A stretch of DNA of 64,000 nucleotides, taken from assembly GCA_934569225.1 (NCBI GenBank), contig CAKTKC010000015.1, positions 1-64,000 on the forward strand. The letters are read 5' to 3'. Positions 1-64,000 of this stretch are shown in pieces (position 1 is the stretch's first letter; each line of letters opens with the position of its first letter). A program made the position numbers and the translations under genes. Source of the stretch: an uncultured Oscillospiraceae bacterium. Its GTDB lineage: Bacteria; Bacillota; Clostridia; Oscillospirales; Oscillospiraceae. Under the pieces are notes generated by a model, which saw nothing but the letters and a program-made list of their open reading frames with translations, ran no database searches and was not told the DNA's origin.

Positions 1-31
1 TTTTATGCACGAAAAAGTTCGAAAATTAGCC

Positions 32-75
32 CTCATAACCCGGAGGTCGTAGGTTCGAGTCCTGCCTCCGCAACC
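32..75 (+). other. 3' half of initiator tRNA-Met, probable att site of an element to the left
   Basis: The stretch reads as the anticodon loop CTCATAA, the 3' anticodon strand, variable loop, T arm and acceptor strand of a tRNA, ending in CCA. The A at position 72 of the tRNA is typical of initiator tRNA. The 31 bases before it are AT-rich and cannot form the matching acceptor, D or 5' anticodon strands, so no complete tRNA is present. A truncated tRNA starting at the anticodon loop is the usual scar of a tyrosine-recombinase element (known biology). The element itself would lie outside the window, so this is an inference. Confidence 0.7.
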
Positions 76-80
76 ATGAC

Positions 81-129
81 GGGTGTTCTTATAGGATCTG
101 ATCCTTTGAGAACACTCGTTATTTTATTA
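81..129 (+). terminator. Intrinsic terminator after the tRNA fragment
   Basis: The arms GTGTTCT and AGAACAC enclose a second small hairpin (AGGAT/ATCCT) and are followed by a T-rich run. It would end transcription of the tRNA gene. Confidence 0.65.
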
Positions 130-253
130 CCCATTTTGCGCTGGTTCGTAACTGACATAGACACCTCTGCGGATATTTCTGACCACTTCCAACGCAGCCT
201 ACGTGCAAACCGGCAGACCGCAAAATGCCGTGAAAAATAAGTTTACATGCCTA

Positions 254-282
254 TTGACAAGACAAGACCGGCGTTGTATAAT
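254..282 (+). promoter_or_regulatory. Sigma-A promoter of the iron-type ABC operon
   Basis: A perfect TTGACA (254-259), 17 base spacer and TATAAT (277-282) stand 80 bases before the start of the binding-protein gene. Confidence 0.85.
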
Positions 283-361
283 GGTCAGCATCTTGAACGA
301 AGCTTGTCACAAAAAGACAGGCTTTCTCAGGCAAAATCAACAAATGGAGGAAACATAAACG

Positions 362-1510
362 ATGAAGAAGATTCTTGCAGTTCTGATGGCCGTTCTGATG
401 GTTGCTTCTCTGGCAGCCTGCGGCGGCAATGCATCTGCCCCTGCTACCGAGCCTGCTCCGGCTCCCGCGGCCGCCAATACCACGGCTCCGGCAGCGGAGA
501 CCACTGCTCCCGAGCAGTCCCTGATCGACGCAGCCAAGGCCGAGGGCGAGCTGGTCGTCTACGGCTCCTGCGAGGAAGACTACCTGGCAGCCGCCTGCGC
601 GCACTTTGAGGAGCTGTACGGCATCAAGGTGCAGTATCAGCGCCTGTCCACCGGTGAGGTTCAGGCCAAGATCGAGGAAGAAAACGGCAATCCTTCCGCT
701 GACGTCTGGTTCGGCGGCACCACCGACCCCTACAACGTTGTCGCTGCTGAGGGCCTGCTGGAAGCCTACGAGGCCGAGAACGCTTCCCACCTGCTGGGCA
801 GCCAGTACCGGGATCCCGACGGCTACTGGTACGGCATCTACAAGGGCATCCTGGGCTTTATGGTCAACAAGGATGAGCTGGCTCGTATGAACCTGGAAGC
901 TCCCGCCGACTGGCAGGATCTGCTGAAGCCCGAATATAAGGACCTGATCTGGCTGTCCAACTACAACACCGCCGGTACCGCCAAGCTGGTCATCAACACC
1001 ATGATCCAGAAGTACGGTCATGACGAAGGCATCCAGTACCTGGTCGACCTGGACAAGAACATTCAGGTTTACACCAAGTCCGGCTCCGGCCCGTCCAAGA
1101 ACGTCGGCACCGGTGAGTGCGTCATCGGCATCGGCTTCCTGCATGACGGCATCACTCAGATCGTGGACAATGGCTATGAGAACGTCCAGCTGATCATCCC
1201 CTCCAGCGGCACCTCCTTCGAGATCGGCGCTACCGCCATCTTCAAGGGCGCAAAGCATCCCAACGCTGCCAAGCTGTGGGTCGAGTACGCTCTGTCCCCC
1301 GAGTGCGTTGAGCTGGCTGCCAAGAACGGCTCCTATCAGTTCCTGGTGATCGACAACGCCCAGCAGCCTGAACAGGCTTCCGAGTTCGGTCTGGATCCCG
1401 AGAACGTGATGGATTACGACTTCGAGGACGCCAAGAACAACATCAAGACCTACGTCGAAGAGGTCATGAATGCTCTGGGCGGCGGCGACGACCGTTTCAA
1501 GACCGAGTAA
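362..1510 (+). CDS. ABC transporter binding lipoprotein, iron(III) type
   Basis: This 382-residue protein is the extracellular binding component of an ABC importer. It starts with a lipoprotein signal peptide (Lys-Lys, hydrophobic stretch, Leu-Ala-Ala-Cys lipobox near residue 20), then an Ala/Pro/Thr-rich linker to about residue 50, then a periplasmic-binding-protein fold of the AfuA/FbpA class (type 2). Motifs such as GELVVYGSCEED and the NPSADVWFGGTTDP stretch are typical of that class. The start has a GGAGG site 10 bases upstream. A fused double permease and an ATPase follow in the same direction, forming a complete importer. Ferric iron is the usual substrate of the family, but putrescine or phosphonate relatives exist and the ligand cannot be read from the sequence. 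Confidence 0.85.
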   Translation: MKKILAVLMAVLMVASLAACGGNASAPATEPAPAPAAANTTAPAAETTAPEQSLIDAAKAEGELVVYGSCEEDYLAAACAHFEELYGIKVQYQRLSTGEVQAKIEEENGNPSADVWFGGTTDPYNVVAAEGLLEAYEAENASHLLGSQYRDPDGYWYGIYKGILGFMVNKDELARMNLEAPADWQDLLKPEYKDLIWLSNYNTAGTAKLVINTMIQKYGHDEGIQYLVDLDKNIQVYTKSGSGPSKNVGTGECVIGIGFLHDGITQIVDNGYENVQLIIPSSGTSFEIGATAIFKGAKHPNAAKLWVEYALSPECVELAAKNGSYQFLVIDNAQQPEQASEFGLDPENVMDYDFEDAKNNIKTYVEEVMNALGGGDDRFKTE

Positions 1511-1534
1511 TCAGGAAAAATCAGGAATTCCCAG

Positions 1535-1561
1535 GGAGGATGGCGCGATCCGCCATCCTCC
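1535..1561 (+). terminator. Stem-loop between binding protein and permease genes
   Basis: An 11 bp perfect stem (GGAGGATGGCG with its complement) with a 5 base loop follows the binding-protein gene and has only a short T run. Such a hairpin usually protects or partly terminates the abundant upstream mRNA, giving more binding protein than permease. Confidence 0.6.
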
Positions 1562-1667
1562 TTAATCGTATCTGAGGACTGTCAAAGTGCCAAAGCAGCG
1601 GCCTTTTGCCGGCTCCCAGATTTCTCCCCGGCGCTACGTTCCCATTTCCCTGAAAGGAGAACTGCTT

Positions 1668-3389
1668 ATGACAGAAGTTAAGACAAAAAGACAAAGCGCG
1701 TCCCTGGATCGCAGAAAGCTGCTGGCTGATCCGATTATGGTCACGACCATTGTGGTTCTGATCGCTTTTCTGACTTTGTTTATCCTCTACCCTCTGGCAA
1801 TTCTGCTGGTGGATAGTTTTTACAGCAAAAACGGCCTGACACTGGACATCTTCAAGCGGGTTCTGGCCATGGCGAATTTCCGTACATCCATCGTCAATAC
1901 CCTGAAGGTCGGCTTCCTGGTGGGTATTCTTTCCACGCTGCTGGGTCTGCTGTTTGCCTACGTGGAAGTTTACGTGAAGCTGGGCAAATTCTCCGGCGGG
2001 CTGTTCAAGGTGGTGTCCATGCTGCCTGTGGTTTCGCCGCCCTTTGTGCTGTCATTGTCCATGATCATGCTGTTCGGCAAGGCGGGACTGATCACCCGGT
2101 TCCTGCTGAAAATTTACGATAACAACGTATACGGCTTCTGGGGCATCGCGATTGTACAGACGCTGACCTTCTTCCCGGTGTGCTACATGATGCTCAAGGG
2201 ACTGCTGAAGAACATCGACCCCTCTCTGGAAGAAGCCGCCCGGGATATGGGCGCTTCCCGGTGGAAGGTGTTCGCAACCGTCACGTTCCCGCTGATGCTT
2301 CCGGGACTGGGCAATGCGTTTCTCGTGACCTTCATTGAGTCCATCGCTGACTTTGCCAACCCCATGATCATCGGCGGCTCCTATGATACCCTGGCGACGA
2401 CCATTTACTTACAGATTACCGGCGCGTATGACAAAGAGGGCGCCGCGGCCATGGCCGTGGTGCTGCTGAGCATTACGCTGCTGATGTTTGCCGTCCAGAA
2501 GTACTATCTGGAAGCCAAAACCGCCGCGACCCTGACGGGCAAGGCGTCCCGGGCGAGAATGCTCATCGCCGACAAGTCGGTGACCGTTCCGCTGACGGTG
2601 CTTTGCTCCCTGGCGGCGATCTTCGTGGTCATGATGTACCTGTGCGTCCCCATCGGCGCGCTGTTCCCCACCTGGGGCTACAAGTTCAGCCCGCTGACCT
2701 TCAAGTGGTTCACCCAGGTCTTCACCAAGTATAAGGGACTCAAGGCGTTCAAGGACTCCTTCGTCCTGTCGCTGATCTCCGCGCCCATCACGGCGCTGCT
2801 GTCCATGATCATCTCCTATCTGGTGGTCAAGAAGAAATTCAAGGCCAAGGGCTTTATCGAGGCGGTCTCCATGCTGGCCATGGCGGTCCCCGGTACGGTT
2901 CTGGGCGTCGGCTACATCCGGGGCTTCTCCGGCGGCCTGTTCCACACGGGACTGCTCAGCGGCCTTTACGGAAGCGCGGCGATCCTTATCATTGTCTTCG
3001 TGGTGCGCAGCCTGCCCACCGGCACCCGCAGCGGCATTTCCGCCCTGCGCCAGATTGACAAATCCATCGAGGAATCCGCCTACGACATGGGCGCCAACAG
3101 CTTCCGGGTCTTCATGACCGTGACGCTGCCGCTGATCAAGGATTCCTTCCTCAGCGGCCTTGTCACCGCGTTTGTCCGCAGCATCACGGCAATTTCCGCC
3201 ATTATTCTGCTGGTCACGCCCCAGTTCCTGCTCATCACCGTACAGATCAACGAATTTGCCGAAAAAGGCTCCTACAGCATTGCCTGTGCCTTTGCCACGA
3301 TCCTGATTCTGATCACCTACGGCTCGGTGCTGCTGATGAATCTGGCCATGAAGTTCTTCGGCACCAGCAAAAAAATCAAGGAGGCTTGA
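1668..3389 (+). CDS. Iron-type ABC transporter permease, two fused halves
   Basis: A 573-residue inner-membrane protein with two homologous permease halves of about 280 residues each, as in the FbpB/AfuB family. Each half has about six membrane segments and an EAA loop that contacts the ATPase: EEAARDMGASRWKVF in the first half and EESAYDMGANSFRVF in the second. The ATG at 1668 is chosen because AAGGAGA stands 7 bases before it; an in-frame ATG at 1587 lacks a site. The ATPase gene begins three bases after this gene ends, so the two are translated from one mRNA. Confidence 0.88.
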   Translation: MTEVKTKRQSASLDRRKLLADPIMVTTIVVLIAFLTLFILYPLAILLVDSFYSKNGLTLDIFKRVLAMANFRTSIVNTLKVGFLVGILSTLLGLLFAYVEVYVKLGKFSGGLFKVVSMLPVVSPPFVLSLSMIMLFGKAGLITRFLLKIYDNNVYGFWGIAIVQTLTFFPVCYMMLKGLLKNIDPSLEEAARDMGASRWKVFATVTFPLMLPGLGNAFLVTFIESIADFANPMIIGGSYDTLATTIYLQITGAYDKEGAAAMAVVLLSITLLMFAVQKYYLEAKTAATLTGKASRARMLIADKSVTVPLTVLCSLAAIFVVMMYLCVPIGALFPTWGYKFSPLTFKWFTQVFTKYKGLKAFKDSFVLSLISAPITALLSMIISYLVVKKKFKAKGFIEAVSMLAMAVPGTVLGVGYIRGFSGGLFHTGLLSGLYGSAAILIIVFVVRSLPTGTRSGISALRQIDKSIEESAYDMGANSFRVFMTVTLPLIKDSFLSGLVTAFVRSITAISAIILLVTPQFLLITVQINEFAEKGSYSIACAFATILILITYGSVLLMNLAMKFFGTSKKIKEA

Positions 3390-3392
3390 GTT

Positions 3393-4469
3393 ATGGAAAA
3401 AGAGAAAAAAGGCGTTCGCCTGGATCATATTTCCAAGATCTATAAGGACCCCAAGACCGGCAAGGACTTTTACGCGGTGAAGGACACCTGCCTGGAGATC
3501 CGGCCCGGTTCCTTCGTAACCCTGCTGGGTCCCTCCGGCTGCGGCAAGACGACGACCCTGCGGATGATTGCCGGCTTTGAAAGCCCCGACGAGGGCGAAA
3601 TTTACCTGGGCAACGAGGCCATCAACGCCTTGCCCCCCAACAAGCGGGACACGGCAATGGTGTTCCAGAGCTACGCTCTGCTGCCCCACTACAATGTATT
3701 TGACAACGTGGCCTACGGCCTGAAGCTGCGCAAGGTTCCCAAGGACGAGATCAAGGAGCGGGTCACCCGCATTCTGGAGCTGGTGGAACTGTCCGGCATG
3801 GAAGCGCGGATGACGAACCAGCTTTCCGGCGGCCAGCAGCAGCGTGTCGCCCTGGCGCGGGCGCTGGTATTGGAGCCGGGCGTGCTGCTGTTTGACGAAC
3901 CCCTGTCCAATCTGGACGCAAAGCTCCGGGTGAGCATGCGCACGGAAATCCGCCGCATCCAGCAGGCCACGGGCATTACCGCCATCTACGTCACCCACGA
4001 CCAGAGCGAGGCCATGGCGCTGTCGGATTCCATCATCATCATGAACAAGGGCGTGGTCGCCCAGATCGGCAGCCCCCAGGAAATCTACTATCATCCCAAC
4101 AGTGAGTTTGTGGCTGATTTCATCGGCGAAGCCAACTTCCTGAAGGGCAAGTGCGTGGCGCTGGAGGATGGCTGCGGCGTGCTGCAGCTGGCGGACACTC
4201 AGGTTCGGGTAGCCGCCACCGAGAACATGACGGTTGGGGAAGATTACACCATCGTTCTGCGGCCGGAGTCCGCCGGGCTTGTTCCGGAAGGCGACCTGAA
4301 ATGCCGCGTGGTTCTCAGCTGCTTCATGGGCGCGTATCAGAACTACCACGTGATGGTGGGCGATACCCTGGTGAAGCTGACGGATTACAACCCCAAGAAC
4401 CATCGGATCTATCAGGTAGGCGAGACCTGCGCCCTGACCTTCGAGCCGGACGGTGTGCATGTGCTGTAA
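3393..4469 (+). CDS. Iron-type ABC transporter ATPase
   Basis: The 358-residue cytoplasmic ATPase that powers the importer. The sequence has Walker A GPSGCGKTT (around residue 48), the Q loop in MVFQSYALLP, signature LSGGQQQR, Walker B LLFDEP and the switch His in YVTHDQ. After about residue 240 comes a TOBE-like C-terminal domain as in FbpC and PotA. Length fits the FbpC/PotA class. It is the last gene of the three-gene operon and is followed by a clear terminator. Confidence 0.9.
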   Translation: MEKEKKGVRLDHISKIYKDPKTGKDFYAVKDTCLEIRPGSFVTLLGPSGCGKTTTLRMIAGFESPDEGEIYLGNEAINALPPNKRDTAMVFQSYALLPHYNVFDNVAYGLKLRKVPKDEIKERVTRILELVELSGMEARMTNQLSGGQQQRVALARALVLEPGVLLFDEPLSNLDAKLRVSMRTEIRRIQQATGITAIYVTHDQSEAMALSDSIIIMNKGVVAQIGSPQEIYYHPNSEFVADFIGEANFLKGKCVALEDGCGVLQLADTQVRVAATENMTVGEDYTIVLRPESAGLVPEGDLKCRVVLSCFMGAYQNYHVMVGDTLVKLTDYNPKNHRIYQVGETCALTFEPDGVHVL

Positions 4470-4485
4470 AGCGTAATAAAAAACA

Positions 4486-4530
4486 GAAGCCTGGAACGGG
4501 AGAATTCCTGTTCCGGGCTTTTGCTTTTTT
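4486..4530 (+). terminator. Terminator of the iron-type ABC operon
   Basis: The stem AGCCTGGAAC paired with GTTCCGGGCT is followed by a T-rich tract. Confidence 0.85.
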
Positions 4531-4556
4531 GAAGGGATGACCGTTTCCAACCGTTC

Positions 4557-4725
4557 ATACTATTTCTCGATAAAATGGTTAACACCATTTTATCCTGCGA
4601 ATTCTTCGCAGGCCGCCGGTAGCGGCGAGAAATGTATGGACTTACGTTTTTTGCGGCTACGCCGCTGGCTGCTGAAACAGCAGCCGAATAAAACGGTTTT
4701 TAACCGTTTTATTGAAAACTAGTAT
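4557..4725. repeat. Hairpin-rich element with six stem-loops
   Basis: Six perfect stem-loops stand end to end: 4570-4593 (10 bp), 4594-4612 (7 bp), 4614-4627 (5 bp), 4653-4665 (5 bp), 4667-4685 (7 bp) and 4687-4713 (12 bp). An outer stem ATTTCTCG (4562-4569) with CGAGAAAT (4626-4633) encloses the first three as a multi-branch loop, and ATACT/AGTAT closes the whole unit. No credible reading frame is present. It lies between two convergent genes and may be a small mobile repeat or a structured RNA; its function is unknown. Confidence 0.6.
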
Positions 4726-5165
4726 CACGATTCATCCGGTTTGTCACAGGCAAGACAGGCAAACAGCTCGCACCGGATATCCACAACATCATTCAGCGCA
4801 ATCTCCGTTCCGTCCAGCATGACCATTGTACGGCGGCTTAGGTCGATTCTTTTCAGATTCCCCTTGAGCGTCCCGTATGCGCCGCCCTGCTTCCGGCAGT
4901 CTGGGATGAAATAGGTCACGGTGATCTCCGGGTGCGCCGGGGCGGCGTCCAGGAGGATTTGCTGCTTCTGATCCAGAATGTCCCGGCTGTACTCCGACAA
5001 TTCCGCCCGGCTGTCCGTCAGACGGCCTGCCTCCTGGAGAACGGCCTCGTAGCCGGTGAGGGCGGAAAAGGGGGAAAACTGTGCGGCTCTGTCCATGGCG
5101 GATATGGGGGGATGCTTCCGGGAAACGGGGTGGGGCAGGTAAAGCAGATCGTCATATTCGCCCAT
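4725..5165 (-). CDS. YolD-like protein
   Basis: A 146-residue cytoplasmic protein with the YolD-like signature MDRAAQFSPFSALTGYEAVL near residues 24-43, followed by a region rich in basic residues and a C-terminal beta-type segment. YolD-like proteins are almost always encoded next to Y-family polymerases in Firmicutes, and here the start codon overlaps the stop of the polymerase gene (TAATG), so the pair is translationally coupled. Their exact role is not settled; they are thought to accompany the polymerase in damage-induced synthesis. The gene ends right at the border of the hairpin-rich element. Confidence 0.85.
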   Translation of the reverse strand: MGEYDDLLYLPHPVSRKHPPISAMDRAAQFSPFSALTGYEAVLQEAGRLTDSRAELSEYSRDILDQKQQILLDAAPAHPEITVTYFIPDCRKQGGAYGTLKGNLKRIDLSRRTMVMLDGTEIALNDVVDIRCELFACLACDKPDES

Positions 5166-6688
5166 TATGCTTTGTGTCCTCCTATCTGACCGTTCCGGTC
5201 TCTGGCGGTTGCGCCCTCCTCCAAGTCCATGCCTTTCAGAATGGCGTTTTTTCCGTACTTCTTTTTGATGGCAAGCACTGCCTGCTGGCGGCGCTTTTCC
5301 CGTTCCCGCGCAGCTGCTTCCTCAGCGCGGCGCTTCTCCTGAGAAGTGTAATCGGAGAAAAAGTCCAGCTGCTCAGTGCTTTCGTGGCGGGGCAGGGAGT
5401 TCTCCGGGACGACGTGATTGGCGGACAGATACAGCCGCCTGACCAGAAGATTGGAATCCACGATGCGGTCGTAGAGCGCGGCGACGGCGCTGACGATGGC
5501 TTTGGAGGAAGCGGTATGCCCGCCCAGATTTGCGGTGCCGTGGGCGTGCTTGGGAATTCTGCGGCCGTAGCGGTCAACGGTGACATCGCCATGATAGGCG
5601 CGGCTTCGTTCCGGGTCGGTGAGATTTTCGATGTCATAGCCCACCGTAAGAACGATCTGGTCGGTGACAAGCCCCTTGTCCACCAGATCCAGGGAAAGAT
5701 CGTCCGCCATTTCCCGGACGACCAGCCGGGCTTTTTCTGCGGTGTAGGGACATTGCAGCACCTGGCCGGGGCTGATGCTGCTGGATTCCGGCTTGTAGGC
5801 TTTGATGTCCGCGATGGTACACGGCTCCCACCCCCAGGCGTGGTCGATCAGCAGCTGGGCGTTGACGCCGAACAACTTGTACAGCAGGTCTTCGTTGTAA
5901 AACTCCGTGGGCTTGCCCACGGAACACCGGGCGACGTCGCCCATGGTGCGCAGTCCCGCTTTTTCCAGCTTCTTCGCATAGCCGGGGCCGACCCGCCAGA
6001 AATCCGTCAGGGGACGGTGAGACCACAGCTCCTGCCGGTAGCGCAGCTCGTCCAGCTGGGCGATGCGCACGCCGTTTTTATCCGCAGGAATGTGCTTCGC
6101 CACAATGTCCATGGCCACTTTGGCAAGATACAGGTTCGTCCCGATCCCGGCGGTGGCCGTGATGCCGGTGTTTTCCAGAATGTCCAGAATGATCTTCATG
6201 GCAAGCTCTTCCGGGGTCAGGCGGTAGAGCTTCAGGTAATTGGTGGCGTCGATGAACACCTCGTCGATGGAGTAGGGGTGAATGTCCTCCGGGGCGACAT
6301 ATTTGAGGTATATATTGTAGATGGCCGCGCTGGTCTCCATATAAAACGCCATCTGCGGGGGCGCCACGATGTAGTCCACTTCCAGCTCCGGATGTCCGCG
6401 CAGTTCGGTGTAATCGTGGGATTTGCCGGTAAAGGCGCGGCCGGGGGCGGAGTTCCTGCGCAGTGCGTTGACCTGCCCGATCTTCTGCACGACCTCAAAC
6501 AGCCGCGGCCGGCCGGGAATGCCGAAGGATTTCAGGGAAGGGGAGACCGCAAGGCAGATGGTTTTGCCGGTGCGGCTGGGGTCGGCGACCACCAGATTGG
6601 TGGTCATGGGATCCAACCCCCGCTGGATGCACTCCACGGAGGCGTAGAAGGATTTTAAGTCGATGGCGATATAGCTTCGTGCTTTCAT
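5165..6688 (-). CDS. Y-family DNA polymerase (UmuC/DinB class)
   Basis: A 507-residue translesion DNA polymerase. The N-terminus has the metal site IAIDLKSFYASVEC and the palm motif SIDEVFID near residue 140, followed by thumb and little-finger regions and a basic C-terminus. The length and the adjoining YolD-like gene match the UvrX/YqjW subgroup rather than housekeeping DinB. The start has GGGAGG about 12 bases upstream. A 165 bp inverted-repeat element lies directly in front of the gene, only 18 bases from the ATG, so the element has displaced or supplies the promoter. No clear LexA box is seen. Confidence 0.9.
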   Translation of the reverse strand: MKARSYIAIDLKSFYASVECIQRGLDPMTTNLVVADPSRTGKTICLAVSPSLKSFGIPGRPRLFEVVQKIGQVNALRRNSAPGRAFTGKSHDYTELRGHPELEVDYIVAPPQMAFYMETSAAIYNIYLKYVAPEDIHPYSIDEVFIDATNYLKLYRLTPEELAMKIILDILENTGITATAGIGTNLYLAKVAMDIVAKHIPADKNGVRIAQLDELRYRQELWSHRPLTDFWRVGPGYAKKLEKAGLRTMGDVARCSVGKPTEFYNEDLLYKLFGVNAQLLIDHAWGWEPCTIADIKAYKPESSSISPGQVLQCPYTAEKARLVVREMADDLSLDLVDKGLVTDQIVLTVGYDIENLTDPERSRAYHGDVTVDRYGRRIPKHAHGTANLGGHTASSKAIVSAVAALYDRIVDSNLLVRRLYLSANHVVPENSLPRHESTEQLDFFSDYTSQEKRRAEEAAAREREKRRQQAVLAIKKKYGKNAILKGMDLEEGATARDRNGQIGGHKA

Positions 6689-6706
6689 TCCGGCGCGGCC
6701 TCCCTC

Positions 6707-6871
6707 AAGGAACCTCTGATTAAATCGTCCGCGGCTGGACAGCGGATCTTTTTCCCCAGCTGTGCGGTTTCAAAAGTGGGAAATACACAAAGTATTCCTC
6801 CACTTTTGAAACCTTCATCTGGTGAAAAATCTCTCGCTGCCAGTTCTTGCCGATTTAATCAGAGCTTCCTT
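6707..6871. mobile_element. MITE-like element with 21 bp terminal inverted repeats
   Basis: The ends at 6707-6727 and 6851-6871 are inverted copies of each other with 20 of 21 matches. Inside lies a long stem-loop at 6766-6813 (GGTTTCAAAAGTGG with its complement). It has no coding capacity. The structure is that of a non-autonomous transposable element; no target duplication is evident. Confidence 0.65.
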
Positions 6872-7353
6872 GGATTACAAACATAATTTCGATTATTACA
6901 ACGTTAGTATAACACGGAAGCCCCCAAAAGTACAGAGGAAAATGTGGGAACTGCGCTGAAAAAACAGCGGAAAATTTCCGCCATGACACGGCCTGAGCCG
7001 CTGCAAAGGGCTGTTTCGCACCGATTTTCCACCGGCAGCGTCCTCTTCCAGACTGGTTTTTGACGGAGTATTGCAAGTTCTTGAAGGCGACATTGCATCA
7101 CGGGTGCCGGCACATTGGTGGAATATTCACAAATCGGTCAGGCCGTTCCCGGGGAACAGAGCAGGTGCCGGGGAGGGGAACGCCGAATTTATAAAACGCG
7201 GAAACCATTCGCAGCAGCGGAAAAAACGAAATTCGCAAACATTGTCAGGAATTCCGGCGGGCGGGAAGCAACCCGTCAGCGAACGCAAAACAGGCTTGTA
7301 AAATTTGAACAAAAAATGAATGATAGCCCACCAATTTCTATCGTAATTTACAA
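6872..7353. other. Long gene-free leader region before the liv operon
   Basis: About 480 bases without a credible gene. Short frames on both strands lack ribosome binding sites and family features. No recognised riboswitch motif was seen. The right end carries the liv promoter. Confidence 0.5.
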
Positions 7354-7382
7354 TTGCAATTTTGCAAAAATTCATATATAAT
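7354..7382 (+). promoter_or_regulatory. Promoter of the liv operon
   Basis: TTGCAA (7354-7359), 17 base spacer and TATAAT (7377-7382), 66 bases before the first gene. Confidence 0.75.
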
Positions 7383-7447
7383 TTTCCATATCACAAAAAC
7401 AGATGTCCACCGACTATGGATGCTGCTTTTGAATGGAGGTAAAGAAA

Positions 7448-8632
7448 ATGAAAAGAGTAATTGCTGTTATCTTAGTACTGTGCATGGCTCTGTCCCTGTG
7501 CGCCTGTTCCTCTTCCGGCAGCGGCTCCGCTTCCGGCGAGAAGGTCATCAAGATCGGCGTGTTTGAGCCTTCTTCCGGCGACTCTGCGTCCGGCGGCAAG
7601 AAGGAAATCTTAGGTATGCAGTATGCCAACAGTCAGGAGCCCACGGTCACTCTGGGCGGCGAGACCTACAAGGTCGAGCTGGTCTACGGCGACAACGGCT
7701 CCTCCACCGACAAGGCTCCCTCCGCCGCTTCCTCTCTGGTCAGCGCGGGCGTGTCCGTGGTTCTGGGCTCCTACGGTTCCGGCGTTTCCATGGCAGGCGG
7801 CCCCAAGTTTGAAGAGGCCGGCATCCCCGCCATCGGCGTGACCTGCACCAACCCCAACGTCACCGCGGGCAATAGCTACTACTTCCGTATTTGCTTCCTG
7901 GATAACTTCCAGGCCGACGTTCTGGCCAACTTCGCCGTGAGCAAGTTCAGCGCCAAGACCGCCTACTGCCTGGGCGAGAGCGGCAACGAGTATGACCAGG
8001 GCCTGATCGCCTTCTTCACCAAGGTCTTTGAGGCTGCGGGCGGCAAGGTCATCACCGACTCCTTCCCCACCGGCAACTCCGATTTCGGCTCCTACCTGAA
8101 CAAGGCCAAGAGCGAGGGCGCGGACGTTATCTTCACCCCGGTCTCCATCGCCTACGCCGTGCAGATCATCACCCAGGCCGCGTCTCTGGGCATTGAGGCT
8201 CCGTTCCTCGGCTCCGACACGCTGGACGACAACATGGTTCTGGAAGCCATCAAGGGCACCGACCTGCAGCTGTATGTTTCCACCTTCTACCAGGAGGGCG
8301 GTTCTCCTGAGTTCGACGCGGGCATCAAGGAGTACATCAACGGCAGCTCCGAGGCACTGGCTGCCAACGGCGGCAACGACACCATCTCCGCCGTTACTGC
8401 CATGGGCTATGACGTTTACTTCGTGGCTCTGGAGGCCATGAAGAAGGCCGACAGCGGCGACAAGGCCGCCATCATGGCCGCGCTGCCCTCCGTCACCTAC
8501 ACCGGTGTTTCCGGCGCCATCGCCTTCGACGCCCAGGGCGACGCCATCCGTGACACTGCTTATATCAAGGCGGCAGACACTGCCAGCGGCGCCTGGGTTC
8601 TGGAAACCGTCCAGACCGGCTCCGGCAGCTGA
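7448..8632 (+). CDS. livJ: Branched-chain amino acid type ABC binding lipoprotein
   Basis: A 394-residue surface lipoprotein. The signal peptide ends in LSLCAC at about residue 20, followed by a Ser/Gly linker and a type 1 periplasmic-binding fold (Peripla_BP_6 class: IKIGVFEPSSGDSA at the start, then the YGDNGSS and VVLGSYGSGVSMA regions). The ATG at 7448 is preferred over 7433 because GGAGG precedes it at 7 bases. It is the first gene of a five-gene importer operon. The family transports leucine, isoleucine and valine, but also amides or urea; the ligand is an inference from the family. Confidence 0.85.
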   Translation: MKRVIAVILVLCMALSLCACSSSGSGSASGEKVIKIGVFEPSSGDSASGGKKEILGMQYANSQEPTVTLGGETYKVELVYGDNGSSTDKAPSAASSLVSAGVSVVLGSYGSGVSMAGGPKFEEAGIPAIGVTCTNPNVTAGNSYYFRICFLDNFQADVLANFAVSKFSAKTAYCLGESGNEYDQGLIAFFTKVFEAAGGKVITDSFPTGNSDFGSYLNKAKSEGADVIFTPVSIAYAVQIITQAASLGIEAPFLGSDTLDDNMVLEAIKGTDLQLYVSTFYQEGGSPEFDAGIKEYINGSSEALAANGGNDTISAVTAMGYDVYFVALEAMKKADSGDKAAIMAALPSVTYTGVSGAIAFDAQGDAIRDTAYIKAADTASGAWVLETVQTGSGS

Positions 8633-8654
8633 TTTTAAGCGTTAATCGAATTGC

Positions 8655-8681
8655 TTGGCGGGGGACGCAAACCCCCGCCAA
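8655..8681 (+). terminator. Stem-loop after the binding-protein gene
   Basis: A perfect 10 bp GC-rich stem (TTGGCGGGGG with its complement) with a 7 base loop and a T-rich tail. It probably gives partial termination so that binding protein is made in excess. Confidence 0.65.
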
Positions 8682-8701
8682 CAGTCGTATTTTTAAGACA
8701 G

Positions 8702-8759
8702 GGAATCTCTGAAAAAACCGTCCGGAGCGCGGCTGCTGACGGCTTCTTCGGGGATTCCG
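8702..8759 (+). repeat. Imperfect 21 bp inverted repeat
   Basis: GGAATCTCTG and following bases pair imperfectly (about 16 of 21) with the bases ending GGGGATTCC. It lies between livJ and livH and may be a second mRNA hairpin or a decayed small element. Confidence 0.4.
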
Positions 8760-8780
8760 TAAAGAAAGGGAGGAACCCCT

Positions 8781-9686
8781 GTGGAACAACTGTTTTCTCT
8801 GGAATACATGGTATCCATTCTGCTCAGCGGCATTTCCCTGGGCGGGCAGCTGGCGCTGATCGCCATTGGCTACACCATGGTCTACGGCATTCTGCGCCTG
8901 ATTAACTTTGCCCACGGCGACGTGTTCATGGTCGCGGGTCTGCTGGGTATCTATATTTCCGCCGCGCTGCCGATCTACGCGGCGATTCCTGTTGTCATTA
9001 TCCTGACGGTGGCGCTGGGCTTTTTCATCGAGCGGGCGGCCTATAAGCCCCTGCGCAATGCCCCGAGAATGTCCGTCATGATCTCCGCCATCGGCGTCAG
9101 CTATCTGCTGGAAAATACTGCGACCTACGTCACCGGCGGCCAGCCCATGACTTACCCCACCATCGGAATCCTGAACAAAACCATCGACATTGTCGGCACC
9201 TCCACAAAGCTGGTGGTCATCATCACCCCTGTTCTGGTTCTGGTGCTGATCCTGCTGCTGACCCAGCTGATCAACCATACCAAGATCGGCATGGCTATGC
9301 GGGCGGTGTCCAAGGACTTTGAGACGGCGCGGCTGATGGGCATCAAGATCAACAACGTCATTTCCATGACCTTTGTCATCGGTTCCGCTCTGGCGGTGGT
9401 GGGCTCCATTCTGTATTTCACCACCTATCCCGCCATCACCCCCACGGCGGGCGCCATGCCGGGACTGAAAGCCTTCGTGGCGGCGGTGTTCGGCGGCATC
9501 GGCTCCATCCCCGGCGCGGTGATCGGCGCGTTCCTGATCGGCATCTGCGAGACCGTTATCAAGGGCCTGCCCTCGGCATGGAATGTTTCCGTGTTCTCCG
9601 ACGCCTTCACCTTCGCGCTGCTCATCATCATCCTGACCTGCAAGCCTACCGGACTCTTTGGCGAAAAGGCCACGGATAAGGTTTAA
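8781..9686 (+). CDS. livH: Branched-chain amino acid type ABC permease LivH
   Basis: A 301-residue integral membrane protein with about eight hydrophobic segments and LivH-type motifs: GYTMVYGILRLINFAHGDVFM near residues 28-48 and the SKDFETARLMGIKIN loop that contacts an ATPase. The start codon is GTG, with GGGAGG 7 bases upstream. It forms the membrane channel together with LivM, whose gene starts 13 bases downstream. Confidence 0.9.
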   Translation: MEQLFSLEYMVSILLSGISLGGQLALIAIGYTMVYGILRLINFAHGDVFMVAGLLGIYISAALPIYAAIPVVIILTVALGFFIERAAYKPLRNAPRMSVMISAIGVSYLLENTATYVTGGQPMTYPTIGILNKTIDIVGTSTKLVVIITPVLVLVLILLLTQLINHTKIGMAMRAVSKDFETARLMGIKINNVISMTFVIGSALAVVGSILYFTTYPAITPTAGAMPGLKAFVAAVFGGIGSIPGAVIGAFLIGICETVIKGLPSAWNVSVFSDAFTFALLIIILTCKPTGLFGEKATDKV

Positions 9687-9699
9687 GGAGGTGCCGGAT

Positions 9700-10926
9700 A
9701 TGCTGAAACAGAAAACAAACAAAAACGGCAGCTTCGCCGCGCTGATCTCCATTTCGGTGCTGCTTTTGCTGGTCATCCTGCTGGAGAACCTCAGCGACTA
9801 CATCCCCGGACTGCCCGCAGTCTTCCTTCCCACCAGCCAGTTGTTTACCGTGCTGAAAAAGGGCGCGGTGTATTCCCTGGTGGCCGTTTCCATGAACCTG
9901 CTCAACGGCTTTACCGGCCTGTTCTCTCTGGGACAGGCGGGCTTCATGCTGCTGGGTGCGTATACCTACGCCATCCTCACTGTTCCCATGGCCGCCAAGG
10001 ATCAGGTCTACTACCTTTACGGCGGCTCGGCTGTGAAATTCTCCCTGGTGGATTGCTTCCAGAGCTTTCTGGGAAGCGCCGGGTTCGGCGGCGGGCTGGC
10101 GCTGGTGCTGGCCGTTCTCGTGGGGCTGATTCTGGCGGGACTGGTTGCCGCACTGTTCGCGGCGCTCATCGGTCTGCCGGTTCTGCGGCTGAAAAGCGAC
10201 TACCTCGCCATTGCTACGCTGGGTTTCGCCGAAATCCTACGGGCGATTTTCCAGTGGCAGACCCTCGGCCCCATCACCAACGGTGCGAACATGATCAAGG
10301 GCTTCCCCACCTTCTCCGATTTCAATATCAAAAACGGCGCGGGGCAGGTGGTGCTGCGGCTGAGCACATTCGTTCCCTTCCTTGTGGCGATCGTCAGCAT
10401 CACCCTGATCGTTCTGCTGATCAACTCCTCCTACGGCCGCGCCTTCAAGGCTATCCGGGACGATGAGGTGGCGGCGGAGGCCATGGGCATCAGCCTGTTC
10501 AAGCACAAGATGCTCTCCTTTGTGATCTCCAGCTTCTTCTCCGGCGTGGGCGGCGCGCTGTTCGCCATGTATGTTGCCAACGCCCAGGCGAAGGTGTTCA
10601 CCTCCACCATGACCTATGAAATTCTGCTGATCGTGGTTATCGGCGGCATCGGCTCCGTTTCCGGTTCTGTCATCGGCACGTTCCTGTACGTGGCCTGTTC
10701 TGAGTGGTGGCTGCGGTTCCTGGATCGGGAGACCTACATCGGCTCGTTCAAGGTGCCCCTGCTGCGCAGCGGCTTCCGGATGGTCGTATTCTCCGTGGTC
10801 ATCATGATCATCGTTCTGTTCTTCTCCAAGGGCATCATGGGGGAGAAGGAGCTGAGCTGGAAGGGCATCGGCGGACTGCTGAAAAAGCGGAAAAAGGCTG
10901 CCCCGGCGGCGGAAAAGGAGGACTGA
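9700..10926 (+). CDS. livM: Branched-chain amino acid type ABC permease LivM
   Basis: A 408-residue membrane protein. It has the LivM motifs MNLLNGFTGLFSLGQAGFMLLGAY and the ATPase-contacting loop RAFKAIRDDEVAAEAMGIS, plus about nine hydrophobic segments. The ATG at 9700 is chosen because AAGGAGG stands 8 bases before it. The N-terminus and a loop between the first segments are slightly longer than in Escherichia coli relatives, as is common in Clostridia. The C-terminus is lysine-rich and cytoplasmic. Confidence 0.9.
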   Translation: MLKQKTNKNGSFAALISISVLLLLVILLENLSDYIPGLPAVFLPTSQLFTVLKKGAVYSLVAVSMNLLNGFTGLFSLGQAGFMLLGAYTYAILTVPMAAKDQVYYLYGGSAVKFSLVDCFQSFLGSAGFGGGLALVLAVLVGLILAGLVAALFAALIGLPVLRLKSDYLAIATLGFAEILRAIFQWQTLGPITNGANMIKGFPTFSDFNIKNGAGQVVLRLSTFVPFLVAIVSITLIVLLINSSYGRAFKAIRDDEVAAEAMGISLFKHKMLSFVISSFFSGVGGALFAMYVANAQAKVFTSTMTYEILLIVVIGGIGSVSGSVIGTFLYVACSEWWLRFLDRETYIGSFKVPLLRSGFRMVVFSVVIMIIVLFFSKGIMGEKELSWKGIGGLLKKRKKAAPAAEKED

Positions 10927-10932
10927 AGCGGC

Positions 10933-11784
10933 ATGAGCGAAACGAACGTTCTTCGTATGGAAAACATCACCATGCAGTTTGGCGGCGTCGTGGCTGTGAA
11001 CGACCTGTCTCTGGACGTGCCGGAGGGGCAGATCGTCGCCCTCATCGGCCCCAACGGCGCGGGCAAAACCACGGCCTTCAACTGCATCACCGGCGTGTAT
11101 CAGCCGACCAACGGCCGGGTGGAATTCATGGGCAAGACCATGATCCGCAACCACCCCACCGGCAAAATGAAAAAGAATTATCTGGGAACCAACGGGGAAA
11201 AGTATGCCAATGAGCGCAACATTGACCCGACTCCGGATCATGTGGTGTCTCTGGGCATTGCCCGTACCTTCCAGAACATCCGCCTGTGGAAGAGTATGAC
11301 GGTGTTTGAAAACGTGCTGGTAGCCAAGCATATGCGTGCCAAGCAGAACGTATTTTCCGCCATCTTCCGGGCGAACGCCAAAGAAGAAGCGAGAATGCGG
11401 GAAGAAACCATGGAGCTGCTGAAGGAGCAGGGACTGGAGCAGTACAAGGACGAGATCGCCACCAGCCTGCCCTACGGCCTGCAGCGCCGTCTGGAAATCG
11501 CCCGCGCTCTGGCGACGGATCCCAAGCTGTTGCTGCTGGACGAACCGGCGGCGGGCATGAACCCCCAGGAGACCCAGGAGCTGGCGGAGTACATCAAAGA
11601 GATCCGGGACAGACACCATCTGACGGTCTTCCTCATTGAGCATCACATGGATCTGGTCATGAAAATTTCGGATTACATTTATGTCATTGACTTCGGCAGT
11701 GAGATCGCCCGGGGCGTGCCGAAGGAAGTGCAGCAGAACAAGCGCGTGATCGAGGCGTATTTGGGGGTGACGGAAGATGCGTAA
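10933..11784 (+). CDS. livG: Branched-chain amino acid type ABC ATPase LivG
   Basis: A 283-residue ATPase with Walker A GPNGAGKTT, the degenerate LivG signature LPYGLQRRLEIARAL, Walker B LLLLDEP and a C-terminal LivG extension ending in EAYLGV. A segment of about 25 residues after residue 75 (rich in Lys and Asn) makes it longer than the usual 255 residues. The gene overlaps livF by 8 bases. Confidence 0.92.
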   Translation: MSETNVLRMENITMQFGGVVAVNDLSLDVPEGQIVALIGPNGAGKTTAFNCITGVYQPTNGRVEFMGKTMIRNHPTGKMKKNYLGTNGEKYANERNIDPTPDHVVSLGIARTFQNIRLWKSMTVFENVLVAKHMRAKQNVFSAIFRANAKEEARMREETMELLKEQGLEQYKDEIATSLPYGLQRRLEIARALATDPKLLLLDEPAAGMNPQETQELAEYIKEIRDRHHLTVFLIEHHMDLVMKISDYIYVIDFGSEIARGVPKEVQQNKRVIEAYLGVTEDA

Positions 11785-12484
11785 CATCCTGGAAATTCGG
11801 GATTTGCAGGTGCATTACGGCGGAATTGAAGCGGTGAGGGGCATCAGCCTGGACGTGCCGGAAGGGAAGATTGTGACCCTGATCGGCGCCAACGGCGCTG
11901 GCAAAAGCTCCACCCTCCGTGCCATTGCGGGGCTGGTGAAGCCCTCTGCGGGAAAAATCACCTTCCTGGACGAGGACATCACCGGCGTGGATTCCAGCCT
12001 GATCGTGTCCAAGGGCATCACCCTGGTGCCGGAAGGACGGCGGATTTTCCCGGACATGACGGTGCTGGAAAACCTGAAAATCGGCGCGTATCTGCGCAAG
12101 GACGATCTGACCGAGGACTTAAACTGGGTCTTTGACCTGTTCCCCCGGCTGAAGGAGCGTTCCTGGCAGGCGGGCGGCACGCTGTCCGGCGGCGAGCAGC
12201 AGATGCTGGCAGTGGGACGTGCGCTGATGAGCCGCCCCAAGGTCATCATGATGGACGAGCCGTCTCTGGGACTGGCGCCCATCATCGTCAAGGGTATCTT
12301 CGAGATCATCAAGGAGATCAACAAGCAGGGCGTGACGGTGCTGCTCATCGAACAGAATGCTAACATGGCGCTGAAAACCGCGAATCTCGGCTATGTTATG
12401 GAGACCGGCCGTATCACCCTCCACGGCAGCGGCGAGGAGCTGCTGGCCAACGAGGCGGTAAAGGCGGCTTATCTTGGCACGTAA
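11777..12484 (+). CDS. livF: Branched-chain amino acid type ABC ATPase LivF
   Basis: A 235-residue ATPase with Walker A GANGAGKSS, signature LSGGEQQML, Walker B VIMMDEPSLGL and the LivF end VKAAYLG. It pairs with LivG to drive the LivH-LivM channel. It is the last gene of the operon, and a strong terminator follows within 20 bases. Confidence 0.92.
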   Translation: MRNILEIRDLQVHYGGIEAVRGISLDVPEGKIVTLIGANGAGKSSTLRAIAGLVKPSAGKITFLDEDITGVDSSLIVSKGITLVPEGRRIFPDMTVLENLKIGAYLRKDDLTEDLNWVFDLFPRLKERSWQAGGTLSGGEQQMLAVGRALMSRPKVIMMDEPSLGLAPIIVKGIFEIIKEINKQGVTVLLIEQNANMALKTANLGYVMETGRITLHGSGEELLANEAVKAAYLGT

Positions 12485-12500
12485 TCAGGAAACGGCACAA

Positions 12501-12543
12501 CCGGGCTTTCGGAGCGGTACGCTCCCGGAAGCCCGGCTGTTTC
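12501..12543 (+). terminator. Terminator of the liv operon
   Basis: A 16 bp stem with one bulge around a GTAC loop, followed by a T-rich run. Confidence 0.8.
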
Positions 12544-12573
12544 TGTCTGCGCAAAAAATTTACATTATAGGGA

Positions 12574-12636
12574 TTGACATTTCCGAGATATGTGCTATTA
12601 TATCGATAGTAATATATCGGTATGAAAATACCGATA
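12574..12636 (+). promoter_or_regulatory. adhE promoter with downstream palindrome
   Basis: TTGACA (12574-12579), 16 base spacer and TATTAT (12596-12601). Just downstream is a perfect 9 bp inverted repeat, TATCGGTAT and ATACCGATA, separated by GAAA (12615-12636), preceded by a related TATCGATA. The place is right for a repressor operator. It does not match the Rex consensus that often controls adhE, so the regulator is unknown. Confidence 0.65.
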
Positions 12637-12736
12637 AATTTGTTCGGGAAGCACCGGTGAACCCGGCGGAGGCTGACGGCAAAAATTTCAGCCGAGGACG
12701 GTTTCATCAGGGATTCCCCAGGAAAGGTCGATTTTT

Positions 12737-15343
12737 ATGGAGAAAACATATGCACCCGTAACCACCGCCCAGGAACTGACCGAAGCATTGGCAAAGTGCC
12801 GCGCTGCTCAGGAGAAATTTGCCGCCTATACCCAGGAGCAGGTGGATAAGATCTTCCTGGCCGCCGCTACCGCTGCCAACCAGATGCGGATTCCTCTGGC
12901 CAAGCAGGCCGTAGCCGAAACCGGCATGGGCGTGGTGGAGGATAAGGTCATCAAGAACCATTATGCCGCCGAATATATTTACAACGCCTACAAGGATTCC
13001 AAGACCTGCGGCGTCATCGAGGAAGACACGGCCTATGGCATTCAGCGCATTGCCGAGCCTATCGGCGTCATCGCGGCGGTCATTCCCACCACGAACCCCA
13101 CCTCCACCGCCATTTTCAAGACCCTGATCTCCCTGAAGACCCGCAACGGCATCATCATCAGCCCCCACCCGAGAGCGAAGGGCTGCACCATCGCCGCCGC
13201 CCGGGTGGTTTTGGAAGCGGCGGTTGCTGCCGGTGCGCCGGAAGGCATCATCGCGTGGATCGACAAGCCCTCTCTGGAGCTGACCAATCAGGTGATGGCG
13301 GAAGCCGACCTGATTCTCGCCACCGGCGGCCCCGGCATGGTGAAGGCGGCTTACTCCTCCGGCAAGCCCGCTCTGGGCGTCGGCCCCGGCAATACCCCCG
13401 CCGTGATCGACGACAGCGCCGACATTCTGCTGGCGGTTTCTTCCGTCATCCATTCCAAGACCTTCGACAACGGCATGATCTGCGCTTCCGAGCAGAGCGT
13501 GGTGGTGCTGGACAGCATCTATGACCGGGTCAAGGCGGAGTTCATCAAGCGCGGCTGCTACGTCCTGAACGGGGAGGAAATCGACAAGGTTCGTGCGACC
13601 ATCCTGATTAACGGCGCATTGAACGCCAAGATCGTGGGTCAGTCCGCCCATACCATCGCGGCACTGGCGGGCGTTGACGTCCCCGAAAGCACCAAAATCC
13701 TCATCGGCGAAGTGACCTCCACAGACCTCTCCGAAGCCTTTGCCCACGAGAAGCTGTCCCCCGTGCTTGCCATGTACCGGGCAGCCGACTTTGCCGACGC
13801 CATGAACAAGGCGGACACCCTCGTCAAGGACGGCGGCTACGGCCACACCGCTTCCGTCTATCTGGATACGGTAAGCGGGAAGGAGAAGCTGGACGCCTTT
13901 GCGGAGAGAATGAAAGCCTGCCGCATTCTGGTGAACACCCCGTCCTCCCACGGCGGCATCGGCGACCTGTACAATTTCAAGCTGGCTCCCTCCCTGACGC
14001 TGGGCTGCGGCTCCTGGGGCGGCAACTCCGTTTCCGAGAACGTGGGCATCAAGCACCTGCTGAACATCAAGACTGTGGCAATTAGGAGGGAGAATATGCT
14101 CTGGTTCCGTGCGCCTGAAAAGGTTTATTTCAAAAAGGGCTGCCTGCCGGTGGCTCTGGCCGAGCTGAAAAATTATAAGAAGGCATTCATCGTCACCGAC
14201 GCCTTCCTGTACCAGAACGGCTACACCAAGCCCGTGGAGGAGAAGCTGGACGCCATGGGAATCACCCACACCACCTTCTACAACGTGGCTCCCGATCCCA
14301 CCCTCGCCTGTGCCAGAGAGGGCGCGGCGCAGATGGCGGCCTTCAAGCCCGATCTGATTCTCGCCATCGGCGGCGGTTCCGCCATGGACGCGGGCAAGAT
14401 CATGTGGGTGCTGTATGAGCATCCCGAGGCGGACTTCCAGGACATGGCCATGCGCTTTGTGGATATCCGCAAGCGTGTCTACACCTTCCCCAAGATGGGC
14501 GAAAAGGCGTATTTCGTCGCCATCCCCACCACCGCCGGTACCGGCTCCGAGGTGACCCCCTTCGCCGTCATCACCGATGAAACCACCGGCGTCAAGTATC
14601 CGCTGGCGGACTATGAGCTGCTGCCGAAAATGGCCATCGTGGACGCCGACATGATGATGAACGCCCCCAAGGGTCTGACCGCTGCCTCCGGCATCGACGC
14701 CGTGACCCACGCTCTGGAAGCCTACGCCTCCATGATGGCCACGGACTACACCGACGGCCTGGCGCTGCGGAGCCTGAAGCTGATTTTCGAGAACCTGCCC
14801 TCCGCCTACGAAAACGGCGCGAAGGATCCCAAGGCTCGCGAGAACATGGCGAACGCCGCCTGCATGGCCGGTATGGCCTTCGCCAACGCCTTCCTGGGCG
14901 TGTGCCACTCCATGGCGCATAAGCTGGGCGCGTTCCACCATCTGCCCCACGGTGTTGCCAACGCCCTGATGATCGACGAAGTCCTGCGGTTCAACGCCGC
15001 CGAGATTCCCGCGAAGATGGGCACCTTCTCCCAGTACGACCATCCCCACACCCTGGCGCGGTATGCCGAGGTCGCCGACTACCTGAAGCTGGGCGGCGCC
15101 ACGGACGAGGAGAAGCTGGAAAACCTGATCGCGGCCGTCGACGAGCTGAAGGCCAAAATCGGCATCAGGAAGACCATCCGGGACTACGGCATTGACGAAA
15201 CCGACTTCCTGAACCGTCTGGACAGCATGGTGGAGCAGGCTTTCGACGACCAGTGCACCGGCGCGAACCCCCGGTATCCCCTCATGAGCGAGATCAAGCA
15301 GATGTACCTCAACGCCTACTACGGCACCTCAGAGGCAAAGTAA
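12737..15343 (+). CDS. adhE: Bifunctional aldehyde-alcohol dehydrogenase
   Basis: An 868-residue fermentation enzyme that reduces acetyl-CoA to acetaldehyde and then to ethanol, regenerating NAD. Residues 1-440 form the CoA-acylating aldehyde dehydrogenase, with catalytic Cys249 in NGMICASEQ. Residues 450-868 form the iron-dependent alcohol dehydrogenase, with the NAD-binding GGGSAMDAGK, the PTTAGTGSEVTPFAVI motif and the metal-binding His cluster in CHSMAHKLGAFHHLPHG. Length is that of full AdhE, which assembles into filaments (spirosomes) in known cases. The start has AGGAAAGG 10 bases upstream. It is a single-gene unit with its own promoter. Confidence 0.95.
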   Translation: MEKTYAPVTTAQELTEALAKCRAAQEKFAAYTQEQVDKIFLAAATAANQMRIPLAKQAVAETGMGVVEDKVIKNHYAAEYIYNAYKDSKTCGVIEEDTAYGIQRIAEPIGVIAAVIPTTNPTSTAIFKTLISLKTRNGIIISPHPRAKGCTIAAARVVLEAAVAAGAPEGIIAWIDKPSLELTNQVMAEADLILATGGPGMVKAAYSSGKPALGVGPGNTPAVIDDSADILLAVSSVIHSKTFDNGMICASEQSVVVLDSIYDRVKAEFIKRGCYVLNGEEIDKVRATILINGALNAKIVGQSAHTIAALAGVDVPESTKILIGEVTSTDLSEAFAHEKLSPVLAMYRAADFADAMNKADTLVKDGGYGHTASVYLDTVSGKEKLDAFAERMKACRILVNTPSSHGGIGDLYNFKLAPSLTLGCGSWGGNSVSENVGIKHLLNIKTVAIRRENMLWFRAPEKVYFKKGCLPVALAELKNYKKAFIVTDAFLYQNGYTKPVEEKLDAMGITHTTFYNVAPDPTLACAREGAAQMAAFKPDLILAIGGGSAMDAGKIMWVLYEHPEADFQDMAMRFVDIRKRVYTFPKMGEKAYFVAIPTTAGTGSEVTPFAVITDETTGVKYPLADYELLPKMAIVDADMMMNAPKGLTAASGIDAVTHALEAYASMMATDYTDGLALRSLKLIFENLPSAYENGAKDPKARENMANAACMAGMAFANAFLGVCHSMAHKLGAFHHLPHGVANALMIDEVLRFNAAEIPAKMGTFSQYDHPHTLARYAEVADYLKLGGATDEEKLENLIAAVDELKAKIGIRKTIRDYGIDETDFLNRLDSMVEQAFDDQCTGANPRYPLMSEIKQMYLNAYYGTSEAK

Positions 15344-15358
15344 GGGAAACAGAACCGA

Positions 15359-15394
15359 CGCCCTCCGGCCTGGGACTTCCAGTGCCGGAGGGCG
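15359..15394 (+). terminator. Stem-loop after adhE
   Basis: A perfect 11 bp GC-rich stem (CGCCCTCCGGC with its complement) with a 14 base loop. There is no T run, so it may act as an mRNA 3' end stabiliser more than a terminator. Confidence 0.5.
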
Positions 15395-15451
15395 AAGTGG
15401 TTTTGGAAATGTTTGGGTGGAGGCGGAAGGACGCAGGTCAATACGGACGGA

Positions 15452-15479
15452 TTGATTTTTTCGGCTCACTTGCTATAAT
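15452..15479 (+). promoter_or_regulatory. Promoter of the acetyltransferase gene
   Basis: TTGATT, 16 base spacer and TATAAT (15474-15479). Confidence 0.65.
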
Positions 15480-15523
15480 GTAGTGGGTGAGCCGAGTGCC
15501 CAATCATTTTCAGGAGGAAGAAA

Positions 15524-15982
15524 ATGCTTCAATATCACGAAATGACCGAAGAAGAAAAATACTGCATCGCCCGGTGGAAATATCCCGGGGAATACGCGAT
15601 TTACAACAGCCTTTCTTATGAGGAACAGAAAAAGCGGGGGTTTGGGTTTGCAAACCCCGAGAACCACCTGTATTCCTTCTATGATGGGAAGGAACTTGTC
15701 GGCTTTATCAATCTGAATGGGGAAGACCCGGAGGTGTTCTTCGGAATCGGGGCGAATCCCGATTGCTGCGGCAAGGGGTACGGGCAGCAGATGACCCGGA
15801 CAGCGTGGGAAATTTCGCAGACACTGTTTCCCGGGAAACCTATGTACCTGGAAGTCAGAACATGGAATCAGCGGGCGATCCGGTGCTATGAAAAGGCGGG
15901 ATTCTGCATTGTCGGCGAGCCGATTCAACAGACAACACCCATTGGAGAAGGTGCGTTTTACCACATGGTACGTCGGGGCTGA
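15524..15982 (+). CDS. GNAT family N-acetyltransferase
   Basis: A 152-residue single-domain GNAT enzyme. The acetyl-CoA binding motif is visible as GIGANPDCCGKGYGQQM near residues 75-91, and the C-terminal motif is LEVRTWNQRAIRCYEKAGF, both classic for the family. GNAT enzymes move an acetyl group to an amine; the substrate cannot be told. AGGAGG stands 9 bases before the ATG. It is a single-gene unit with its own promoter. Confidence 0.85.
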   Translation: MLQYHEMTEEEKYCIARWKYPGEYAIYNSLSYEEQKKRGFGFANPENHLYSFYDGKELVGFINLNGEDPEVFFGIGANPDCCGKGYGQQMTRTAWEISQTLFPGKPMYLEVRTWNQRAIRCYEKAGFCIVGEPIQQTTPIGEGAFYHMVRRG

Positions 15983-16152
15983 ACAGGAAAACGGCGTGGC
16001 AAAGGGGATGCAGCGCTGCCCGGCCAATTCTATGGGGAAAGAAGCAGATTTTGCGGGTGTTGTCTGGATGGGCGAGGACGGATGCTCTGATCATCGACCA
16101 CCCCGCCACAAAAAATCTGCGGGGCGGCTGCGTATCTTTTGCGACTTCCCTC

Positions 16153-16181
16153 TTGTTTTTTTCGGCATGTGCGGTTATAAT
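16153..16181 (+). promoter_or_regulatory. Promoter of the DUF1858 gene
   Basis: TTGTTT, 17 base spacer and TATAAT (16176-16181). Confidence 0.7.
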
Positions 16182-16212
16182 AATCCAAGATAAAAACAAG
16201 GAGGTCACTTTC

Positions 16213-16449
16213 ATGGCTGTAAAAATTGAAAAGGATACCATCATCGGGGACGTTCTGGATATCGCGCCCCAGTCCGCACCCCTGTTCTTCGCCATTGGTA
16301 TGCACTGCCTGGGCTGCCCCTCTTCCCGGGGCGAGACCGTTGAGGAAGCCTGCATGGTTCACGGTGTGGACTGCGAGCCGTTCCTCGCCCAGCTGAACAA
16401 TTTCCTGGAAGCCTACGAGGCCAACGAAGCCGCGAAGCAGAACGGATAA
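16213..16449 (+). CDS. DUF1858 domain protein
   Basis: A 78-residue protein made of one DUF1858 domain, with the family motif of a short helix, then GMHCLGCPSSRGETVEEAC with two Cys in a CxxC-like spacing and a third Cys later. The domain is found alone or attached to hybrid-cluster and disulfide-oxidoreductase proteins, which suggests a redox or metal role, but none is proven. The ATG at 16213 follows AAGGAGG at 8 bases. It is a single-gene unit with promoter and terminator. Confidence 0.85.
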   Translation: MAVKIEKDTIIGDVLDIAPQSAPLFFAIGMHCLGCPSSRGETVEEACMVHGVDCEPFLAQLNNFLEAYEANEAAKQNG

Positions 16450-16461
16450 AATACCGGCAGC

Positions 16462-16494
16462 GCCATCCCGGACAAATGCCGGGATGGCTTTTTT
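16462..16494 (+). terminator. Terminator of the DUF1858 gene
   Basis: GCCATCCCGG pairs with its complement and is followed by six T. Confidence 0.9.
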
Positions 16495-16496
16495 AA

Positions 16497-16692
16497 CTGT
16501 CCAAAAAGGCCACGGCCTTTTTGGACAAGGGGCTTGCAGCCTGCTGCGCGCACTCCTTGGCCGCCGCAGGCGGCCAACTCGCACACTTCGCAGTCTGTAA
16601 GGTATTTTCTGCCAGGTACACGCCCCGGCAGAAAATAATTTAATTCTATTTGCCGCCTGCGGGCGGCAAACTCTGCGAGGCTTTTTTGATAC
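16497..16692. repeat. Multi-hairpin repeat, copy 1
   Basis: About 195 bp nearly identical in layout to 52506-52701. It contains a perfect hairpin at 16499-16526, a second at 16557-16577, a third formed by ATTTTCTGCC and GGCAGAAAAT, and a fourth TTTGCCGCC/GGCGGCAAA. The outer ends CTGTCCAAAAAGGCC and AGGCTTTTTTGATAC are imperfect inverted repeats. No coding frame. It lies directly after the DUF1858 terminator. Confidence 0.75.
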
Positions 16693-16768
16693 GTTGACTT
16701 TTCTGCTATTTGGAAGCTTTTATCATGTCTGATGAAAGTGAAAAAGGTACTTAGAAGGAGGGACGCCC

Positions 16769-17446
16769 GTGAAAATTCCCCTTTCCAACCGGCTGCTGGC
16801 CTGCTGCGGCTATGTCAAGCCCGGCGACCGGGTGGCGGACGTGGGCTGTGACCACGGTTATCTCGGCATTTACCTTCTGAAAAACGGCATTGCGGGCGCG
16901 GTCATTGCCTCCGACGTCCGGGAAATGCCCCTGCAAAGCGCCATCCGCAACGCGGAAAAATTCGGCGTGAGGGAGCGCATGTCCTTTTACCTGTCCGACG
17001 GCATCCGCGATGTCCCCCGGGAATTTGACTGCATGGTCTGCGCGGGGATGGGGGCGGACACCATGATGTCCATTCTGGACGCCGCGCCCTGGCTGAAAAG
17101 CGAACGCTACCGCCTGATTCTCCAATGCCAGAGCAAGCGGCCGGAGCTGCGCCGGTATCTGTACTGTCAGGGCTACGCCATCCGCCGGGAGACGCTGGCG
17201 AAGGACGGAAAATTCATCTACCCCGTCATGGAGGTGGTCTATGCCCCCGGGGAGGCGCTGACCGAGGGCGAATATTACATCACCCCGGCACTGCGCCGCA
17301 GCGGCAGCGAGCTGCTCCCGGCCTTCCGGGAGAGCGTCCTTTCCGGCCTTCGCAAGACCGTTGCGGGGCTGTCCGGCGGGGACGAGGAAAAATACAGGCA
17401 CTACAAAGCAATTCTGGAGGAACTGACCCATGACGACTGTAGCTGA
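16769..17446 (+). CDS. trmK: tRNA (adenine22-N1)-methyltransferase TrmK
   Basis: A 225-residue SAM-dependent methyltransferase that methylates N1 of adenine 22 in some tRNAs. The N-terminus has the TrmK pattern LSNRLLACCGYVKPGDRVADVGCDHGYLGIYL with the SAM-binding DVGCDHGYLG, then the catalytic region CAGMGADTM, and an alpha-helical C-terminal part with EEKYRHYKAILEEL. Start is GTG with AAGGAGGG 7 bases upstream. It overlaps the Nif3-like gene by 17 bases, the same pairing as yqfN-yqfO in Bacillus. Confidence 0.9.
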   Translation: MKIPLSNRLLACCGYVKPGDRVADVGCDHGYLGIYLLKNGIAGAVIASDVREMPLQSAIRNAEKFGVRERMSFYLSDGIRDVPREFDCMVCAGMGADTMMSILDAAPWLKSERYRLILQCQSKRPELRRYLYCQGYAIRRETLAKDGKFIYPVMEVVYAPGEALTEGEYYITPALRRSGSELLPAFRESVLSGLRKTVAGLSGGDEEKYRHYKAILEELTHDDCS

Positions 17447-18221
17447 CATTCTCAAGTACGTAGAAACCCTTGCCCCGCCCTACATGAAAATGGACTGGGA
17501 CAATGTGGGGCTGCTCTGCGGCAGCCGGGAGACCCCCGTTACCAAGGTTCTGGTGGCACTTGACCCCTTCGAGGGGGTGTGCCGGGAGGCAGTGGAGTGG
17601 GGCGCGGAGCTGATCGTCACCCACCACCCGATCATTTTCGACCCGCTCAAGTCCGTGACGGAGGAAACGACCGTTGGCCGGAGCATCATGACCCTTTGCC
17701 GTCACGGCGTCAGCGCCGTCAATGCCCACACCAATCTGGACTGCGCCCCGGGGGGCGTCAACGACGTGCTGGCGGCCACCCTGGGACTGAACGACGTAGA
17801 GACTATTCCACCCTTTTTCCGGGACGATCAGGGACGGCAGTGGGGACTTCTGCGCCGGGGCAGGGTAGAGGAGCAGCCCCTTTCCCAATTTCTGGAAATC
17901 GTTAAGAGCAGCCTGAACGCCGAGGGACTGCGCTACGTGGACGGCGGCAAGCCGGTTCGCGTGGTGGCGGTGGGCGGCGGGCATTGCTCCGACGAGCTGA
18001 TGAGCGCCTTCGAGGCCGGGTGCGACACCTTCGTCACCGCGGACATCAAGTACAATGAGTTCTGGGACGCGCAGGCGCTGGGGATGAATCTGATCGACGC
18101 GGGGCATTTTGCCACGGAGAACCCCGTTGTGGCCGTGCTGGCGGAGAAAATCGCCGCCGCGTTCCCGGGCATTCAGGTGAAAATTTCCGAAACCCACCGG
18201 GACTGCATGAAATTCTATTGA
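17430..18221 (+). CDS. Nif3-like dinuclear metal centre protein
   Basis: A 263-residue member of the Nif3/YqfO/YbgI family, known as hexameric proteins with a two-metal centre. Visible metal ligands are HHP in IVTHHPIIFD, the HTNLD motif in NAHTNLDCAPGG, and the C-terminal DAGHFATENP. Some relatives act as GTP cyclohydrolase 1-like enzymes, but the cellular role is not settled. It overlaps trmK by 17 bases. The central insert domain found in the longer Bacillus form is absent. Confidence 0.9.
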   Translation: MTTVADILKYVETLAPPYMKMDWDNVGLLCGSRETPVTKVLVALDPFEGVCREAVEWGAELIVTHHPIIFDPLKSVTEETTVGRSIMTLCRHGVSAVNAHTNLDCAPGGVNDVLAATLGLNDVETIPPFFRDDQGRQWGLLRRGRVEEQPLSQFLEIVKSSLNAEGLRYVDGGKPVRVVAVGGGHCSDELMSAFEAGCDTFVTADIKYNEFWDAQALGMNLIDAGHFATENPVVAVLAEKIAAAFPGIQVKISETHRDCMKFY

Positions 18222-18228
18222 GAAAGTG

Positions 18229-18257
18229 TTGATTTTTGTCACGGATTCTGATAAAAT
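18229..18257 (+). promoter_or_regulatory. Promoter of the YebC gene
   Basis: TTGATT, 17 base spacer and TAAAAT (18252-18257). Confidence 0.6.
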
Positions 18258-18300
18258 AGATAAGATTTTTGAATATACTCGCTGAAGGGAAGATATACCT

Positions 18301-19032
18301 ATGTCCGGACATTCCAAATGGCATAACATCCAGAAAACCAAGGGCGCGCAGGACGCCAAGCGCGCGGCAGCCTTCACCAAGATCGCCAAAGAGCTGATCG
18401 TCGCGGTGAAGGAGGGCGGCAGTGCAGACCCCGCCTATAACTCCCGCCTGGCCACCGTCATCACCAAGGCCAAGGCCGCCAACATGCCCAACGACAACAT
18501 CAAGCGCTGCCTGGAAAAGGCGGCGGGCGCAGGCGGCGACAACTACGAGACCATCACCTACGAAGGCTACGGCCCCGGCGGCGTGGCGGTGATCGTGGAG
18601 ACCATGACCGACAACCGCAACCGTACCGCCGGTGCCATGCGCCACCACTTCGACAAATTCGGCGGCAATCTGGGCGCGACGGGCTGCGTCAGCTGGTCCT
18701 TCGACAAGAAGGGCGTGCTGGTGATCGACAACGAGGACGGCGACTATGAGGAAGACCAGGTCATGATGGACGCCATGGACTGCGGCGCGGATGATTTCGA
18801 GGCCGAGGACGACGTGTTCACCGTGTACACAGACCCCGACGATTTCAACGCCGTAGCCGACGCCATGACGCAGAAGGGCTACAGCTTCGTATCCGCCCAG
18901 ATCGAAATGGTACCCCAGAACTACCAGAAGCTCACCGACCCGGAGCAGATCTCCCTGATGGAGAAGCTGCTGGACATCATGGACGACGACGACGACGTCC
19001 AAAACGTCTGGCACAACTGGGACGAGGATTGA
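18301..19032 (+). CDS. YebC/TACO1 family protein
   Basis: A 243-residue cytoplasmic protein with the YebC N-terminus MSGHSKWHNIQKTKGAQDAKRA and central NMPNDNIKRCLEKAAG. Historically annotated as a transcription regulator; more recent work on the family links it to translation of proline-rich stretches. The C-terminal part is very acidic, ending in a run of Asp. Single-gene unit with its own promoter and a strong terminator. Confidence 0.93.
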   Translation: MSGHSKWHNIQKTKGAQDAKRAAAFTKIAKELIVAVKEGGSADPAYNSRLATVITKAKAANMPNDNIKRCLEKAAGAGGDNYETITYEGYGPGGVAVIVETMTDNRNRTAGAMRHHFDKFGGNLGATGCVSWSFDKKGVLVIDNEDGDYEEDQVMMDAMDCGADDFEAEDDVFTVYTDPDDFNAVADAMTQKGYSFVSAQIEMVPQNYQKLTDPEQISLMEKLLDIMDDDDDVQNVWHNWDED

Positions 19033-19046
19033 GGAAGAACGGAAAG

Positions 19047-19084
19047 AACCGCAGGTTCAGGCGATGGCTTGAACCTGCGGTTTA
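19047..19084 (+). terminator. Terminator of the YebC gene
   Basis: AACCGCAGGTTCA pairs with TGAACCTGCGGTT, followed by T-rich bases. Confidence 0.85.
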
Positions 19085-19199
19085 TTATGTAGAAATGGGA
19101 AAAAGCGAACTGACTGACATGCGGCATCAGAGAAGCTCATGGCTACCTTGTGAGAATGGCGAGTAAAAGGCCACTGAGATGCCGTATTCAGTATAATTA

Positions 19200-20279
19200 T
19201 TAGGAATTATTTTTCAGGTACTCATAAGCGGCGAGTACATCTACGATTGCATCTTTTTCGTTTTTGGTAACAATGTGATCCTCGTAATACTCATTGCCTT
19301 GGAACCTAATAATCGTTTCATCGGAAGCAGCAATGTTCCGCAGTAGTTGAATTTCCGAAGCGTCCGGTTCGAAGTCCGCTGTTTCCCATACCTCGGTATC
19401 ATTATCCCGGGTAATATCGCTGCGGCTGAATAATTTGGTTGTATTTTCCCCATCCACACTGAAAATTACCGTGTTGAAGAAAATCCAGCCTGCGTCTGTT
19501 TGTGCATCCGTATAATTCAAGGAAACTCTCAGCCAGGTATAGCCACTGTCCATGCGCCCAATGTAGGGATAGATGTAGCAGCATATATCCGTATACTGCG
19601 GCTCATTCTTATGCTGATACCAGGTCAACTTCTGAACCTTATCGTAGGTCGTTTTCAGGTTCTTCAGTGCTGCCTCACCTGCTGCCCGCTTTGCGGCATT
19701 AACAGCATCTTTCTTCTCTGCCGCGACACTACTCTCGGGGCTACCCGGGTAGTAATTCACAATCAGATCGGCAAGGCAAATCACACCGTCATTGTTCGCA
19801 GTGCTTTCTTCCTGTTCCAGGTATCCCATCAGATCTGTCGCAGACAGCCTTTTAATTTCGCAACCAGTAGCGGTCGACAGCGTGAGAGTACCGTTTTCGT
19901 ATGTAAAATTGGAATAGCCAGTTGAATTGCTGAAGTTGTAGCTGATCTTTTCTTCCTCTACGGTGTAAGTACCGGACAGCGCAGTTGCTGCACCAACTCC
20001 ACAGTTGATTAGGGTGTATGTAATCTGATTATCCTGGTATGAATACAGGGCGAGAGTTCCATCCATACTTGTGTCGACCCAGACGCCCTGCAGAGCATCC
20101 GGTACAAGCTCAGCATAATTCATTGTAGGCTCAGTTTCCTCGGCTTCTGTTGTTTCCAGTATAGGCTCCGCCTCTGTCGGCTCGATCTTTTGCGCTTGCG
20201 TAGATTCTTTGACGTCTCCGCAGGCGCACAGGGACAGGCACATTATAAGTGCCAAGAGCAGAGAAATTGTCTTTTTCAT
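19200..20279 (-). CDS. Lipoprotein of unknown function
   Basis: A 359-residue predicted surface lipoprotein. The signal is MKKTISLLLALIMCLSLCAC with the lipidated Cys at residue 20. After an acidic Glu/Thr linker, residues 55-160 are rich in beta-strand patterns with Trp, Thr and Tyr, reminiscent of lipocalin-like or DUF domains. The middle has a helical Ala/Lys segment and the end is acidic. No family is recognised. The ATG at 20279 follows AAGGA; the promoter lies between it and a divergent regulator gene and carries operator-like repeats. Base composition is lower in GC than the neighbouring housekeeping genes, which fits recent acquisition. Confidence 0.75.
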   Translation of the reverse strand: MKKTISLLLALIMCLSLCACGDVKESTQAQKIEPTEAEPILETTEAEETEPTMNYAELVPDALQGVWVDTSMDGTLALYSYQDNQITYTLINCGVGAATALSGTYTVEEEKISYNFSNSTGYSNFTYENGTLTLSTATGCEIKRLSATDLMGYLEQEESTANNDGVICLADLIVNYYPGSPESSVAAEKKDAVNAAKRAAGEAALKNLKTTYDKVQKLTWYQHKNEPQYTDICCYIYPYIGRMDSGYTWLRVSLNYTDAQTDAGWIFFNTVIFSVDGENTTKLFSRSDITRDNDTEVWETADFEPDASEIQLLRNIAASDETIIRFQGNEYYEDHIVTKNEKDAIVDVLAAYEYLKNNS

Positions 20280-20304
20280 TTGCGATCCTTCTTTCTTAGA
20301 GTAT

Positions 20305-20360
20305 ACCAATAACCGATATTGGTTAATATGATTATACACCATATTCGGTTATCATGTCAA
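20305..20360 (-). promoter_or_regulatory. Lipoprotein promoter with two operator-like repeats
   Basis: On the minus strand, TTGACA (20355-20360), 18 base spacer and TATAAT (20331-20336) form a strong promoter. The sequence ATAACCGAATATGG fills the spacer and a related inverted copy, ATAACCGATATTGG, lies just past the -10 box. The two sites are inverted to each other. They suit a repressor, most simply the Cro-like protein encoded next door. Confidence 0.75.
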
Positions 20361-20382
20361 GTAAGAAAGGGGGCTGCGTCCC

Positions 20383-20586
20383 GTGATTTCTTACGATAAT
20401 CTGTGGAATGTCATGAAAGAGAAGGGCATCACACAATACATGCTCATCAAACGGTATAATATCAGCCCCGGACAGATTACGCGGTTAAAACGGAACGAGA
20501 GCGTCAGTACCCATACCATTGAGATGTTTTGCAGAATTCTGTCCTGCGAAGTCGGGGACATCATGAAGTATATTCCGGATGATTAG
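20383..20586 (+). CDS. Cro/C1-type small regulator
   Basis: A 67-residue single-domain DNA-binding protein of the XRE (Cro/C1) type. The helix-turn-helix spans about residues 15-40 (TQYMLIKRYNISPGQITRLKRNE), and the C-terminal motif EVGDIMKYIPDD is common in this small class. The start is GTG with AAGGGGG 10 bases before it. It is divergent from the lipoprotein gene and probably represses it and itself through the paired repeats. A stem GAGCAGA/TCTGCTC with T run just after the stop ends it. Confidence 0.85.
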   Translation: MISYDNLWNVMKEKGITQYMLIKRYNISPGQITRLKRNESVSTHTIEMFCRILSCEVGDIMKYIPDD

Positions 20587-20604
20587 AGCAGAGAAATCTG
20601 CTCT

Positions 20605-20864
20605 TTTTCTTTTGGGAAGCACATCCTCATTTTCTTCATCAAAAACACCCCTAAAACAGCAAAAACAGGAAGCACATCTTGCCGGATTTCTTCGGCAGGA
20701 CGTGCTTCCTTGCTTCATTTTTGCGAAAAGTGGGGTTTGAACTTTTGAGGTTCAAAAGCAGGGGTTTAATCTTACTTTTTCAGCGCTTCCTCAACTGCAA
20801 CAGCCACGGAAACGGTAGCACCGACCATGGGGTTGTTGCCCATGCCCAGGAAGCCCATCATTTC
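20605..20864. repeat. Left 260 bp direct repeat of the integrated element
   Basis: Matches 28316-28575 at a fixed offset of 7711 bases with only scattered differences and no gaps. From left to right it holds the first dozen codons of a tyrosine recombinase (minus strand), a terminator hairpin, the inverted core TTTGAAC-7 bases-GTTCAAA (20736-20756), and the last 31 codons of the GGGtGRT gene. It is the left boundary of the element and also a remnant of an earlier copy, because it carries the truncated start of an integrase. Confidence 0.85.
20772..20864 (-). pseudogene. Duplicated 3' end of the GGGtGRT gene
   Basis: Encodes only the last 30 residues (EMMGFLGMGNNPMVGATVSV and the tail ending in LKK) in the same frame as the intact gene at 28483-29484. 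There is no start and no ribosome binding site. It is the by-product of element insertion at the end of that gene. Confidence 0.85.
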
Positions 20865-21149
20865 CACGTCAAATCCGCCTGTCGGCGGCTTTGTGCCTGC
20901 GGCGCAAGGCTTTTTCGTGCTGAAAACCCAACTTTTCACAAATCGGGAAACACGTCCCACATTCCAATAGAATGTGCTTTCTTAACTGGCTGCATTTTAT
21001 CACATCTTCTGTCCACGAAACAAGCCTTTCTGACTTAATTAAACACCTTTTTCCATCTTCTTTTCTTCTCTATCATCTTTTATCATCTCTGTATCATCCT
21101 GCTGCCAAGAGAAGGGAAAGCCAATCAAAAATAAGTGATTTCTTTTCAT
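20865..21149. other. Gene-free left end of the element
   Basis: No credible gene. The bases become AT-rich, with repeated ATCATCTTTT-like pyrimidine tracts near 21060-21100. It could hold recombinase arm sites, but none was identified. Confidence 0.4.
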
Positions 21150-21188
21150 AACCTATCCTATTATAGCGGATAGGTTCTTTTGTATAAT
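21150..21188 (+). promoter_or_regulatory. Promoter with palindrome at the -35 region
   Basis: AACCTATCC (21150-21158) and GGATAGGTT (21168-21176) form a perfect 9 bp palindrome just before TATAAT (21183-21188), preceded by TG in an extended -10. The palindrome covers the -35 region, as expected for a repressor site; it could instead be a terminator hairpin. Confidence 0.55.
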
Positions 21189-21288
21189 CTGGGTGTAAAG
21201 ATTGAGAGAGATAAAAACAAAAACCTCTCCGAAAGAAATAAGGGTTGCGACCTATCGCCACGGCCAAGAGCCGAGAAAGGAAATCACC

Positions 21289-21786
21289 ATGAACACCACT
21301 ACTTCCACCAATTCCACCGTCCGTTTCACCATCGACTTCTTCAAGCAGACCATTACAGGCACCAAGGCCAGCTTTGCCAAGGCCGGAAAGGGCGTCGGCC
21401 CTGAGTATGAGGAACTGACTGCGAAAATGGCGGCTCATCCCACCTTTACGCTGACGGTCAAGGAGCAGAAGCACAAGGCGACCAGCGCCAAGAAAACCTA
21501 TGAGGGCATGGACTTCAAGTTCATGGAGGATTACATTGCGACCTTTGAGGATGCCGCTTTGGCGCATGAATATGAATCCGTCAAGCAGATGGCGAAAAAA
21601 TGCGGGACCAAGGCTTACCCTCTGACCAAGAAGTGGTTCCTGGGCAAGTTCAGCGATAAGGAAAGCGGTTTCGATATGGATGCCGCAAAAAAGGCTATTG
21701 CCGACTTCCGTATTGAGAAGGCAATCAAGAAGTCCTCGACCAATGCTCCTTCTGACAACGCAGAACAGACCAACGAAGCAGCTTAA
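21289..21786 (+). CDS. Element protein of unknown function, paralogue A
   Basis: A 165-residue soluble, lysine-rich protein of no recognised family. It shares a pattern with the next protein: a helical region with MEDYIATFEDAALAHEYESV and then a YPLTKKWFLGKF motif near residue 120, against YSLVRKWFTAQF in the neighbour. The ends are polar (Thr/Ser-rich N-terminus; Asn/Glu-rich tail). The ATG at 21289 follows GAAAGG at 8 bases. First gene of a five-gene run in the element. The resemblance suggests an old tandem duplication. No signal peptide or membrane segment is present. Confidence 0.75.
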   Translation: MNTTTSTNSTVRFTIDFFKQTITGTKASFAKAGKGVGPEYEELTAKMAAHPTFTLTVKEQKHKATSAKKTYEGMDFKFMEDYIATFEDAALAHEYESVKQMAKKCGTKAYPLTKKWFLGKFSDKESGFDMDAAKKAIADFRIEKAIKKSSTNAPSDNAEQTNEAA

Positions 21787-21819
21787 TCCACCCCCACATA
21801 GAAAGGAAAGGTATTTACC

Positions 21820-22290
21820 ATGGAAAAGTTCAAGTTTGATGTTGTTACCCAGACCCTGACCATTACTGCCAAGTTTGCAGAGGCCATGAATACCCCCGAC
21901 AGCGATGAATACACGCTGGTGCAGAAATTCAGAGCTGATTTTCCTGCGCTGGTGATTGTCAGAAAAACCCACAAATCCGCCACCCATTACACGACCAAGA
22001 GCGGAGAGAAGTTCCACTGCAACCAGTTCAAAAATCTGACCTATGAGCGTATGGAGAAGTTCCTTTCTGCCCTCCCCAAGCGTGAAAGCTATCTGCGGGA
22101 ATACACCTTCGTGAAGGACTTCGCTTCTGCCGTCCAGCACAACGGTTATTCTCTGGTGCGGAAATGGTTCACGGCGCAGTTCCCCGAGTTTCGGACGAAC
22201 CCTCTGTTTTATCTCACCCATTCTCCCGAGGTGGTCAATGGAATGACCTTTCTGGACGAGGAAACCAAAGCCGAAAAGAAAGCGTCCTGA
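21820..22290 (+). CDS. Element protein of unknown function, paralogue B
   Basis: A 156-residue soluble protein, related to the preceding gene. It starts with a beta-type stretch (FKFDVVTQTLTITAKFAEAM), then LTYERMEKFLSALP and YSLVRKWFTAQFPEF near residue 120. The basic, aromatic KWF motif is shared by both paralogues and may be the functional core. AGAAAGGAAAGG precedes the ATG. The gene is followed by a perfect 15 bp hairpin before the next start. Function unknown; helpers of phage-like satellites are a possibility but only a guess. Confidence 0.75.
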   Translation: MEKFKFDVVTQTLTITAKFAEAMNTPDSDEYTLVQKFRADFPALVIVRKTHKSATHYTTKSGEKFHCNQFKNLTYERMEKFLSALPKRESYLREYTFVKDFASAVQHNGYSLVRKWFTAQFPEFRTNPLFYLTHSPEVVNGMTFLDEETKAEKKAS

Positions 22291-22305
22291 TTTTGAATCA
22301 CACTA

Positions 22306-22340
22306 TTAACATTGGAAAATACCATATTTTCCAATGTTAA
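22306..22340 (+). repeat. Perfect 15 bp inverted repeat before a putative DNA-binding gene
   Basis: TTAACATTGGAAAAT and its exact complement flank the loop ACCAT. No T run follows. The same half-site returns after the next gene (23029-23082), so it looks like a protein-binding site or attenuator. Confidence 0.65.
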
Positions 22341-22372
22341 CAGCCCACTTGAATGTTCCAGAAGGAGGAGCC

Positions 22373-23020
22373 ATGTTAGAAGAAAAGACCTACACCCTCC
22401 CTCAGCTTGCCCAAGAGCTGGGAGGGGCAGCAGACCGTCAAAGCGTTCTGAAAAAGCTGCAACGGCGAGGGATTGCCTACGCCGCAGAGGGCCGAGGCGC
22501 AAAGCTGAAAATCACGATTCAATCCATTCCAGACCGTTTCCCAACCTATTGCATCCGAGAATTGCAGTTTGCCCCCAATTCCGACTTTGAAAAGGTCCGC
22601 AACCTGTTCTATTACTGCTTCAATGACGAGGAATTTTTTACCTATCCCGATGAACGGAAATCTGCGGCCTTGGAGGAATGCGGCCACCACGTCTCACGGC
22701 AGAGCATCGCCGTCTATCTGCAAAAGCTCTATGATTTGGGCCTCTGGTCCAAGAGCAGTCAGGAATTTGTCTACTACTTTGCCCACGGCGGACTTTACCG
22801 AGAAGCCGACAAGCAGGAATACTTGGAGGCATGGCACGACTACTGGGGCTGGAAAGAGAAATTCGGCGGAGAGCTGAAAATCGTCTGTCCGATGATTCTT
22901 GAAAAATACGACGGTTTTCCGAGAAAGCAGGCCGTCCCCGAAGCCAATGCCATGGAACAGGAGGCAATTCAGACACTGATTGCTCTTACCAATGAAAGTT
23001 ATGAACGGGCTTACGGATAA
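22373..23020 (+). CDS. Putative DNA-binding protein of the element
   Basis: A 215-residue protein without a recognised family. Its N-terminus, YTLPQLAQELGGAADRQSVLKKLQRRGI, has the look of a helix-turn-helix of the excisionase or MerR kind, and the middle region (SRQSIAVYLQKLYDLGLWSK) resembles a second winged-helix segment. The ATG at 22373 follows AGAAGGAGG. The gene is framed by two related inverted repeats of the half-site TTAACATTGGAA, which may be its own targets. Position in the element suggests a control or replication-related role, but this is inference. Confidence 0.7.
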   Translation: MLEEKTYTLPQLAQELGGAADRQSVLKKLQRRGIAYAAEGRGAKLKITIQSIPDRFPTYCIRELQFAPNSDFEKVRNLFYYCFNDEEFFTYPDERKSAALEECGHHVSRQSIAVYLQKLYDLGLWSKSSQEFVYYFAHGGLYREADKQEYLEAWHDYWGWKEKFGGELKIVCPMILEKYDGFPRKQAVPEANAMEQEAIQTLIALTNESYERAYG

Positions 23021-23028
23021 CTTTGAAC

Positions 23029-23082
23029 CACACTGTTAACATTGGAAATATAAATAGAACTATATCCAGTGTTAATAGTGTG
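23029..23082 (+). repeat. Second inverted repeat of the TTAACATTGGAA family
   Basis: CACACTGTTAACATTGGAAATA pairs imperfectly (about 19 of 22) with the bases ending in AGTGTG. It repeats the half-site seen at 22306-22340, so two related palindromes flank the gene in between. Confidence 0.6.
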
Positions 23083-23160
23083 AATTAAAAAAGCAAAACA
23101 GGACAATCCATCTATTCCATTTTCCATAAAGAGTAGAAGAAAAAAGAAGGAGGCAAACCA

Positions 23161-23352
23161 ATGAGCCTAATTGATGATTTTTTTAAGGACGTGCCTGAAT
23201 ACTACGATTCCATGTGCATGGACGGTTATACCCCTGAGCAGATCAGATACGCCCTCCACAAGAAAATGAACAGACAGCAGGCAGAACAGGAAGAGATTGC
23301 GGATTCCGTGGATTCCATCAAGATTAAGAGCGAGGTGAAAATCAAACGATGA
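23161..23352 (+). CDS. Small element protein, 63 residues
   Basis: A 63-residue acidic protein beginning MSLIDDFFKDVPEYYDSMCMDGYTPEQ and ending in a charged SIKIKSEVKIKR tail. GAAGGAGG stands 8 bases before the ATG. It has no signal peptide or membrane segment and no recognised family. Its stop overlaps the next start (ATGA), so the two small genes are coupled. Confidence 0.65.
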   Translation: MSLIDDFFKDVPEYYDSMCMDGYTPEQIRYALHKKMNRQQAEQEEIADSVDSIKIKSEVKIKR

Positions 23353-23504
23353 GCGAGAAGAAAGAGGACAAGAAGAAAAAGAAGCAGTCCGTCCTTGAGA
23401 AGGAGATTTTCAGCATTATGGAAAAGTCCATGAAAACTGCGCTGGATGCGGCAGTGGACGATTTATTAAAGGACTGGGACAAGGAAATCAAAATCAAACT
23501 ATAA
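23349..23504 (+). CDS. Small lysine-rich element protein, 51 residues
   Basis: A 51-residue protein with a lysine-rich start (MSEKKEDKKKKKQSVLEKEI), a helical centre and a charged end DKEIKIKL. The ATG overlaps the stop of the preceding gene by the ATGA pattern. The ends of both proteins share an EIKIK/EVKIK ending, hinting that they interact or arose together. A strong terminator follows directly, closing the five-gene run. Confidence 0.6.
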   Translation: MSEKKEDKKKKKQSVLEKEIFSIMEKSMKTALDAAVDDLLKDWDKEIKIKL

Positions 23505-23507
23505 GAG

Positions 23508-23558
23508 AAACGGCAAGCCGACACAAGGAAGAACCTTGGTTGGCTTGCCGTTTTTTTC
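23508..23558 (+). terminator. Terminator of the left gene run in the element
   Basis: AAACGGCAAGCC pairs with GGCTTGCCGTTT, followed by a run of T. Confidence 0.9.
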
Positions 23559-23812
23559 GTTTTCTGCCGTCTGCGCCGTGTGGCGTGAAAAAAGGGCTGT
23601 CCGCAAACAGACCTGAAAGCCGTTTGCTGAAATCAAATCCTCTCTTGGTAGGAGCGCAAGCCACGCCTTTTTTCGTTCGGTGGGAAATCATCTGGCTTTC
23701 CTGTAATACAGCCCCCTGTTCAATCAACCATTTGGTTTCGACTACACTTTTGGTTCCCCAAAAACGCCCCTGAAAGCGTCCCAAAACGCTGACTTTTTGT
23801 TCAGGAAACACG
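23559..23812. other. Gene-free stretch in the element
   Basis: No supported gene. A minus-strand frame runs through it, but it crosses the terminator of the facing genes and lacks family features. Confidence 0.4.
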
Positions 23813-24040
23813 TCAGCCCCTTTCGCTGACATCGTCCTCTTTTACATACTCGATCAGATCGGCAGGCTGGCAGTCCAGCAGAGCGCAGATTGTGTCCAAC
23901 GTTTTCCACGACACCAGTTCCCTATGCCTCAGCTGTTGGAGGTAGGACTGACCAATCAGTTTTTCTTCACGGATTTTGGTAGAGGTGTAGCCTTTCTTTT
24001 TCAGCTCTGCCAACACGTCTACCTTGTAACGGATTGCCAT
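23813..24040 (-). CDS. C1-type repressor of the element
   Basis: A 75-residue XRE-type DNA-binding protein. The helix-turn-helix covers about residues 18-45, and the C-terminal DTICALLDCQPADLIEYV matches the small YozG-like repressor class. The start at 24040 follows AAAAGGAGG. It is divergent from the promoter of the right gene run; three 17 bp operators lie between. This layout is that of a phage-type switch that keeps the element quiet. Confidence 0.88.
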   Translation of the reverse strand: MAIRYKVDVLAELKKKGYTSTKIREEKLIGQSYLQQLRHRELVSWKTLDTICALLDCQPADLIEYVKEDDVSERG

Positions 24041-24068
24041 AAAATGCGCCTCCTTTTCCATTGTCCTT

Positions 24069-24175
24069 ATTCTATCACAGATATGCACTAAAATCAAGTG
24101 CTAATTTTGAACAAATAAAGCACCAAATATTAGTGCAATATGTCAATAGACAGCACCAGCAATTAGTGCTATAAT
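24069..24175. promoter_or_regulatory. Three operators between divergent promoters
   Basis: Three 17 bp palindromic sites of the form GCACY-7-AGTGC lie at 24085-24101, 24120-24136 and 24153-24169. The third exactly fills the spacer between TAGACA (24147-24152) and TATAAT (24170-24175), the rightward promoter. The first covers the -35 region of a leftward promoter (TTGATT and TAGAAT on the minus strand) of the repressor gene. Confidence 0.85.
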
Positions 24176-24296
24176 ATTCTTGTAATTGAGGGGCAGCCAA
24201 TTTCAACACTGCCTGTTGTAAGCCCCCTGAACAACCCACAAAGGAGCAGCGACAGCACGGAGAGACGGCAAAACAAACACAAAGGAGAAACCGAAA

Positions 24297-24575
24297 ATGT
24301 CTAAAATCGAACTGCTTGCCAAGATTGAACTGCTGAACAAATACGAAGCCATGATGGAGGAACTCAAAGCCGAGGCCGACACCATCCGCAACACCATCAA
24401 GGCAGAGATGGAAGCCAGAGAGTTGGAGGAAATGATTGCGGGACAGTATATCATCCGCTATACCGCCGTTCTTTCCAATCGGTTTGACACCACGGCTTTC
24501 AAGAAGGTAATGCCGGAAATCTACAAGGCTTACACCAAGCAGGTTTCCAGCCGCCGCTTCACCATCAGCGTGTAA
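24297..24575 (+). CDS. Small element protein with N-terminal coiled coil
   Basis: A 92-residue protein. Residues 1-45 form a charged heptad-like helix (KIELLNKYEAMMEELKAEAD), and the rest has the pattern YIIRYTAVLSNRFDTTAFKKVMPEIYKAYTKQ seen in short phage and element proteins of Firmicutes. AAAGGAG stands 9 bases before the ATG. It is the first gene controlled by the operator array, upstream of the resolvase, so it is made when the repressor is released. Function unknown. Confidence 0.7.
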   Translation: MSKIELLAKIELLNKYEAMMEELKAEADTIRNTIKAEMEARELEEMIAGQYIIRYTAVLSNRFDTTAFKKVMPEIYKAYTKQVSSRRFTISV

Positions 24576-24622
24576 TAGAAAAGGCGGGGCCAAAAGCCCC
24601 GCCACCAGAAGGAGAGATTGTT

Positions 24623-25210
24623 ATGGATTACGGCTATTCCAGATGTTCCACCAACGAGGGCAAGCAGGATATAAACCGCCAAGTGCGGGAACTGCGGGCG
24701 GTAGGAGCGCAGGAAATCTTCATGGAATACGAACACGGGGACGCAAAGGTAAAGAGCCAACAGGCCCAGATGTTTGCGGCAACCCAGGCGGGCGACACCA
24801 TCATTGTTTTGGAGGTTTCCCGGCTTGCCAGAAGCACACAGCAGCTTTGTGAAATCATCGACCTTGTGCGGGAGAAGCGTCTGCGGCTTGTGATTGTGGG
24901 GTCTATGACCCTGGATTGCCGTGAGGGCCGTTCAGACCCGATGAGTGAGGCGTTTTTGCAGATGGCGGGCGTGTTCAGTCAATTGGAGTTGGCAATGATT
25001 AGAAGCCGTGTGCGCTCTGGAATGGCGAACGCCAAAGCAAAGGGAAAGCAGATCGGCAGACCCCAACGCACCGCCGAAAGCATTCCCGCAATCTTTCTTC
25101 GGCATTATCCCGCCTATAAAAACGGGCAGTTAAATGTTTCAGAATTGGCAAGGGTTTGTGATTTGAGCAGGACAACGGTTTATAAATACCTTTCGCTTTT
25201 GGAGGGGTAA
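24623..25210 (+). CDS. Serine recombinase (resolvase/invertase class)
   Basis: A 195-residue serine recombinase. The catalytic Ser9 lies in YSRCST, the conserved GDTIIVLEVSRLARS (around residue 55-69) and the RSRVRSGMANAKAKGKQIGRP hinge follow, and the end has a helix-turn-helix (LNVSELARVCDLSRTTVYKYLSLL). Size matches resolvases and invertases. In this element it could resolve multimers or invert a segment; the main integrase is the tyrosine recombinase. AAGGAGAG precedes the ATG. Confidence 0.92.
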   Translation: MDYGYSRCSTNEGKQDINRQVRELRAVGAQEIFMEYEHGDAKVKSQQAQMFAATQAGDTIIVLEVSRLARSTQQLCEIIDLVREKRLRLVIVGSMTLDCREGRSDPMSEAFLQMAGVFSQLELAMIRSRVRSGMANAKAKGKQIGRPQRTAESIPAIFLRHYPAYKNGQLNVSELARVCDLSRTTVYKYLSLLEG

Positions 25211-25243
25211 CGGAAAAGGGTGCCGATTGGGGCACCCTTTTCC
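25211..25243 (+). terminator. Two-way terminator
   Basis: CGGAAAAGGGTGCC pairs with its complement around GATTG. It lies between convergent genes and has T-rich arms on both strands. Confidence 0.8.
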
Positions 25244-25244
25244 G

Positions 25245-25445
25245 CTATCTTCGGCCAATCACTTTTTCACCTTCTGGCAAAATACGATAGAACCGTTTTC
25301 CATTGTTCCAAGAAACTTCAATCATCCTGTTTTCTAGGCAAAAATCAACAACGCCAGCAGCCACTTTCCTATCAATTGCATCTGCGGAATATATTTGATT
25401 GCCAAAGAAAAATGAATGCAGAAATTCCGTGCTGTCCTGAATCAT
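25245..25445 (-). CDS. Small protein, possibly winged helix
   Basis: A 66-residue soluble protein with the sequence pattern AIDRKVAAGVVDFCLENRMIEVSWNNGKRFYRIL, which resembles a compact winged helix. It starts three bases after the stop of the PH-SHOCT gene, in the same direction, so the two form an operon. No family is recognised and its function is unknown. Confidence 0.55.
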   Translation of the reverse strand: MIQDSTEFLHSFFFGNQIYSADAIDRKVAAGVVDFCLENRMIEVSWNNGKRFYRILPEGEKVIGRR

Positions 25446-25448
25446 ACT

Positions 25449-26015
25449 TTACAATCCCAGCAATTGCTTTTTCTTTGCGTCAAATTCTTCCTGGGAGATA
25501 ACGCCACTGTCAAGCAAATCTTTATACTTTTTCAGTTCATCGGCATTGCTCTGGGGAATTTCCTGCTGAATGACATGAGCGGGAGCCGACTTCGATTGGC
25601 GTTCGATCAGCAAACCGCTGATTGCTCTATGAATTTCGTCGGCATTTTTCAATCCGAGAAAGCTGATTTTTCCGGACGAAGTGGATACGGCGATGCCACT
25701 AAAGAGTGCCATCGAGCTGACGGCAGAAATACTGTCGATAGGGAGATCGACTCTCTTCCCAAATGCTGCCTTGCCATACACACGAACATTGGTAACAACG
25801 ATTTGACATTTCCCAATGTACAAGAGCAGGACCACTGCTGACGCAACCAAAATCAGGCCGCCAAAGAACATACAAAAATACTCAAGGCCGCCATTTCCGA
25901 AGTCTCCGCCGTCATAGCCAAGCGGGATAAGGAAAATGCCAACGACGGCAAGCAGCACCGATAGCCACTGTGATGAATGAGAATACGTTCCGCTGATGAT
26001 GTTTTTTTCTTCCAT
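25449..26015 (-). CDS. Membrane protein with PH-like and SHOCT domains
   Basis: A 188-residue protein with two hydrophobic segments near residues 18-35 and 50-70, then a bacterial PH-like region (QIVVTNVRVYGKAAFGKRVDLPIDSISAV), and at the end a SHOCT motif (LKKYKDLLDSGVISQEEFDAKKKQLL). The architecture is known from Firmicutes elements and phages; SHOCT is a short oligomerisation module. The ATG at 26015 follows GGAGGG. A terminator-like hairpin stands just upstream. Role unknown; a membrane-associated sensor or defence role is possible but unproven. Confidence 0.75.
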   Translation of the reverse strand: MEEKNIISGTYSHSSQWLSVLLAVVGIFLIPLGYDGGDFGNGGLEYFCMFFGGLILVASAVVLLLYIGKCQIVVTNVRVYGKAAFGKRVDLPIDSISAVSSMALFSGIAVSTSSGKISFLGLKNADEIHRAISGLLIERQSKSAPAHVIQQEIPQSNADELKKYKDLLDSGVISQEEFDAKKKQLLGL

Positions 26016-26029
26016 GATGTGTTTCCCTC

Positions 26030-26066
26030 CAAAAATAAAAAAGTGCGGCAACCGAAGTTACCGCAC
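26030..26066 (-). terminator. Minus-strand terminator in front of the PH-SHOCT gene
   Basis: AGTGCGGTAAC and GTTGCCGCACT (minus strand) form a stem around TTCG, followed by a T-rich tract. It would stop transcripts coming from the right, or attenuate the operon. Confidence 0.65.
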
Positions 26067-26320
26067 TGAAAAACGCAACTCCGATTGTCGCCAAACAAAG
26101 CCCATAGACAAAGGAACTACACGTCACCATCGCCGTCCGAGTGGAGTGCGTTTTTACCGAACGCAAATCGGACGGAAAAGGTAAAAGGGTAGACCTCCCC
26201 CTTGGTGATTGTGTGAGTTCTTTGTATTCAGCTTTGTTTGGCACGGTTATCATACCACATCCGTCCGTAAATATCAACGGCTAAGATTTGAAACGCACTC
26301 TTTTTTCTTTGCTTTTGGTG
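26067..26320. other. Gene-free stretch with a long stem
   Basis: A stem between CCGTCCGA (near 26139) and TCGGACGG encloses a smaller stem GTGCGTT/AACGCA. No supported gene; a minus-strand frame with one hydrophobic stretch was not accepted. Confidence 0.4.
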
Positions 26321-26329
26321 TGATACAAT
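26321..26329 (+). promoter_or_regulatory. Extended -10 promoter of the WYL gene
   Basis: TGATACAAT matches an extended -10 (TG, one base, TACAAT), about 30 bases before the start codon. No good -35 box is seen. Confidence 0.5.
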
Positions 26330-26356
26330 AGAGAAAAACTTCTGCGGGGTGCGGGT

Positions 26357-27367
26357 ATGGCAAATTACGGGAAATACTACATTGCCGAGCGGCTTCTGAT
26401 TCTGAAGCAGTATCTGGAAGCCAATGCGGGCAAGAACAGAATTGTCACCCGTGGAGAGCTGGAAGGGCTTTTGAAGGAACACGGTATTACCGTCGAGAAG
26501 AAAACCCTCTATGCGGATTTCGCCGCTCTGGGGGACATCTGCGGCTTACAGCTGGAATACGACGTTCACAAGAAGGGATATCGGCTTCTAAATCCGCCCT
26601 TTGAGCCTTACGAGCTGCGGCTTCTGGTGGACAGCGTGCAGTCCTCCAAGTTCATCACCCAAGAGAAAGCAAAGGAAATCACCGCCAAGGTCAAGCGATT
26701 TGCGGGCAAGGACACCGTGGATAGCCTGAGCCGTGAAAACCACGTTGCCAACCGTATTCGGAGCATGAACGAAAGCGTGGTGAAGGATGCCGACCGCATC
26801 CACGAGGCTATCCGCAAGGACCTAAAAATCGGCTTCCGTTACTTCCACTACACTCCCGCCACAGGAAAGGAAAAGACCTATTCCAAGGACGGACAGCAGC
26901 TGATTGTCAGCCCCTACGACCTCCTTTGGAACAACGGCAACTATTACCTCTACGCCTACGACGGGAAGAAGTTCCGCTATTACCGTGTGGACCGCATGGA
27001 GCGCATCAGCCAGCCTCTTGCGATTCCAAGAGACGGAAAAGCCCTTTATCGGGAAAAAGACGTTACCGTCCAGAAGGCAAAGGTTTTCGATATGTACGGC
27101 GGGCAGGCATACAAGGTGCGAATGCGCTTCCGCAATGAACTGGCAGATGCCGTGGTGGACCAGTTTGGCAAGGACGTGATGATGATTCCCAGTGATGCCG
27201 ACCATTTCACCATCACTGTCCCCGTGGAGATCAGCCCCACCTTCTTTGCATGGGTTGCGACGTTTGGAAGGAGGGTGAAGATACTGTCCCCTGAGCCTGT
27301 CGTTGCAAAAATGCGGGAATTTCTGCAAAAATCCTTGGATATGTATCAAAATGATGGAGAGGCGTGA
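26357..27367 (+). CDS. WYL-domain transcription regulator
   Basis: A 336-residue regulator. Residues 1-80 form a helix-turn-helix (YIAERLLILKQYLEANAG, KKTLYADFAAL), residues 140-230 form a WYL domain (KIGFRYFHY, VSPYDLLWNNGNYYLYAYD, FRYYRVDRMERI), and a C-terminal WCX-like region follows. WYL regulators bind ligands, in some cases nucleic acids, and often control defence or mobile-element genes. Here it is a single-gene unit inside the element, upstream of the integrase in the opposite direction. Confidence 0.9.
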   Translation: MANYGKYYIAERLLILKQYLEANAGKNRIVTRGELEGLLKEHGITVEKKTLYADFAALGDICGLQLEYDVHKKGYRLLNPPFEPYELRLLVDSVQSSKFITQEKAKEITAKVKRFAGKDTVDSLSRENHVANRIRSMNESVVKDADRIHEAIRKDLKIGFRYFHYTPATGKEKTYSKDGQQLIVSPYDLLWNNGNYYLYAYDGKKFRYYRVDRMERISQPLAIPRDGKALYREKDVTVQKAKVFDMYGGQAYKVRMRFRNELADAVVDQFGKDVMMIPSDADHFTITVPVEISPTFFAWVATFGRRVKILSPEPVVAKMREFLQKSLDMYQNDGEA

Positions 27368-27381
27368 AAACACCTCTCCAT
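27354..27381 (+). terminator. Terminator overlapping the end of the WYL gene
   Basis: ATGGAGAGGCG pairs with CACCTCTCCAT around TGAAAA, with a short T-rich tail. The stop codon lies in the loop. Confidence 0.65.
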
Positions 27382-27414
27382 TTGCTTATAGATGTTAAAA
27401 GATGATAGAAAACG

Positions 27415-28350
27415 CTAGGCTTTCATGCGAACCCGCTCCTGCTTCAGACTTCGGATAATGTTCACCTTGTCCACGTCCTCTTTCAAGTCGCTGGTCAGAA
27501 TATTCAGATAGTTTTCCGTGATTGCCAAGCTGCTATGACCTAGTATCTTTTGGAGTGTCACCACGGAGCCGCCCATGGTTGCCCATTTCTTTGCGAAGGT
27601 ATGCCGAAAACGGTGAACGCCAGTCTGTTCCAGCCCTCTTTCGTGGCAATAGTCCCAGATGGCATGGTAGCAGCTGCTTCTTGTGAGCTGTTTTCCGTAC
27701 ACCGAGCAGAAAAGCCAATCGTCAGCCACGCCGCCACGATACTGCAAATATTCCTGTAAAATCTTCACAATATCCTCATTCAGAGGGATAATCAGAGGCT
27801 TTCGGTTCTTTGTCGTATTGACATAGACCACACCGTTGTCAAAATCCACGTCTCTGATTTTGATGTTGACCAAGCTGTTCTGCCGAACGCCAGTAGAAAG
27901 CAGGAAATTTACAATCACCCAGCTTCGATAGGTGGAGAAGATGCACTTGCGGACGTCGGGCTTTTTCAGGAGCTTTCGCAGTTCTTCGTCTGTGTAGGTC
28001 TGAATGGGCACTTTGTCTGCTTTTGGAAGGGGAATCTCAAAGTGTGGGACATACCCGCATTTCATAAAAAAGCGCATCAGGGTTTTCAGGTCTCTGGCAT
28101 ACGTCCCCATGGAAACCTCATTCAAATTCGGGTCATCACGCAAAGCAATGTAGAACTTCTGCATGGTCTGCTGATTCAAAGAGGAAATCGGCGTATTGGG
28201 TGGGATTCTCTTGTAAATCTGTTTGACGGATTCCTGATAATGGTGGATGGTTCCGTCCCGTAAATTCCTTGCCTTGCAGTCCAGAATATATTCTTGGAAC
28301 CCGTCGCTGAACGTCTTTTCTTTTGGGAAGCACATCCTCATTTTCTTCAT
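27415..28350 (-). CDS. Tyrosine recombinase (integrase of the element)
   Basis: A 311-residue site-specific recombinase of the XerC/D and phage-integrase type. It has an N-terminal SAM-like core-binding domain (residues 12-100) and a catalytic domain with Arg156 (TGVRQNS), Lys181 or 184, His246 and Arg249 (HRFRHTFA), His272 (GHSSLAITENY) and Tyr281. The start at 28350 is used because the frame further upstream runs into the attachment region and this start has GGGGTG. The first codons lie within the 260 bp repeat, and the core site is about 100 bases beyond. Confidence 0.9.
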   Translation of the reverse strand: MKKMRMCFPKEKTFSDGFQEYILDCKARNLRDGTIHHYQESVKQIYKRIPPNTPISSLNQQTMQKFYIALRDDPNLNEVSMGTYARDLKTLMRFFMKCGYVPHFEIPLPKADKVPIQTYTDEELRKLLKKPDVRKCIFSTYRSWVIVNFLLSTGVRQNSLVNIKIRDVDFDNGVVYVNTTKNRKPLIIPLNEDIVKILQEYLQYRGGVADDWLFCSVYGKQLTRSSCYHAIWDYCHERGLEQTGVHRFRHTFAKKWATMGGSVVTLQKILGHSSLAITENYLNILTSDLKEDVDKVNIIRSLKQERVRMKA

Positions 28351-28575
28351 CAAAAACACCCCTAAAACAGCAAAAACAGGAAGCACATCTTGCCGGATTT
28401 CTCCGGTAGGACGTGCTTCCTTGCTTCATTTTTGCGAAAAGTGGGGTTTGAACTTTTGGGGTTCAAAAGCAGGGGTTTGCCCTTACTTCTTCAGCGCTTC
28501 CTCAACAGCAACAGCCACGGAAACGGTAGCGCCGACCATGGGGTTGTTGCCCATGCCCAGGAAGCCCATCATTTC
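28316..28575. repeat. Right 260 bp direct repeat of the integrated element
   Basis: Copy of 20605-20864. It includes the intact integrase start, the terminator, the inverted core (28447-28467) and the end of the GGGtGRT gene. Differences from the left copy are scattered single bases, most in the spacer between the core and the stop codon. Confidence 0.85.
28365..28420 (-). terminator. Terminator of the GGGtGRT operon
   Basis: On the minus strand, GGAAGCAC and GTGCTTCC frame an inner stem CCGG/CCGG region and are followed by T-rich bases. It separates the GGGtGRT operon from the integrase and is copied in the left repeat. Confidence 0.7.
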
Positions 28576-29484
28576 AACATGGGCAGGCACGGAGGAGGAA
28601 CCGGCAAACTGGGCGTCGGAGTGCATACGGCCCATGGTGTCGGTCATGCCGTAGGAAGCGGGGCCGGCTGCCATGTTGTCGGGATGCAGGGTACGGCCCG
28701 TGCCGCCGCCGGAGGCCACGGAGAAGTACTTCTTGCCCTGCTCGATGCACTCTTTCTTGTAGGTGCCGGCAACGGGATGCTGGAAACGGGTGGGGTTGGT
28801 GGAGTTGCCGGTGATGGAAACGTCCACGCCCTCGTGGTGCATGATGGCCACGCCCTCGCGGACGTCGTCAGCGCCGAAGCAGCGGACAGCCGCGCGCTCG
28901 CCGTCGGAGTACTTGTACTCCTTGACGATCTTCAGCTCGCCGGTGTAGTAGTCGAACTGGGTCTGCACATAGGTAAAGCCGTTGATCCGGGAGATGATCT
29001 GGGCGGCGTCCTTGCCCAGGCCGTTCAGGATGACCCGCAGGGGTTCCTTACGCGCCTTGTTGGCGGAGCGGGCAATGCCGATGGCGCCTTCGGCGGCGGC
29101 GAAGGACTCGTGACCGGCAAGGAAAGCGAAGCACTTGGTCTCGTCCCGCAGCAGCATGGCGCCCAGATTGCCGTGACCCAGACCGACCTTGCGGTCCTCG
29201 GCGACGGAGCCGTCGATGCAGAAGGCCTGCAGGCCGATGCCGATGGCCTCGGCGGCCTCAGCGGCGGTCTTGACACCCTTCTTCAGCGCGATGGCAGCGC
29301 CCACGGTGTAAGCCCAGCAGGCGTTCTCAAAGCAGATGGGCTGAATGCCCTTGACGATCTCGTAGGGGTCGAAGCCCTTTGCCTGGCAGATCTCGCGGCA
29401 CTCTTCCACGGAGGAGATGCCGTACTGAGCGAGGACGCCGTTGATCTTGTCAATTCTTCTTTCGTAACTTTCAAACAAAGCCAT
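28483..29484 (-). CDS. GGGtGRT protein
   Basis: A 333-residue protein of the GGGtGRT family, named for a loop present here as ASGGGTGRTLHPDN near residue 267. It is common in Clostridia and related anaerobes and is always encoded next to a NifU-like protein. Cys residues in PICFENACW and QAFCIDG may bind a metal or cluster. An iron-sulfur role is inferred from the neighbour. The start has GAGGAGG. The last 30 codons lie within the element boundary repeat, so the C-terminus was supplied or preserved by integration. Confidence 0.92.
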   Translation of the reverse strand: MALFESYERRIDKINGVLAQYGISSVEECREICQAKGFDPYEIVKGIQPICFENACWAYTVGAAIALKKGVKTAAEAAEAIGIGLQAFCIDGSVAEDRKVGLGHGNLGAMLLRDETKCFAFLAGHESFAAAEGAIGIARSANKARKEPLRVILNGLGKDAAQIISRINGFTYVQTQFDYYTGELKIVKEYKYSDGERAAVRCFGADDVREGVAIMHHEGVDVSITGNSTNPTRFQHPVAGTYKKECIEQGKKYFSVASGGGTGRTLHPDNMAAGPASYGMTDTMGRMHSDAQFAGSSSVPAHVEMMGFLGMGNNPMVGATVSVAVAVEEALKK

Positions 29485-29499
29485 TGTTTCGTCCTCCTC

Positions 29500-30195
29500 T
29501 TATTCCTGACGGGGGTCGATGTACTTGGGCGCGTTGTCAAAACGGCCGTAGTGACCCTTCGCCTTGGCGTAGGCGGTGTTGGCGTCGTCGCCCTTCTTCA
29601 TGAAGTCCATCATCTTGCCCAGGTTTACAAACTCATAGCCGATGATCAGGTTATCGTCGTCCAGAGCAACGCGGGTGACATAGCCTTCGGCCATCTCCAG
29701 ATAACGGGGGCCCTTGGACTTGGTGGCGAACATGGTGCCCACCTGGCTGCGCAGACCCTTGCCCAGGTCTTCCAGAGAAGCGCCCACGACCAGGCCGCCC
29801 TCGGAGAACGCAGACTGGCTGCGGCCGTAGACGATCTGCAGGAACAGCTCCCGCATGGCGGTGTTGATGGCGTCGCACACCAGGTCGGTGTTCAGCGCCT
29901 CGAGGATGGTCTTGCCGATGAGAATTTCGGCGGCCATGGCGGCGGAATGGGTCATGCCGGAGCAGCCGATGGTCTCCACCAGAGCTTCCTCAATGACGCC
30001 CTCCTTGATGTTCAGGGTCAGCTTGCAGGCACCCTGCTGGGGAGCGCACCAGCCGATACCATGGGTAAAGCCGCTGATGTCCTTGATCTCCTTGGCCTGA
30101 ACCCACTTGCCCTCTTCGGGGATGGGAGCGGGGCCGTGGTAGGCACCCTTAGCCACGGAGCACATATTCTGTACTTCTGCACTGTAAATCATGGC
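29500..30195 (-). CDS. NifU-like iron-sulfur scaffold protein
   Basis: A 231-residue protein of the NifU N-terminal/IscU-like group that accompanies GGGtGRT. Cys residues in IGWCAPQQGACKL, ETIGCSGMTHSAA and TDLVCD fit cluster ligands. The ATG at 30195 is chosen because AAAGGA precedes it. The two genes are 15 bases apart and form an operon with a strong minus-strand promoter. A role in iron-sulfur assembly is expected from the family. Confidence 0.88.
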   Translation of the reverse strand, partial: AMIYSAEVQNMCSVAKGAYHGPAPIPEEGKWVQAKEIKDISGFTHGIGWCAPQQGACKLTLNIKEGVIEEALVETIGCSGMTHSAAMAAEILIGKTILEALNTDLVCDAINTAMRELFLQIVYGRSQSAFSEGGLVVGASLEDLGKGLRSQVGTMFATKSKGPRYLEMAEGYVTRVALDDDNLIIGYEFVNLGKMMDFMKKGDDANTAYAKAKGHYGRFDNAPKYIDPRQE

Positions 30196-30268
30196 AATTT
30201 TCCTTTCTTTCAAAAGACGTTTCCGTCTTTGGGTTTACTTTTCCGGACAACCGGAGTTTTGCCTGTAT

Positions 30269-30309
30269 ATTATACATGCCGCCGGGAAAAATGTCAATTC
30301 CCCGGCGGC
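30269..30309 (-). promoter_or_regulatory. Promoter of the NifU-GGGtGRT operon, inside a stem-loop
   Basis: TTGACA (minus strand, 30292-30297), 17 base spacer and TATAAT (30269-30274). The -35 box lies in the loop of a stem formed by GCCGCCGGGG and its complement (30278-30309), which may serve as terminator of hemW. Confidence 0.8.
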
Positions 30310-30341
30310 AAAATCGTTGTAAATTTCGGACGGATACGACG

Positions 30342-31535
30342 TTATATCCGCTTGAGCGGGTGGGAGCTGTCCTGGGCGATCAAGAGGTCCGTGATGATGT
30401 CGTTGCTGACCAGATACCCCTGGGGGGTCAGCACCCAGCGGCCGGAGTCGTTCTGGGTCGCCTGATAGTAGCGGCGGCGCTTTTCCAGCACCTCCTCCAG
30501 CGGGGCGAAGGGCAGCAGGAACAGCTTTTCGTATTCCGCGGCGCTGATGCCCTGACTGGTGCGCAGACGAAGCATCAGATACTCGCCCGCCCGCTCCCGC
30601 ATGGGAATCTCCTGCAGATCCTCCATAATGTCGCCGCCGTCCCGGATACCGGCGATGTATTCCTGCAAATCCCGTTTCAGGGTGAAGCGCTTTCCGGCAA
30701 AGTCCGAGCTGGCGCTGGGGCCGAAGCCCAGATATTCGCCGCCCGTCCAGTATTTCATATTGTGCCGGGAGTACAGACCCTTCCGGGCAAAGTTGGAAAT
30801 TTCGTACTGCCGGAAGCCGCGGCTGCGGAGAGCTTCCACGGCGGCGAGGTACATATCTGCCTGGGTCTCGTCGTCGGGCAGGTTCAGCATTTCCTTATAG
30901 TCATAGAAGGGGGTGCCTTCCTCGATTTTCAGGGCGTAGCAGCTGACATGCTCCGGGTTCAGGCGCAGAACGTTGTCCAGCGTCTCCTGCCAGTCCTGCA
31001 AGTCCTGCCCGGGCAGGCCGTACATCAGATCGACGGACACGTTGCGAAAACCCGCCTTGCGGATGCGCTGGTAGGCGGTGGCGGCCTGGGCGTAGGTGTG
31101 GGGGCGGCCGAGCTTTTTCAGAATGTCGTCGTCGTCGGACTGAACGCCCAGACTGACCCGGTTGAAGCCCTCGGCGTAAAGCCGGTGGAGCAGCCGGTCG
31201 GAAACGGAATCCGGGTTGCACTCCACGGAGATCTCGGCGTCCGGCACCACGTCGAAGTTCCGGCGGATGGTGGTGAGGATCACGGCCAGACCGTCGGCGC
31301 CGAAGAAGGAGGGGGTGCCGCCGCCGAAGTAGACGGAGTCCACCTTGTAGCCGGGAGCCAGCTCGCCGGCTTCCTTGATATGGTCGCACACCGCGTCCAG
31401 ATAGCCGTCCATCAGCTTGTCATCCTTGGTGGCCATGGAGTAGAAGTCGCAGTACTGGCATTTGCTGCGGCAGAAGGGGACATGGACGTAAAGTCCGAGG
31501 GGCGTTTTATTCGCACGTTTATTGAGAATAGGCAT
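30342..31535 (-). CDS. hemW: Radical SAM protein HemW
   Basis: A 397-residue radical SAM protein, usually annotated as coproporphyrinogen III oxidase-like but known as the heme chaperone HemW in well-studied bacteria. The cluster motif FCRSKCQYCDFYS (CxxxCxxC plus a further Cys) is near residue 21, with VYFGGGTPSFF after it and the C-terminal HemN domain. It lies 28 bases behind lepA in the same direction, the standard lepA-hemW arrangement in Firmicutes. Confidence 0.93.
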   Translation of the reverse strand: MPILNKRANKTPLGLYVHVPFCRSKCQYCDFYSMATKDDKLMDGYLDAVCDHIKEAGELAPGYKVDSVYFGGGTPSFFGADGLAVILTTIRRNFDVVPDAEISVECNPDSVSDRLLHRLYAEGFNRVSLGVQSDDDDILKKLGRPHTYAQAATAYQRIRKAGFRNVSVDLMYGLPGQDLQDWQETLDNVLRLNPEHVSCYALKIEEGTPFYDYKEMLNLPDDETQADMYLAAVEALRSRGFRQYEISNFARKGLYSRHNMKYWTGGEYLGFGPSASSDFAGKRFTLKRDLQEYIAGIRDGGDIMEDLQEIPMRERAGEYLMLRLRTSQGISAAEYEKLFLLPFAPLEEVLEKRRRYYQATQNDSGRWVLTPQGYLVSNDIITDLLIAQDSSHPLKRI

Positions 31536-31563
31536 GGGATACCTCCGGGTGTTAAGAGTTTTG

Positions 31564-33372
31564 TCAGTCTTCGTCCAGTTTCAGGACGGCCATGAAGGCT
31601 TCGGAAGGAACCGCGACGGTACCAAAGGTGCGCATCCGCTTTTTGCCTTCCTTCTGCTTTTCCAGCAGCTTCTTCTTTCGGGTAATGTCGCCGCCGTAGC
31701 ATTTGGCGAGAACGTCCTTGCGCAGCGCCTTAATGGTTTCCCGGGCGATGACCTTGCCGCCGATGGCGGCCTGAACGGGGATCTCAAACTGGGCGCGGGG
31801 GATGTTCTCTTTCAGCTTTTCGCAGATCTTCCGGGCGCGGGGATAGGCGTTGTCCGCGAAGAGAATGAAGCTCAGGGCGTCCACAACGTCGCCGTTGAGC
31901 AGGATGTCCAGCTTCACCAGACGGCTGGGACGGTAGCCGATGAGCTCGTAGTCCAGACTGCCGTAGCCCCGGGTGCGGGATTTCAGCGCATCAAAAAAGT
32001 CGTAGATGATCTCATTCAGGGGCATTTCGTAGTGCAGCTCCACCCGGCTGGCGTCCAGATACACCATGTCCTTGAACTCGCCCCGGCGGTTCTGGCACAG
32101 CTCCATGATGTTGCCCACGTATTCCTGGGGGGAGATCAGGCTGACCTTGGCGTAAGGCTCCTCGGCCAGCTGGATGTCCGCCGGGTCGGGGTAGTCCAGA
32201 GGCGTGTAGACATACATGGATTCGCCGTTGGTTTTCGTCACCCGGTAGACGACGTTGGGGGCGGTGGTGATGAGGTCGAGATTGTATTCCCGTTCCAGAC
32301 GCTCCTGGATGATCTCCATGTGCAGCAGCCCTAAAAAGCCGCAGCGGAAGCCGAAGCCCAGGGCAATGGAGCTTTCCGGCTCGTAGCTCATGGAGGCATC
32401 GTTGAGCTTCAGCTTTTCCAGGGCGTCCCGCAGGTCCTGATATTTTGCGCCGTCGGCGGGGTAGATGCCGGAGAACACCATGGGCTGGGCGGGACGGTAG
32501 CCGGGCAGGGGCTGGGCGGCGGGATTCTCCACACCGGTGATGGTGTCGCCGACCCGGGTATCTGCCACGGTTTTGATGGAAGCGGTGATGTAGCCCACTT
32601 CCCCGGCGCCCAGGGCATCCGAGGGGTTCAGTCCGCCGGGGATCATGGTGCCCACCTCTACCACCTTGTAGACTGCGCCGGTGGCCATCATTTTGATGTC
32701 CATGCCGGGCTTCACCGTTCCCTGCTTGATGCGGGTGTAGACGATGACGCCCCGGTAGGAATCGTACTGACTGTCGAAGATCAGCGCCTGCAATGGCGCG
32801 TCCCGTTCCCCGGTGGGAGCGGGAACATCCCGGACGATCATTTCCAAGACGGCTGGAATGTTGATGCCATTTTTGGCGGAAATTTCGGGGGCGTCCTCGG
32901 CGGGAATGCCGATGATGTCCTCAATCTCCGACTTCACCTCAGCCGGACGGGCGGAGGGCAGGTCGATTTTATTGATGACGGGCAGGACTTCCAGCCCGGC
33001 GTCGATGGCGAGATAGGTGTTGGCCAGGGTCTGGGCTTCCACGCCCTGAGAGGCGTCCACCACCAGAATCGCGCCCTCGCAGGCGGCAAGGCTCCGGGAG
33101 ACCTCGTAGTTGAAGTCCACGTGACCCGGGGTGTCGATCAGATTCAGGACATACTGTTCGCCGTCGGCGGCGGTGTAATGCAGGGTGACGGCGCTGGATT
33201 TGATGGTGATGCCCCGCTCCCGCTCCAGGTCCATGGAGTCCAGCATCTGCTCGGCGCGGATGCGCTGGTCGATGGCGTGGCACTGCTCCAGCAGCCGATC
33301 GGCGAGGGTGGACTTGCCATGGTCGATATGGGCGATGATGGAAAAGTTGCGGATGTTGGATAGTTCGGTCAT
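31564..33372 (-). CDS. lepA: Elongation factor 4 (LepA)
   Basis: A 602-residue GTPase that acts on the ribosome in translation elongation or initiation. The G1 motif is [14 protein letters not shown]3 is DTPGH, and G4 is NKID. The LepA-specific C-terminal domain ends in [24 protein letters not shown]. The ATG at 33372 follows GAGGTAAT, and the resulting length is the usual 600. hemW follows in the operon. Confidence 0.96.
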
Positions 33373-33425
33373 ATGGATTACCTCATGAATATGGGATCGA
33401 AAGGGCATACTGCCTTATTCTCACA

Positions 33426-33454
33426 ATTATAACGAATTTTTCCCAAAAAGTAAA
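33426..33454 (-). promoter_or_regulatory. lepA promoter
   Basis: TTTACT, 17 base spacer and TATAAT on the minus strand. Confidence 0.7.
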
Positions 33455-33520
33455 CCGTATGTTTTCCCGAAATCAGGGGAAAACTGTCCTCGATGAAAGA
33501 AAAATTTTTGAGAAATGCCC

Positions 33521-33549
33521 TTGTCATACCGAAAAAAACGGGGTATAGT
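33521..33549 (+). promoter_or_regulatory. Promoter of the primary sigma factor gene
   Basis: TTGTCA, 17 base spacer and TATAGT (33544-33549). Confidence 0.75.
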
Positions 33550-33601
33550 TTAACGGCACAAGAGTTTTATGGATTTTTACATAGAAAAAAGGAGATTCTC
33601 T

Positions 33602-34753
33602 ATGAGTAGTACGCCGAAGAAGGCACCGAAAGCCAACATGGATGATGTTCACGCCGCATTGCAGGCGCTGATCGCTCAGGGAAAGAAGGATGGCATGATC
33701 CGTGCCTCCGACCTGAACGCCCAACTGGAGAAGATGCAGCTGACGCCGGAAAAGATCGAGGACATTTACGACCGTCTGGACGCCATGAATATTCAGGTGG
33801 TCACCGCCGATCTGGAACTGGATCTGGGGGACGACGATCTCGACCTGGGGCCGGACGACGATATCAATCTGGCAGGCCTTGACGAGGAGGAGCTGGTCGA
33901 CCCCGTTGACCTGGCCGCCGAGTACAGCCTGGACGACCCGGTGCGGATGTACCTCAAGGAGATCGGCCAGATCAAGCTCCTTTCCGCCGAGGAAGAGGTG
34001 GAGCTGGCAAAGCGCGTCTCCGAGGGAGATCAGGAAGCGAAGAACAAGCTCACCGAGGCGAACCTGCGTCTGGTGGTCTCCATCGCAAAGAAATATTCCG
34101 GCCGCGGCCTGCACATTCTGGATCTGATTCAGGAGGGCAACACCGGCCTGATCCGCGCGGTCGATAAATTCGACTGGACAAAGGGAAACAAATTCTCTAC
34201 ATATGCCACCTGGTGGATCCGGCAGGCCATCACCCGCGCCATCGCGGATCAGGCCCGGACGATCCGCGTCCCGGTGCATATGGTCGAGGTCATCAACAAG
34301 GCTACCCGCTGCAACCGGAAGCTGGTGCAGGAGCTTGGCCGCGAGCCTACCGTGGAGGAGATCGCCGCAGAGCTGAACCTGCCTGTGGAGAAGATCATCG
34401 AGGCCAACCGCACCGCCGCCGACACGCTGTCCCTGGACACCCCTGTGGGCGACGAGGAGGATACCTCCATCGGCTCCTTCGTGGAGGACGAGCGCACCCC
34501 CGGCCCTGCTGATGCCACCTCCAACGCCCTGCTTGCCGAGGCGCTGAAGGAAATTCTGGACACCCTGACGGAGCGGGAAGCGGACGTCCTGCGGATGCGG
34601 TTCGGCATGTACGACGGACGCACCCACACTCTGGAAGAGGTGGGACAGATTTTCGGCGTTACCCGGGAGCGTATCCGCCAGATCGAGAACAAGGCCATCC
34701 GCAAGCTGCGCCATCCCAGCCGCGCCAAGAAGATTCGGGACTTCTACTGCTGA
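33602..34753 (+). CDS. rpoD: Primary sigma factor (RpoD/SigA)
   Basis: A 383-residue housekeeping sigma factor. Region 1.2 begins with [18 protein letters not shown], region 2 has [36 protein letters not shown] and [13 protein letters not shown], region 3 follows, and region 4.2 has [20 protein letters not shown] ending in [12 protein letters not shown]. The N-terminal region 1.1 is short and acidic as in Firmicutes. The ATG at 33602 follows AAAGGAG. Usually dnaG precedes it, but here lepA stands divergent. Confidence 0.95.
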
Positions 34754-34765
34754 GCACACACAATC

Positions 34766-34803
34766 CGAACCCGGTTCCCAGATGGGAGCCGGGTTCGTTT
34801 CTT
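34766..34803 (+). terminator. Terminator of the sigma factor gene
   Basis: CGAACCCGG and its partner CCGGGTTCG with a T-rich end. Confidence 0.85.
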
Positions 34804-34815
34804 TCGTGAAAGCAG

Positions 34816-35466
34816 TTATGCGCGAAGGGTCTTGACGAACGCCGCCCGGTCGGCGGCCTTGAAATAGGCCGAGCCTGTGACCAGTGCTTCCGCGCCGTTT
34901 TCCCGGCAGGTTTTGTACGTCACGGCGTCTACGCCGCCGTCCACTTCGATGATGCAGGCGGGGTTTACCTCGTCCAGCATTTCCCGAAGCTTTTTCACCT
35001 TGGGCATCATGTCGGCCATGAATTTCTGCGCCCCGAAGCCCGGCTCCACGGTCATTACGAGAACCATGTCGCATTTGGCAAGATAGGGGATTGCCGCCTC
35101 CGCCGGGGTTTTCGGCTTCAGGGAAATGGCGGCTTTACAGCCCAGCACCCGGATTTTGTCGAGACAGGCCAGTGTGTTCTGGGGCTGGTCGGATTCCAAA
35201 TGAATGGTCAGCCAGTCCGCACCGGCTTTGATGAATTCCTCAGCGTAGCGGATGGGACGGTCGATCATCAGATGCACGTCCAGGGGCAGGGAAGTGACGG
35301 GTCGCAGCGCCTTCACCACCGGAATGCCGATGGAGATGTTGGGGACGAAAATTCCGTCCATCACATCCACATGCACCCAATCGGCGCCGCTGCGCTCGAT
35401 GTCGTGAATATCCCGTTCCAGATTGGCAAAATCGGCGGACAGAATAGACGGAGCAATGACAGGCAT
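34816..35466 (-). CDS. rpe: Ribulose-phosphate 3-epimerase
   Basis: A 216-residue TIM-barrel enzyme that interconverts ribulose 5-phosphate and xylulose 5-phosphate in the pentose phosphate pathway. It carries the family motifs SILSADFANLERDI, the metal ligand pattern HVDVMDGIFVPN and HLMI, MTVEPGFGAQKF, and IEVDGGV. Length is standard. It is convergent with the sigma factor gene and has its own transcription unit; the ATG is preceded by GGAGG. Confidence 0.95.
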   Translation of the reverse strand: MPVIAPSILSADFANLERDIHDIERSGADWVHVDVMDGIFVPNISIGIPVVKALRPVTSLPLDVHLMIDRPIRYAEEFIKAGADWLTIHLESDQPQNTLACLDKIRVLGCKAAISLKPKTPAEAAIPYLAKCDMVLVMTVEPGFGAQKFMADMMPKVKKLREMLDEVNPACIIEVDGGVDAVTYKTCRENGAEALVTGSAYFKAADRAAFVKTLRA

Positions 35467-35606
35467 AGAAAGACCTCCAGCAAAAATCCTTTTCGTCTAA
35501 GATACCACAAATTTTTCAGGAAAGCAATATTGGAAAAATGTTCCTGTATGCTTTGCCGACAGCGGCGCATACTATTCCCGAATCCAAAGAAAAGGAGGCT
35601 GCTACT

Positions 35607-35771
35607 ATGAACTGTCATGCCAACAAGAGCATCGAGTGTACTGTCCAGCAGTGCGCCAACCACTGCGAGGGCGAGAACTACTGCTCTCTGGATCGCATTC
35701 TGGTGGGTACTCACGAGGCTTGCCCCACCGTGGATCAGTGTACCGACTGCATGTCCTTCCGCAAGAAGTAA
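35607..35771 (+). CDS. DUF1540 protein, Cys-rich
   Basis: A 54-residue protein with seven Cys, in two halves of the DUF1540 type (ECTVQQCANHCEGENYC and TVDQCTDCMSF). The spacing of Cys and His suggests a small metal-binding fold. These proteins are widespread in Clostridia, sometimes linked to sporulation or metal stress, but no function is established. The ATG at 35607 follows AAAGGAGG. A short stem CGCGGCAG/CTGCCGCG ends the unit. Confidence 0.88.
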   Translation: MNCHANKSIECTVQQCANHCEGENYCSLDRILVGTHEACPTVDQCTDCMSFRKK

Positions 35772-35778
35772 CTTGTTT

Positions 35779-35806
35779 CGCGGCAGCTTTCACTGCCGCG
35801 ATATTT
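35779..35806 (+). terminator. Short terminator of the DUF1540 gene
   Basis: CGCGGCAG and CTGCCGCG around CTTTCA, with a weak T-rich tail. Confidence 0.55.
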
Positions 35807-35820
35807 CTTATGTGCTGCCC

Positions 35821-35849
35821 TTGACGAAAAGCCGGAAAAATTGTAAAAT
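35821..35849 (+). promoter_or_regulatory. Promoter of the HtrA gene
   Basis: TTGACG, 17 base spacer and TAAAAT (35844-35849). Confidence 0.65.
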
Positions 35850-35932
35850 TCAAATATCCTTCATATGTCGATACATATTTCTTCACATGTGACGGGTAGA
35901 GTAAGGTAAGAAAAGAGAAGGAGGTAACCACC

Positions 35933-37456
35933 ATGGACACCTTTACAAATAGCGAATTTCCGGAAGAAAATAACCCGGCTCCCGAAGCGCATTCCGACGC
36001 CCCCCAGGAGCCGCAGAAGGAAGCATTTCCTCAGAACACAGCGCCCCAGAGCGAACCTCAGTCCGGCGCCTATCACGCAGCCGGTACGGGACGTAAGGAA
36101 TCTCCCTACGCCAATTCCCCATACATGACGGGTCAGCCCCGGGCATATCAGTACCAGTACCAGCCCCAGACCCAGCCGCCCCAGAAGAAGGAACGTAAGT
36201 CCGGCAAGTCTCCCTGGAAGACCGTAATTGCCGCCGTCCTCGTCTTGGCGCTGGTGGCGACCGGCTGCCTGATCACGGCTTCCACCGTCAACAGCAGATG
36301 GGAGCAGAAAACCAACCAGATCACCCAGCAGCTGGGAAGACAAATCGATGACCTGCAAAAGCAGATCGACAGCGTTCCTTCCTCCGGCGGCACATCCGGT
36401 GCGCTCCCGGCGGCAGACGGCTCGGCCATGACCCCGGCGCAGCTGTATCAGAGCAACGTTGATAGCGTGGTGGCCATTTCCTGCACCATGCAGACCACCG
36501 CCTACGGCCAGAGCGTGGAGGGGACGTCTTCCGGCTCTGGCTTCATCCTGACGGAGGACGGCTACGTGGTGACCAATTACCATGTGGTGCAGAACGCAAG
36601 CAGCATTACCGTCACCACCCACAGCGGCGACGAGTACGCCGCCACGGTGAAGGGCTACGACGCCACCAACGACGTGGCCGTTCTGAAGGTGGAGGCCGAG
36701 GGGCTGTCCGCCGCGACCATTGGCAGCAGCGGCAATCTCGTCATTGGTGACATGGTGGTTGCCATCGGCAATCCCCTTGGCCGTCTGGCAGCCACGGAGA
36801 CCGTGGGCTACGTCAGCGGCATCAACCGGGAGGTCACCACCGACAATACCGTCATCAGTATGCTTCAGACCGACGCGGCCATCAATCCGGGCAACTCCGG
36901 CGGCCCGCTGTTCAACATGTACGGCGAGGTCATCGGCATCACCACGGCCAAATATTCCGGCACCACCAACTCCGGCGCGTCCATCGAGGGCATCGGCTTC
37001 GCCATCCCCATTGACGACGTGATGGGCATTATCTCCGACCTCATCGACTACGGCTACGTCACCGGCGCTTACATGGGCATCACCGTGAAGGACAACGACA
37101 AGGAAGCCGCCGCCCAGTTTGGTCTGCCCACGGATGGCGCTTACGTCGTGGACGTGACGCCGGGCAGCAGCGCGGACAAAGCCGGTATCCAGTCCAAAGA
37201 CCTGATTACCGCAGTGGACGATCACAAGATTACCACCAGAACCGACCTGACCCGCGCGCTGCGGAACTACAAGGCAGGGGAGACGGCGCAGATCACCGTC
37301 GTTCGCAGCGGCCGGGAGCTGACGCTGACCATCACCTTTGATGAAAAGCCCCACGATACCACCGTCGAGACCACCCCCCAGGAGGATTCGTCCATGCCCA
37401 GCGAGGGGAACTACAGCGACTGGTACGAATACTTCCGCCGTTTCTTCGGCGGCTGA
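35933..37456 (+). CDS. HtrA/DegP-like membrane serine protease
   Basis: A 507-residue protease that degrades or refolds damaged proteins at the cell surface. Residues 1-95 are a disordered cytoplasmic tail rich in Pro, Gln and Tyr; residues 97-119 are one membrane segment; a short coiled region follows. The trypsin-like domain holds His217 (TNYHVV), Asp247 (TNDVAV) and Ser322 (PGNSGGPLF). A PDZ domain spans about residues 380-470. The order matches Bacillus HtrA and YycK-type proteins. AAGGAGG precedes the ATG. It is a single-gene unit. Confidence 0.93.
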   Translation: MDTFTNSEFPEENNPAPEAHSDAPQEPQKEAFPQNTAPQSEPQSGAYHAAGTGRKESPYANSPYMTGQPRAYQYQYQPQTQPPQKKERKSGKSPWKTVIAAVLVLALVATGCLITASTVNSRWEQKTNQITQQLGRQIDDLQKQIDSVPSSGGTSGALPAADGSAMTPAQLYQSNVDSVVAISCTMQTTAYGQSVEGTSSGSGFILTEDGYVVTNYHVVQNASSITVTTHSGDEYAATVKGYDATNDVAVLKVEAEGLSAATIGSSGNLVIGDMVVAIGNPLGRLAATETVGYVSGINREVTTDNTVISMLQTDAAINPGNSGGPLFNMYGEVIGITTAKYSGTTNSGASIEGIGFAIPIDDVMGIISDLIDYGYVTGAYMGITVKDNDKEAAAQFGLPTDGAYVVDVTPGSSADKAGIQSKDLITAVDDHKITTRTDLTRALRNYKAGETAQITVVRSGRELTLTITFDEKPHDTTVETTPQEDSSMPSEGNYSDWYEYFRRFFGG

Positions 37457-37477
37457 CAACTGAACGAAGCAGCAAAT

Positions 37478-37515
37478 GCCCCGGACATCTTTGGATGTCC
37501 GGGGCGTATTGTTTA
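37478..37515 (+). terminator. Terminator of the HtrA gene
   Basis: GCCCCGGACATC and its complement around TTTG, then a T-rich tail. Confidence 0.8.
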
Positions 37516-37521
37516 TGGAAA

Positions 37522-39051
37522 TTACTTGCCCAGAAGGGCGGTGATATCCGCGTCAGCCAGGGTGAAGCTGGCTTCGCCGCCGGAGAGGGTCAGGCGGTAG
37601 ACGTCCGAAGATACGCCCTTGGCGATGACCTCGGCCAGGGAGAAGCTGACGGAGATGGTGCCGTTGGTGAAGGTGATGGTATCGATGCCCCGGCTTTGCA
37701 GGGTTTCCAGTCCGGAAATGGCACCTTCCAGAATGGCGATGTCGGCCTGGGCGGTGAGCAGCAGAACGCCGTCCTCCTGCTTCGTCTCCACGGGGAGCGC
37801 CTTGCCCGCGTCGTCGATGACGCGATAGAGCGCCGCTTTCACCGGCTGGGGTTCTTCTTCAACAGCAACGGGGTCGGGCGCGGGCTTCGGGAAGCTGCTG
37901 CGGGGCTTGGGCTGAGGGATGCCAAAGGTCGTTCCGGGGGTGAAGCGCTCAACCTTGCCGTCGGGGGACAGGCCGGAGGTATCTGCCTCTCCTTCTGCAG
38001 CGTCGATAACTGGACCGCCCTGATACGAGTTCGTACCGCCCGAACCGATGGCGGCGCCTTTGCCGATTTGATTTTCGCTTTCGCCGCCGGCGGCCTTTAC
38101 GTTTGCACTGCCGGAAATGGAGATGTTCTTTCCTTCTCCGCCGCCATTGCCGCCGCCGATGCCGGCGCTGCCCGTGCCGCCTACGGCGATCACTTCAGCG
38201 TCGGAAATGGAGATGTTCTCGCCGTCGGAGTACATGCTTCCGCCGATACCCGCAGAGCAATTACCGCCAATGGCCGTGACATGTCCGCCCGTGATTTTGA
38301 TATTGGTGCCGTTGCCGTAATACTTATTCTGATATCCGCCGCCGCCAATGCCTGCGCCGCCCACATATTGGGGCCCTCTCTGCCTTGCTTCGGCTGTGAC
38401 GTTTCCGCCGGTGATGGTAATGTCAGTGGCGCTGCAGGCCCAGCCGCCGCCGATCCCCGCGCCGCCGCCGTTGCCGATGGCGAAAATATCGCCGCCGGTG
38501 ACAGTGATATTGCCGACATTGTGAATCCCGGTTGTGTGGCCGTCGCCGCTACCGATACCGGTACCGCCGTTGCCGCCGGTGGCTACCAGCTGGCCGGAGC
38601 CGGATTCGGAGCCGATGGTCAGGCTGCCGCCGTTGCCCTTTTCCACACCGGCGCGTGTGGTTCCGCTTTGCAGGGTGTTGTCCAGTTCAACGTTCAGGTT
38701 GACATTGCCGCCGCCCTCGGTTCTCACCGCCGCGTCGCCTGCGCCCTTCGACCCTGCGCCGCCGGTGGTGTCGATGTTGGTGTCCTCAAGGGTCACATTG
38801 GCCGTCGCCCCCGCGTCCGCCTTGATGGTGACATTGTTGGCGGTGGAAGCGGAAGAATCCCGGTTCCGGATGACGGGGGCGGAATCCTCCTTGGTCACGC
38901 CGCCCTGGCTGACGTTCTGGCCGCTATCGGTGGCGGAGACGGTGATGCTGCCGTCCTCCAAGTACCAGGTATCCGCCATCGCAACGGTGGGCAGAAAGAC
39001 GGCGATCAGTGCCAGAGAGACGAGCCGGGTCAAAAGTTTTCGGATGTTCAT
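37522..39051 (-). CDS. Secreted Gly-rich beta-repeat protein
   Basis: A 509-residue exported protein. A signal peptide ends at AMAD near residue 27. Residues 60-330 are made of repeats of the type ITGGxVxAxGGNGGAGIGGG, with many Asn-Ile and Thr-Gly-Gly turns, which suggests a parallel beta-solenoid. Residues 345-375 are a Pro-rich linker and the last 130 residues form a separate domain rich in hydrophobic beta strands. No cell-wall anchor is seen. Similar proteins occur in gut Clostridia as possible adhesins or polysaccharide-binding proteins, but the role is not known. AAGGAGG precedes the ATG. Confidence 0.8.
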   Translation of the reverse strand: MNIRKLLTRLVSLALIAVFLPTVAMADTWYLEDGSITVSATDSGQNVSQGGVTKEDSAPVIRNRDSSASTANNVTIKADAGATANVTLEDTNIDTTGGAGSKGAGDAAVRTEGGGNVNLNVELDNTLQSGTTRAGVEKGNGGSLTIGSESGSGQLVATGGNGGTGIGSGDGHTTGIHNVGNITVTGGDIFAIGNGGGAGIGGGWACSATDITITGGNVTAEARQRGPQYVGGAGIGGGGYQNKYYGNGTNIKITGGHVTAIGGNCSAGIGGSMYSDGENISISDAEVIAVGGTGSAGIGGGNGGGEGKNISISGSANVKAAGGESENQIGKGAAIGSGGTNSYQGGPVIDAAEGEADTSGLSPDGKVERFTPGTTFGIPQPKPRSSFPKPAPDPVAVEEEPQPVKAALYRVIDDAGKALPVETKQEDGVLLLTAQADIAILEGAISGLETLQSRGIDTITFTNGTISVSFSLAEVIAKGVSSDVYRLTLSGGEASFTLADADITALLGK

Positions 39052-39169
39052 AGCGTTGCCTCCTTACAGTGGGAAGGTTTCGTGGTGTACAAACCAATCA
39101 TAACATGGATTGGAAGAAAATGCAAGGGGATAAACGGATTTATTTTGGAAGCATCTGCCGGTTTCCCTG

Positions 39170-39198
39170 TTGCAAAGGGTTCCCATTTGTGATAAGAT
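39170..39198 (+). promoter_or_regulatory. Promoter of the HTH membrane protein operon
   Basis: TTGCAA, 17 base spacer and TAAGAT (39193-39198). Confidence 0.6.
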
Positions 39199-39226
39199 AG
39201 CTATAACTATATGCTGGAGGGGAACC

Positions 39227-39892
39227 ATGGACGACGCGACTTTGAGAAATCAGATCGGCTCCAATATTGCCGCGTACCGCAAGCAGGCGGGACTGACCCA
39301 GGCGGGTCTGGCGGAAAAACTGAATTATTCCGACAAGGCCGTCTCCAAATGGGAGCGGGGAGAATCCGTGCCGGATGTGATGACGCTGGTGCAGCTGGCA
39401 GAGCTGTTCCGGATACCGGTGGGGGAGCTGCTGGCCGACCCCAACGCCCTGCCGGGAAATCCCGGCACCCTGGAAAAAGCCATGACCCAGGTGTCCGAAA
39501 AGGCGCTGAAGCGCAAGGCCAACAAGAATGTGATCCTGGCGCTGTCGTCCACGCTGGTGTGGTTCATTGCGCTGCTGGTATTTGTCATCATGTCCTCGTT
39601 CAAGGCCGTGGAGCGCTACAGCTGGCTGGCATTTTTCTACGCCGTGCCGGTCAACGCCATTGTGATGCTGAGTTTGCTTTCGGCGTGGCACGATTTCCGG
39701 AAAAACCGGCTGCTGATCTCCGCCATCGTGTGGGGATTTCTGGTGGCGATCCATGTTTCCGGACTGCTGATTTTCCGGTACAATTTCTGGAAAATCTATC
39801 TTCTGGGCATTCCGGGGCAGATTGCTATTTTCCTGTGGTTCCGGATGTTCCGCCCGGTAAATGAGAAAAGTGAGGATACGGAGAATGGATAA
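39227..39892 (+). CDS. HTH regulator with C-terminal membrane domain
   Basis: A 221-residue protein with an N-terminal XRE-type helix-turn-helix (IAAYRKQAGLTQAGLAEKLNYSDKAVSKWERG, residues 10-42) and four hydrophobic segments in residues 105-210. This architecture is a common membrane-anchored regulator type in Clostridia. The ATG at 39227 follows GGAGGGG. Its last codons overlap the start of the next gene, so it is the first gene of a run reaching 41627. Confidence 0.85.
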   Translation: MDDATLRNQIGSNIAAYRKQAGLTQAGLAEKLNYSDKAVSKWERGESVPDVMTLVQLAELFRIPVGELLADPNALPGNPGTLEKAMTQVSEKALKRKANKNVILALSSTLVWFIALLVFVIMSSFKAVERYSWLAFFYAVPVNAIVMLSLLSAWHDFRKNRLLISAIVWGFLVAIHVSGLLIFRYNFWKIYLLGIPGQIAIFLWFRMFRPVNEKSEDTENG

Positions 39893-40418
39893 GCTGGAAC
39901 TGCGCCGACAGATTCGGGAGAAAAAACGGGCGATGACGGCAGAAGAGATCGAAGCGCGGAGTCGGGAGCTGGGCCGCAAGTTCGCCGCGACGGAAGCCTA
40001 CCGCAACGCCAGAACCATTTACGGGTACATGCCCTACAATCAGGAGGTGCGCACCGTCCCCATGCTGGATCAGGCGCTTCGGGACGGGAAAAAGGTGGCC
40101 GTGCCCAAGTGTTACGGCGACGAAATGAAGTTTATTTACTTGGACGACCTGACCAAAGTGGCGAAGGGCTACGCCGGGATTCCGGAACCCATCGCGGACG
40201 AGCCGGTCGCCCATGACGAGACGGCGCTGGTGCTGATGCCCGGGCTGGCCTTCGACCCCCAGGGACACCGCATCGGCTACGGCGGCGGTTTTTACGACAA
40301 GTTCCTGTCCCGGGAGCCGAACCATCCCACGCTGGCGCTGTGCTACGATTTCCAGATGCTGCCCCATCTGGACACCGAGGCGCATGACATTCCCGTGGAC
40401 ACGGTGCTCTGGGCGTAA
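39885..40418 (+). CDS. 5-formyltetrahydrofolate cyclo-ligase
   Basis: A 177-residue enzyme (YgfA/FAU1 family) that converts 5-formyltetrahydrofolate to methenyl-tetrahydrofolate using ATP. The N-terminus has LRRQIREKKRAMT, the middle GYMPYNQEVRT and VPKCYG, and the active-site pattern LVLMPGLAFDPQGHRIGYGGGFYDKFL. The ATG at 39885 overlaps the end of the previous gene by 8 bases, showing coupling. Family length is normal. Confidence 0.92.
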   Translation: MDKLELRRQIREKKRAMTAEEIEARSRELGRKFAATEAYRNARTIYGYMPYNQEVRTVPMLDQALRDGKKVAVPKCYGDEMKFIYLDDLTKVAKGYAGIPEPIADEPVAHDETALVLMPGLAFDPQGHRIGYGGGFYDKFLSREPNHPTLALCYDFQMLPHLDTEAHDIPVDTVLWA

Positions 40419-40437
40419 ATTACAAGGAGAGAAAGAT

Positions 40438-41013
40438 ATGCAGTTTGTCATTGTTTTGCTGATCGCAGCCGCCGTGTTCGGCGTGTGCTATCTGGTGGAT
40501 AAGGGCTTTTCCAAGGCATTCCGGGGCAAGGCGCAGCACCGTTCCGGCATGGCCGTCCGGGCAAACAAGCGCTTCGGCGTGTTCGGCGTGGTGCTGACGG
40601 TGCTGGGCGTCATGGCGTTCTGCATTGGCATCGGCGACGGGCCGGTGCTGATCGTGGGCGGCCTGATCGTGTTTGCCATGGGCGTATTTCTGGCGGTGTA
40701 CTACCTGAGCTTCGGCATTTTTTACGACGGGGAAAGCTTCCTCATGTCCCGGTTCGGGAAGAAGGACGCCGAGCACCGCTATGAGGAGATCGTGGGGCAG
40801 AAGCTGTATGTGGTGCAGGGCGGCAGCATCGTGGCGGAGCTGTACCTGAAGGACGGCTCCACCGTCAGCCTGCAATCCACCATGGACGGCGTGTATCCCT
40901 TCCTGGACACGGCCTTTGCCGGGTGGTGCCTCCAGACAGGGCGCGACCCTGAGAGCTGCGATTTCCACGACCCCAGCAAGAGCCTGTGGTTCCCGCCGGT
41001 GGAGGAAAGCTGA
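40438..41013 (+). CDS. Membrane protein of unknown function
   Basis: A 191-residue protein with three hydrophobic segments: residues 2-18, 47-70 and 71-95. The C-terminal half is soluble with the pattern YDGESFLMSRFGKKDAEHRYEEIVGQKLYVVQGG, which resembles a small PH-like fold as in DUF6560-type proteins. GGAGAG precedes the ATG. It lies in the run after the folate enzyme, and its stop overlaps the next start (TGATG). Confidence 0.75.
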   Translation: MQFVIVLLIAAAVFGVCYLVDKGFSKAFRGKAQHRSGMAVRANKRFGVFGVVLTVLGVMAFCIGIGDGPVLIVGGLIVFAMGVFLAVYYLSFGIFYDGESFLMSRFGKKDAEHRYEEIVGQKLYVVQGGSIVAELYLKDGSTVSLQSTMDGVYPFLDTAFAGWCLQTGRDPESCDFHDPSKSLWFPPVEES

Positions 41014-41627
41014 TGGCGCACATTCCCAGCGGAACGACCCGGGAGCTGGAGCTGATCACCTTCCGGCAGGCGCTGGAAGCCGCCGACACCCCCAGTGACG
41101 AATACGATACTCAGAAGTGGATTTACGCCCCCAATTTTTACTCGGAATACCGTTACATATTGGGTACGCGGGGGAAAAAGCCGCTGATCTGCATCGGCAT
41201 CAACCCCTCCACGGCCAGACCCGACGCCCTGGACAATACCCTAAAATCCGTGGAGCGCATTGCCCTGGGGAACGGGTTTGACAGTTTCATCATGTTCAAC
41301 GTCTATGCCCAGCGGGCGACCTCTCCCGACGATATGGAAAAGGTCTGCAATCCGCTGCTCCACAGGGAAAATCTGAAAGCGTTCCGGTATGTGCTGTCCC
41401 TTTCGGAGCATCCGGTGGTGTGGGCGGCATGGGGCGCGATCATTGAAAAGCGGAAATATCTGCCCGACTGCCTGCGGGACATGCTGCTGGCAGGGGAGGA
41501 GTATGGGGCGGAATGGTGCTGCGCCGGGGTCATTTCCCGGAAGGGACATCCCCATCATCCGCTGTATCTGCGGAAGGATGAGAAGCTCCGGCCTTTCGAC
41601 GTGAAAGCGTATCTGGAACAGCTATAG
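41013..41627 (+). CDS. DUF1643 protein
   Basis: A 204-residue protein of the DUF1643 family, recognised by CIGINPSTARPDALDNTLKSV and MFNVYAQRATSP near residues 60-110 and by the HPHHPLYLRKDEKL end. The family has no proven biochemical role; its nucleotide-like patterns hint at a hydrolase. The ATG overlaps the previous stop, with GGAGGAAAG upstream. Confidence 0.88.
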   Translation: MAHIPSGTTRELELITFRQALEAADTPSDEYDTQKWIYAPNFYSEYRYILGTRGKKPLICIGINPSTARPDALDNTLKSVERIALGNGFDSFIMFNVYAQRATSPDDMEKVCNPLLHRENLKAFRYVLSLSEHPVVWAAWGAIIEKRKYLPDCLRDMLLAGEEYGAEWCCAGVISRKGHPHHPLYLRKDEKLRPFDVKAYLEQL

Positions 41628-41635
41628 AAAAATTA

Positions 41636-41661
41636 AGGGTCGGTGGCTTCACCGACCCTTG
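41636..41661 (+). terminator. Stem-loop after the DUF1643 gene
   Basis: AAGGGTCGGTG pairs with CACCGACCCTT. There is no T run, so termination is uncertain. Confidence 0.5.
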
Positions 41662-41687
41662 CAGTGTTTGAAACAGGAGGATTTCTT

Positions 41688-42203
41688 ATGAAATTGCTGA
41701 TTGCGTCCGACATTCACGGCAGCGCCTTCTGGTGCCGCCGCCTTTGTGACCTGATAGAGACGGAGAAACCGGACAGGCTGATTCTGCTGGGGGATTTGCT
41801 GTACCACGGCCCCCGGAACGACCTGCCCCGGGATTACGCGCCGAAGCAGGTGATTCCCATGCTGAGCGATTACCGGAACAGTATCATTGCGGTGCGGGGC
41901 AACTGCGAGGCGGAGGTTGACCAGATGGTTCTGCCCTTTCCCTGCATGGCGGAGTTTTCCCAGCTGCTTCTGGACGGGAAAACCTTCTATCTGACCCATG
42001 GACATCACCACAACCCGGATGATCTTCCGCCCCTGCCGGAGGGCAGTGTGTTCCTCTTCGGACACACCCATGTGAAGATGGACGAAATGCGCGGCGGCAT
42101 CCGCTGCCTGAACCCCGGCAGTGTCTCCATCCCCAAGGACGGGAGCCACAGCTGTCTGATTTATGAAAGCGGAGAATTTTCTTTTCGGATTTTGGAGGAA
42201 TGA
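41688..42203 (+). CDS. YfcE-like metallophosphoesterase
   Basis: A 171-residue phosphodiesterase of the YfcE/MJ0936 group. The metal motifs are clear: ASDIHGS at the start, GDLLYHGPRN, GNCEAEVD, LTHGHHH and GHTHVKMDE. YfcE enzymes cleave phosphodiester bonds in model substrates; the natural target is not known. The ATG at 41688 follows GGAGG. Its stop overlaps the start of the next small gene (ATGA). Confidence 0.92.
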   Translation: MKLLIASDIHGSAFWCRRLCDLIETEKPDRLILLGDLLYHGPRNDLPRDYAPKQVIPMLSDYRNSIIAVRGNCEAEVDQMVLPFPCMAEFSQLLLDGKTFYLTHGHHHNPDDLPPLPEGSVFLFGHTHVKMDEMRGGIRCLNPGSVSIPKDGSHSCLIYESGEFSFRILEE

Positions 42204-42382
42204 CCGTGGATTCGACAGAATGCGAAACCTGCTGGTATTATGATTATGATGAGGAGTACGACGAATACTACTGCATGATGGATTTGGACGAGGACGAGGT
42301 TTACCGCATCGCCAATTCCCCCTCCCGGCACTGCCCCTTTTACCGGCAGGGCGACGATTACACCCTTGCAAGGAGACAATAG
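42200..42382 (+). CDS. DUF6472-like small acidic protein
   Basis: A 60-residue protein with four Cys, ETCWYYDYDEEYDEYYC and RHCPFYR, very rich in Asp, Glu and Tyr. The pattern matches DUF6472, a small family in Clostridia. Cys spacing suggests a zinc-ribbon-like or metal-binding fold. It overlaps the phosphodiesterase gene by 4 bases and sits directly before the lipoprotein gene, so the three are one transcription unit. Confidence 0.8.
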   Translation: MTVDSTECETCWYYDYDEEYDEYYCMMDLDEDEVYRIANSPSRHCPFYRQGDDYTLARRQ

Positions 42383-44269
42383 ATGAAACGATGGTATCCC
42401 GCGCTGATCCTGCTGTGCCTGCTGCTGGCGGGCTGCTCCGGGAAGGGGGAGGAGACGACGTTCCCCACCCAGACGGAGGCCGTTCCCGTGGAAGCGGCGC
42501 CCCCCGCCGGGCTGCATGACCCGGACGACCCCCTGGAAGTGCGCTACGGCGACGCGCTGCGGGCGTATCCCCTGAGCATTCCGGATGTGGCCGGGCTGAA
42601 AGCCATGGGCAGCGACCTGCTGGTTTTCTCCGACACCCAGGTCAGCACCGTTATCACCCGGCTTTCCGGGGAGGAACTGTACATAGCGGCCACCGTCCAG
42701 CTGGATTTTGGCCTATCCCCGGACGACCCGTCCCTACAGGTCACGGAAAGCGGCCTGAGCTATTTTGACCCGGTGAACCGGCAGACGGTGGTGCTGGACG
42801 CTTCTTTGCGGGAGATCACCCACATTCCCGCGCCGGAGGACTTAGAGGGAACGCCCCTGCTGTCCTGCGACCGGGAGACATTGTACTACTGCACCAAAGC
42901 GGGCGTCCGTGCCTGGAATCTGGAAACGGGCATCCGCCGGGTCATCAAGGAGGCAAGGTTCGCTCAGCAGAGCGTGACGGGGCTGCACCTGAACGACACC
43001 GTTCTGCAATGCCGGGCGGCGGACAGCGAGGGCAATGCCAGTACGCTGCTGCTCTCCACGGAAAACGGGCGGATACTGTATGAAGGGGCGCAGGAACTGA
43101 CGATGCAGTCCCGGGGCGACAGCTATTTTATCTCCTTCCCCACAGGCTGCACCCGTGCGCTGCTGTTCGGACAGGCAGGGGAGGAAGCCCCTCTGGCGCT
43201 GACTCCGGCGGAGCTGAGCGGGGAGGACTTCTTCCTGGAGACCTTCGCCGACGCGGTGACGGCAAGCGTTGCGTCGGATACGGAAATCAAGCTGGACTAT
43301 TACGATCTGGAGACCGGACGCCGCCGCTGCTCTGCGACCCTCCCGTTCTTCGGCCTGCCCTTGACGGTGGAGGAGACCGCCGACGGCTGGGTTTATTTCC
43401 TCCTTTACAATAACGACGGCCGGCCGGTCATTTACCGCTGGGACACGACTTCGCCGGAATTCGTCGTTTCCGACACCGAAATCTATACTGGCCCTTACTA
43501 TTCCAGCCAGGAGCCGGACTATCACGGGCTGGTGTGGTGCGAATATTACGCGAGAACCATCGGCGATACCTACGGGGTTGAGGTGCTGCTGTGGGAGGAC
43601 GCCGACCTGGTGCAGCCCTGGGACTACAATTTTGAAGTCGAATATCTGGTGCCCGTCTTCAAGCGGGAGCTGGACTGGCTGAACGAGCGCCTTGCCAATT
43701 TCCCGGAGGGGATGCTGGAAGCAGCAGTCTCCCATTTTTCCTCCCTGAAAATCTGCCTGGTGCGGGAGATCACTGGCAGCGCCGAATCCGGCAGCCTGAG
43801 CAGTGCGAACGGCATTCAGTTCATGAACGGAACGGACGCCTACATCGTTCTGGCGGCGGGGGATACCTCGGAAAAGGCGCTGTACCACGAGCTGTACCAC
43901 GTGATGGAGACCCACATCCTGGGCAACAGTATCGCCCTCGACCAGTGGGCAAAGCTGAATCCTGTGGGCTTCGAGTACGACTACGACTACCTCGCCAACG
44001 CCCAGCGGGACGGCAGCGAGTTTTTGCAGCCGGACACCCGCAGCTTCGTGGACACCTACTCCATGAGCTACCCCAAGGAAGACCGGGCGCGGATCTTTGA
44101 GTATGCCATGACGGCGGGGAACGAGTCGCTGTTTGCGGCTTCGCCCCTGCAATACAAGCTGAAAATGCTGTGTCAGGGGATACGGGAGGCCTTTGGCCTG
44201 AAAAAATCCGCGGAAAACTTCCCCTGGGAACAGTACCTGAACCAACCCATGGCGTATACGGGAAAATAA
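42383..44269 (+). CDS. Lipoprotein with C-terminal HExxH motif
   Basis: A 628-residue predicted surface lipoprotein. The signal ends in LLLAGC near residue 18. Residues 50-400 contain repeated beta-strand patterns (for example YYDLETGRRRCSATL) typical of a propeller-like region. The last third holds KALYHELYHVMETHIL near residue 500, a HExxH zinc-peptidase motif, followed by an acidic Tyr-Asp region that could provide the third ligand. It may be a membrane-bound metallopeptidase. No named family is recognised. The gene starts right after the small acidic protein and ends at a terminator. Confidence 0.75.
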   Translation: MKRWYPALILLCLLLAGCSGKGEETTFPTQTEAVPVEAAPPAGLHDPDDPLEVRYGDALRAYPLSIPDVAGLKAMGSDLLVFSDTQVSTVITRLSGEELYIAATVQLDFGLSPDDPSLQVTESGLSYFDPVNRQTVVLDASLREITHIPAPEDLEGTPLLSCDRETLYYCTKAGVRAWNLETGIRRVIKEARFAQQSVTGLHLNDTVLQCRAADSEGNASTLLLSTENGRILYEGAQELTMQSRGDSYFISFPTGCTRALLFGQAGEEAPLALTPAELSGEDFFLETFADAVTASVASDTEIKLDYYDLETGRRRCSATLPFFGLPLTVEETADGWVYFLLYNNDGRPVIYRWDTTSPEFVVSDTEIYTGPYYSSQEPDYHGLVWCEYYARTIGDTYGVEVLLWEDADLVQPWDYNFEVEYLVPVFKRELDWLNERLANFPEGMLEAAVSHFSSLKICLVREITGSAESGSLSSANGIQFMNGTDAYIVLAAGDTSEKALYHELYHVMETHILGNSIALDQWAKLNPVGFEYDYDYLANAQRDGSEFLQPDTRSFVDTYSMSYPKEDRARIFEYAMTAGNESLFAASPLQYKLKMLCQGIREAFGLKKSAENFPWEQYLNQPMAYTGK

Positions 44270-44270
44270 C

Positions 44271-44318
44271 AAAAGCGCTGTCATCCGGAACCGTTGGTTC
44301 CAGGTGACAGCGCTTTTT
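44271..44318 (+). terminator. Terminator of the lipoprotein operon
   Basis: AAAAGCGCTGTCA and TGACAGCGCTTTTT form a long stem; a T run follows on both strands. Confidence 0.85.
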
Positions 44319-44353
44319 CAATTTGCTGCTATGTAATTCTGACGGTAAAGGGG

Positions 44354-44767
44354 TCAGTCCTCGGGGAACAGCTTTTCCCGGCAGTAGCGGATGATGGCCT
44401 TTCGGGTGATCAGGCCGATGAACGCGTCCTTGTCGTCCACCACGGGAACAAAGTTCTGGTTGGACGCCCGCTCCACCAGCTCGTGCATGGAGGTGGTGAC
44501 CCGGACGGGAACGTTATCCTTCCGGCGGGCGATCTCCATGACCCGGCGGGCTTCGGCCTGACGCATATCCATGTAGCACATGTTCTTCATGGCCCACAGT
44601 AGGTCGCCCTCTGTCAGGGTTCCACGGTATTCGCCCCGGTGGTTGAGAATGGGAATCGCGGCGTAGCCTGCGGATTCCATCTTTTCCAGTGCCTGCCGGA
44701 TGGTATAGTCATCGTACAAATATGCACACATCGCCTTTGGTGTCAGAAAAAAAAGAATATTATTCAT
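44354..44767 (-). CDS. Two-CBS-domain protein
   Basis: A 137-residue protein that consists of a pair of CBS domains (CAYLYDDYTIRQALEKMESAGYAAIPILN and VRVTTSMHELVERASNQNFVPVVDDKDAFIGLITR). Such stand-alone Bateman modules bind adenine nucleotides and act as sensors. No catalytic domain is attached. It has its own promoter with an extended -10 on the minus strand (TGCTATAAT near 44824-44832). Confidence 0.92.
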   Translation of the reverse strand: MNNILFFLTPKAMCAYLYDDYTIRQALEKMESAGYAAIPILNHRGEYRGTLTEGDLLWAMKNMCYMDMRQAEARRVMEIARRKDNVPVRVTTSMHELVERASNQNFVPVVDDKDAFIGLITRKAIIRYCREKLFPED

Positions 44768-44921
44768 GGGGTTCTCCTTTTCGGCGCGGCTGATTGGGAG
44801 GATGCCTTACTGCCGCCTTATACATTATAGCATAAACGAAACGGAAAAGTATGAAATTTTCTTGTTAATTTGCAACCGGCCATCCAAAAAATCACGACGG
44901 TTTTTGTGCGGAATGACGGTT

Positions 44922-46184
44922 CTATTTTCCAAAGTGGAAATCCGAGAAATCGAAGGTCGCGAAATAGTCCTCCGGCGTCTCGGCGCGGCGGATGAGCTGG
45001 AAGCTTCCGTCCTTCTTCAGCAGAACCTCCGCGGAACGGAGCTTGCCGTTATAATTGTAGCCCATGGAGAAGCCGTGAGCGCCGGTGTCGTGGATGGCTA
45101 CAATGTCGCCGATCTGGATTTCCGGCAGGCTCCGCTCGATGGCGAATTTGTCGTTGTTCTCGCACAGACCGCCGGTGACGTCGTAGACGTGATCCAGGAG
45201 CGCGTCCTCCTTGCCCAGCACCGTGATGTGGTGGTAAGCGCCATACATGGCCGGGCGCATCAGATTGGCGGCGCAGGCGTCCAGACCCACGTATTCCCGG
45301 TAGATGTGCTTTTCGTGGATGACGGTGGAGATCAGGTGGCCGTAGGGAGCAAGCATGAACCGGCCAAGCTCGGTGAAAATGGCGACGTCGCCCATGTCGT
45401 TGGGGGTCAGGATCTCCTCATATTTCACCCGCACGCCCTCACCGATGACGCCGATGTCGCATCTGGGCTGCTCGGGGCGGTAGTCCACGCCGATGCCGCC
45501 GGACAGGTCGATGAAGGAAATGTGGGCGCCGGTGGCGTTGCGCAGCCGCACCGCCAGACGGAACAGCTGCCCGGCCAGGGCGGGATAATATTCATTGGTG
45601 GTTGTGTTGGAGGCAAGGAAGGCATGAACGCCGAAGTGCTTCGTGCCCAGCTTCATCAGCCGGGTGATGGCCCCTGCCATCTGGTCTTCGGTCATGCCGT
45701 ATTTGGCATCCCGGGGCATGTCCATGATGGTGTTGCCCAGAGAGAAGGAGCCGCCCGGATTGTAGCGCAGGCATACCGTCTCGGGAACCGGCCCCATGGA
45801 CGCCAGAAAATCCACATAGGTGGCATCGTCCAGATTGATGTACACGCCCATCTCCCGCGCCTTGCGCATATCCAGCGCCGGCGTATCGTTGGAGGAAAAG
45901 ATCACGTCATGTCCCGTGATGCCCACGGCCTCGGACAGCAGCAGCTCCGTATAGGTGGCGCAGTCGCAGCCACAGCCCTCCTCGTAGAGGATTTTCAGCA
46001 GGAAGGGGTTGGGGGTGGCCTTGACGGCAAAATACTCCCGGAATCCGGGATTCCAGGAGAACGCCGCCTTCAGTAACCGGGCGTTGGCGCGGATGCCGGC
46101 CTCGTCGTAAACGTAAAAGGGGGTGGGTATCTGCTCGCGAATCTCCTTTGCTTTTTCCAGAGTCAAAAACGGTATCTTTTTCAT
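44922..46184 (-). CDS. Diaminopimelate decarboxylase family enzyme
   Basis: A 420-residue PLP enzyme of fold type III. The N-terminus has TPFYVYDEAGIRANARLL and the PLP-Lys in EYFAVKATPNP; the barrel shows HVIFSSNDTP and the phosphate loop IDLSGGIGVDYRPEQP; the C-terminal beta domain has GGLCENNDKFA and DIVAIHDTGAHGFSMGYNYNG with the Cys and Tyr/Asp ligands. Diaminopimelate decarboxylase makes lysine; close relatives act on other diamino acids. The start at 46184 follows AGAGGG. An unusual hairpin lies in its leader. Confidence 0.85.
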   Translation of the reverse strand: MKKIPFLTLEKAKEIREQIPTPFYVYDEAGIRANARLLKAAFSWNPGFREYFAVKATPNPFLLKILYEEGCGCDCATYTELLLSEAVGITGHDVIFSSNDTPALDMRKAREMGVYINLDDATYVDFLASMGPVPETVCLRYNPGGSFSLGNTIMDMPRDAKYGMTEDQMAGAITRLMKLGTKHFGVHAFLASNTTTNEYYPALAGQLFRLAVRLRNATGAHISFIDLSGGIGVDYRPEQPRCDIGVIGEGVRVKYEEILTPNDMGDVAIFTELGRFMLAPYGHLISTVIHEKHIYREYVGLDACAANLMRPAMYGAYHHITVLGKEDALLDHVYDVTGGLCENNDKFAIERSLPEIQIGDIVAIHDTGAHGFSMGYNYNGKLRSAEVLLKKDGSFQLIRRAETPEDYFATFDFSDFHFGK

Positions 46185-46204
46185 AGCTTGAACCCTCTCT
46201 ATTC

Positions 46205-46272
46205 TATGCAAAAAACGGCGTACTTTACGCCGTGACTAGGAGAATTGTATTGTATAGGAGGACATTTGTCAA
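46205..46272 (-). promoter_or_regulatory. Promoter and leader hairpin of the decarboxylase gene
   Basis: On the minus strand TTGACA (46267-46272), 17 base spacer and TACAAT (46244-46249). The stem ACGGCGTA with its complement and a run of T (46209-46233) begins within about 5 bases of the expected transcript start, so it is either a 5' stabilising hairpin or a very early attenuator. Confidence 0.65.
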
Positions 46273-46402
46273 CCCCGTATCTACCTCTCGCCCCGGTAGA
46301 AACCGAATTTCTCCGCCGGGGAGAGAACTCAACAAAATGGCGGTTTCTTTTTTGTGAAAAATGTGCTATACTCCCCCCATCTTCACAAAGGAAGGGTTCA
46401 CT

Positions 46403-47074
46403 ATGAAACGAACGAAATTGTCCGACCGCCAGCTCCCGGATTACAGCCGGGGCGAGGAGATCATGAACATGGTCACCCACATCGTCGGCGGCGCCGTGGG
46501 CGTCGTGGCGCTGACGCTGTGCGTCATTTTCGCCGCCCTCCACGGAAATCCCTGGGGCGTTGTCACCTCCGCCATTTACGGCAGCGCCATGGTCACCATG
46601 TTCACCATTTCCAGCGTCTACCACGGCCTGAAGCCCACCCTGGGCAAGAAGGTGATGCAGGTGATCGACCACTGCACCATTTATTTCCTCATCGCGGGAA
46701 CCTACACCGTGATTTTGCTGTCGGCCATCCGTCCGGAGAATCCCGTCCTTGCGTGGGTGCTGTTCGGCTTTGAGTGGGGCATGGTGGCGCTGGCTACGAC
46801 CCTGACGGCCATTGACCTGAAGAAATACCGGGTCTTTTCCATGATCTGCTATATCGGCATGGGCTGGGCGATCATTTTCTTTGCAAAGCAGGCAATGCAG
46901 GCGCTGACCTTCCCGGGCTTTCTGCTTCTGCTGCTGGGCGGCATTGCCTATACGGTCGGCTCCGTTCTGTATGGATTGGGCAAGCGCAAAAAGTGGATGC
47001 ACTCCGTATTTCACATTTTCGTCGTTTTGGGGGCGCTGCTCCAGTTCTTCTGCGTGTTGTTTTATGCAATTTGA
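46403..47074 (+). CDS. Hemolysin III family membrane protein
   Basis: A 223-residue protein with seven hydrophobic segments of the HlyIII/PAQR class. Family motifs include EEIMNMVTHIVGGAVG at residues 18-33, SSVYHGLKPTLGK and DHCTIYFLIAGTYTV, and the C-terminal HSVFHIFVVLGA, with the three conserved His (His75, His90 region and His210 region). Role unclear in bacteria. The ATG at 46403 follows AAGGAAGG. Confidence 0.92.
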   Translation: MKRTKLSDRQLPDYSRGEEIMNMVTHIVGGAVGVVALTLCVIFAALHGNPWGVVTSAIYGSAMVTMFTISSVYHGLKPTLGKKVMQVIDHCTIYFLIAGTYTVILLSAIRPENPVLAWVLFGFEWGMVALATTLTAIDLKKYRVFSMICYIGMGWAIIFFAKQAMQALTFPGFLLLLLGGIAYTVGSVLYGLGKRKKWMHSVFHIFVVLGALLQFFCVLFYAI

Positions 47075-47167
47075 CGAAAAAAATCAGGGTCACGCCACTC
47101 CCCGGAGAGGAAAAACCGCCATAAATTTGTTTAATGCAACGAAAATCTTTTTTCGCCATACTAAGGG

Positions 47168-47196
47168 TTGATTTGTTCACGGTTTAGACATATAAT
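47168..47196 (+). promoter_or_regulatory. Promoter of cstA
   Basis: TTGATT, 17 base spacer and TATAAT (47191-47196). Confidence 0.75.
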
Positions 47197-47253
47197 GATA
47201 CTCGCCAGGCGGTGATACGCCACCGCAGGGTAACTTAACTAAGGAGGAAATCT

Positions 47254-48705
47254 ATGGTTACTTTCATTCTCTGCATTGCGGCTCTGGTCATCGGCTACAT
47301 CTTCTACGGCAAGCGCGTAGACAAGATCTTTGGCTCCGACGATCGAGAGACGCCTGCTATCACGCTTAACGACGGCGTTGACTTCGTCCCGATGAAGGGT
47401 TGGAAAATCTTCCTGGTTCAGCTGCTGAACATCGCCGGTCTCGGCCCCATCTTCGGCGCTCTGAACGGTGCTCTGTTTGGACCTGTCGTCTATCTGTGGA
47501 TCGTCTTCGGTACCATCTTCGCCGGCGGCGTCCACGACTATATGTGCGGTATGCTGTCCATGCGGCACAAGGGCGCCAGCATCTCCGAGATTACCGGTAC
47601 TTATCTGGGCAAGGTCATGCTGCAGGTCATGCGCGTGTTCTCCGTCATCCTGCTGGTCATGGTCGGCGTCGTGTTCTCCAAGGGTCCCGCCGGTCTGCTG
47701 GCTCTGCTGACCCCTGAAAAGCTGGACGCTACCTTCTGGCTGTGGGTCATCATCATTTACTACTTCATCGCCACCTTTGTTCCCATCGACAAGGTCATCG
47801 GCAAGATCTACCCCATCTTCGGCATCTGCCTGATCATCATGGCCGTCGGTGTTGCGGGTGTTCTGCTGTTCGCCCATGAGTATCAGATGCCTGAGCTGTG
47901 GAACAACTTCAACAACCAGCATCCTCAGAACATCCACATCTGGCCGTTCATGTTCGTCACCGTGGCCTGCGGCGCCATCTCTGGCTTCCACGCCACCCAG
48001 TCTCCCATGATGGCTCGCTGCTGCACCTCTGAGAAGCAGGGTCACAAGGTGTTCTACGGCGCGATGGTCGCCGAGGGCATCATCGCCATGGTCTGGGCGG
48101 CTGCCGGTGTTTCCTTCTACGAGAACACCCAGGCTCTGCTGGAAGCCGGTGCCGGTGTGAACGCTGTTGTTTACGAGATCTGCACCACCACCATGGGCAA
48201 GATCGGCGGCGTCCTGGCTATGCTGGGCGTTATCGCCTGCCCCATCACCTCCGGTGATACCGCTTACCGCAGCGCCCGTCTGACTCTGGCCGACTGGTTC
48301 AAGATCGACCAGAAGGATTGGAAGAAGCGTCTGCTTCTGACCGTCCCCCTGCTGGGCGTCGGCGCCATCATCTGCCAGATTGACTACTCCGTGGTATGGC
48401 GTTACTTCTCCTGGTCCAACCAGACTCTGGCCATGATCGCTCTGTGGGCGGCTGCCATGTATCTGGCGCAGAACAAGCGCAACTATTGGATCTGCGCGGT
48501 TCCCGCCACCTTCATGACCGGTGTTTCCATCACCTACTTCTTCGCGGCCGGCGAGTGCCTCGGCCTGCTGTGGAAGCCTATGGGAATTGCCGAGAGCGTG
48601 TACTATCCCATCGCCGTTGTCGCCGGTATTATCGCCGCGGTCGGCTTCCTGGCGCTGTTCCTGAAGAAGAGCGCAAAGTACAAGACCAGCACTCTGGCAC
48701 AGTAA
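47254..48705 (+). CDS. cstA: CstA-like peptide/pyruvate transporter
   Basis: A 483-residue membrane protein of the CstA family with about 13 hydrophobic segments. Typical motifs are NDGVDFVPMKGWKIF, NIAGLGPIFGALNGALFGP, HDYMCGMLSMRHKGAS, ISGFHATQSPMMARC and CPITSGDTAYRSARLTLAD. CstA proteins take up peptides or pyruvate under carbon limitation. The sequence is the short Firmicutes form. AAGGAGG precedes the ATG. Codon use is biased toward frequently used codons, suggesting strong expression. Confidence 0.92.
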   Translation: MVTFILCIAALVIGYIFYGKRVDKIFGSDDRETPAITLNDGVDFVPMKGWKIFLVQLLNIAGLGPIFGALNGALFGPVVYLWIVFGTIFAGGVHDYMCGMLSMRHKGASISEITGTYLGKVMLQVMRVFSVILLVMVGVVFSKGPAGLLALLTPEKLDATFWLWVIIIYYFIATFVPIDKVIGKIYPIFGICLIIMAVGVAGVLLFAHEYQMPELWNNFNNQHPQNIHIWPFMFVTVACGAISGFHATQSPMMARCCTSEKQGHKVFYGAMVAEGIIAMVWAAAGVSFYENTQALLEAGAGVNAVVYEICTTTMGKIGGVLAMLGVIACPITSGDTAYRSARLTLADWFKIDQKDWKKRLLLTVPLLGVGAIICQIDYSVVWRYFSWSNQTLAMIALWAAAMYLAQNKRNYWICAVPATFMTGVSITYFFAAGECLGLLWKPMGIAESVYYPIAVVAGIIAAVGFLALFLKKSAKYKTSTLAQ

Positions 48706-48718
48706 TATATCATCTTAC

Positions 48719-48750
48719 GGCCTCCCGCTTTACGGCGGGAGGCCATTTCT
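48719..48750 (+). terminator. Terminator of cstA
   Basis: GGCCTCCCGC and GCGGGAGGCC around TTTAC, then T-rich bases. Confidence 0.8.
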
Positions 48751-48822
48751 CGTCTACGGTGCGTAGGTTGCGCGTTTGGAAATTCCGTGGTATGCTGGCG
48801 TCAGAAAAGGAGTTGATTCCTC

Positions 48823-49452
48823 ATGGAAACCTATATCACAGGCCCGGCAATCAAGCGCCTGCGGGAGGCGAGAGGACTGACGCAAGCGGAGCTGGGGGAG
48901 AAGATCGGCGTTGGCAGCAAGGCCGTCTCCAAATGGGAAAATGCCCGGGGACTGCCGGACGTGTCCCTGATTGAGCCGCTGGCGGAAGCCCTGGGCGTCT
49001 CCGTCATGGAGCTGATGAACGGGGAGAAAATCCGCAACCAGAATGTCAGCGCCAATATGCTGCGGACGAAAATCTGCGTCTGCCCCGTCTGCGGCAATAT
49101 CCTCTGGGGCACGGGCAGCGCCGTCATCAGCTGCTGCGGCGTCATGCTGCCGCCGCTGGAGGCCGAGGAAGCGGACGAAGACCACCGCCCTGATATTCAG
49201 CAGGTGGAGGACGAGCTGTTTGTCACCGTTGACCATCCCATGACGAAATCCCACTATATTTCCTTCCTCGCCTACGCCACCGCCGACCAGTTTCAGCTTA
49301 TCAAGCTCTACCCGGAGGGCAACGCACAGGCAAGGATTCGGCCCCGGGGGAGGGGAGTCCTCTATCTTTACTGCAACCATCACGGCCTGATGAAGTGGAA
49401 CCTGACGCCCCGCCGGGTGGAAAGAACGTCCAGAGACGCAGGCAGAATTTGA
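48823..49452 (+). CDS. HTH regulator fused to a desulfoferrodoxin-like domain
   Basis: A 209-residue protein. Residues 7-45 form an XRE helix-turn-helix (IKRLREARGLTQAELGEKIG and the SKWEN recognition helix). Residues 80-200 align with a full desulfoferrodoxin: Cys87, Cys90, Cys104 and Cys105 fit the rubredoxin-like centre, and His121, His138 (HPM), His144 (HY), Cys184 and His187 (CNHHG) fit the superoxide reductase iron site. The Lys that normally precedes the first His is Asp here. It probably senses superoxide or iron state and changes gene expression; superoxide reduction remains possible. The family link is by motif reading. Confidence 0.85.
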   Translation: METYITGPAIKRLREARGLTQAELGEKIGVGSKAVSKWENARGLPDVSLIEPLAEALGVSVMELMNGEKIRNQNVSANMLRTKICVCPVCGNILWGTGSAVISCCGVMLPPLEAEEADEDHRPDIQQVEDELFVTVDHPMTKSHYISFLAYATADQFQLIKLYPEGNAQARIRPRGRGVLYLYCNHHGLMKWNLTPRRVERTSRDAGRI

Positions 49453-49462
49453 AAAATCCGCA

Positions 49463-49499
49463 AAATAAACGGCGCCATCCGGCGCCGTTTATTTTGTAA
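49463..49499. terminator. Two-way terminator
   Basis: AAATAAACGGCGCC and its complement around a short loop, T-rich on both strands; it lies between convergent genes. Confidence 0.85.
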
Positions 49500-49517
49500 A
49501 AAATTTCAGGAAAAGAC

Positions 49518-50936
49518 TCAATATTTCCGGGACAGCATGGACTCGGCTTCCTCCCGGGTGATCTCCCCGGCGTTGCACCGCGCCATAATCTGCACATCCT
49601 TGTCGTTGAGCTTGTAGCCTAAGTAGAAGAACGTGGAAATGATCATGCCAATGACAGGCACCAGGGCGTACACGATCCACAGTCCCTCCAGCGCCCCTGC
49701 GCTCTGCTGGATGTTCAGCGCCTTCAGCGTTTCGAAGCTATCCGCCTCCACGGAAATCCAGTGGAAGCAGCCCAGCAGCGCCAAAGCCAGAGAGGACGAG
49801 ACCGCGGCGGTGATCTTTACGGAGAAGGTCTGGATGGCGAAGGTAATGCCCTTGGCGCTGATGCCGGATTTGTACTGGCCGTACTCGGCGCAGTCCGGGG
49901 TGAACATGAAGGCAAGAATGCCCACGATGCTCATGGGAACGGTGCGGATGCAGGTCAGCGTCAGGAACAGCGCCCGGTTTTCGTAGCCTACGAAGAAAAT
50001 TGCCAGACCCAAAATGATGTTGACGATGTTGCACCAAAAAAGCGTTTTAAATTTATCCAGCTTTTTCAGAATGGTGGGCATGAGCATGGCAGCAAAAACA
50101 CCCGGCACCATGTTCAGCAGGTTCAGCACGATGGAGTAAAGGGAGTTGCCGAACAGATAGAAGGAGACGAACAGCGTCACGGCGGCGGAGGTTTTCAGCG
50201 CGTCGGTGGCGCAGTAGCCGCCGTAGTAGGTCAGCAGGTACTTGTTCTTCCCCAGATAGGAGAACATCTGCTTGGGGGAAAAGTTTTCGTCCTCCTCTTC
50301 GGGCTTATAGTTGCGCTCCTTGCAGTTGAGAGACAACGGCACCATGGTCAGGGCGCTGAAAATGGACAGCGTCGCAATGGCCAGACTGGCGCTCATGCCC
50401 ACGTTTTCGCTGATGAGGATGGGCAGCACCACGCCGTAGATCAGCACGCCCGCCCCGGAGAACACACGATTGACGGAGAGCAGGGTGTTCCGCTCCGGCA
50501 GATTGTCGGTCATGGTGTTCAGCATGGCGTAGGCGGGGATGTCGGTCAAGGTGTACACGGTGTCCCACAGCACGTAGGCCACGCCGAACCAGATAAGTTT
50601 CCCAGTCTCCCCCAGCGCCGAGGGAATGGAGAACAGAATGATGGTCACAATGGGGATCAGCGCGGTGGAGATCCGCAGCCAGGGCAGACTTTTCTGCCCG
50701 TTCTTGAATTTGACCTTGTCGAAGATGAAGCCGAAAATGGGGTCATTCACGGCGTCCCAGATTTTGACGATCAGCAGCACAATGGCGACTTTGGCAAGGT
50801 TCACGCCCTGCATGGCAAGGTAAGTGGAAATAAAAGCCGCCGTGATGTTGTAGTAAATGTTCTGTCCGATGAAGTATGTCCAGTAGCTCAGACGCTCCTT
50901 GAAGGTGGTCATATACCCCGGATGTTTGTCTGCCAT
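49518..50936 (-). CDS. GPH-type sugar transporter (MFS_2)
   Basis: A 472-residue membrane protein of the glycoside-pentoside-hexuronide cation symporter group, with about 12 hydrophobic segments. The first loop has KIWDAVNDPIFGFIFDKVKFKNGQ, the hallmark DP motif; the second half has MFTPDCAEYGQYKSGISAKG. These transporters import sugars with Na or H. Substrate unknown; no sugar enzyme stands beside it. GAGGGG precedes the ATG. Confidence 0.9.
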   Translation of the reverse strand: MADKHPGYMTTFKERLSYWTYFIGQNIYYNITAAFISTYLAMQGVNLAKVAIVLLIVKIWDAVNDPIFGFIFDKVKFKNGQKSLPWLRISTALIPIVTIILFSIPSALGETGKLIWFGVAYVLWDTVYTLTDIPAYAMLNTMTDNLPERNTLLSVNRVFSGAGVLIYGVVLPILISENVGMSASLAIATLSIFSALTMVPLSLNCKERNYKPEEEDENFSPKQMFSYLGKNKYLLTYYGGYCATDALKTSAAVTLFVSFYLFGNSLYSIVLNLLNMVPGVFAAMLMPTILKKLDKFKTLFWCNIVNIILGLAIFFVGYENRALFLTLTCIRTVPMSIVGILAFMFTPDCAEYGQYKSGISAKGITFAIQTFSVKITAAVSSSLALALLGCFHWISVEADSFETLKALNIQQSAGALEGLWIVYALVPVIGMIISTFFYLGYKLNDKDVQIMARCNAGEITREEAESMLSRKY

Positions 50937-51011
50937 GGCGATCCGCCCCTCTCTTTACAATAGATTTATTCTATCATCGCAGAAAAAGGAAGTCAATCGG
51001 CGGAGAAATCT

Positions 51012-51040
51012 TTGACATTTTGAACGGAATTTGGTAGTAT
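51012..51040 (+). promoter_or_regulatory. Promoter of the rRNA methylase operon
   Basis: TTGACA, 17 base spacer and TAGTAT (51035-51040). Confidence 0.7.
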
Positions 51041-51107
51041 AGGAAGGAAAAAAGCGCCCCGTTTTTTGGCAGATTGTCATGGGGTGGAGGATAAGGAAAG
51101 AAACGCT

Positions 51108-51926
51108 ATGGCCAACGTCATTGAAATAACGGATTTCTCCGCGCCGGAGCTGGACGTGTATGCCCGGCTGACGGAGGCGCAGTTGCTCAACCGGTTTGAA
51201 CCGGCCAAGGGGATGTTCATTGCGGAAAGCCCCAAGGTCATCCACCGGGCTTTGGACGGCGGATACGAGCCGGTGTCGCTGCTCATGGAGCGCAAGGACA
51301 TCACGGGGGCGGCGCGGGAGATCATCGCCTGCTGTCCCGAGGTTCCCGTGTACACCGCGGACGAGGAGCTGCTGTGCAATCTCACTGGTTACCACCTGAC
51401 CCGAGGCGTGCTGTGCGCCATGCGCCGCCCGGGGCTTCCCACCGTGGAGGATATCTGCGCCGGGGCGGCGCGGATTGTTGTCCTGGAAAACGTCCAGAAT
51501 CCCACCAACGTGGGGGCAATCTTCCGTTCCGCCGCCGCGCTGGGGATGGACGCCGTGCTGCTGACCCCCGGATGCAGTGACCCGCTGTACCGCCGCAGCG
51601 CCCGGGTCAGCATGGGGACGGTGTTTCAGATTCCCTGGACGTTTACGGGAGACTGGCCGGGGGAGGGAATGGAGCAGCTGAGCCGTCTGGGCTTCCGAAC
51701 CGCAGCCATGGCGCTGAGCGACGATTCCGTCTCCATTGACGACCGCCGTCTCATGGCAGAGGAAAAGCTGGCGGTGATTCTGGGCAGCGAGGGCGACGGC
51801 CTGACGGAGACGACCATTGCCCGGTGCGACTACACCGTAAAAATCCCCATGTACCACGGCGTGGATTCTCTGAACGTAGCGGCTGCCAGCGCCGTGGCTT
51901 TCTGGCAGCTGAGGAAGGAGAAATGA
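51108..51926 (+). CDS. SpoU-type RNA 2'-O-methyltransferase
   Basis: A 272-residue SPOUT methyltransferase (TrmH/RlmB group). It has an N-terminal substrate-binding domain and the SPOUT motifs VVLENVQNPTNVGAIFRSA, LTPGCSDPLYRRSARVSMG, AVILGSEGDGL and VDSLNVAAASAVAFW at the end. It methylates the 2'-OH of a ribose in rRNA or tRNA using SAM; the exact site cannot be read. The ATG at 51108 follows AAGGAAAG. It overlaps the next gene by the ATGA pattern. Confidence 0.9.
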   Translation: MANVIEITDFSAPELDVYARLTEAQLLNRFEPAKGMFIAESPKVIHRALDGGYEPVSLLMERKDITGAAREIIACCPEVPVYTADEELLCNLTGYHLTRGVLCAMRRPGLPTVEDICAGAARIVVLENVQNPTNVGAIFRSAAALGMDAVLLTPGCSDPLYRRSARVSMGTVFQIPWTFTGDWPGEGMEQLSRLGFRTAAMALSDDSVSIDDRRLMAEEKLAVILGSEGDGLTETTIARCDYTVKIPMYHGVDSLNVAAASAVAFWQLRKEK

Positions 51927-52471
51927 CTATGGAACTGGTAAACGGACGTCCCGCGGACTGCGCCGGACGGCTTGAGAAGGAAATTCGCTGCTACGATCTG
52001 CTGGACAGCCTGGGAATCGACTACCAGCGCATCGACCACGAGGCGGCCATGACCATGGAAGCCTGCGAGGAGATCGACCGGGTGCTGGACGCGGTGATCT
52101 GCAAAAATCTGCTGCTGTGCAACCGGCAGTGTACGGAGTTTTATCTGCTGATGCTGCCCGGGGAGAAGCATTTCAAAACCAGCGTTCTCTCCAAGGAGAT
52201 CGGTTCCTCCCGCCTGAGCTTTGCCGCGCCGGAGTATATGGAGAAGTTTCTGGACATCACCCCCGGCTCCGTCAGCGTTCTGGGGCTGATGAACGACCGG
52301 GAGAACCATGTGCAGCTTCTCATGGACGAGGACGTGCTGAAAGGGGAGTTCATTGGCTGCCATCCCTGCATCAACACCTCCAGTCTGCGCCTTCAGACGG
52401 CTGACCTGATGGAGAAGATTCTGTCTGCCGTCCATCATGACCCCCGAATCGTCACACTGCCGCAGGAATAA
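51923..52471 (+). CDS. YbaK/ProX-type aminoacyl-tRNA deacylase
   Basis: A 182-residue protein of the YbaK/ProX editing family, which removes wrongly attached amino acids from tRNA. The pattern IDYQRIDHEAAMTMEAC, KNLLLCNRQCTEFYLLMLPG and the Lys-rich loop KTSVLSKEIGSSRLSFA match ProX-like proteins; LLMDEDVLKGEFIGCHPCINTSSLRL closes the fold. The start overlaps the rRNA methylase stop (ATGA); an ATG six bases on is the alternative. Confidence 0.88.
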   Translation: MTMELVNGRPADCAGRLEKEIRCYDLLDSLGIDYQRIDHEAAMTMEACEEIDRVLDAVICKNLLLCNRQCTEFYLLMLPGEKHFKTSVLSKEIGSSRLSFAAPEYMEKFLDITPGSVSVLGLMNDRENHVQLLMDEDVLKGEFIGCHPCINTSSLRLQTADLMEKILSAVHHDPRIVTLPQE

Positions 52472-52480
52472 AACAGCCTA

Positions 52481-52501
52481 AAGCGCCCCGCCGGGGCGCT
52501 T
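52481..52501 (+). terminator. First copy of a palindromic terminator
   Basis: A 21 bp perfect palindrome (AAGCGCCCC..GGGGCGCTT) without its own T run. An identical copy with a T run stands at 52706-52730, on the other side of the multi-hairpin repeat. Confidence 0.7.
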
Positions 52502-52505
52502 CAGT

Positions 52506-52701
52506 CTGTCAAAAAAGGCCGTTGGCCTTTTTTGACAAGAGGATTGCAGTCTGCCGCGCGCACTTCTTGTCCGCCTTTGGCGGACAATTCGCACACTTGC
52601 AGCCTGTAAGGTATTTTCTGCCAGGTACACGCCCCGGCAGAAAATGATCTGACTTTATTTGCCGCCTGCGGGCGGCAAACTCTGCGAGGCTTTTTTGACA
52701 C
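52506..52701. repeat. Multi-hairpin repeat, copy 2
   Basis: Counterpart of 16497-16692 with the same order of four hairpins: 52507-52537, 52567-52587, 52613-52644 and 52659-52680. In the stems several changes against copy 1 keep pairing, for example C-G to A-T in the first and G-C to T-A in the second. The ends TGTCAAAAAAGGCC and AGGCTTTTTTGACA are inverted repeats. It is flanked by two copies of a palindromic terminator. Confidence 0.8.
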
Positions 52702-52705
52702 GCTG

Positions 52706-52730
52706 AAGCGCCCCGCCGGGGCGCTTTTTT
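52706..52730 (+). terminator. Second copy of the palindromic terminator, with T run
   Basis: The same 21 bp palindrome as 52481-52501, now followed by TTTTTT. It probably is the working terminator of the deacylase operon. Confidence 0.8.
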
Positions 52731-52770
52731 CACTCCCAAAACCTGCCTATAAAAATAGTAGGAAAAAGAC

Positions 52771-52823
52771 TTGACAAACGGAGCAACATCGTGTATGATA
52801 TAGCCAGTTAGCAGAGGCTAACC
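52771..52823 (+). promoter_or_regulatory. Promoter with DtxR-like palindrome, flavodoxin operon
   Basis: TTGACA (52771-52776), 17 base spacer and TATGAT (52794-52799). Over the expected start site lies GTTAGC-AGAG-GCTAAC (52807-52822), a palindrome resembling DtxR/IdeR-type iron boxes (TTAGG/CCTAA half-sites). Iron control would fit the flavodoxin at the end of the operon. Confidence 0.65.
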
Positions 52824-52878
52824 AAAAAAGCGAACAAAAAAGATGATCTTATCACTATGAATACGGGAGGTTCGAGCT

Positions 52879-53007
52879 ATGGAAATTGCCACGATTCTGT
52901 CCGGCGCCGGTGCCGTTGCGGCTGTCACCGTAACGTCCGTGGGCGTCATTTCCATCCGGAAAAGCCTGCGTCGAATCGCCCGCGGCAAGGAGGACGGCCG
53001 TGTCTGA
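52879..53007 (+). CDS. Small membrane peptide, 42 residues
   Basis: A 42-residue peptide with one hydrophobic segment (residues 4-26, Ala/Val/Thr-rich) and a basic end RKSLRRIARGKEDGR. GGGAGG stands 9 bases before the ATG. It overlaps the start of the DUF3793 gene by 8 bases. It resembles the small single-pass peptides that accompany ferrous iron transport genes, but no Cys is present. Function unknown. Confidence 0.65.
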   Translation: MEIATILSGAGAVAAVTVTSVGVISIRKSLRRIARGKEDGRV

Positions 53008-53545
53008 GGAACAGGTGGTGCGCAACTGCGCCCCCACTCTGGCGGGGCTGAAAACCGGAAACCTGTTCGCCTGTCCCTACGAAAACCGGGAAGACCTGCT
53101 GGATTTTCTGCGGAGCCTGAACCGGCGGCTGGGGAAAAAGGGTGTCCGGGCAGTCCCTCTGCGGATCCGTCAGGACAGGGCGCTGATTTACCTCTACCGG
53201 CCGGCGCGGCTGGAAAAAGACCTCTCCTGTGCGTCCTGTGAAGCGCTTCTCAGCGAGTTCGGCTATAATTGCCGGGGCGGCAGCCGCTGCCTGACAAAGC
53301 TCGCCCGGAGACTGAAGCAGCAGGAGGATTTTCCCCACGAGATCGGCCTGTTTCTGAGCTATCCGCCGGAGGACGTAAAGGGCTTCTTAGAACACAGACC
53401 CTGCAAATGCGTGGGCTGCTGGAAGGTTTATGAAAACGAGGAAGCAGCCAAAAAGACCTTTGCCAAGTACAAAGCCTGCACGAAGGCCTACTGCCGCCAG
53501 CTTGCCAGCGGAATCGACATCGAACGGCTCACCGTAGCCGGATGA
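53000..53545 (+). CDS. DUF3793 protein
   Basis: A 181-residue protein of the DUF3793 family. It carries the usual pattern CAPTLAGLKTGNLFACPY at the start, a Cys-rich middle (LSCASCEALLSEFGYNC), the LSYPPEDVKGFLEH motif, and CKCVGCWKVYENEEAA near residue 135. The start codon is GTG, overlapping the small peptide gene. DUF3793 genes are regularly found beside flavodoxin and ferrous iron genes in gut Clostridia, suggesting a role in iron response; biochemistry is unknown. Confidence 0.88.
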   Translation: MSEEQVVRNCAPTLAGLKTGNLFACPYENREDLLDFLRSLNRRLGKKGVRAVPLRIRQDRALIYLYRPARLEKDLSCASCEALLSEFGYNCRGGSRCLTKLARRLKQQEDFPHEIGLFLSYPPEDVKGFLEHRPCKCVGCWKVYENEEAAKKTFAKYKACTKAYCRQLASGIDIERLTVAG

Positions 53546-53567
53546 AATAAGAAAGGATTTTTTGAAA

Positions 53568-53987
53568 ATGAAAGTTGCAGTTGTTTATTGGAGCAGCACC
53601 GGAAATACCGAAGCCATGGCGCAGGCCGTTCTGGAAGGCGCAAAGCACGCCGGTGCGGAAGCGGAGCTGTTTACCGCCGCCGAGTTCGACGGAGAAAAGA
53701 TGGACGAATTTGACGCGGTCGCTTTCGGCTGCCCCGCCATGGGCGCGGAGGAGCTGGAGGACGGCGAATTTGCCCCCATGTTCGAGACCTGCGAGAGCAA
53801 GCTCTCCGGCAAGAAGATCGCCCTGTTCGGCTCCTACGGCTGGGGCGACGGCGAATGGATGCGCACCTGGGAAGAGAACTGCCGGGACAAGGGTGCGAAC
53901 CTGGTCTGTGACAGCGTGATCTGTCAGGAGACCCCCGACGACGAAGCGCTGAGCGCCTGCCGCAGTCTGGGCGAAGCGCTGGCCTGA
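53568..53987 (+). CDS. Flavodoxin
   Basis: A 139-residue short-chain flavodoxin, an FMN electron carrier that replaces ferredoxin when iron is scarce. The phosphate-binding loop is YWSSTGNTEAMAQ at residues 8-20; the FMN-flanking loops GCPAMGAEELED and GSYGWGDGEWM follow. The ATG at 53568 is used; a TTG six bases earlier is closer to the AAAGG site. It ends the small operon with the DtxR-like operator. Confidence 0.92.
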   Translation: MKVAVVYWSSTGNTEAMAQAVLEGAKHAGAEAELFTAAEFDGEKMDEFDAVAFGCPAMGAEELEDGEFAPMFETCESKLSGKKIALFGSYGWGDGEWMRTWEENCRDKGANLVCDSVICQETPDDEALSACRSLGEALA

Positions 53988-54282
53988 TATAACCTCACTG
54001 TACAAACGGATGCCAGATCGCAAAATACCTCCTAATCCGATTTCCTCAATCTGTATTGCACACACATCCTTCAAAACTGTACCGCGATAAGGCAGCCGAC
54101 AGATATCCCCCTTGAGGTCTATCGAAAGCTGTCAGAACGCACAGGCGGTGCTTTTGCCTTCCAGATCCCCCTTTTAAGATCCGTCCGGCATTCCCGGGAG
54201 AAATGACTTACCAGGGGCAAACAGCCGCAGCCGAGCCGTTCTGCCAGTTTTCCGATAGCCCGATGACGGCACAGCCGTAAAA
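53988..54282. other. Gene-free stretch between flavodoxin and tRNA-Asp
   Basis: No gene, strong hairpin or promoter was found on the plus strand. The right end is the terminator of the tRNA gene on the minus strand. Confidence 0.5.
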
Positions 54283-54312
54283 CAAAAAGCACGCTGAAAA
54301 GCGTGCTTTTTG
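54283..54312 (-). terminator. Terminator of tRNA-Asp
   Basis: AAAAAGCACGCT and its complement form a 12 bp stem with T-rich ends. Confidence 0.85.
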
Positions 54313-54389
54313 TGGCGACCCGGAACGGACTCGAACCGTCGACCTCCAGCGTGACAGGCTGGCGTGCTAACCGACTGCACCACCGGGCC
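54313..54389 (-). tRNA. tRNA-Asp (GTC)
   Basis: A complete 77-base tRNA on the minus strand: acceptor GGCCCGG pairs with CCGGGTC, a D arm, anticodon GTC in the loop CTGTCAC, a T arm with GGTTCGAGTCC, and an encoded CCA. Confidence 0.95.
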
Positions 54390-54491
54390 ACAGAACAGGA
54401 ATGATTGTATCAGAAAATGCAGGATTTGTAAAGAGAAAAATAAAAAATTTTACGGCGGACTGCCCGGAAACGACCGGTTTCGTTTCCGGGG

Positions 54492-54519
54492 TTGCTTTCT
54501 TCTGGCGGGTGTGGTATGA
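54492..54519 (+). promoter_or_regulatory. Promoter of the sugar transferase operon
   Basis: TTGCTT, 16 base spacer and TATGAT (54514-54519). Confidence 0.5.
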
Positions 54520-54579
54520 TAACATAAAGTATAATTTCCGGGAAATGTGTCATATTTTGCATAGAGGACGTGTATATCA

Positions 54580-56004
54580 ATGAGAAAGCTGAGCCGCGGC
54601 GCATATGAGGACACCAAGGGACTTGTCCGGGCGGCGGAAACGCTGCTGGAGGTAGTGGTCATAACCCTGCTGTATTACGCTGCGTTCCGTATGGGATACG
54701 AAATCGAACATTTTGTATACAAGGGAAAATATGTGCTGATGGGCGTCTATGGGGCGCTGCTGTACGTCATGTTCCTGAACTCTGACTGCACCCTGTTCGG
54801 GCAGCTCCATCGGCTGGATCTGATCATCGGACAGGTGATCTCCCTGTTCGTGGTGAACTTTCTCACATACTTCCAGCTGTGCCTGATCGCCAATACCATG
54901 ATCGCCGTGGGGCCGATGCTTCTGCTGCTCCTGGCGGAGATCGTCGTGGCGGTGGTGCTGATCTACGTGTACACGGAGCTGTATTATAAGCTGTACGCCC
55001 CCCACGACATGCTGCTGGTGTACGGCAACAAGCGGGGCATCGGGCTGAAGATCAAGATGGACTCCCGCCGGGACAAGTACAACATCAGCAAGCTGATGAG
55101 CATTGACGAGGGGCTGGAGGCGGTGTGCCAGGAGACCCGCAAGCACGACGCGGTCATCCTCACGGACATTCCCGCCCAGACCCGCAACGATATTCTGAAA
55201 TACTGCTACCGCTACCGCATCCGCACCTACGTCGCCCCCAAGCTGACGGACATCATGCTCCGGGGGGCGAAGAACAATACCCTGTTCGACACGCCGCTGC
55301 TCATGGTCAAAGGCACCGGCCTGACCCCCATGCAGCGCATCATCAAGCGCGCCATGGATTTGGTGCTCTGCGGCATTGCCATGATCCCCGCCGCGCCGGT
55401 CATGCTGGTCATTGCGGCGGCCATCAAGATCGAGGACGGCGGCCCGGTGTTCTACAAGCAGAAGCGCCTAACCCGGGGCGGCCGGGAATTTGAGATTCTC
55501 AAGTTCCGCAGCATGATCGTGGACGCGGAGAAGTACGCCGGGGCGGTGCTGGCCTCGGAGGACGACCCCAGAATCACGAAGGTGGGCAAGGTCATCCGCG
55601 CCGCCCGCCTGGACGAGCTGCCCCAGCTGATCAACATCCTGAAGGGGGACATGAGCATCGTCGGACCCCGGCCGGAGAGAAAGTGCCTGGCGGACGAAAT
55701 TTCTAAGGAAATTCCGGAATTCTGCTACCGTCTGAAGGTGCGGGGCGGCCTGACGGGCTACGCCCAGATTTACGGAAAATACAACACCAGCGCCTACGAC
55801 AAGCTGCGTCTGGACATGATGTACATTGAGAATTATTCGCCGCTGCTGGACATCCGGCTGATTATTCTGACGCTGCGGATCATTTTCAGCAAGGACAGCA
55901 CCGAGGGCATTGACGTGGCGATGGAGAACCAACGGCGGGCGGACGAGCTCTGGCGGGAACTGGACGAGGAGAACGAAGAGAAGGAAAAAGGAAGTGCGGA
56001 ATGA
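54580..56004 (+). CDS. Polyprenyl glycosylphosphotransferase
   Basis: A 474-residue membrane enzyme that moves a sugar phosphate onto a lipid carrier, the first step of capsule or exopolysaccharide making. The N-terminal half has four hydrophobic segments and a CoA-binding-like region; the C-terminal half is the bacterial transferase domain with KRAMDLVLCGIAMIP, KFRSMIVDAEK, ARLDELPQLINILKGDMSIVGPRPER and the end DTKLLDIRLIILTLRI. The WcaJ/CpsE family is typical. It overlaps the following cardiolipin synthase gene (ATGA). No other capsule genes are in the window. Confidence 0.9.
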   Translation: MRKLSRGAYEDTKGLVRAAETLLEVVVITLLYYAAFRMGYEIEHFVYKGKYVLMGVYGALLYVMFLNSDCTLFGQLHRLDLIIGQVISLFVVNFLTYFQLCLIANTMIAVGPMLLLLLAEIVVAVVLIYVYTELYYKLYAPHDMLLVYGNKRGIGLKIKMDSRRDKYNISKLMSIDEGLEAVCQETRKHDAVILTDIPAQTRNDILKYCYRYRIRTYVAPKLTDIMLRGAKNNTLFDTPLLMVKGTGLTPMQRIIKRAMDLVLCGIAMIPAAPVMLVIAAAIKIEDGGPVFYKQKRLTRGGREFEILKFRSMIVDAEKYAGAVLASEDDPRITKVGKVIRAARLDELPQLINILKGDMSIVGPRPERKCLADEISKEIPEFCYRLKVRGGLTGYAQIYGKYNTSAYDKLRLDMMYIENYSPLLDIRLIILTLRIIFSKDSTEGIDVAMENQRRADELWRELDEENEEKEKGSAE

Positions 56005-57530
56005 GCAGAGGTCGTAAACGCAACAGCATCCCAAGAATCGCGTTCGTGGGACTGGCCATTATCATTCAGATCGCATGGCTGATTGTCATGGCGGTGAAGC
56101 TGAACGCCCACTCCGCTTGGATATCCGCGTGCGTCAACCTGTTGAGCATCGTGGTGGTGCTGCGCCTGTATGGCAGGCACACCTCCACAGCCATGAAAAT
56201 GCCCTGGATCATGCTGATTCTGGCGGCTCCGGTGATGGGGCTGAGCCTGTTTCTGCTGTTCGACATTCTGGGAGACCCGGGCAGGGCGGGGAAGCGTATC
56301 CGCCGTTTCCGGGAGAAAATAAAGGGCTGCCTTCCCCAGGACGGGGCGGTTCTGGCGCGGCTGGAATCGGAAAACCGCGCTGCCGGCAACCAGTTTCACT
56401 ATCTTTCCGTCCATGAAAACTGGCCTGTGTACGAAAATACCAGTGTCCGCTACCTGGGCGACGGGGCGGAGACGCTGGAAGCCATGAAAGCGGATCTGGA
56501 AAAGGCTGAAAAGTTCATTTTCATGGAATATTTCATCGTGGCGGACAATTCGGCTTTTCAGGAAATCCGGGAAATTCTGGTGCGCAAGGCGCGTCAGGGG
56601 GTCGAGGTGCGGCTGATGTATGATGACATCGGCAGCCTCGGCTTTGTGAATCTGCGCTTTGCCAGAGGGCTGAGCGAGGACGGCATCCGCTGCCGGGTGT
56701 TCAATCCCGCCGTGCCGGTGGTTAACCTGTTCCTGAACCACCGGGATCACCGGAAGACCACGGTCATCGACGGCAAGGTGGGCTATGTCGGCGGCTATAA
56801 CCTTTCGGACGAATACTTTGGCCGTGCCCGGCCCTACGGGGTGTGGAAGGATACCGGTGTCCGGCTGGAGGGCGAGGCAGTCCGGAGCCTGACGGCGTCG
56901 TTTTTCGAGCTGTGGAACGTGACGACCAAGGAAGACGAGGATTTTGCGCGGTATCTCAACATCTGCCATAAGGTGAAGTCAGAGGGATTTGTGCAGCCCT
57001 TCAACGATAACCCCTTGTCGGAGGAGCGCACGGCGGAAAATGTCTATCTGAATCTGATTGCTCAGGCGGAGAAGACGCTGTATATCACCACGCCGTACCT
57101 GATCATCACCGACGAAATGAGCCGGGCACTGCGCCTTGCGGCCAAGCGGGGGGTGGACGTGCGGATCATTACGCCGGGAATTCCGGACAAAAAAGTGGTT
57201 TTTGCCATCACCCGCTCCTATTATTCCGGCCTTGCCCGGCAGGGCGTGCGGATTTACGAGTATACGCCGGGCTTCTGCCATGCCAAGCAGTGCCTGTGCG
57301 ACGGGGAAATTGCCTCCATAGGCAGCTCGAACTTTGACTACCGGAGCCTGTATCACCACTTTGAGAACGATGTTCTGCTCTATGGCTGTGGCGCGATCGA
57401 CGACATGGCGCGGGATTTTGACGTGTTGTTCTCCCAGTGTACCGAGGTCACCCAGCGCTACAGCACCGGCAGCAGAGCGATTCTGCGGATATGGCAGTGC
57501 ATTCTGCGGCTGTTTGCGCCGTTGGTCTAA
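56001..57530 (+). CDS. cls: Cardiolipin synthase
   Basis: A 509-residue membrane enzyme that joins two phosphatidylglycerols into cardiolipin. Two hydrophobic segments at the N-terminus are followed by two phospholipase D halves, with the active motifs NHRDHRKTTVIDGKVGYVGG near residue 253 and CHAKQCLCDGEIASIGSSN near residue 430. Length fits ClsA types. It follows the sugar transferase by an ATGA overlap and ends before a terminator. Confidence 0.93.
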   Translation: MSRGRKRNSIPRIAFVGLAIIIQIAWLIVMAVKLNAHSAWISACVNLLSIVVVLRLYGRHTSTAMKMPWIMLILAAPVMGLSLFLLFDILGDPGRAGKRIRRFREKIKGCLPQDGAVLARLESENRAAGNQFHYLSVHENWPVYENTSVRYLGDGAETLEAMKADLEKAEKFIFMEYFIVADNSAFQEIREILVRKARQGVEVRLMYDDIGSLGFVNLRFARGLSEDGIRCRVFNPAVPVVNLFLNHRDHRKTTVIDGKVGYVGGYNLSDEYFGRARPYGVWKDTGVRLEGEAVRSLTASFFELWNVTTKEDEDFARYLNICHKVKSEGFVQPFNDNPLSEERTAENVYLNLIAQAEKTLYITTPYLIITDEMSRALRLAAKRGVDVRIITPGIPDKKVVFAITRSYYSGLARQGVRIYEYTPGFCHAKQCLCDGEIASIGSSNFDYRSLYHHFENDVLLYGCGAIDDMARDFDVLFSQCTEVTQRYSTGSRAILRIWQCILRLFAPLV

Positions 57531-57581
57531 AAGAAAGAGACGGAAAGCGAAAGCTTTTTCGACAGGTGATCGTAAAACAGC

Positions 57582-57618
57582 AAATGGAGCGTATCGGTAC
57601 AGATACGCTCCATTTTTT
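57582..57618 (+). terminator. Terminator of the cls operon
   Basis: AAATGGAGCGTATC and GATACGCTCCATTT with a T run. Confidence 0.9.
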
Positions 57619-57633
57619 GTGCCAACACGCTCT

Positions 57634-57751
57634 GCCTTGGCTCCCCCTTTGGGAGAGCTGTCACCGCAGGTGACTGAGAGGGCATTGCAGCCTGTTTTCC
57701 CCTCTCCGTCTTCGCTTCGCTCAGCCACCTCTCCCATAGGGAGAGGCAAGG
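57634..57751. repeat. Small inverted-repeat element of a type common in gut Firmicutes
   Basis: About 118 bp that start with CCTTGGCTCCCCCTTTGG and end with the near complement CCATAGGGAGAGGCAAGG. Inner segments include GCTGTCACCGCAGGTGACTGAGAGGG. This layout is known from many gut Firmicutes as an abundant non-coding repeat, in my recollection; a search would confirm it. No gene is inside. Confidence 0.65.
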
Positions 57752-57794
57752 GGTGCCCGCATTCTGTGAACGCATTTTTATCTTTTTATGAACT

Positions 57795-57836
57795 TTAGCA
57801 CTCAGACCTTGACAGTGCTAAAAATTGTGGTATAGT
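57795..57836 (+). promoter_or_regulatory. CIRCE operator and promoter of hsp20
   Basis: TTAGCACTC-9 bases-CAGTGCTAA (57795-57821) is a CIRCE element with a single mismatch. TTGACA (57809-57814) lies within it, and TATAGT (57831-57836) follows after 16 bases. HrcA binding here would block the promoter until heat shock. Confidence 0.9.
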
Positions 57837-57915
57837 GTAGGCGTATCAAAAAGAGGGGCGAAAAAAAGAAGCCCCTCCGCAGGGAACATAGAAGATTTGA
57901 ATGGAGGAATGACTT

Positions 57916-58359
57916 ATGTTGCCCAGCATTTTTGGAGAGAATTTGTTCGATGATTTCTTTAACGATCCCTTTGGCATGATGAATGTATCGGAGGGTCGCA
58001 ATCCCCTGTATGGCAAGCACGCCAAGAACCTGATGAAGACCGATATCAAGGAAAAGGAAGACGGCTATGAGCTGGCAGTTGATCTGCCCGGCTTTAAGAA
58101 GGACGAGATCAGCATCGACCTCAGCGACGGCTACCTGACCATCGAGGCCGCGAAGGGCCTTGATAAGGATGAGGAGGACAAGAAGGGCCGCTACATCCGT
58201 CGGGAGCGTTACGCCGGTTCCATGAGCCGGAGCTTCTACGTGGGTGATGTGAAGCCCGAAGAGGTGTCCGCCAAGTTTGAGGACGGTATCCTGACGCTGG
58301 ATGTGCCGAAGGCCGGACAGAAGAAGCTGCCCGAAAACAATCGGATCTGCATCGAGTAA
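57916..58359 (+). CDS. Small heat-shock protein Hsp20
   Basis: A 147-residue alpha-crystallin-type chaperone that holds unfolded proteins. The N-terminus is Phe-rich (NLFDDFFNDPFGMM), the crystallin domain starts at MKTDIKEKEDGYELAVDLPGFKKDEI and includes DGYLTIEAAKG and SRSFYVGDVKPEEVSAKFEDGILTL, and the end carries a Pro-Lys tail. CIRCE control is clear. GGAGGA precedes the ATG. Confidence 0.95.
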   Translation: MLPSIFGENLFDDFFNDPFGMMNVSEGRNPLYGKHAKNLMKTDIKEKEDGYELAVDLPGFKKDEISIDLSDGYLTIEAAKGLDKDEEDKKGRYIRRERYAGSMSRSFYVGDVKPEEVSAKFEDGILTLDVPKAGQKKLPENNRICIE

Positions 58360-58361
58360 CC

Positions 58362-58407
58362 AAAAAACGCCGCGCCACGGTTTCTGCAAACCGTGGCGCG
58401 GTTTTTT
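58362..58407. terminator. Two-way terminator
   Basis: CCGCGCCACGGTTT and its complement with A and T runs on either side; serves hsp20 and the convergent acyltransferase gene. Confidence 0.9.
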
Positions 58408-59467
58408 ACTTTTCACCAAGAATCAGCGTGCGCAGAACGGGAGTGCGTTTGATAAGCGCAATCAGCGGCGGCAGGAGCAGCGCCAGCAGCACTGGCAGAA
58501 GCAGATACATGCTCCACACGGGGAAATGGAGCAGCTTATCCATCCCCCATGCCAGCAGCACCAGCAGGGGATTGTGCAGAACGTAAATGCCAAAGCTGCG
58601 GCTTGCCATGTAGCGGGTGAAGGCGGTTTCCTTGTCCAGCCGACGTTTCCCCGCGCCCAGCACCGCAAGGCAGGCAAACCAGGCGTAGAGGTTGGTAAGC
58701 GGGGCCTTCAGATTGTTGAGGGCGGCGTAATTCTGCCCCCAGAAGTGTACCGTGTAGACGACGGCCAGCACGCCGCTCACGGCAAGCATACAGGGCGCCC
58801 ATTTGGCGAGCATAGACTGGATATGTTCGTGGGAGAACAGAATGTAGCCCACAAGGAAGCAGAACAGGTAAAAACCGTGGCGGTAAACCTCGATCACCGG
58901 GGTGTTCAGAATCTGGGCACTGCCCCAGAGGCCGAGCACCAGAAGGCAGATGACGGGGAAACTCGCCTTGCCGCCCAGCTGCCACAGCCGGTCTTTTTTG
59001 TCCAGCCTGCGAATCAGCACCAGTACCACCTCGCACAGCAGCAGCTCGTGGAGGAACCACAGCACCCCGATGCCGGACATGCACCACACAAGATATTTGG
59101 CAAACCCCGGAACCTGACCGCCGCTGCCGCCGAAAATGTTCGCGTACTGATCGGTGACCCAGCCGGTGCTCCACCCGATGAGGAAGATGATGGCGATGGA
59201 GGGAATCAGCTGGCGGCGGACTTTACCTTTCAGGTATTGCTTGCCAGTCTGCTTTTCCAGACTGTACCGGGCGCAGATGCCGGAGATCATGAAAAGCGCC
59301 GCCATGAACCAGGGGTACAGCACGTACAGCGGCGCGTCCAGTGCCGGAATGCCGGGGATGACCACATTGGTGATGCCCCCAACGCTGTTGAACTGATAGA
59401 ACACATGATACACCGCGACGGACAGCACGATGCCGTAGCGCAGATTGTCAAGAAACGGTTTCCTCAT
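58406..59467 (-). CDS. Acyltransferase 3 family membrane protein
   Basis: A 353-residue membrane protein with about ten hydrophobic segments, of the acyltransferase 3/OafA type. The start has RKPFLDNLRYGIVLSVAVYHVF with the catalytic His in YHVF, and the ISGICARYSLEKQ motif follows. Enzymes of this type acetylate or succinylate surface sugars. It overlaps the DUF3021 gene by ATGA and is the third gene of a LytTR-led operon. Confidence 0.88.
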   Translation of the reverse strand: MRKPFLDNLRYGIVLSVAVYHVFYQFNSVGGITNVVIPGIPALDAPLYVLYPWFMAALFMISGICARYSLEKQTGKQYLKGKVRRQLIPSIAIIFLIGWSTGWVTDQYANIFGGSGGQVPGFAKYLVWCMSGIGVLWFLHELLLCEVVLVLIRRLDKKDRLWQLGGKASFPVICLLVLGLWGSAQILNTPVIEVYRHGFYLFCFLVGYILFSHEHIQSMLAKWAPCMLAVSGVLAVVYTVHFWGQNYAALNNLKAPLTNLYAWFACLAVLGAGKRRLDKETAFTRYMASRSFGIYVLHNPLLVLLAWGMDKLLHFPVWSMYLLLPVLLALLLPPLIALIKRTPVLRTLILGEK

Positions 59468-59892
59468 GATTTGCCTCCCCGCAGATGGCGGTTGATACGG
59501 TTGGTTCTGTGCCTGATGGACAGCAGGATAATTCCCCAGATCAAGGCGTAGCCCCCCGCAAAACACAGGGTAAACGTGCCGATAAACGCCCAATTCCGGG
59601 GTATCCAGTTGTTCAGCAGGTAAATCAGCAGATAGTCCAGATACAGCGCTCCAGCGTGAATTGCCGTAGCGGAGAGCAGGGGCAGACGCTCGATCTGATA
59701 GACGACGCCGATGCCCGCCGCGATGAAGGCCAGCAGCGTCACCGTCACGATTCCCATGCAGACCTCCCCGGGGGCGAGGGAAGTGACCTGCCCGTTGGCA
59801 CCCAGAATGCCATAGATCATGGCGAGGATCAGCGGCCCGCCGGAAGCGGCCAGCAGACCCCGTTTCAGAAATGTCAGACAATATTGTTTCAT
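59464..59892 (-). CDS. DUF3021 membrane protein
   Basis: A 142-residue membrane protein with four hydrophobic segments, typical of DUF3021, which is encoded behind LytTR regulators in Firmicutes. The ATG at 59892 overlaps the LytTR stop. It has LKRGLLAASGGPLILAMIYGIL at the start and IPRNWAFIGTFTLCFAGGYALIWG near residue 100. It may modulate the regulator at the membrane. Confidence 0.88.
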   Translation of the reverse strand: MKQYCLTFLKRGLLAASGGPLILAMIYGILGANGQVTSLAPGEVCMGIVTVTLLAFIAAGIGVVYQIERLPLLSATAIHAGALYLDYLLIYLLNNWIPRNWAFIGTFTLCFAGGYALIWGIILLSIRHRTNRINRHLRGGKS

Positions 59893-60332
59893 ACGTGATC
59901 GTACCTCCTTTTGATTTCTGCAAAGCACCGCCTGGAAACATATTCCCGGTAGCCGCTTCGGAAGACGGCGTCCACCGCGCCGTTGAAGGAAGCGGTGAAG
60001 CGCTCTAAATGGGCTTCGTTGGCAAGCGCCGACTTGTTGATGCGGATGAAGGACGCCGGAAGTATGGCTTCCAGCTCGTACAGCCGCAGCTTTAACCGGA
60101 GGCGCTCACCGCTGCAAGCAACGGCATAGGTCTTCCCGTCCAGAACGGTGACGCACTCGATGTCGGAGAAGGGGAGCATCCGCATACCGTCCTCGGTGTA
60201 GGCCGCGACCCGGTCGGAGCCGTCGTATTGCAGGACGAGCTGCTCCATTTCGTCGGTAAGACGGCTGCGCTCATGGACGGTGGCGACCACCGTTTCCTCC
60301 TGGGTTTTATCGATAACCAGCTTGAATTTCAT
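59889..60332 (-). CDS. LytTR DNA-binding regulator
   Basis: A 147-residue regulator with a short N-terminal part and a LytTR domain (residues 45-145), seen as FSDIECVTVLDGKTYAV, LRLYELEAILPASFIRINKSALANEAHLERF and FRSGYREYVSRRCFAEIKRRY. LytTR proteins bind direct repeats in front of target genes. The start at 60332 follows AAGGAGG. It heads a three-gene operon and has an extended -10 promoter TGCTATAGT on the minus strand just upstream. Confidence 0.9.
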   Translation of the reverse strand: MKFKLVIDKTQEETVVATVHERSRLTDEMEQLVLQYDGSDRVAAYTEDGMRMLPFSDIECVTVLDGKTYAVACSGERLRLKLRLYELEAILPASFIRINKSALANEAHLERFTASFNGAVDAVFRSGYREYVSRRCFAEIKRRYDHV

Positions 60333-60389
60333 GGGGCACCTCCTTGCGTTTACACTATAGCACAAAAGAAAGCAAAAATGTTGAAAAAT

Positions 60390-60421
60390 CCGTTCAACGG
60401 TCATTTTTGACCGCTGAACGG
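60390..60421 (-). terminator. Stem-loop between NUDIX and LytTR genes
   Basis: CCGTTCAGCGGTCA pairs with TGACCGTTGAACGG, 14 bp with one mismatch, followed by T-rich bases on the minus strand. It fits the terminator of the NUDIX gene and may also be bound by the LytTR protein. Confidence 0.75.
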
Positions 60422-60433
60422 TAGAAAGGCATT

Positions 60434-61168
60434 CTATATCCGGGCAAGCAGACCCTTTGCGGCGTCCGCGACCTGGGGCAGAAGGTATTGTTCCAGCTCG
60501 CCGGGCTTCACCCAGCGGCAGGATTTGATTTCTTTGGCCTGGAGCTTCGGCTCACCGTGAACCTCGCCCAGAAAGAAAACGACCTGCTTTCTGGCGACGG
60601 AGCTGATGCGGTATTCCGTGGCGGCTCTGGCACCGGGAACCAGCCGCGTCCGGAACCCGGTCTCCTCGAAAAGCTCCCGGAGGGCGGTTCGTTCCTCCGT
60701 TTCCCCGGCCTCCATGTGCCCCTTGGGAAAGCTCCATGTCCCGGAACCCCGCTGGAACAGAAGCAGAACTTCAGGCTTTCCGTCCACCCGCCGGAAGGGG
60801 ACGACCCCGCAGGATTTCTGAAAGATGGAATCAATGGTGCTGATAAAATATTGCTCCTGGAAATGGACGGCCTCGGCGATCTGCCCCTGATGGAGCGAAA
60901 GCCCCTCCGGCGCGACCACCAGCTTGTCCTCGCAGTCGTTGTGCCGCCGGATGACGGCAATGACCCGCCCTGTAAAGTCAGACAGGGGCGTATCCACGCC
61001 CAAAATGTACGCGTCCTGTTCCTCACCATCGCCGCCCATCAGCCCCGGGACAAATCCGTAATTGATGGGGTACAGAATATCGCCGTGAAGATATCCGACA
61101 GGCCGGTCGACCTGCACCGTTACGACCTTGCCCAGCAGCTTCCGGGTGTTCCTGCTTCGTGGGTCCAT
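60434..61168 (-). CDS. Pyrophosphatase-like and NUDIX fusion protein
   Basis: A 244-residue cytoplasmic protein of two parts. Residues 1-105 resemble inorganic pyrophosphatase or its YgdR-like relatives (VDRPVGYLHGDILYPINYGFVPG, DGEEQDAYILGVDTPL, VIAVIRRHNDCEDKLVVAPEG). Residues 115-244 form a NUDIX hydrolase with the box GHMEAGETEERTALRELFEETGF. The second part would cleave a nucleoside diphosphate-linked compound; the first could act on the released pyrophosphate, or only bind. It is a single-gene unit. Combination seen by motif reading only. Confidence 0.85.
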   Translation of the reverse strand: MDPRSRNTRKLLGKVVTVQVDRPVGYLHGDILYPINYGFVPGLMGGDGEEQDAYILGVDTPLSDFTGRVIAVIRRHNDCEDKLVVAPEGLSLHQGQIAEAVHFQEQYFISTIDSIFQKSCGVVPFRRVDGKPEVLLLFQRGSGTWSFPKGHMEAGETEERTALRELFEETGFRTRLVPGARAATEYRISSVARKQVVFFLGEVHGEPKLQAKEIKSCRWVKPGELEQYLLPQVADAAKGLLARI

Positions 61169-61298
61169 GGCAGCCCCTCTCTTTCTTCCCCAAAGTCCGA
61201 CAAAACGGTGCCATTTTACACGGAGCGGGGCAAAAAGTCAAGCCTTTTGCCTCTTTTCCCGGCGGCGGGGAAAGGATCGCTTATTTTTTTCATATCGC

Positions 61299-61327
61299 TT
61301 GTTTTTTTCGGGGAATCACGCTATAAT
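61299..61327 (+). promoter_or_regulatory. Promoter of xpaC-telA
   Basis: TTGTTT, 17 base spacer and TATAAT (61322-61327). Confidence 0.7.
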
Positions 61328-61356
61328 GATAGGGAATATTTTTTGGAGAGGATCGT

Positions 61357-62565
61357 ATGGCAAATAAAAATCAGGACTGGGACGATCTTGGAAGAAGCAT
61401 TCAGGACATTGTGGATAAGGCCGTCAATTCCCGTGACTTTCAGAAGCTGAACCAGACGGTCAGTCAGGCCGTGGGCAAGGCTGTGGATATGGGAAGTGAA
61501 GCCGTCCGCAAGGCGATGGAAGCCGCTGCCCGCCCCACGACCCCGCCTGCCAGACCCGTTTACCGGGAGGTCGAGGCCACGGTCGTGGAGGAAAAGAAAG
61601 ACCTTCCCGTGCTTTATGCCGGAACCGGCGGCGAGACCGCCGTAGGACTGGTGAAGATCGTAGGCGGCGGTCTGGCGCTGCTCGTTGGGTTTGCGTCCTT
61701 TATTTCTCTGCTGGTCAGGCTGATTATGGGAATTGGTCTGGGGGTCGTGTCCACCGCGATCACGGCCGGCGGCGTCATTGCCGGAATGTGGCTGATTATC
61801 AGCGGCATCCGCAAGCTGGGATGGGTCAGCCGGTTCAAGATGTACAGAAGAACCTTGGGAGAGAGCACCCATTGCAGTCTGGAGCGGCTGGCGCGGAGCG
61901 TCGGAAAGAACGTGAAATTCGTCCGCAAGGAATTGCGAAAGATGATCGGCAAGGGGCTGTTCCTGGAAGGGCATATGGACAAGGAGGAAACCTGTCTCAT
62001 CACCAGCGACGAAACCTACCGGCATTATGAGCAGAGCCGTCTGGCTCTGGAAGAACGTCAGCGGCAGGAAGCCGCCGCCAGCGCCCCGAAGGTGTCCATG
62101 CCCCATGACCCTCAGGTGCAGGAGGTTCTGGATCGGGGCAACGCCTTCATCGCCCAGATACGCGCCTGCAACGACGCCATTCCCGGGGAGAAAATTTCTG
62201 AGAAAATCTCCCGGATGGAGCTGATCGTCCGCCGTATCTTTGAGCGGGCGGAGGCGCACCCGGAGGTGGTTCCCGACCTCAAGAAGCTGATGGATTACTA
62301 CCTGCCCATGACGGTGAAGCTCCTGAACGCCTACGCGGACATGGACGCCCAGCCCGTGCAGGGTGAGACCATTCAGGCATCCAAGAAGGAAATCGAGGCC
62401 ACACTGGACACGCTGAATCTGGCCTTCGAGAAGCTGCTGGACGACCTGTTCCGGGACTCCGCCATGGACGTTTCCAGCGACATTTCCGTTCTCAACACCC
62501 TGCTTGCCCAGGAGGGGCTGACGGAGGACGGCTTATCCCAAGTGAAGAAACAGCAGACATTATAA
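61357..62565 (+). CDS. XpaC-like membrane protein
   Basis: A 402-residue protein of the 5-bromo-4-chloroindolyl phosphate hydrolysis (XpaC) family. It has a polar N-terminus, two hydrophobic segments at about residues 95-145, then a helical region (RTLGESTHCSLERLARSVGKNVKFVRKELRKMI) and an acidic helical end. XpaC proteins are encoded with TelA; their role is linked to stress and envelope responses but is not known in detail. GGAGAGG precedes the ATG. Confidence 0.88.
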   Translation: MANKNQDWDDLGRSIQDIVDKAVNSRDFQKLNQTVSQAVGKAVDMGSEAVRKAMEAAARPTTPPARPVYREVEATVVEEKKDLPVLYAGTGGETAVGLVKIVGGGLALLVGFASFISLLVRLIMGIGLGVVSTAITAGGVIAGMWLIISGIRKLGWVSRFKMYRRTLGESTHCSLERLARSVGKNVKFVRKELRKMIGKGLFLEGHMDKEETCLITSDETYRHYEQSRLALEERQRQEAAASAPKVSMPHDPQVQEVLDRGNAFIAQIRACNDAIPGEKISEKISRMELIVRRIFERAEAHPEVVPDLKKLMDYYLPMTVKLLNAYADMDAQPVQGETIQASKKEIEATLDTLNLAFEKLLDDLFRDSAMDVSSDISVLNTLLAQEGLTEDGLSQVKKQQTL

Positions 62566-62589
62566 AAAACTAGGAAGAGGAGATCAATT

Positions 62590-63747
62590 ATGGACGCTGA
62601 ATACAAGGATATGAACGAATCCGCCCCCATCCCCAGCTTGACGCTGGAGCCGGAGCTGGAAGATACGCCCAAGCTGGTCGTGGCGGAGGAGACACAGTTG
62701 CAGCAGACAAAGGCTGCCGAGCCTGTGCTGACGCCTCAGGAGCAGCAGATGGTGGATGATTTTGCCCAGAAGATCGACGTGGAGAATACCGCCCAGATCT
62801 TGCAGTACGGCGCGGGCACCCAGAAGAAAATGGCCGATTTCTCCGACGCTGCCCTTGCCAATGTGCGCACCCAGGATTTGGGCGAGGTGGGCGACCTGAT
62901 CGTCAACGTGGTGGGCGAGCTGAAGGGCTTTGACGCCGAGGAGGAAAAGGGCTTCTTCGGCTTCTTCCGCAAGCAGGCGAACAAGCTGGAGGTCATGAAG
63001 AGCCGCTACGCCAAGGCGGAGGTCAACGTAGAGAAGATCGGCGACGCCCTCCAGCAGCATCAGGTGCGGCTGCTGAAGGATTCCGCGATGCTGGATAAGA
63101 TGTACGAGCAGAACCTTGCCTACTTCAAGGAGCTGAGCATGTACATTCTGGCGGGCAAGAAGAAGCTCCAGGAGGTACGGGAAGGCAAGCTGAAAGACCT
63201 GGAAGCGACGGCGCAGGCCACCGGCCTTGCGGAGGACGCCCAGGCGGCAAGAGACTTAGCGGACAAGTGCAACCGGTTTGAGAAGAAGATCTATGACCTG
63301 GAGCTGACCCGCACCATTTCCATCCAGACCGCGCCCCAGATCCGGATGATCCAGAACAACGACAATGTGATGGTGGAGAAAATCCAGACCACGCTGATGA
63401 ACACCATTCCCCTGTGGAAGAACCAGATGGTTCTGGCGCTGGGCATCGCCCATTCCAACGAAGCAGCCCAGGCGCAGCGGCAGGTCAACGACATCACCAA
63501 CGCTCTGCTGAAGCAGAACGCCGAGAAGCTGCACATGGCCTCCGTGGAGACCGCGAAGGAAGCCGAGCGGGGCATCGTGGACGTGGAGACGCTGAAAAAG
63601 ACCAACGCCGAGCTGATCCAGACGCTGGACGACGTGATGAAGATTCAGTCCGAGGGTCGTGAAAAGCGCCTTGCCGCCGAAGCGGAAATGGCGAAGATGG
63701 AGAACGACCTAAAGGGCAAGCTCCTGGAGATCCGCGGAGGCGTATAA
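62590..63747 (+). CDS. telA: TelA-like toxic anion resistance protein
   Basis: A 385-residue soluble, helical protein of the TelA family, linked to resistance to tellurite and other toxic anions and to cell-envelope antimicrobials. The N-terminus is acidic; the core has FAQKIDVENTAQILQYGAGTQ, a long coiled-coil, and QTAPQIRMIQNNDNVMVEKI and IPLWKNQMVLALGI, typical of the family. It follows xpaC by 24 bases with GAGGAGA before the ATG. A terminator closes the pair. Confidence 0.93.
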   Translation: MDAEYKDMNESAPIPSLTLEPELEDTPKLVVAEETQLQQTKAAEPVLTPQEQQMVDDFAQKIDVENTAQILQYGAGTQKKMADFSDAALANVRTQDLGEVGDLIVNVVGELKGFDAEEEKGFFGFFRKQANKLEVMKSRYAKAEVNVEKIGDALQQHQVRLLKDSAMLDKMYEQNLAYFKELSMYILAGKKKLQEVREGKLKDLEATAQATGLAEDAQAARDLADKCNRFEKKIYDLELTRTISIQTAPQIRMIQNNDNVMVEKIQTTLMNTIPLWKNQMVLALGIAHSNEAAQAQRQVNDITNALLKQNAEKLHMASVETAKEAERGIVDVETLKKTNAELIQTLDDVMKIQSEGREKRLAAEAEMAKMENDLKGKLLEIRGGV

Positions 63748-63759
63748 CATTACAAAAAG

Positions 63760-63793
63760 ACGCAGTACCGGAAATCTTCGGTACTGCGTTTTG
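63760..63793 (+). terminator. Terminator of xpaC-telA
   Basis: ACGCAGTACCG and CGGTACTGCGT with a TTTT tail. Confidence 0.8.
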
Positions 63794-63799
63794 GATTTG

Positions 63800-63830
63800 A
63801 AAAAAGCGACCCCGCGGAACACGGGATCGC
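63800..63830 (-). terminator. Terminator of the small Cys peptide gene
   Basis: On the minus strand GCGATCCCG pairs with CGGGGTCGC (one G-T pair) and is followed by TTTTTT. Confidence 0.8.
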
Positions 63831-63849
63831 CAAAGGCTACAAAATTTCC

Positions 63850-63936
63850 TTAGCAGCCGAAACCGCACAGACGGCTCAGCAGCTGCCAAATGGAGCTGCA
63901 ATCAGAATTGTTGGTGTTGCAATTGAAAAAGAACAT
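63850..63936 (-). CDS. Small Cys-containing peptide, 28 residues
   Basis: A 28-codon gene on the minus strand with a perfect AGGAGG 8 bases before the ATG and a strong terminator 20 bases after the stop. The product starts with MFFFNCNTNNSDC and ends with LCGFGC; Cys are at residues 6, 13, 24 and 28. No signal peptide or known leader is seen. A TACAAT-like -10 box lies near the window end, and the rest of the promoter is cut off. It may be a secreted or modified peptide, or a metal-binding miniprotein; function unknown. Confidence 0.65.
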   Translation of the reverse strand: MFFFNCNTNNSDCSSIWQLLSRLCGFGC

Positions 63937-64000
63937 CTTGCCAACCTCCTGTTTCAGTATTTGCCTCGCGAAGACAAAAGGATTGTAACCGATTCGTAAC

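Follow-up and report, generated by a model that had tools for sequence, protein, structure and literature searches.

PICIs and P4 satellites are compact, carry an integrase and repressor-type regulators, have no recognised structural genes and occupy sites in common with full phages. Streptococcal ICEs with tyrosine integrases are found in the 3' end of guaA, rpsI, rplL, rpmG and lysS, and their attachment repeats measure 12-54 bp (PMC4701971).

The window analysed here, a stretch of 64,000 nucleotides from an uncultured Oscillospiraceae bacterium, carries behind the GGGtGRT gene what its sequence suggests, with a probability of about 85%, to be a 7711 bp site-specific integrative element from a family of small elements of this type. 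Like PICIs and P4 satellites, it is compact, has an integrase and repressor-type regulators, shows no recognised structural genes and uses the same site as phages; it differs from them in that no primase, terS or capsid-remodelling gene was recognised in it. With streptococcal ICEs it shares a tyrosine integrase adjoining the target, direct repeats, a conserved gene whose 3' end is kept and integrases that group by target, whereas the target gene is another one, the window element has no conjugation module and the repeat comprises a gene end of about 90 bp and shared flank instead of 12-54 bp (PMC4701971). The small size, the tandem accretion on a remnant and the scars at the attachment site resemble what has been described for IMEs and CIMEs; unlike the IMEs, the window element has no recognised relaxase (PMC5704250). 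In the portion of the literature covered by the search, no earlier description of the GGGtGRT gene end as an integration site was found, which agrees with the preliminary description, where the target had been called non-standard.

Architecture of the element and its boundaries

The features of the element are collected in Table 1. The repeats, previously given as about 260 bp long and 7711 bp apart, were found to be direct repeats of 263 bp with 96% identity and an offset of exactly 7711 bp. The distal copy contains the displaced 3' end of the gene, an inverted repeat and a hairpin, together with the start (~12 codons) of an integrase gene that is truncated. The GC content per kb was 45-50% at 19-28 kb, compared to 52-63% in the surroundings. 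The foreign stretch probably continues for ~1.4 kb beyond the left repeat (19.2-20.6 kb), and this part may be read as the remnant of a second, earlier element. C1-like HTH genes follow scars elsewhere too, in G320 (L222, L249) and L226. The unusual repeat length in the window would be due to insertion of the element onto the scar of an older relative.

The integrase, resolvase and C1 repressor named in the preliminary description were all confirmed by their Pfam families, so that the element has the satellite-like traits of an integrase and a repressor-type regulator. The best NCBIfam match of the integrase was XerA (E 2.3e-43, under the family cut-off), and a 311 aa protein (P0001) was 99% identical to it. 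The serine recombinase cluster was present in 13 of 26 element records, and the content of the cargo slot varies among relatives. Dyad repeats flank the gene of the predicted winged-helix protein on both sides.

No relaxase, replication or capsid families were recognised in the scanned window ORFs, as had been stated before for transfer and replication genes. Type IV secretion genes were not found in the window ORFs (Pfam, NCBIfam), and neither PHROGs, searched with ten window element ORFs, nor Pfam revealed structural or packaging genes. Likewise, Pfam and PHROGs revealed no packaging, capsid-hijack or primase genes in the window element or among the 25 families listed in each search of the relatives, but several element proteins are of unknown function.

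Table 1. Positions of the genes, repeats and candidate recombination features in the window
Feature	Position	Strand	Evidence or match
GGGtGRT gene, 333 aa	28483..29484	minus	PF14057 E 1.3e-198
Tyrosine integrase (ATG start, 311 aa; GTG start at 28386, 323 aa)	27415..28350	minus	PF00589 E 1.7e-33
WYL/WCX-domain regulator	26357..27367	plus	PF13280, PF25583
SHOCT-domain protein, variable cargo slot	25449..26051	minus	PF09851
Small serine recombinase (resolvase/invertase type), 195 aa	24623..25210	plus	PF00239 E 1.7e-28; phrog_125
92-aa phage-type protein	24297..24575	plus	phrog_6244 E 7e-15; 62% match in L258
Cro/C1-type HTH repressor	23813..24097	minus	PF13443 E 9.2e-12
51-aa ORF	23349..23504	plus	50% match over 32 aa in L258
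63-aa ORF	23161..23352	plus	cluster F7, 4/26 element records
Predicted winged-helix DNA-binding protein, 228 aa	22334..23020	plus	
156-aa protein	21820..22290	plus	32% match in L258
185-aa protein	21229..21786	plus	29% match in L258
Direct repeat, gene-adjoining copy	28316..28578	.	repeat comparison
Direct repeat, distal copy (scar)	20605..20867	.	repeat comparison
Putative exchange core ATGATGGG, proximal copy	28565..28572	minus	3' end pairs of relatives
Putative exchange core, distal copy, 7711 bp off	20854..20861	minus	repeats and pairs of relatives
TTTGAAC/GTTCAAA inverted repeat in the stop codon-hairpin interval, not the crossover	28447..28467	.	
Inverted repeat TTTGAAC/GTTCAAA in scar	20736..20756	.	
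Terminator-like hairpin, gene-integrase gap	28378..28421	minus	gaps of relatives
Terminator-like hairpin, scar copy	20667..20710	minus	repeat comparison
Short inverted repeat at far end, beside core	20872..20892	.	5 perfect pairs
Putative remnant of earlier element	19200..20604	.	lipoprotein and HTH genes beside truncated integrase
Lipoprotein of remnant	19200-20342	minus	
HTH protein of remnant	20383-20586	plus	

Exchange point and flanking repeats

Comparison of the proximal with the displaced 3' end in each of the relatives suggests that the last 90 bp of the GGGtGRT gene (28483-28572) come from the element. The relatives place the exchange point within the gene, 90 bp before its end, most likely at ATGATGGG (codons 305-307). 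In all 3' end pairs of the relatives that could be read, this octamer is part of the shared stretch; in the L016 pair exactly the 8 core bp are identical, with mismatches on either side, and the exact overlap bases depend mainly on this single pair. L028, being too short before the core, was left out of the comparison. The sequence of L047 includes a run of N, and the unit of L010 was counted by hand as ~7.7 kb. The GGGtGRT gene is a conserved bacterial gene of unknown function, and the tail given by the element appears to be its working tail.

The preliminary description had placed the core at the inverted motif TTTGAAC/GTTCAAA. The motif was indeed found in both repeats, as TTTGAAC-N7-GTTCAAA. 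With up to 2 mismatches allowed, the window contains no further copy, the chance expectation being 0.2. Its role as core was rejected because the displaced 3' ends of relatives cease to match at or just past the stop codon. Moreover, in the other single elements no such motif follows the displaced 3' end.

A hairpin of at least 13 pairs was present in 27 of 27 gene-integrase gaps, compared to 72 of 540 shuffles, under a strict rule with longer segments; L008 is included, but its hairpin differs from the conserved one. A loose rule with clipped segments discriminated poorly (19/27 vs 202/540 shuffles), and the strict rule was used instead. Of 95 GGGtGRT genes, taken in the order of the list, 10 were followed by the signature hairpin of the family; it was also detected at 4 of 5 picked GGGtGRT loci and in none of 1919 control windows. 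Since the covariation table was built from 22 sequences preselected as hairpins, the proportion of paired bases in it is biased and only in-step base changes are informative. By eye, an inverted repeat at the far end had seemed to be a general feature. This was rejected, as a perfect stem of at least 6 pairs occurred in only 4 of 12 elements (L010, L023, L028 and L047; 75 of 2400 shuffles). L006, L027 and the window had stems of 5 pairs; in L013, L016, L020, L025 and L026 the stems were weak or interrupted.

Relatives, phages and the nature of the element

As a check of the preliminary description, insertions behind the GGGtGRT gene with a related integrase were searched for. At 38 of 66 loci with related integrases, a whole or truncated integrase with the orientation of the gene lay directly behind the GGGtGRT 3' end, within ~430 bp. 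Together with the displaced 3' ends, these loci bear out the claimed site-specific insertion at this end. The relatives come mostly from metagenome assemblies, and many contigs are broken at the element. In the tree, the 27 GGGtGRT-linked rows (26 of the 38 loci and the window, the remaining 12, whose integrases are truncated or broken, being left out) formed one branch with L031, which lies at a contig edge (100/100).

In the relatives, the element sits between two copies of the GGGtGRT 3' end, with independent flanks. Behind the gene-joined copy come a terminator-like hairpin and then the integrase; behind the distal copy lies chromosome or, in the window, sequence of an older related element. 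Tandem arrays and scars are also present. Delimited relatives measure 4.8-9.3 kb and have in common parts of one backbone consisting of the integrase, the WYL regulator, the small serine recombinase, HTH proteins and variable cargo. Gene order conserved in all relatives had been set as evidence for ordinary chromosome. In eight comparable relatives, yebC and GGGtGRT face each other on a single contig. Of these, six (L252-L257) matched none of the eleven element proteins tested, L249 matched the C1-like one only, and L258 is occupied by an element and matched 8, so that this refuting condition does not hold. An integrase beside the attachment site, attachment repeats at both ends and presence/absence among relatives, all characteristic of site-specific integrative elements with a tyrosine integrase, were observed. 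It is hardly credible that the repeats are a local duplication or an assembly error, for although they exceed the usual length of attachment repeats, the copies differ at several sites, as expected of two related elements, and the same architecture recurs in relatives.

The plasmid collection gave no match to the window element. Six records of the phage collection matched, mainly at the gene end. Five were examined: L001, L002, L004 and L005 contain the GGGtGRT gene or its end, L003 matched in repeat DNA only, and no integrase of the window's family was found in the five, L004 giving one 23% integrase match. In viral_contigs, two pattern scans for the element ends gave no match. A single-protein scan gave none either, and an alignment scan yielded L274-L300. 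The phages L275 and L276 resemble the window element in integrase clade, in their position at the gene 3' end and in a hairpin-like stretch between gene and integrase; they differ in size (35-38 kb) and in having terminase, portal, head and tail genes. The L279 integrase, 49% identical, falls within the clade, and no GGGtGRT match occurs in the 178 bp before it. By eye, L279 seems to lie behind the end of another gene, and the clade may therefore not be strictly bound to the GGGtGRT target.

The two phages, together with a partial phage record whose serine recombinase is 52% identical to that of the window, would fit a decayed remnant of a temperate phage with the same integrase. This is improbable, since parts of one compact backbone persist in the window as well as in nine relatives measuring 6.4-9.3 kb, and structural genes were absent among the 25 of 45 PHROG families listed for these relatives. 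A conjugation-mobilised element (IME or cis-mobilizable), with a relaxase that is unrecognised or acts in trans at an oriT, is also rather unlikely. Its size, 3'-end target, accretion and scars are as reviewed for IMEs and CIMEs (PMC5704250), and proteins without a known family leave room for it; against it, the scanned window ORFs contain no relaxase family, and the 25 of 29 Pfam families listed for 95 ORFs of the nine delimited relatives include none for relaxases, replication or capsids. These were 95 of 126 ORFs, after omission of open-ended elements, some end and shadow ORFs and the L028 integrase, which was masked by a shadow ORF.

A small site-specific integrative element thus remains the preferred reading. 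Its Xer-like tyrosine integrase would recombine in the GGGtGRT gene, within its final 100 bp. The circle would carry the far end, the core ATGATGGG, a spare gene 3' end, the hairpin and the integrase. A single exchange at the core would swap the last 29 codons and terminator of the host for those of the element, leaving the host gene intact, and would move the original 3' end to the far side. In the window, the resident element would have accreted in this way onto an earlier scar. Control of excision and cargo probably falls to the WYL, HTH and winged-helix proteins. Transfer may run via phage, the elements being possibly phage satellites, and a phage with an integrase of this clade could plausibly package them. 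Tentatively, the GGGtGRT end could be a landing site common to temperate phages and to 6-9 kb satellites that have the integrase lineage and att site of these phages, are moved by them and compete with them for it. This would include satellites without packaging genes of known kind, phages from gut Clostridia and layered scars behind the gene.

Significance for gut Clostridia

An integration site in gut Clostridia is hereby named, with a simple genomic signature for spotting elements and scars. It offers a handle on small mobile elements with lipoproteins and SHOCT proteins; one relative carries a restriction-modification pair. The results indicate that the C-terminal codons and the terminator of a conserved gene are repeatedly provided by mobile DNA, which is relevant to studies of the GGGtGRT gene and to its use in phylogeny.

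Repeats, genes and putative exchange point of the element

The element is delimited by two direct repeats of 263 bp, 96% identical and spaced by exactly 7711 bp (see table). Each repeat contains TTTGAAC-N7-GTTCAAA; with up to two mismatches allowed, this motif had no further copy in the window. The right repeat runs from the last 96 bp of the GGGtGRT gene across the following gap into the start of the integrase gene. This gene end and gap recur in the left repeat, where the integrase sequence breaks off after roughly its first 12 codons. Besides several proteins without known family, the intervening DNA encodes a WYL regulator, a SHOCT protein, a serine recombinase, a 92-aa phage-type protein and a Cro/C1-type HTH protein. 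The GC content was 45-50% per kb at 19-28 kb versus 52-63% outside in the window. A 228-aa protein, with predicted winged-helix domains and no specific match, is encoded by a gene flanked on both sides by dyads carrying CACACTRTTAACAYTGGA copies, which are candidate operators or iterons. Dyads were also present upstream of its homologues in relatives L020 and L026, and were not found upstream of those in L016 and L027.

Coordinates of features in the window and in related loci
Feature	Sequence	Position	Strand	Remark
GGGtGRT gene	window	28483-29484	minus	PF14057
Integrase gene	window	27415-28350	minus	same strand as GGGtGRT gene
Left repeat	window	20605-20867		
Right repeat	window	28316-28578		
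Putative exchange point, right	window	28565-28572		ATGATGGG
Putative exchange point, left	window	20854-20861		ATGATGGG
Dyads beside 228-aa gene	window	22299-23090		CACACTRTTAACAYTGGA copies
HTH and lipoprotein genes	window	19.2-20.6 kb		probable remains of older element
419-aa tyrosine-recombinase-like protein	L007 (= L217)	1179-2438		profile E 1.9e-9
Reverse transcriptase fused to trypsin-like domain	L030	6308-8041		behind integrase
Reversed gene block	L016	9959-19251		between integrase and far end

Where relatives show both ends, the displaced gene end starts around ACGTGGAAATGATGGG, and its match ends at or just past the stop codon, beyond which the chromosome is unrelated; the exception is L025, in which a second element follows the displaced gene end, as in the window. 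We would place the exchange at ATGATGGG (codons 305-307, 90 bp before the gene end), because the stretch common to all readable pairs includes it and because its eight bases form an identical block flanked by mismatches in L016. The unit lengths were 7711 bp in the window, 8030 (L006), 8569 (L013), 9313 (L016), 6843 (L020), 4754 (L025), 6409 (L026), 8895 (L027) and 8439 bp (L028), about 6604 bp in L047 (with an N run) and about 7.7 kb in L010. The C-terminal residues of the GGGtGRT protein were nearly constant across the genus loci read.

Distribution of related integrases, hairpins and phages

An integrase alignment, used to scan genome contigs, yielded 66 loci. In 38 of them a whole or truncated integrase directly followed a GGGtGRT 3' end of the same orientation; the other 28 were L031 and 27 loci with more distant or partial matches. 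The contig of L031 starts 352 bp before the integrase, and its initial stretch matches part of the gap between gene and integrase in L030. In a 52-row tree, the 27 GGGtGRT-linked rows, one from the window and the others from 26 of the 38 loci, formed one branch with L031, with support of 100/100. At eight fetched loci of the closest genus (L249, L252-L258), a single contig has yebC facing the GGGtGRT gene, an arrangement shared with the window. No match to any of eleven element proteins was detected at six of these (L252-L257), and the sole match at L249 was C1-like. L258 matched 8/11: integrase (79%), serine recombinase (79%), WYL, C1 and the 92-aa, 51-aa, 156-aa and 185-aa proteins.

The gap between stop codon and integrase contained a hairpin of at least 13 pairs in 27/27 cases versus 72/540 shuffles, followed by T-rich sequence in most cases; that of L008 differs from the conserved one. 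The outer stem varied on both sides in step among 22 sequences anchored on a shared inner motif, a set biased by its prior selection as hairpins. We read this structure as a putative terminator carried along with the spare gene end. An inverted repeat adjoining the core at the far end was clear in some elements only, with a perfect stem of at least 6 at 4/12 far ends versus 75/2400 shuffles.

Of 295 genomes from one order, 190 had a PF14057 match, and the stretch behind the gene was fetched for 100 of the matching genomes: 95 in list order, skipping G002 (the centre, a known integrase carrier), G147 and G180, and five picked out of order, three with a previously matched integrase and one with several gene matches. 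The family hairpin was found in 10/95 list-order genomes (whole integrase in two, truncated in three, none detected in the fetched stretch in five) and in 4/5 picked genomes. The same rule gave 0/1919 windows further along these loci. A closest-genus sample of 30 loci (L216-L245, two without downstream sequence) contained, in overlapping classes, two whole integrases, five hairpins without whole integrase, two other integrases and four short insertions.

Viral contigs scanned with the same alignment yielded 27 loci. In two records, L275 (38.0 kb) and L276 (35.4 kb), the integrase follows the GGGtGRT 3' end, separated from it by a hairpin-like stretch. Terminase, portal, head maturation protease, major head, tape measure, tail sheath and endolysin families were among the best 25 of 66 matched by 31 proteins of both records. 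No displaced gene end was detected in the searched parts of these records. A partial 12.8 kb record (L274/L305) contained a terminase match and encodes a serine recombinase with 52% identity to that of the window. In a 39-row tree the integrases of these three records fell inside the clade (100/100), as did L278 and L279; the 178 bp preceding the integrase of L279 lacked any GGGtGRT match.

Scars and other insertions at the gene end

Truncated integrases were also observed behind the GGGtGRT gene in L060, L067, L069, L070, L071 and L043, and hairpins without integrase at other loci. The left repeat of the window looks like a scar of this kind, and the element like a newcomer inserted between scar and gene. 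The repeat copies differ at several bases, as would two related elements. L025 has the same arrangement, and there the match of the second integrase runs only to residue 275. The genes for an HTH protein and a lipoprotein next to the left repeat are probably remains of the older element, because scars in G320 (L222, L249) and L226 are likewise followed by C1-like HTH genes. In G313 (L228, L255) an early stop in the GGGtGRT frame was noted, and a hairpin scar is present.

Short insertions at CCCATGG inside the same gene end were found in L222/L249, L227/L247, L232/L260, L242/L246 and L248, with longer forms in L250 and L251. The short insertions carry hairpins and duplicate the last ~54 bp of the gene, with roughly 95-250 bp between the stop codon and the duplicate. 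Of ten genomes searched, five had this hairpin pattern a single time, at the GGGtGRT gene, and one more, G317, had three weaker matches elsewhere. In L007 a different, 419-aa tyrosine-recombinase-like protein is encoded directly behind the GGGtGRT gene, followed by the displaced gene end and an integrase of the window's family, and L218 shows the same protein start; therefore, another kind of element uses this site. Second copies of the gene 3' end lie 3.6 and 4.3 kb downstream in L169 and L173, respectively, with differing boundaries and no detected integrase of the window's family; these are possibly further element families.

Cargo and classification

Across 26 element records, some complete and some open-ended, 13 contained the WYL cluster, 13 the serine recombinase cluster and 16 a broad HTH cluster. 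A set of 95 ORFs from nine delimited relatives, shadow ORFs among them, gave matches to integrase (8), WYL (7), resolvase (6), HTH families and SHOCT (2), and to a type II methylase and a type II restriction enzyme (one each), these two being neighbouring ORFs of L016 by eye. Relaxase, replication and capsid families were absent among the best 25 of 29 Pfam families, and structural genes among the best 25 of 45 PHROG families. L017 encodes an HNH protein adjacent to a weak helicase match, and the reverse transcriptase-trypsin protein of L030 is possibly a defence gene. The gene block of L016 is reversed in order relative to the window, an inversion that the small serine recombinase might have produced.

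Streptococcal ICEs are described to have tyrosine integrases that target conserved-gene 3' ends and group by target (PMC4701971); accretion on remnants is known from IMEs and CIMEs (PMC5704250). Nothing on integration was found in the examined portions of literature mentioning GGGtGRT. The elements, which may be phage satellites, were classed as site-specific integrative elements of a new family, and not as IME, ICE or prophage.
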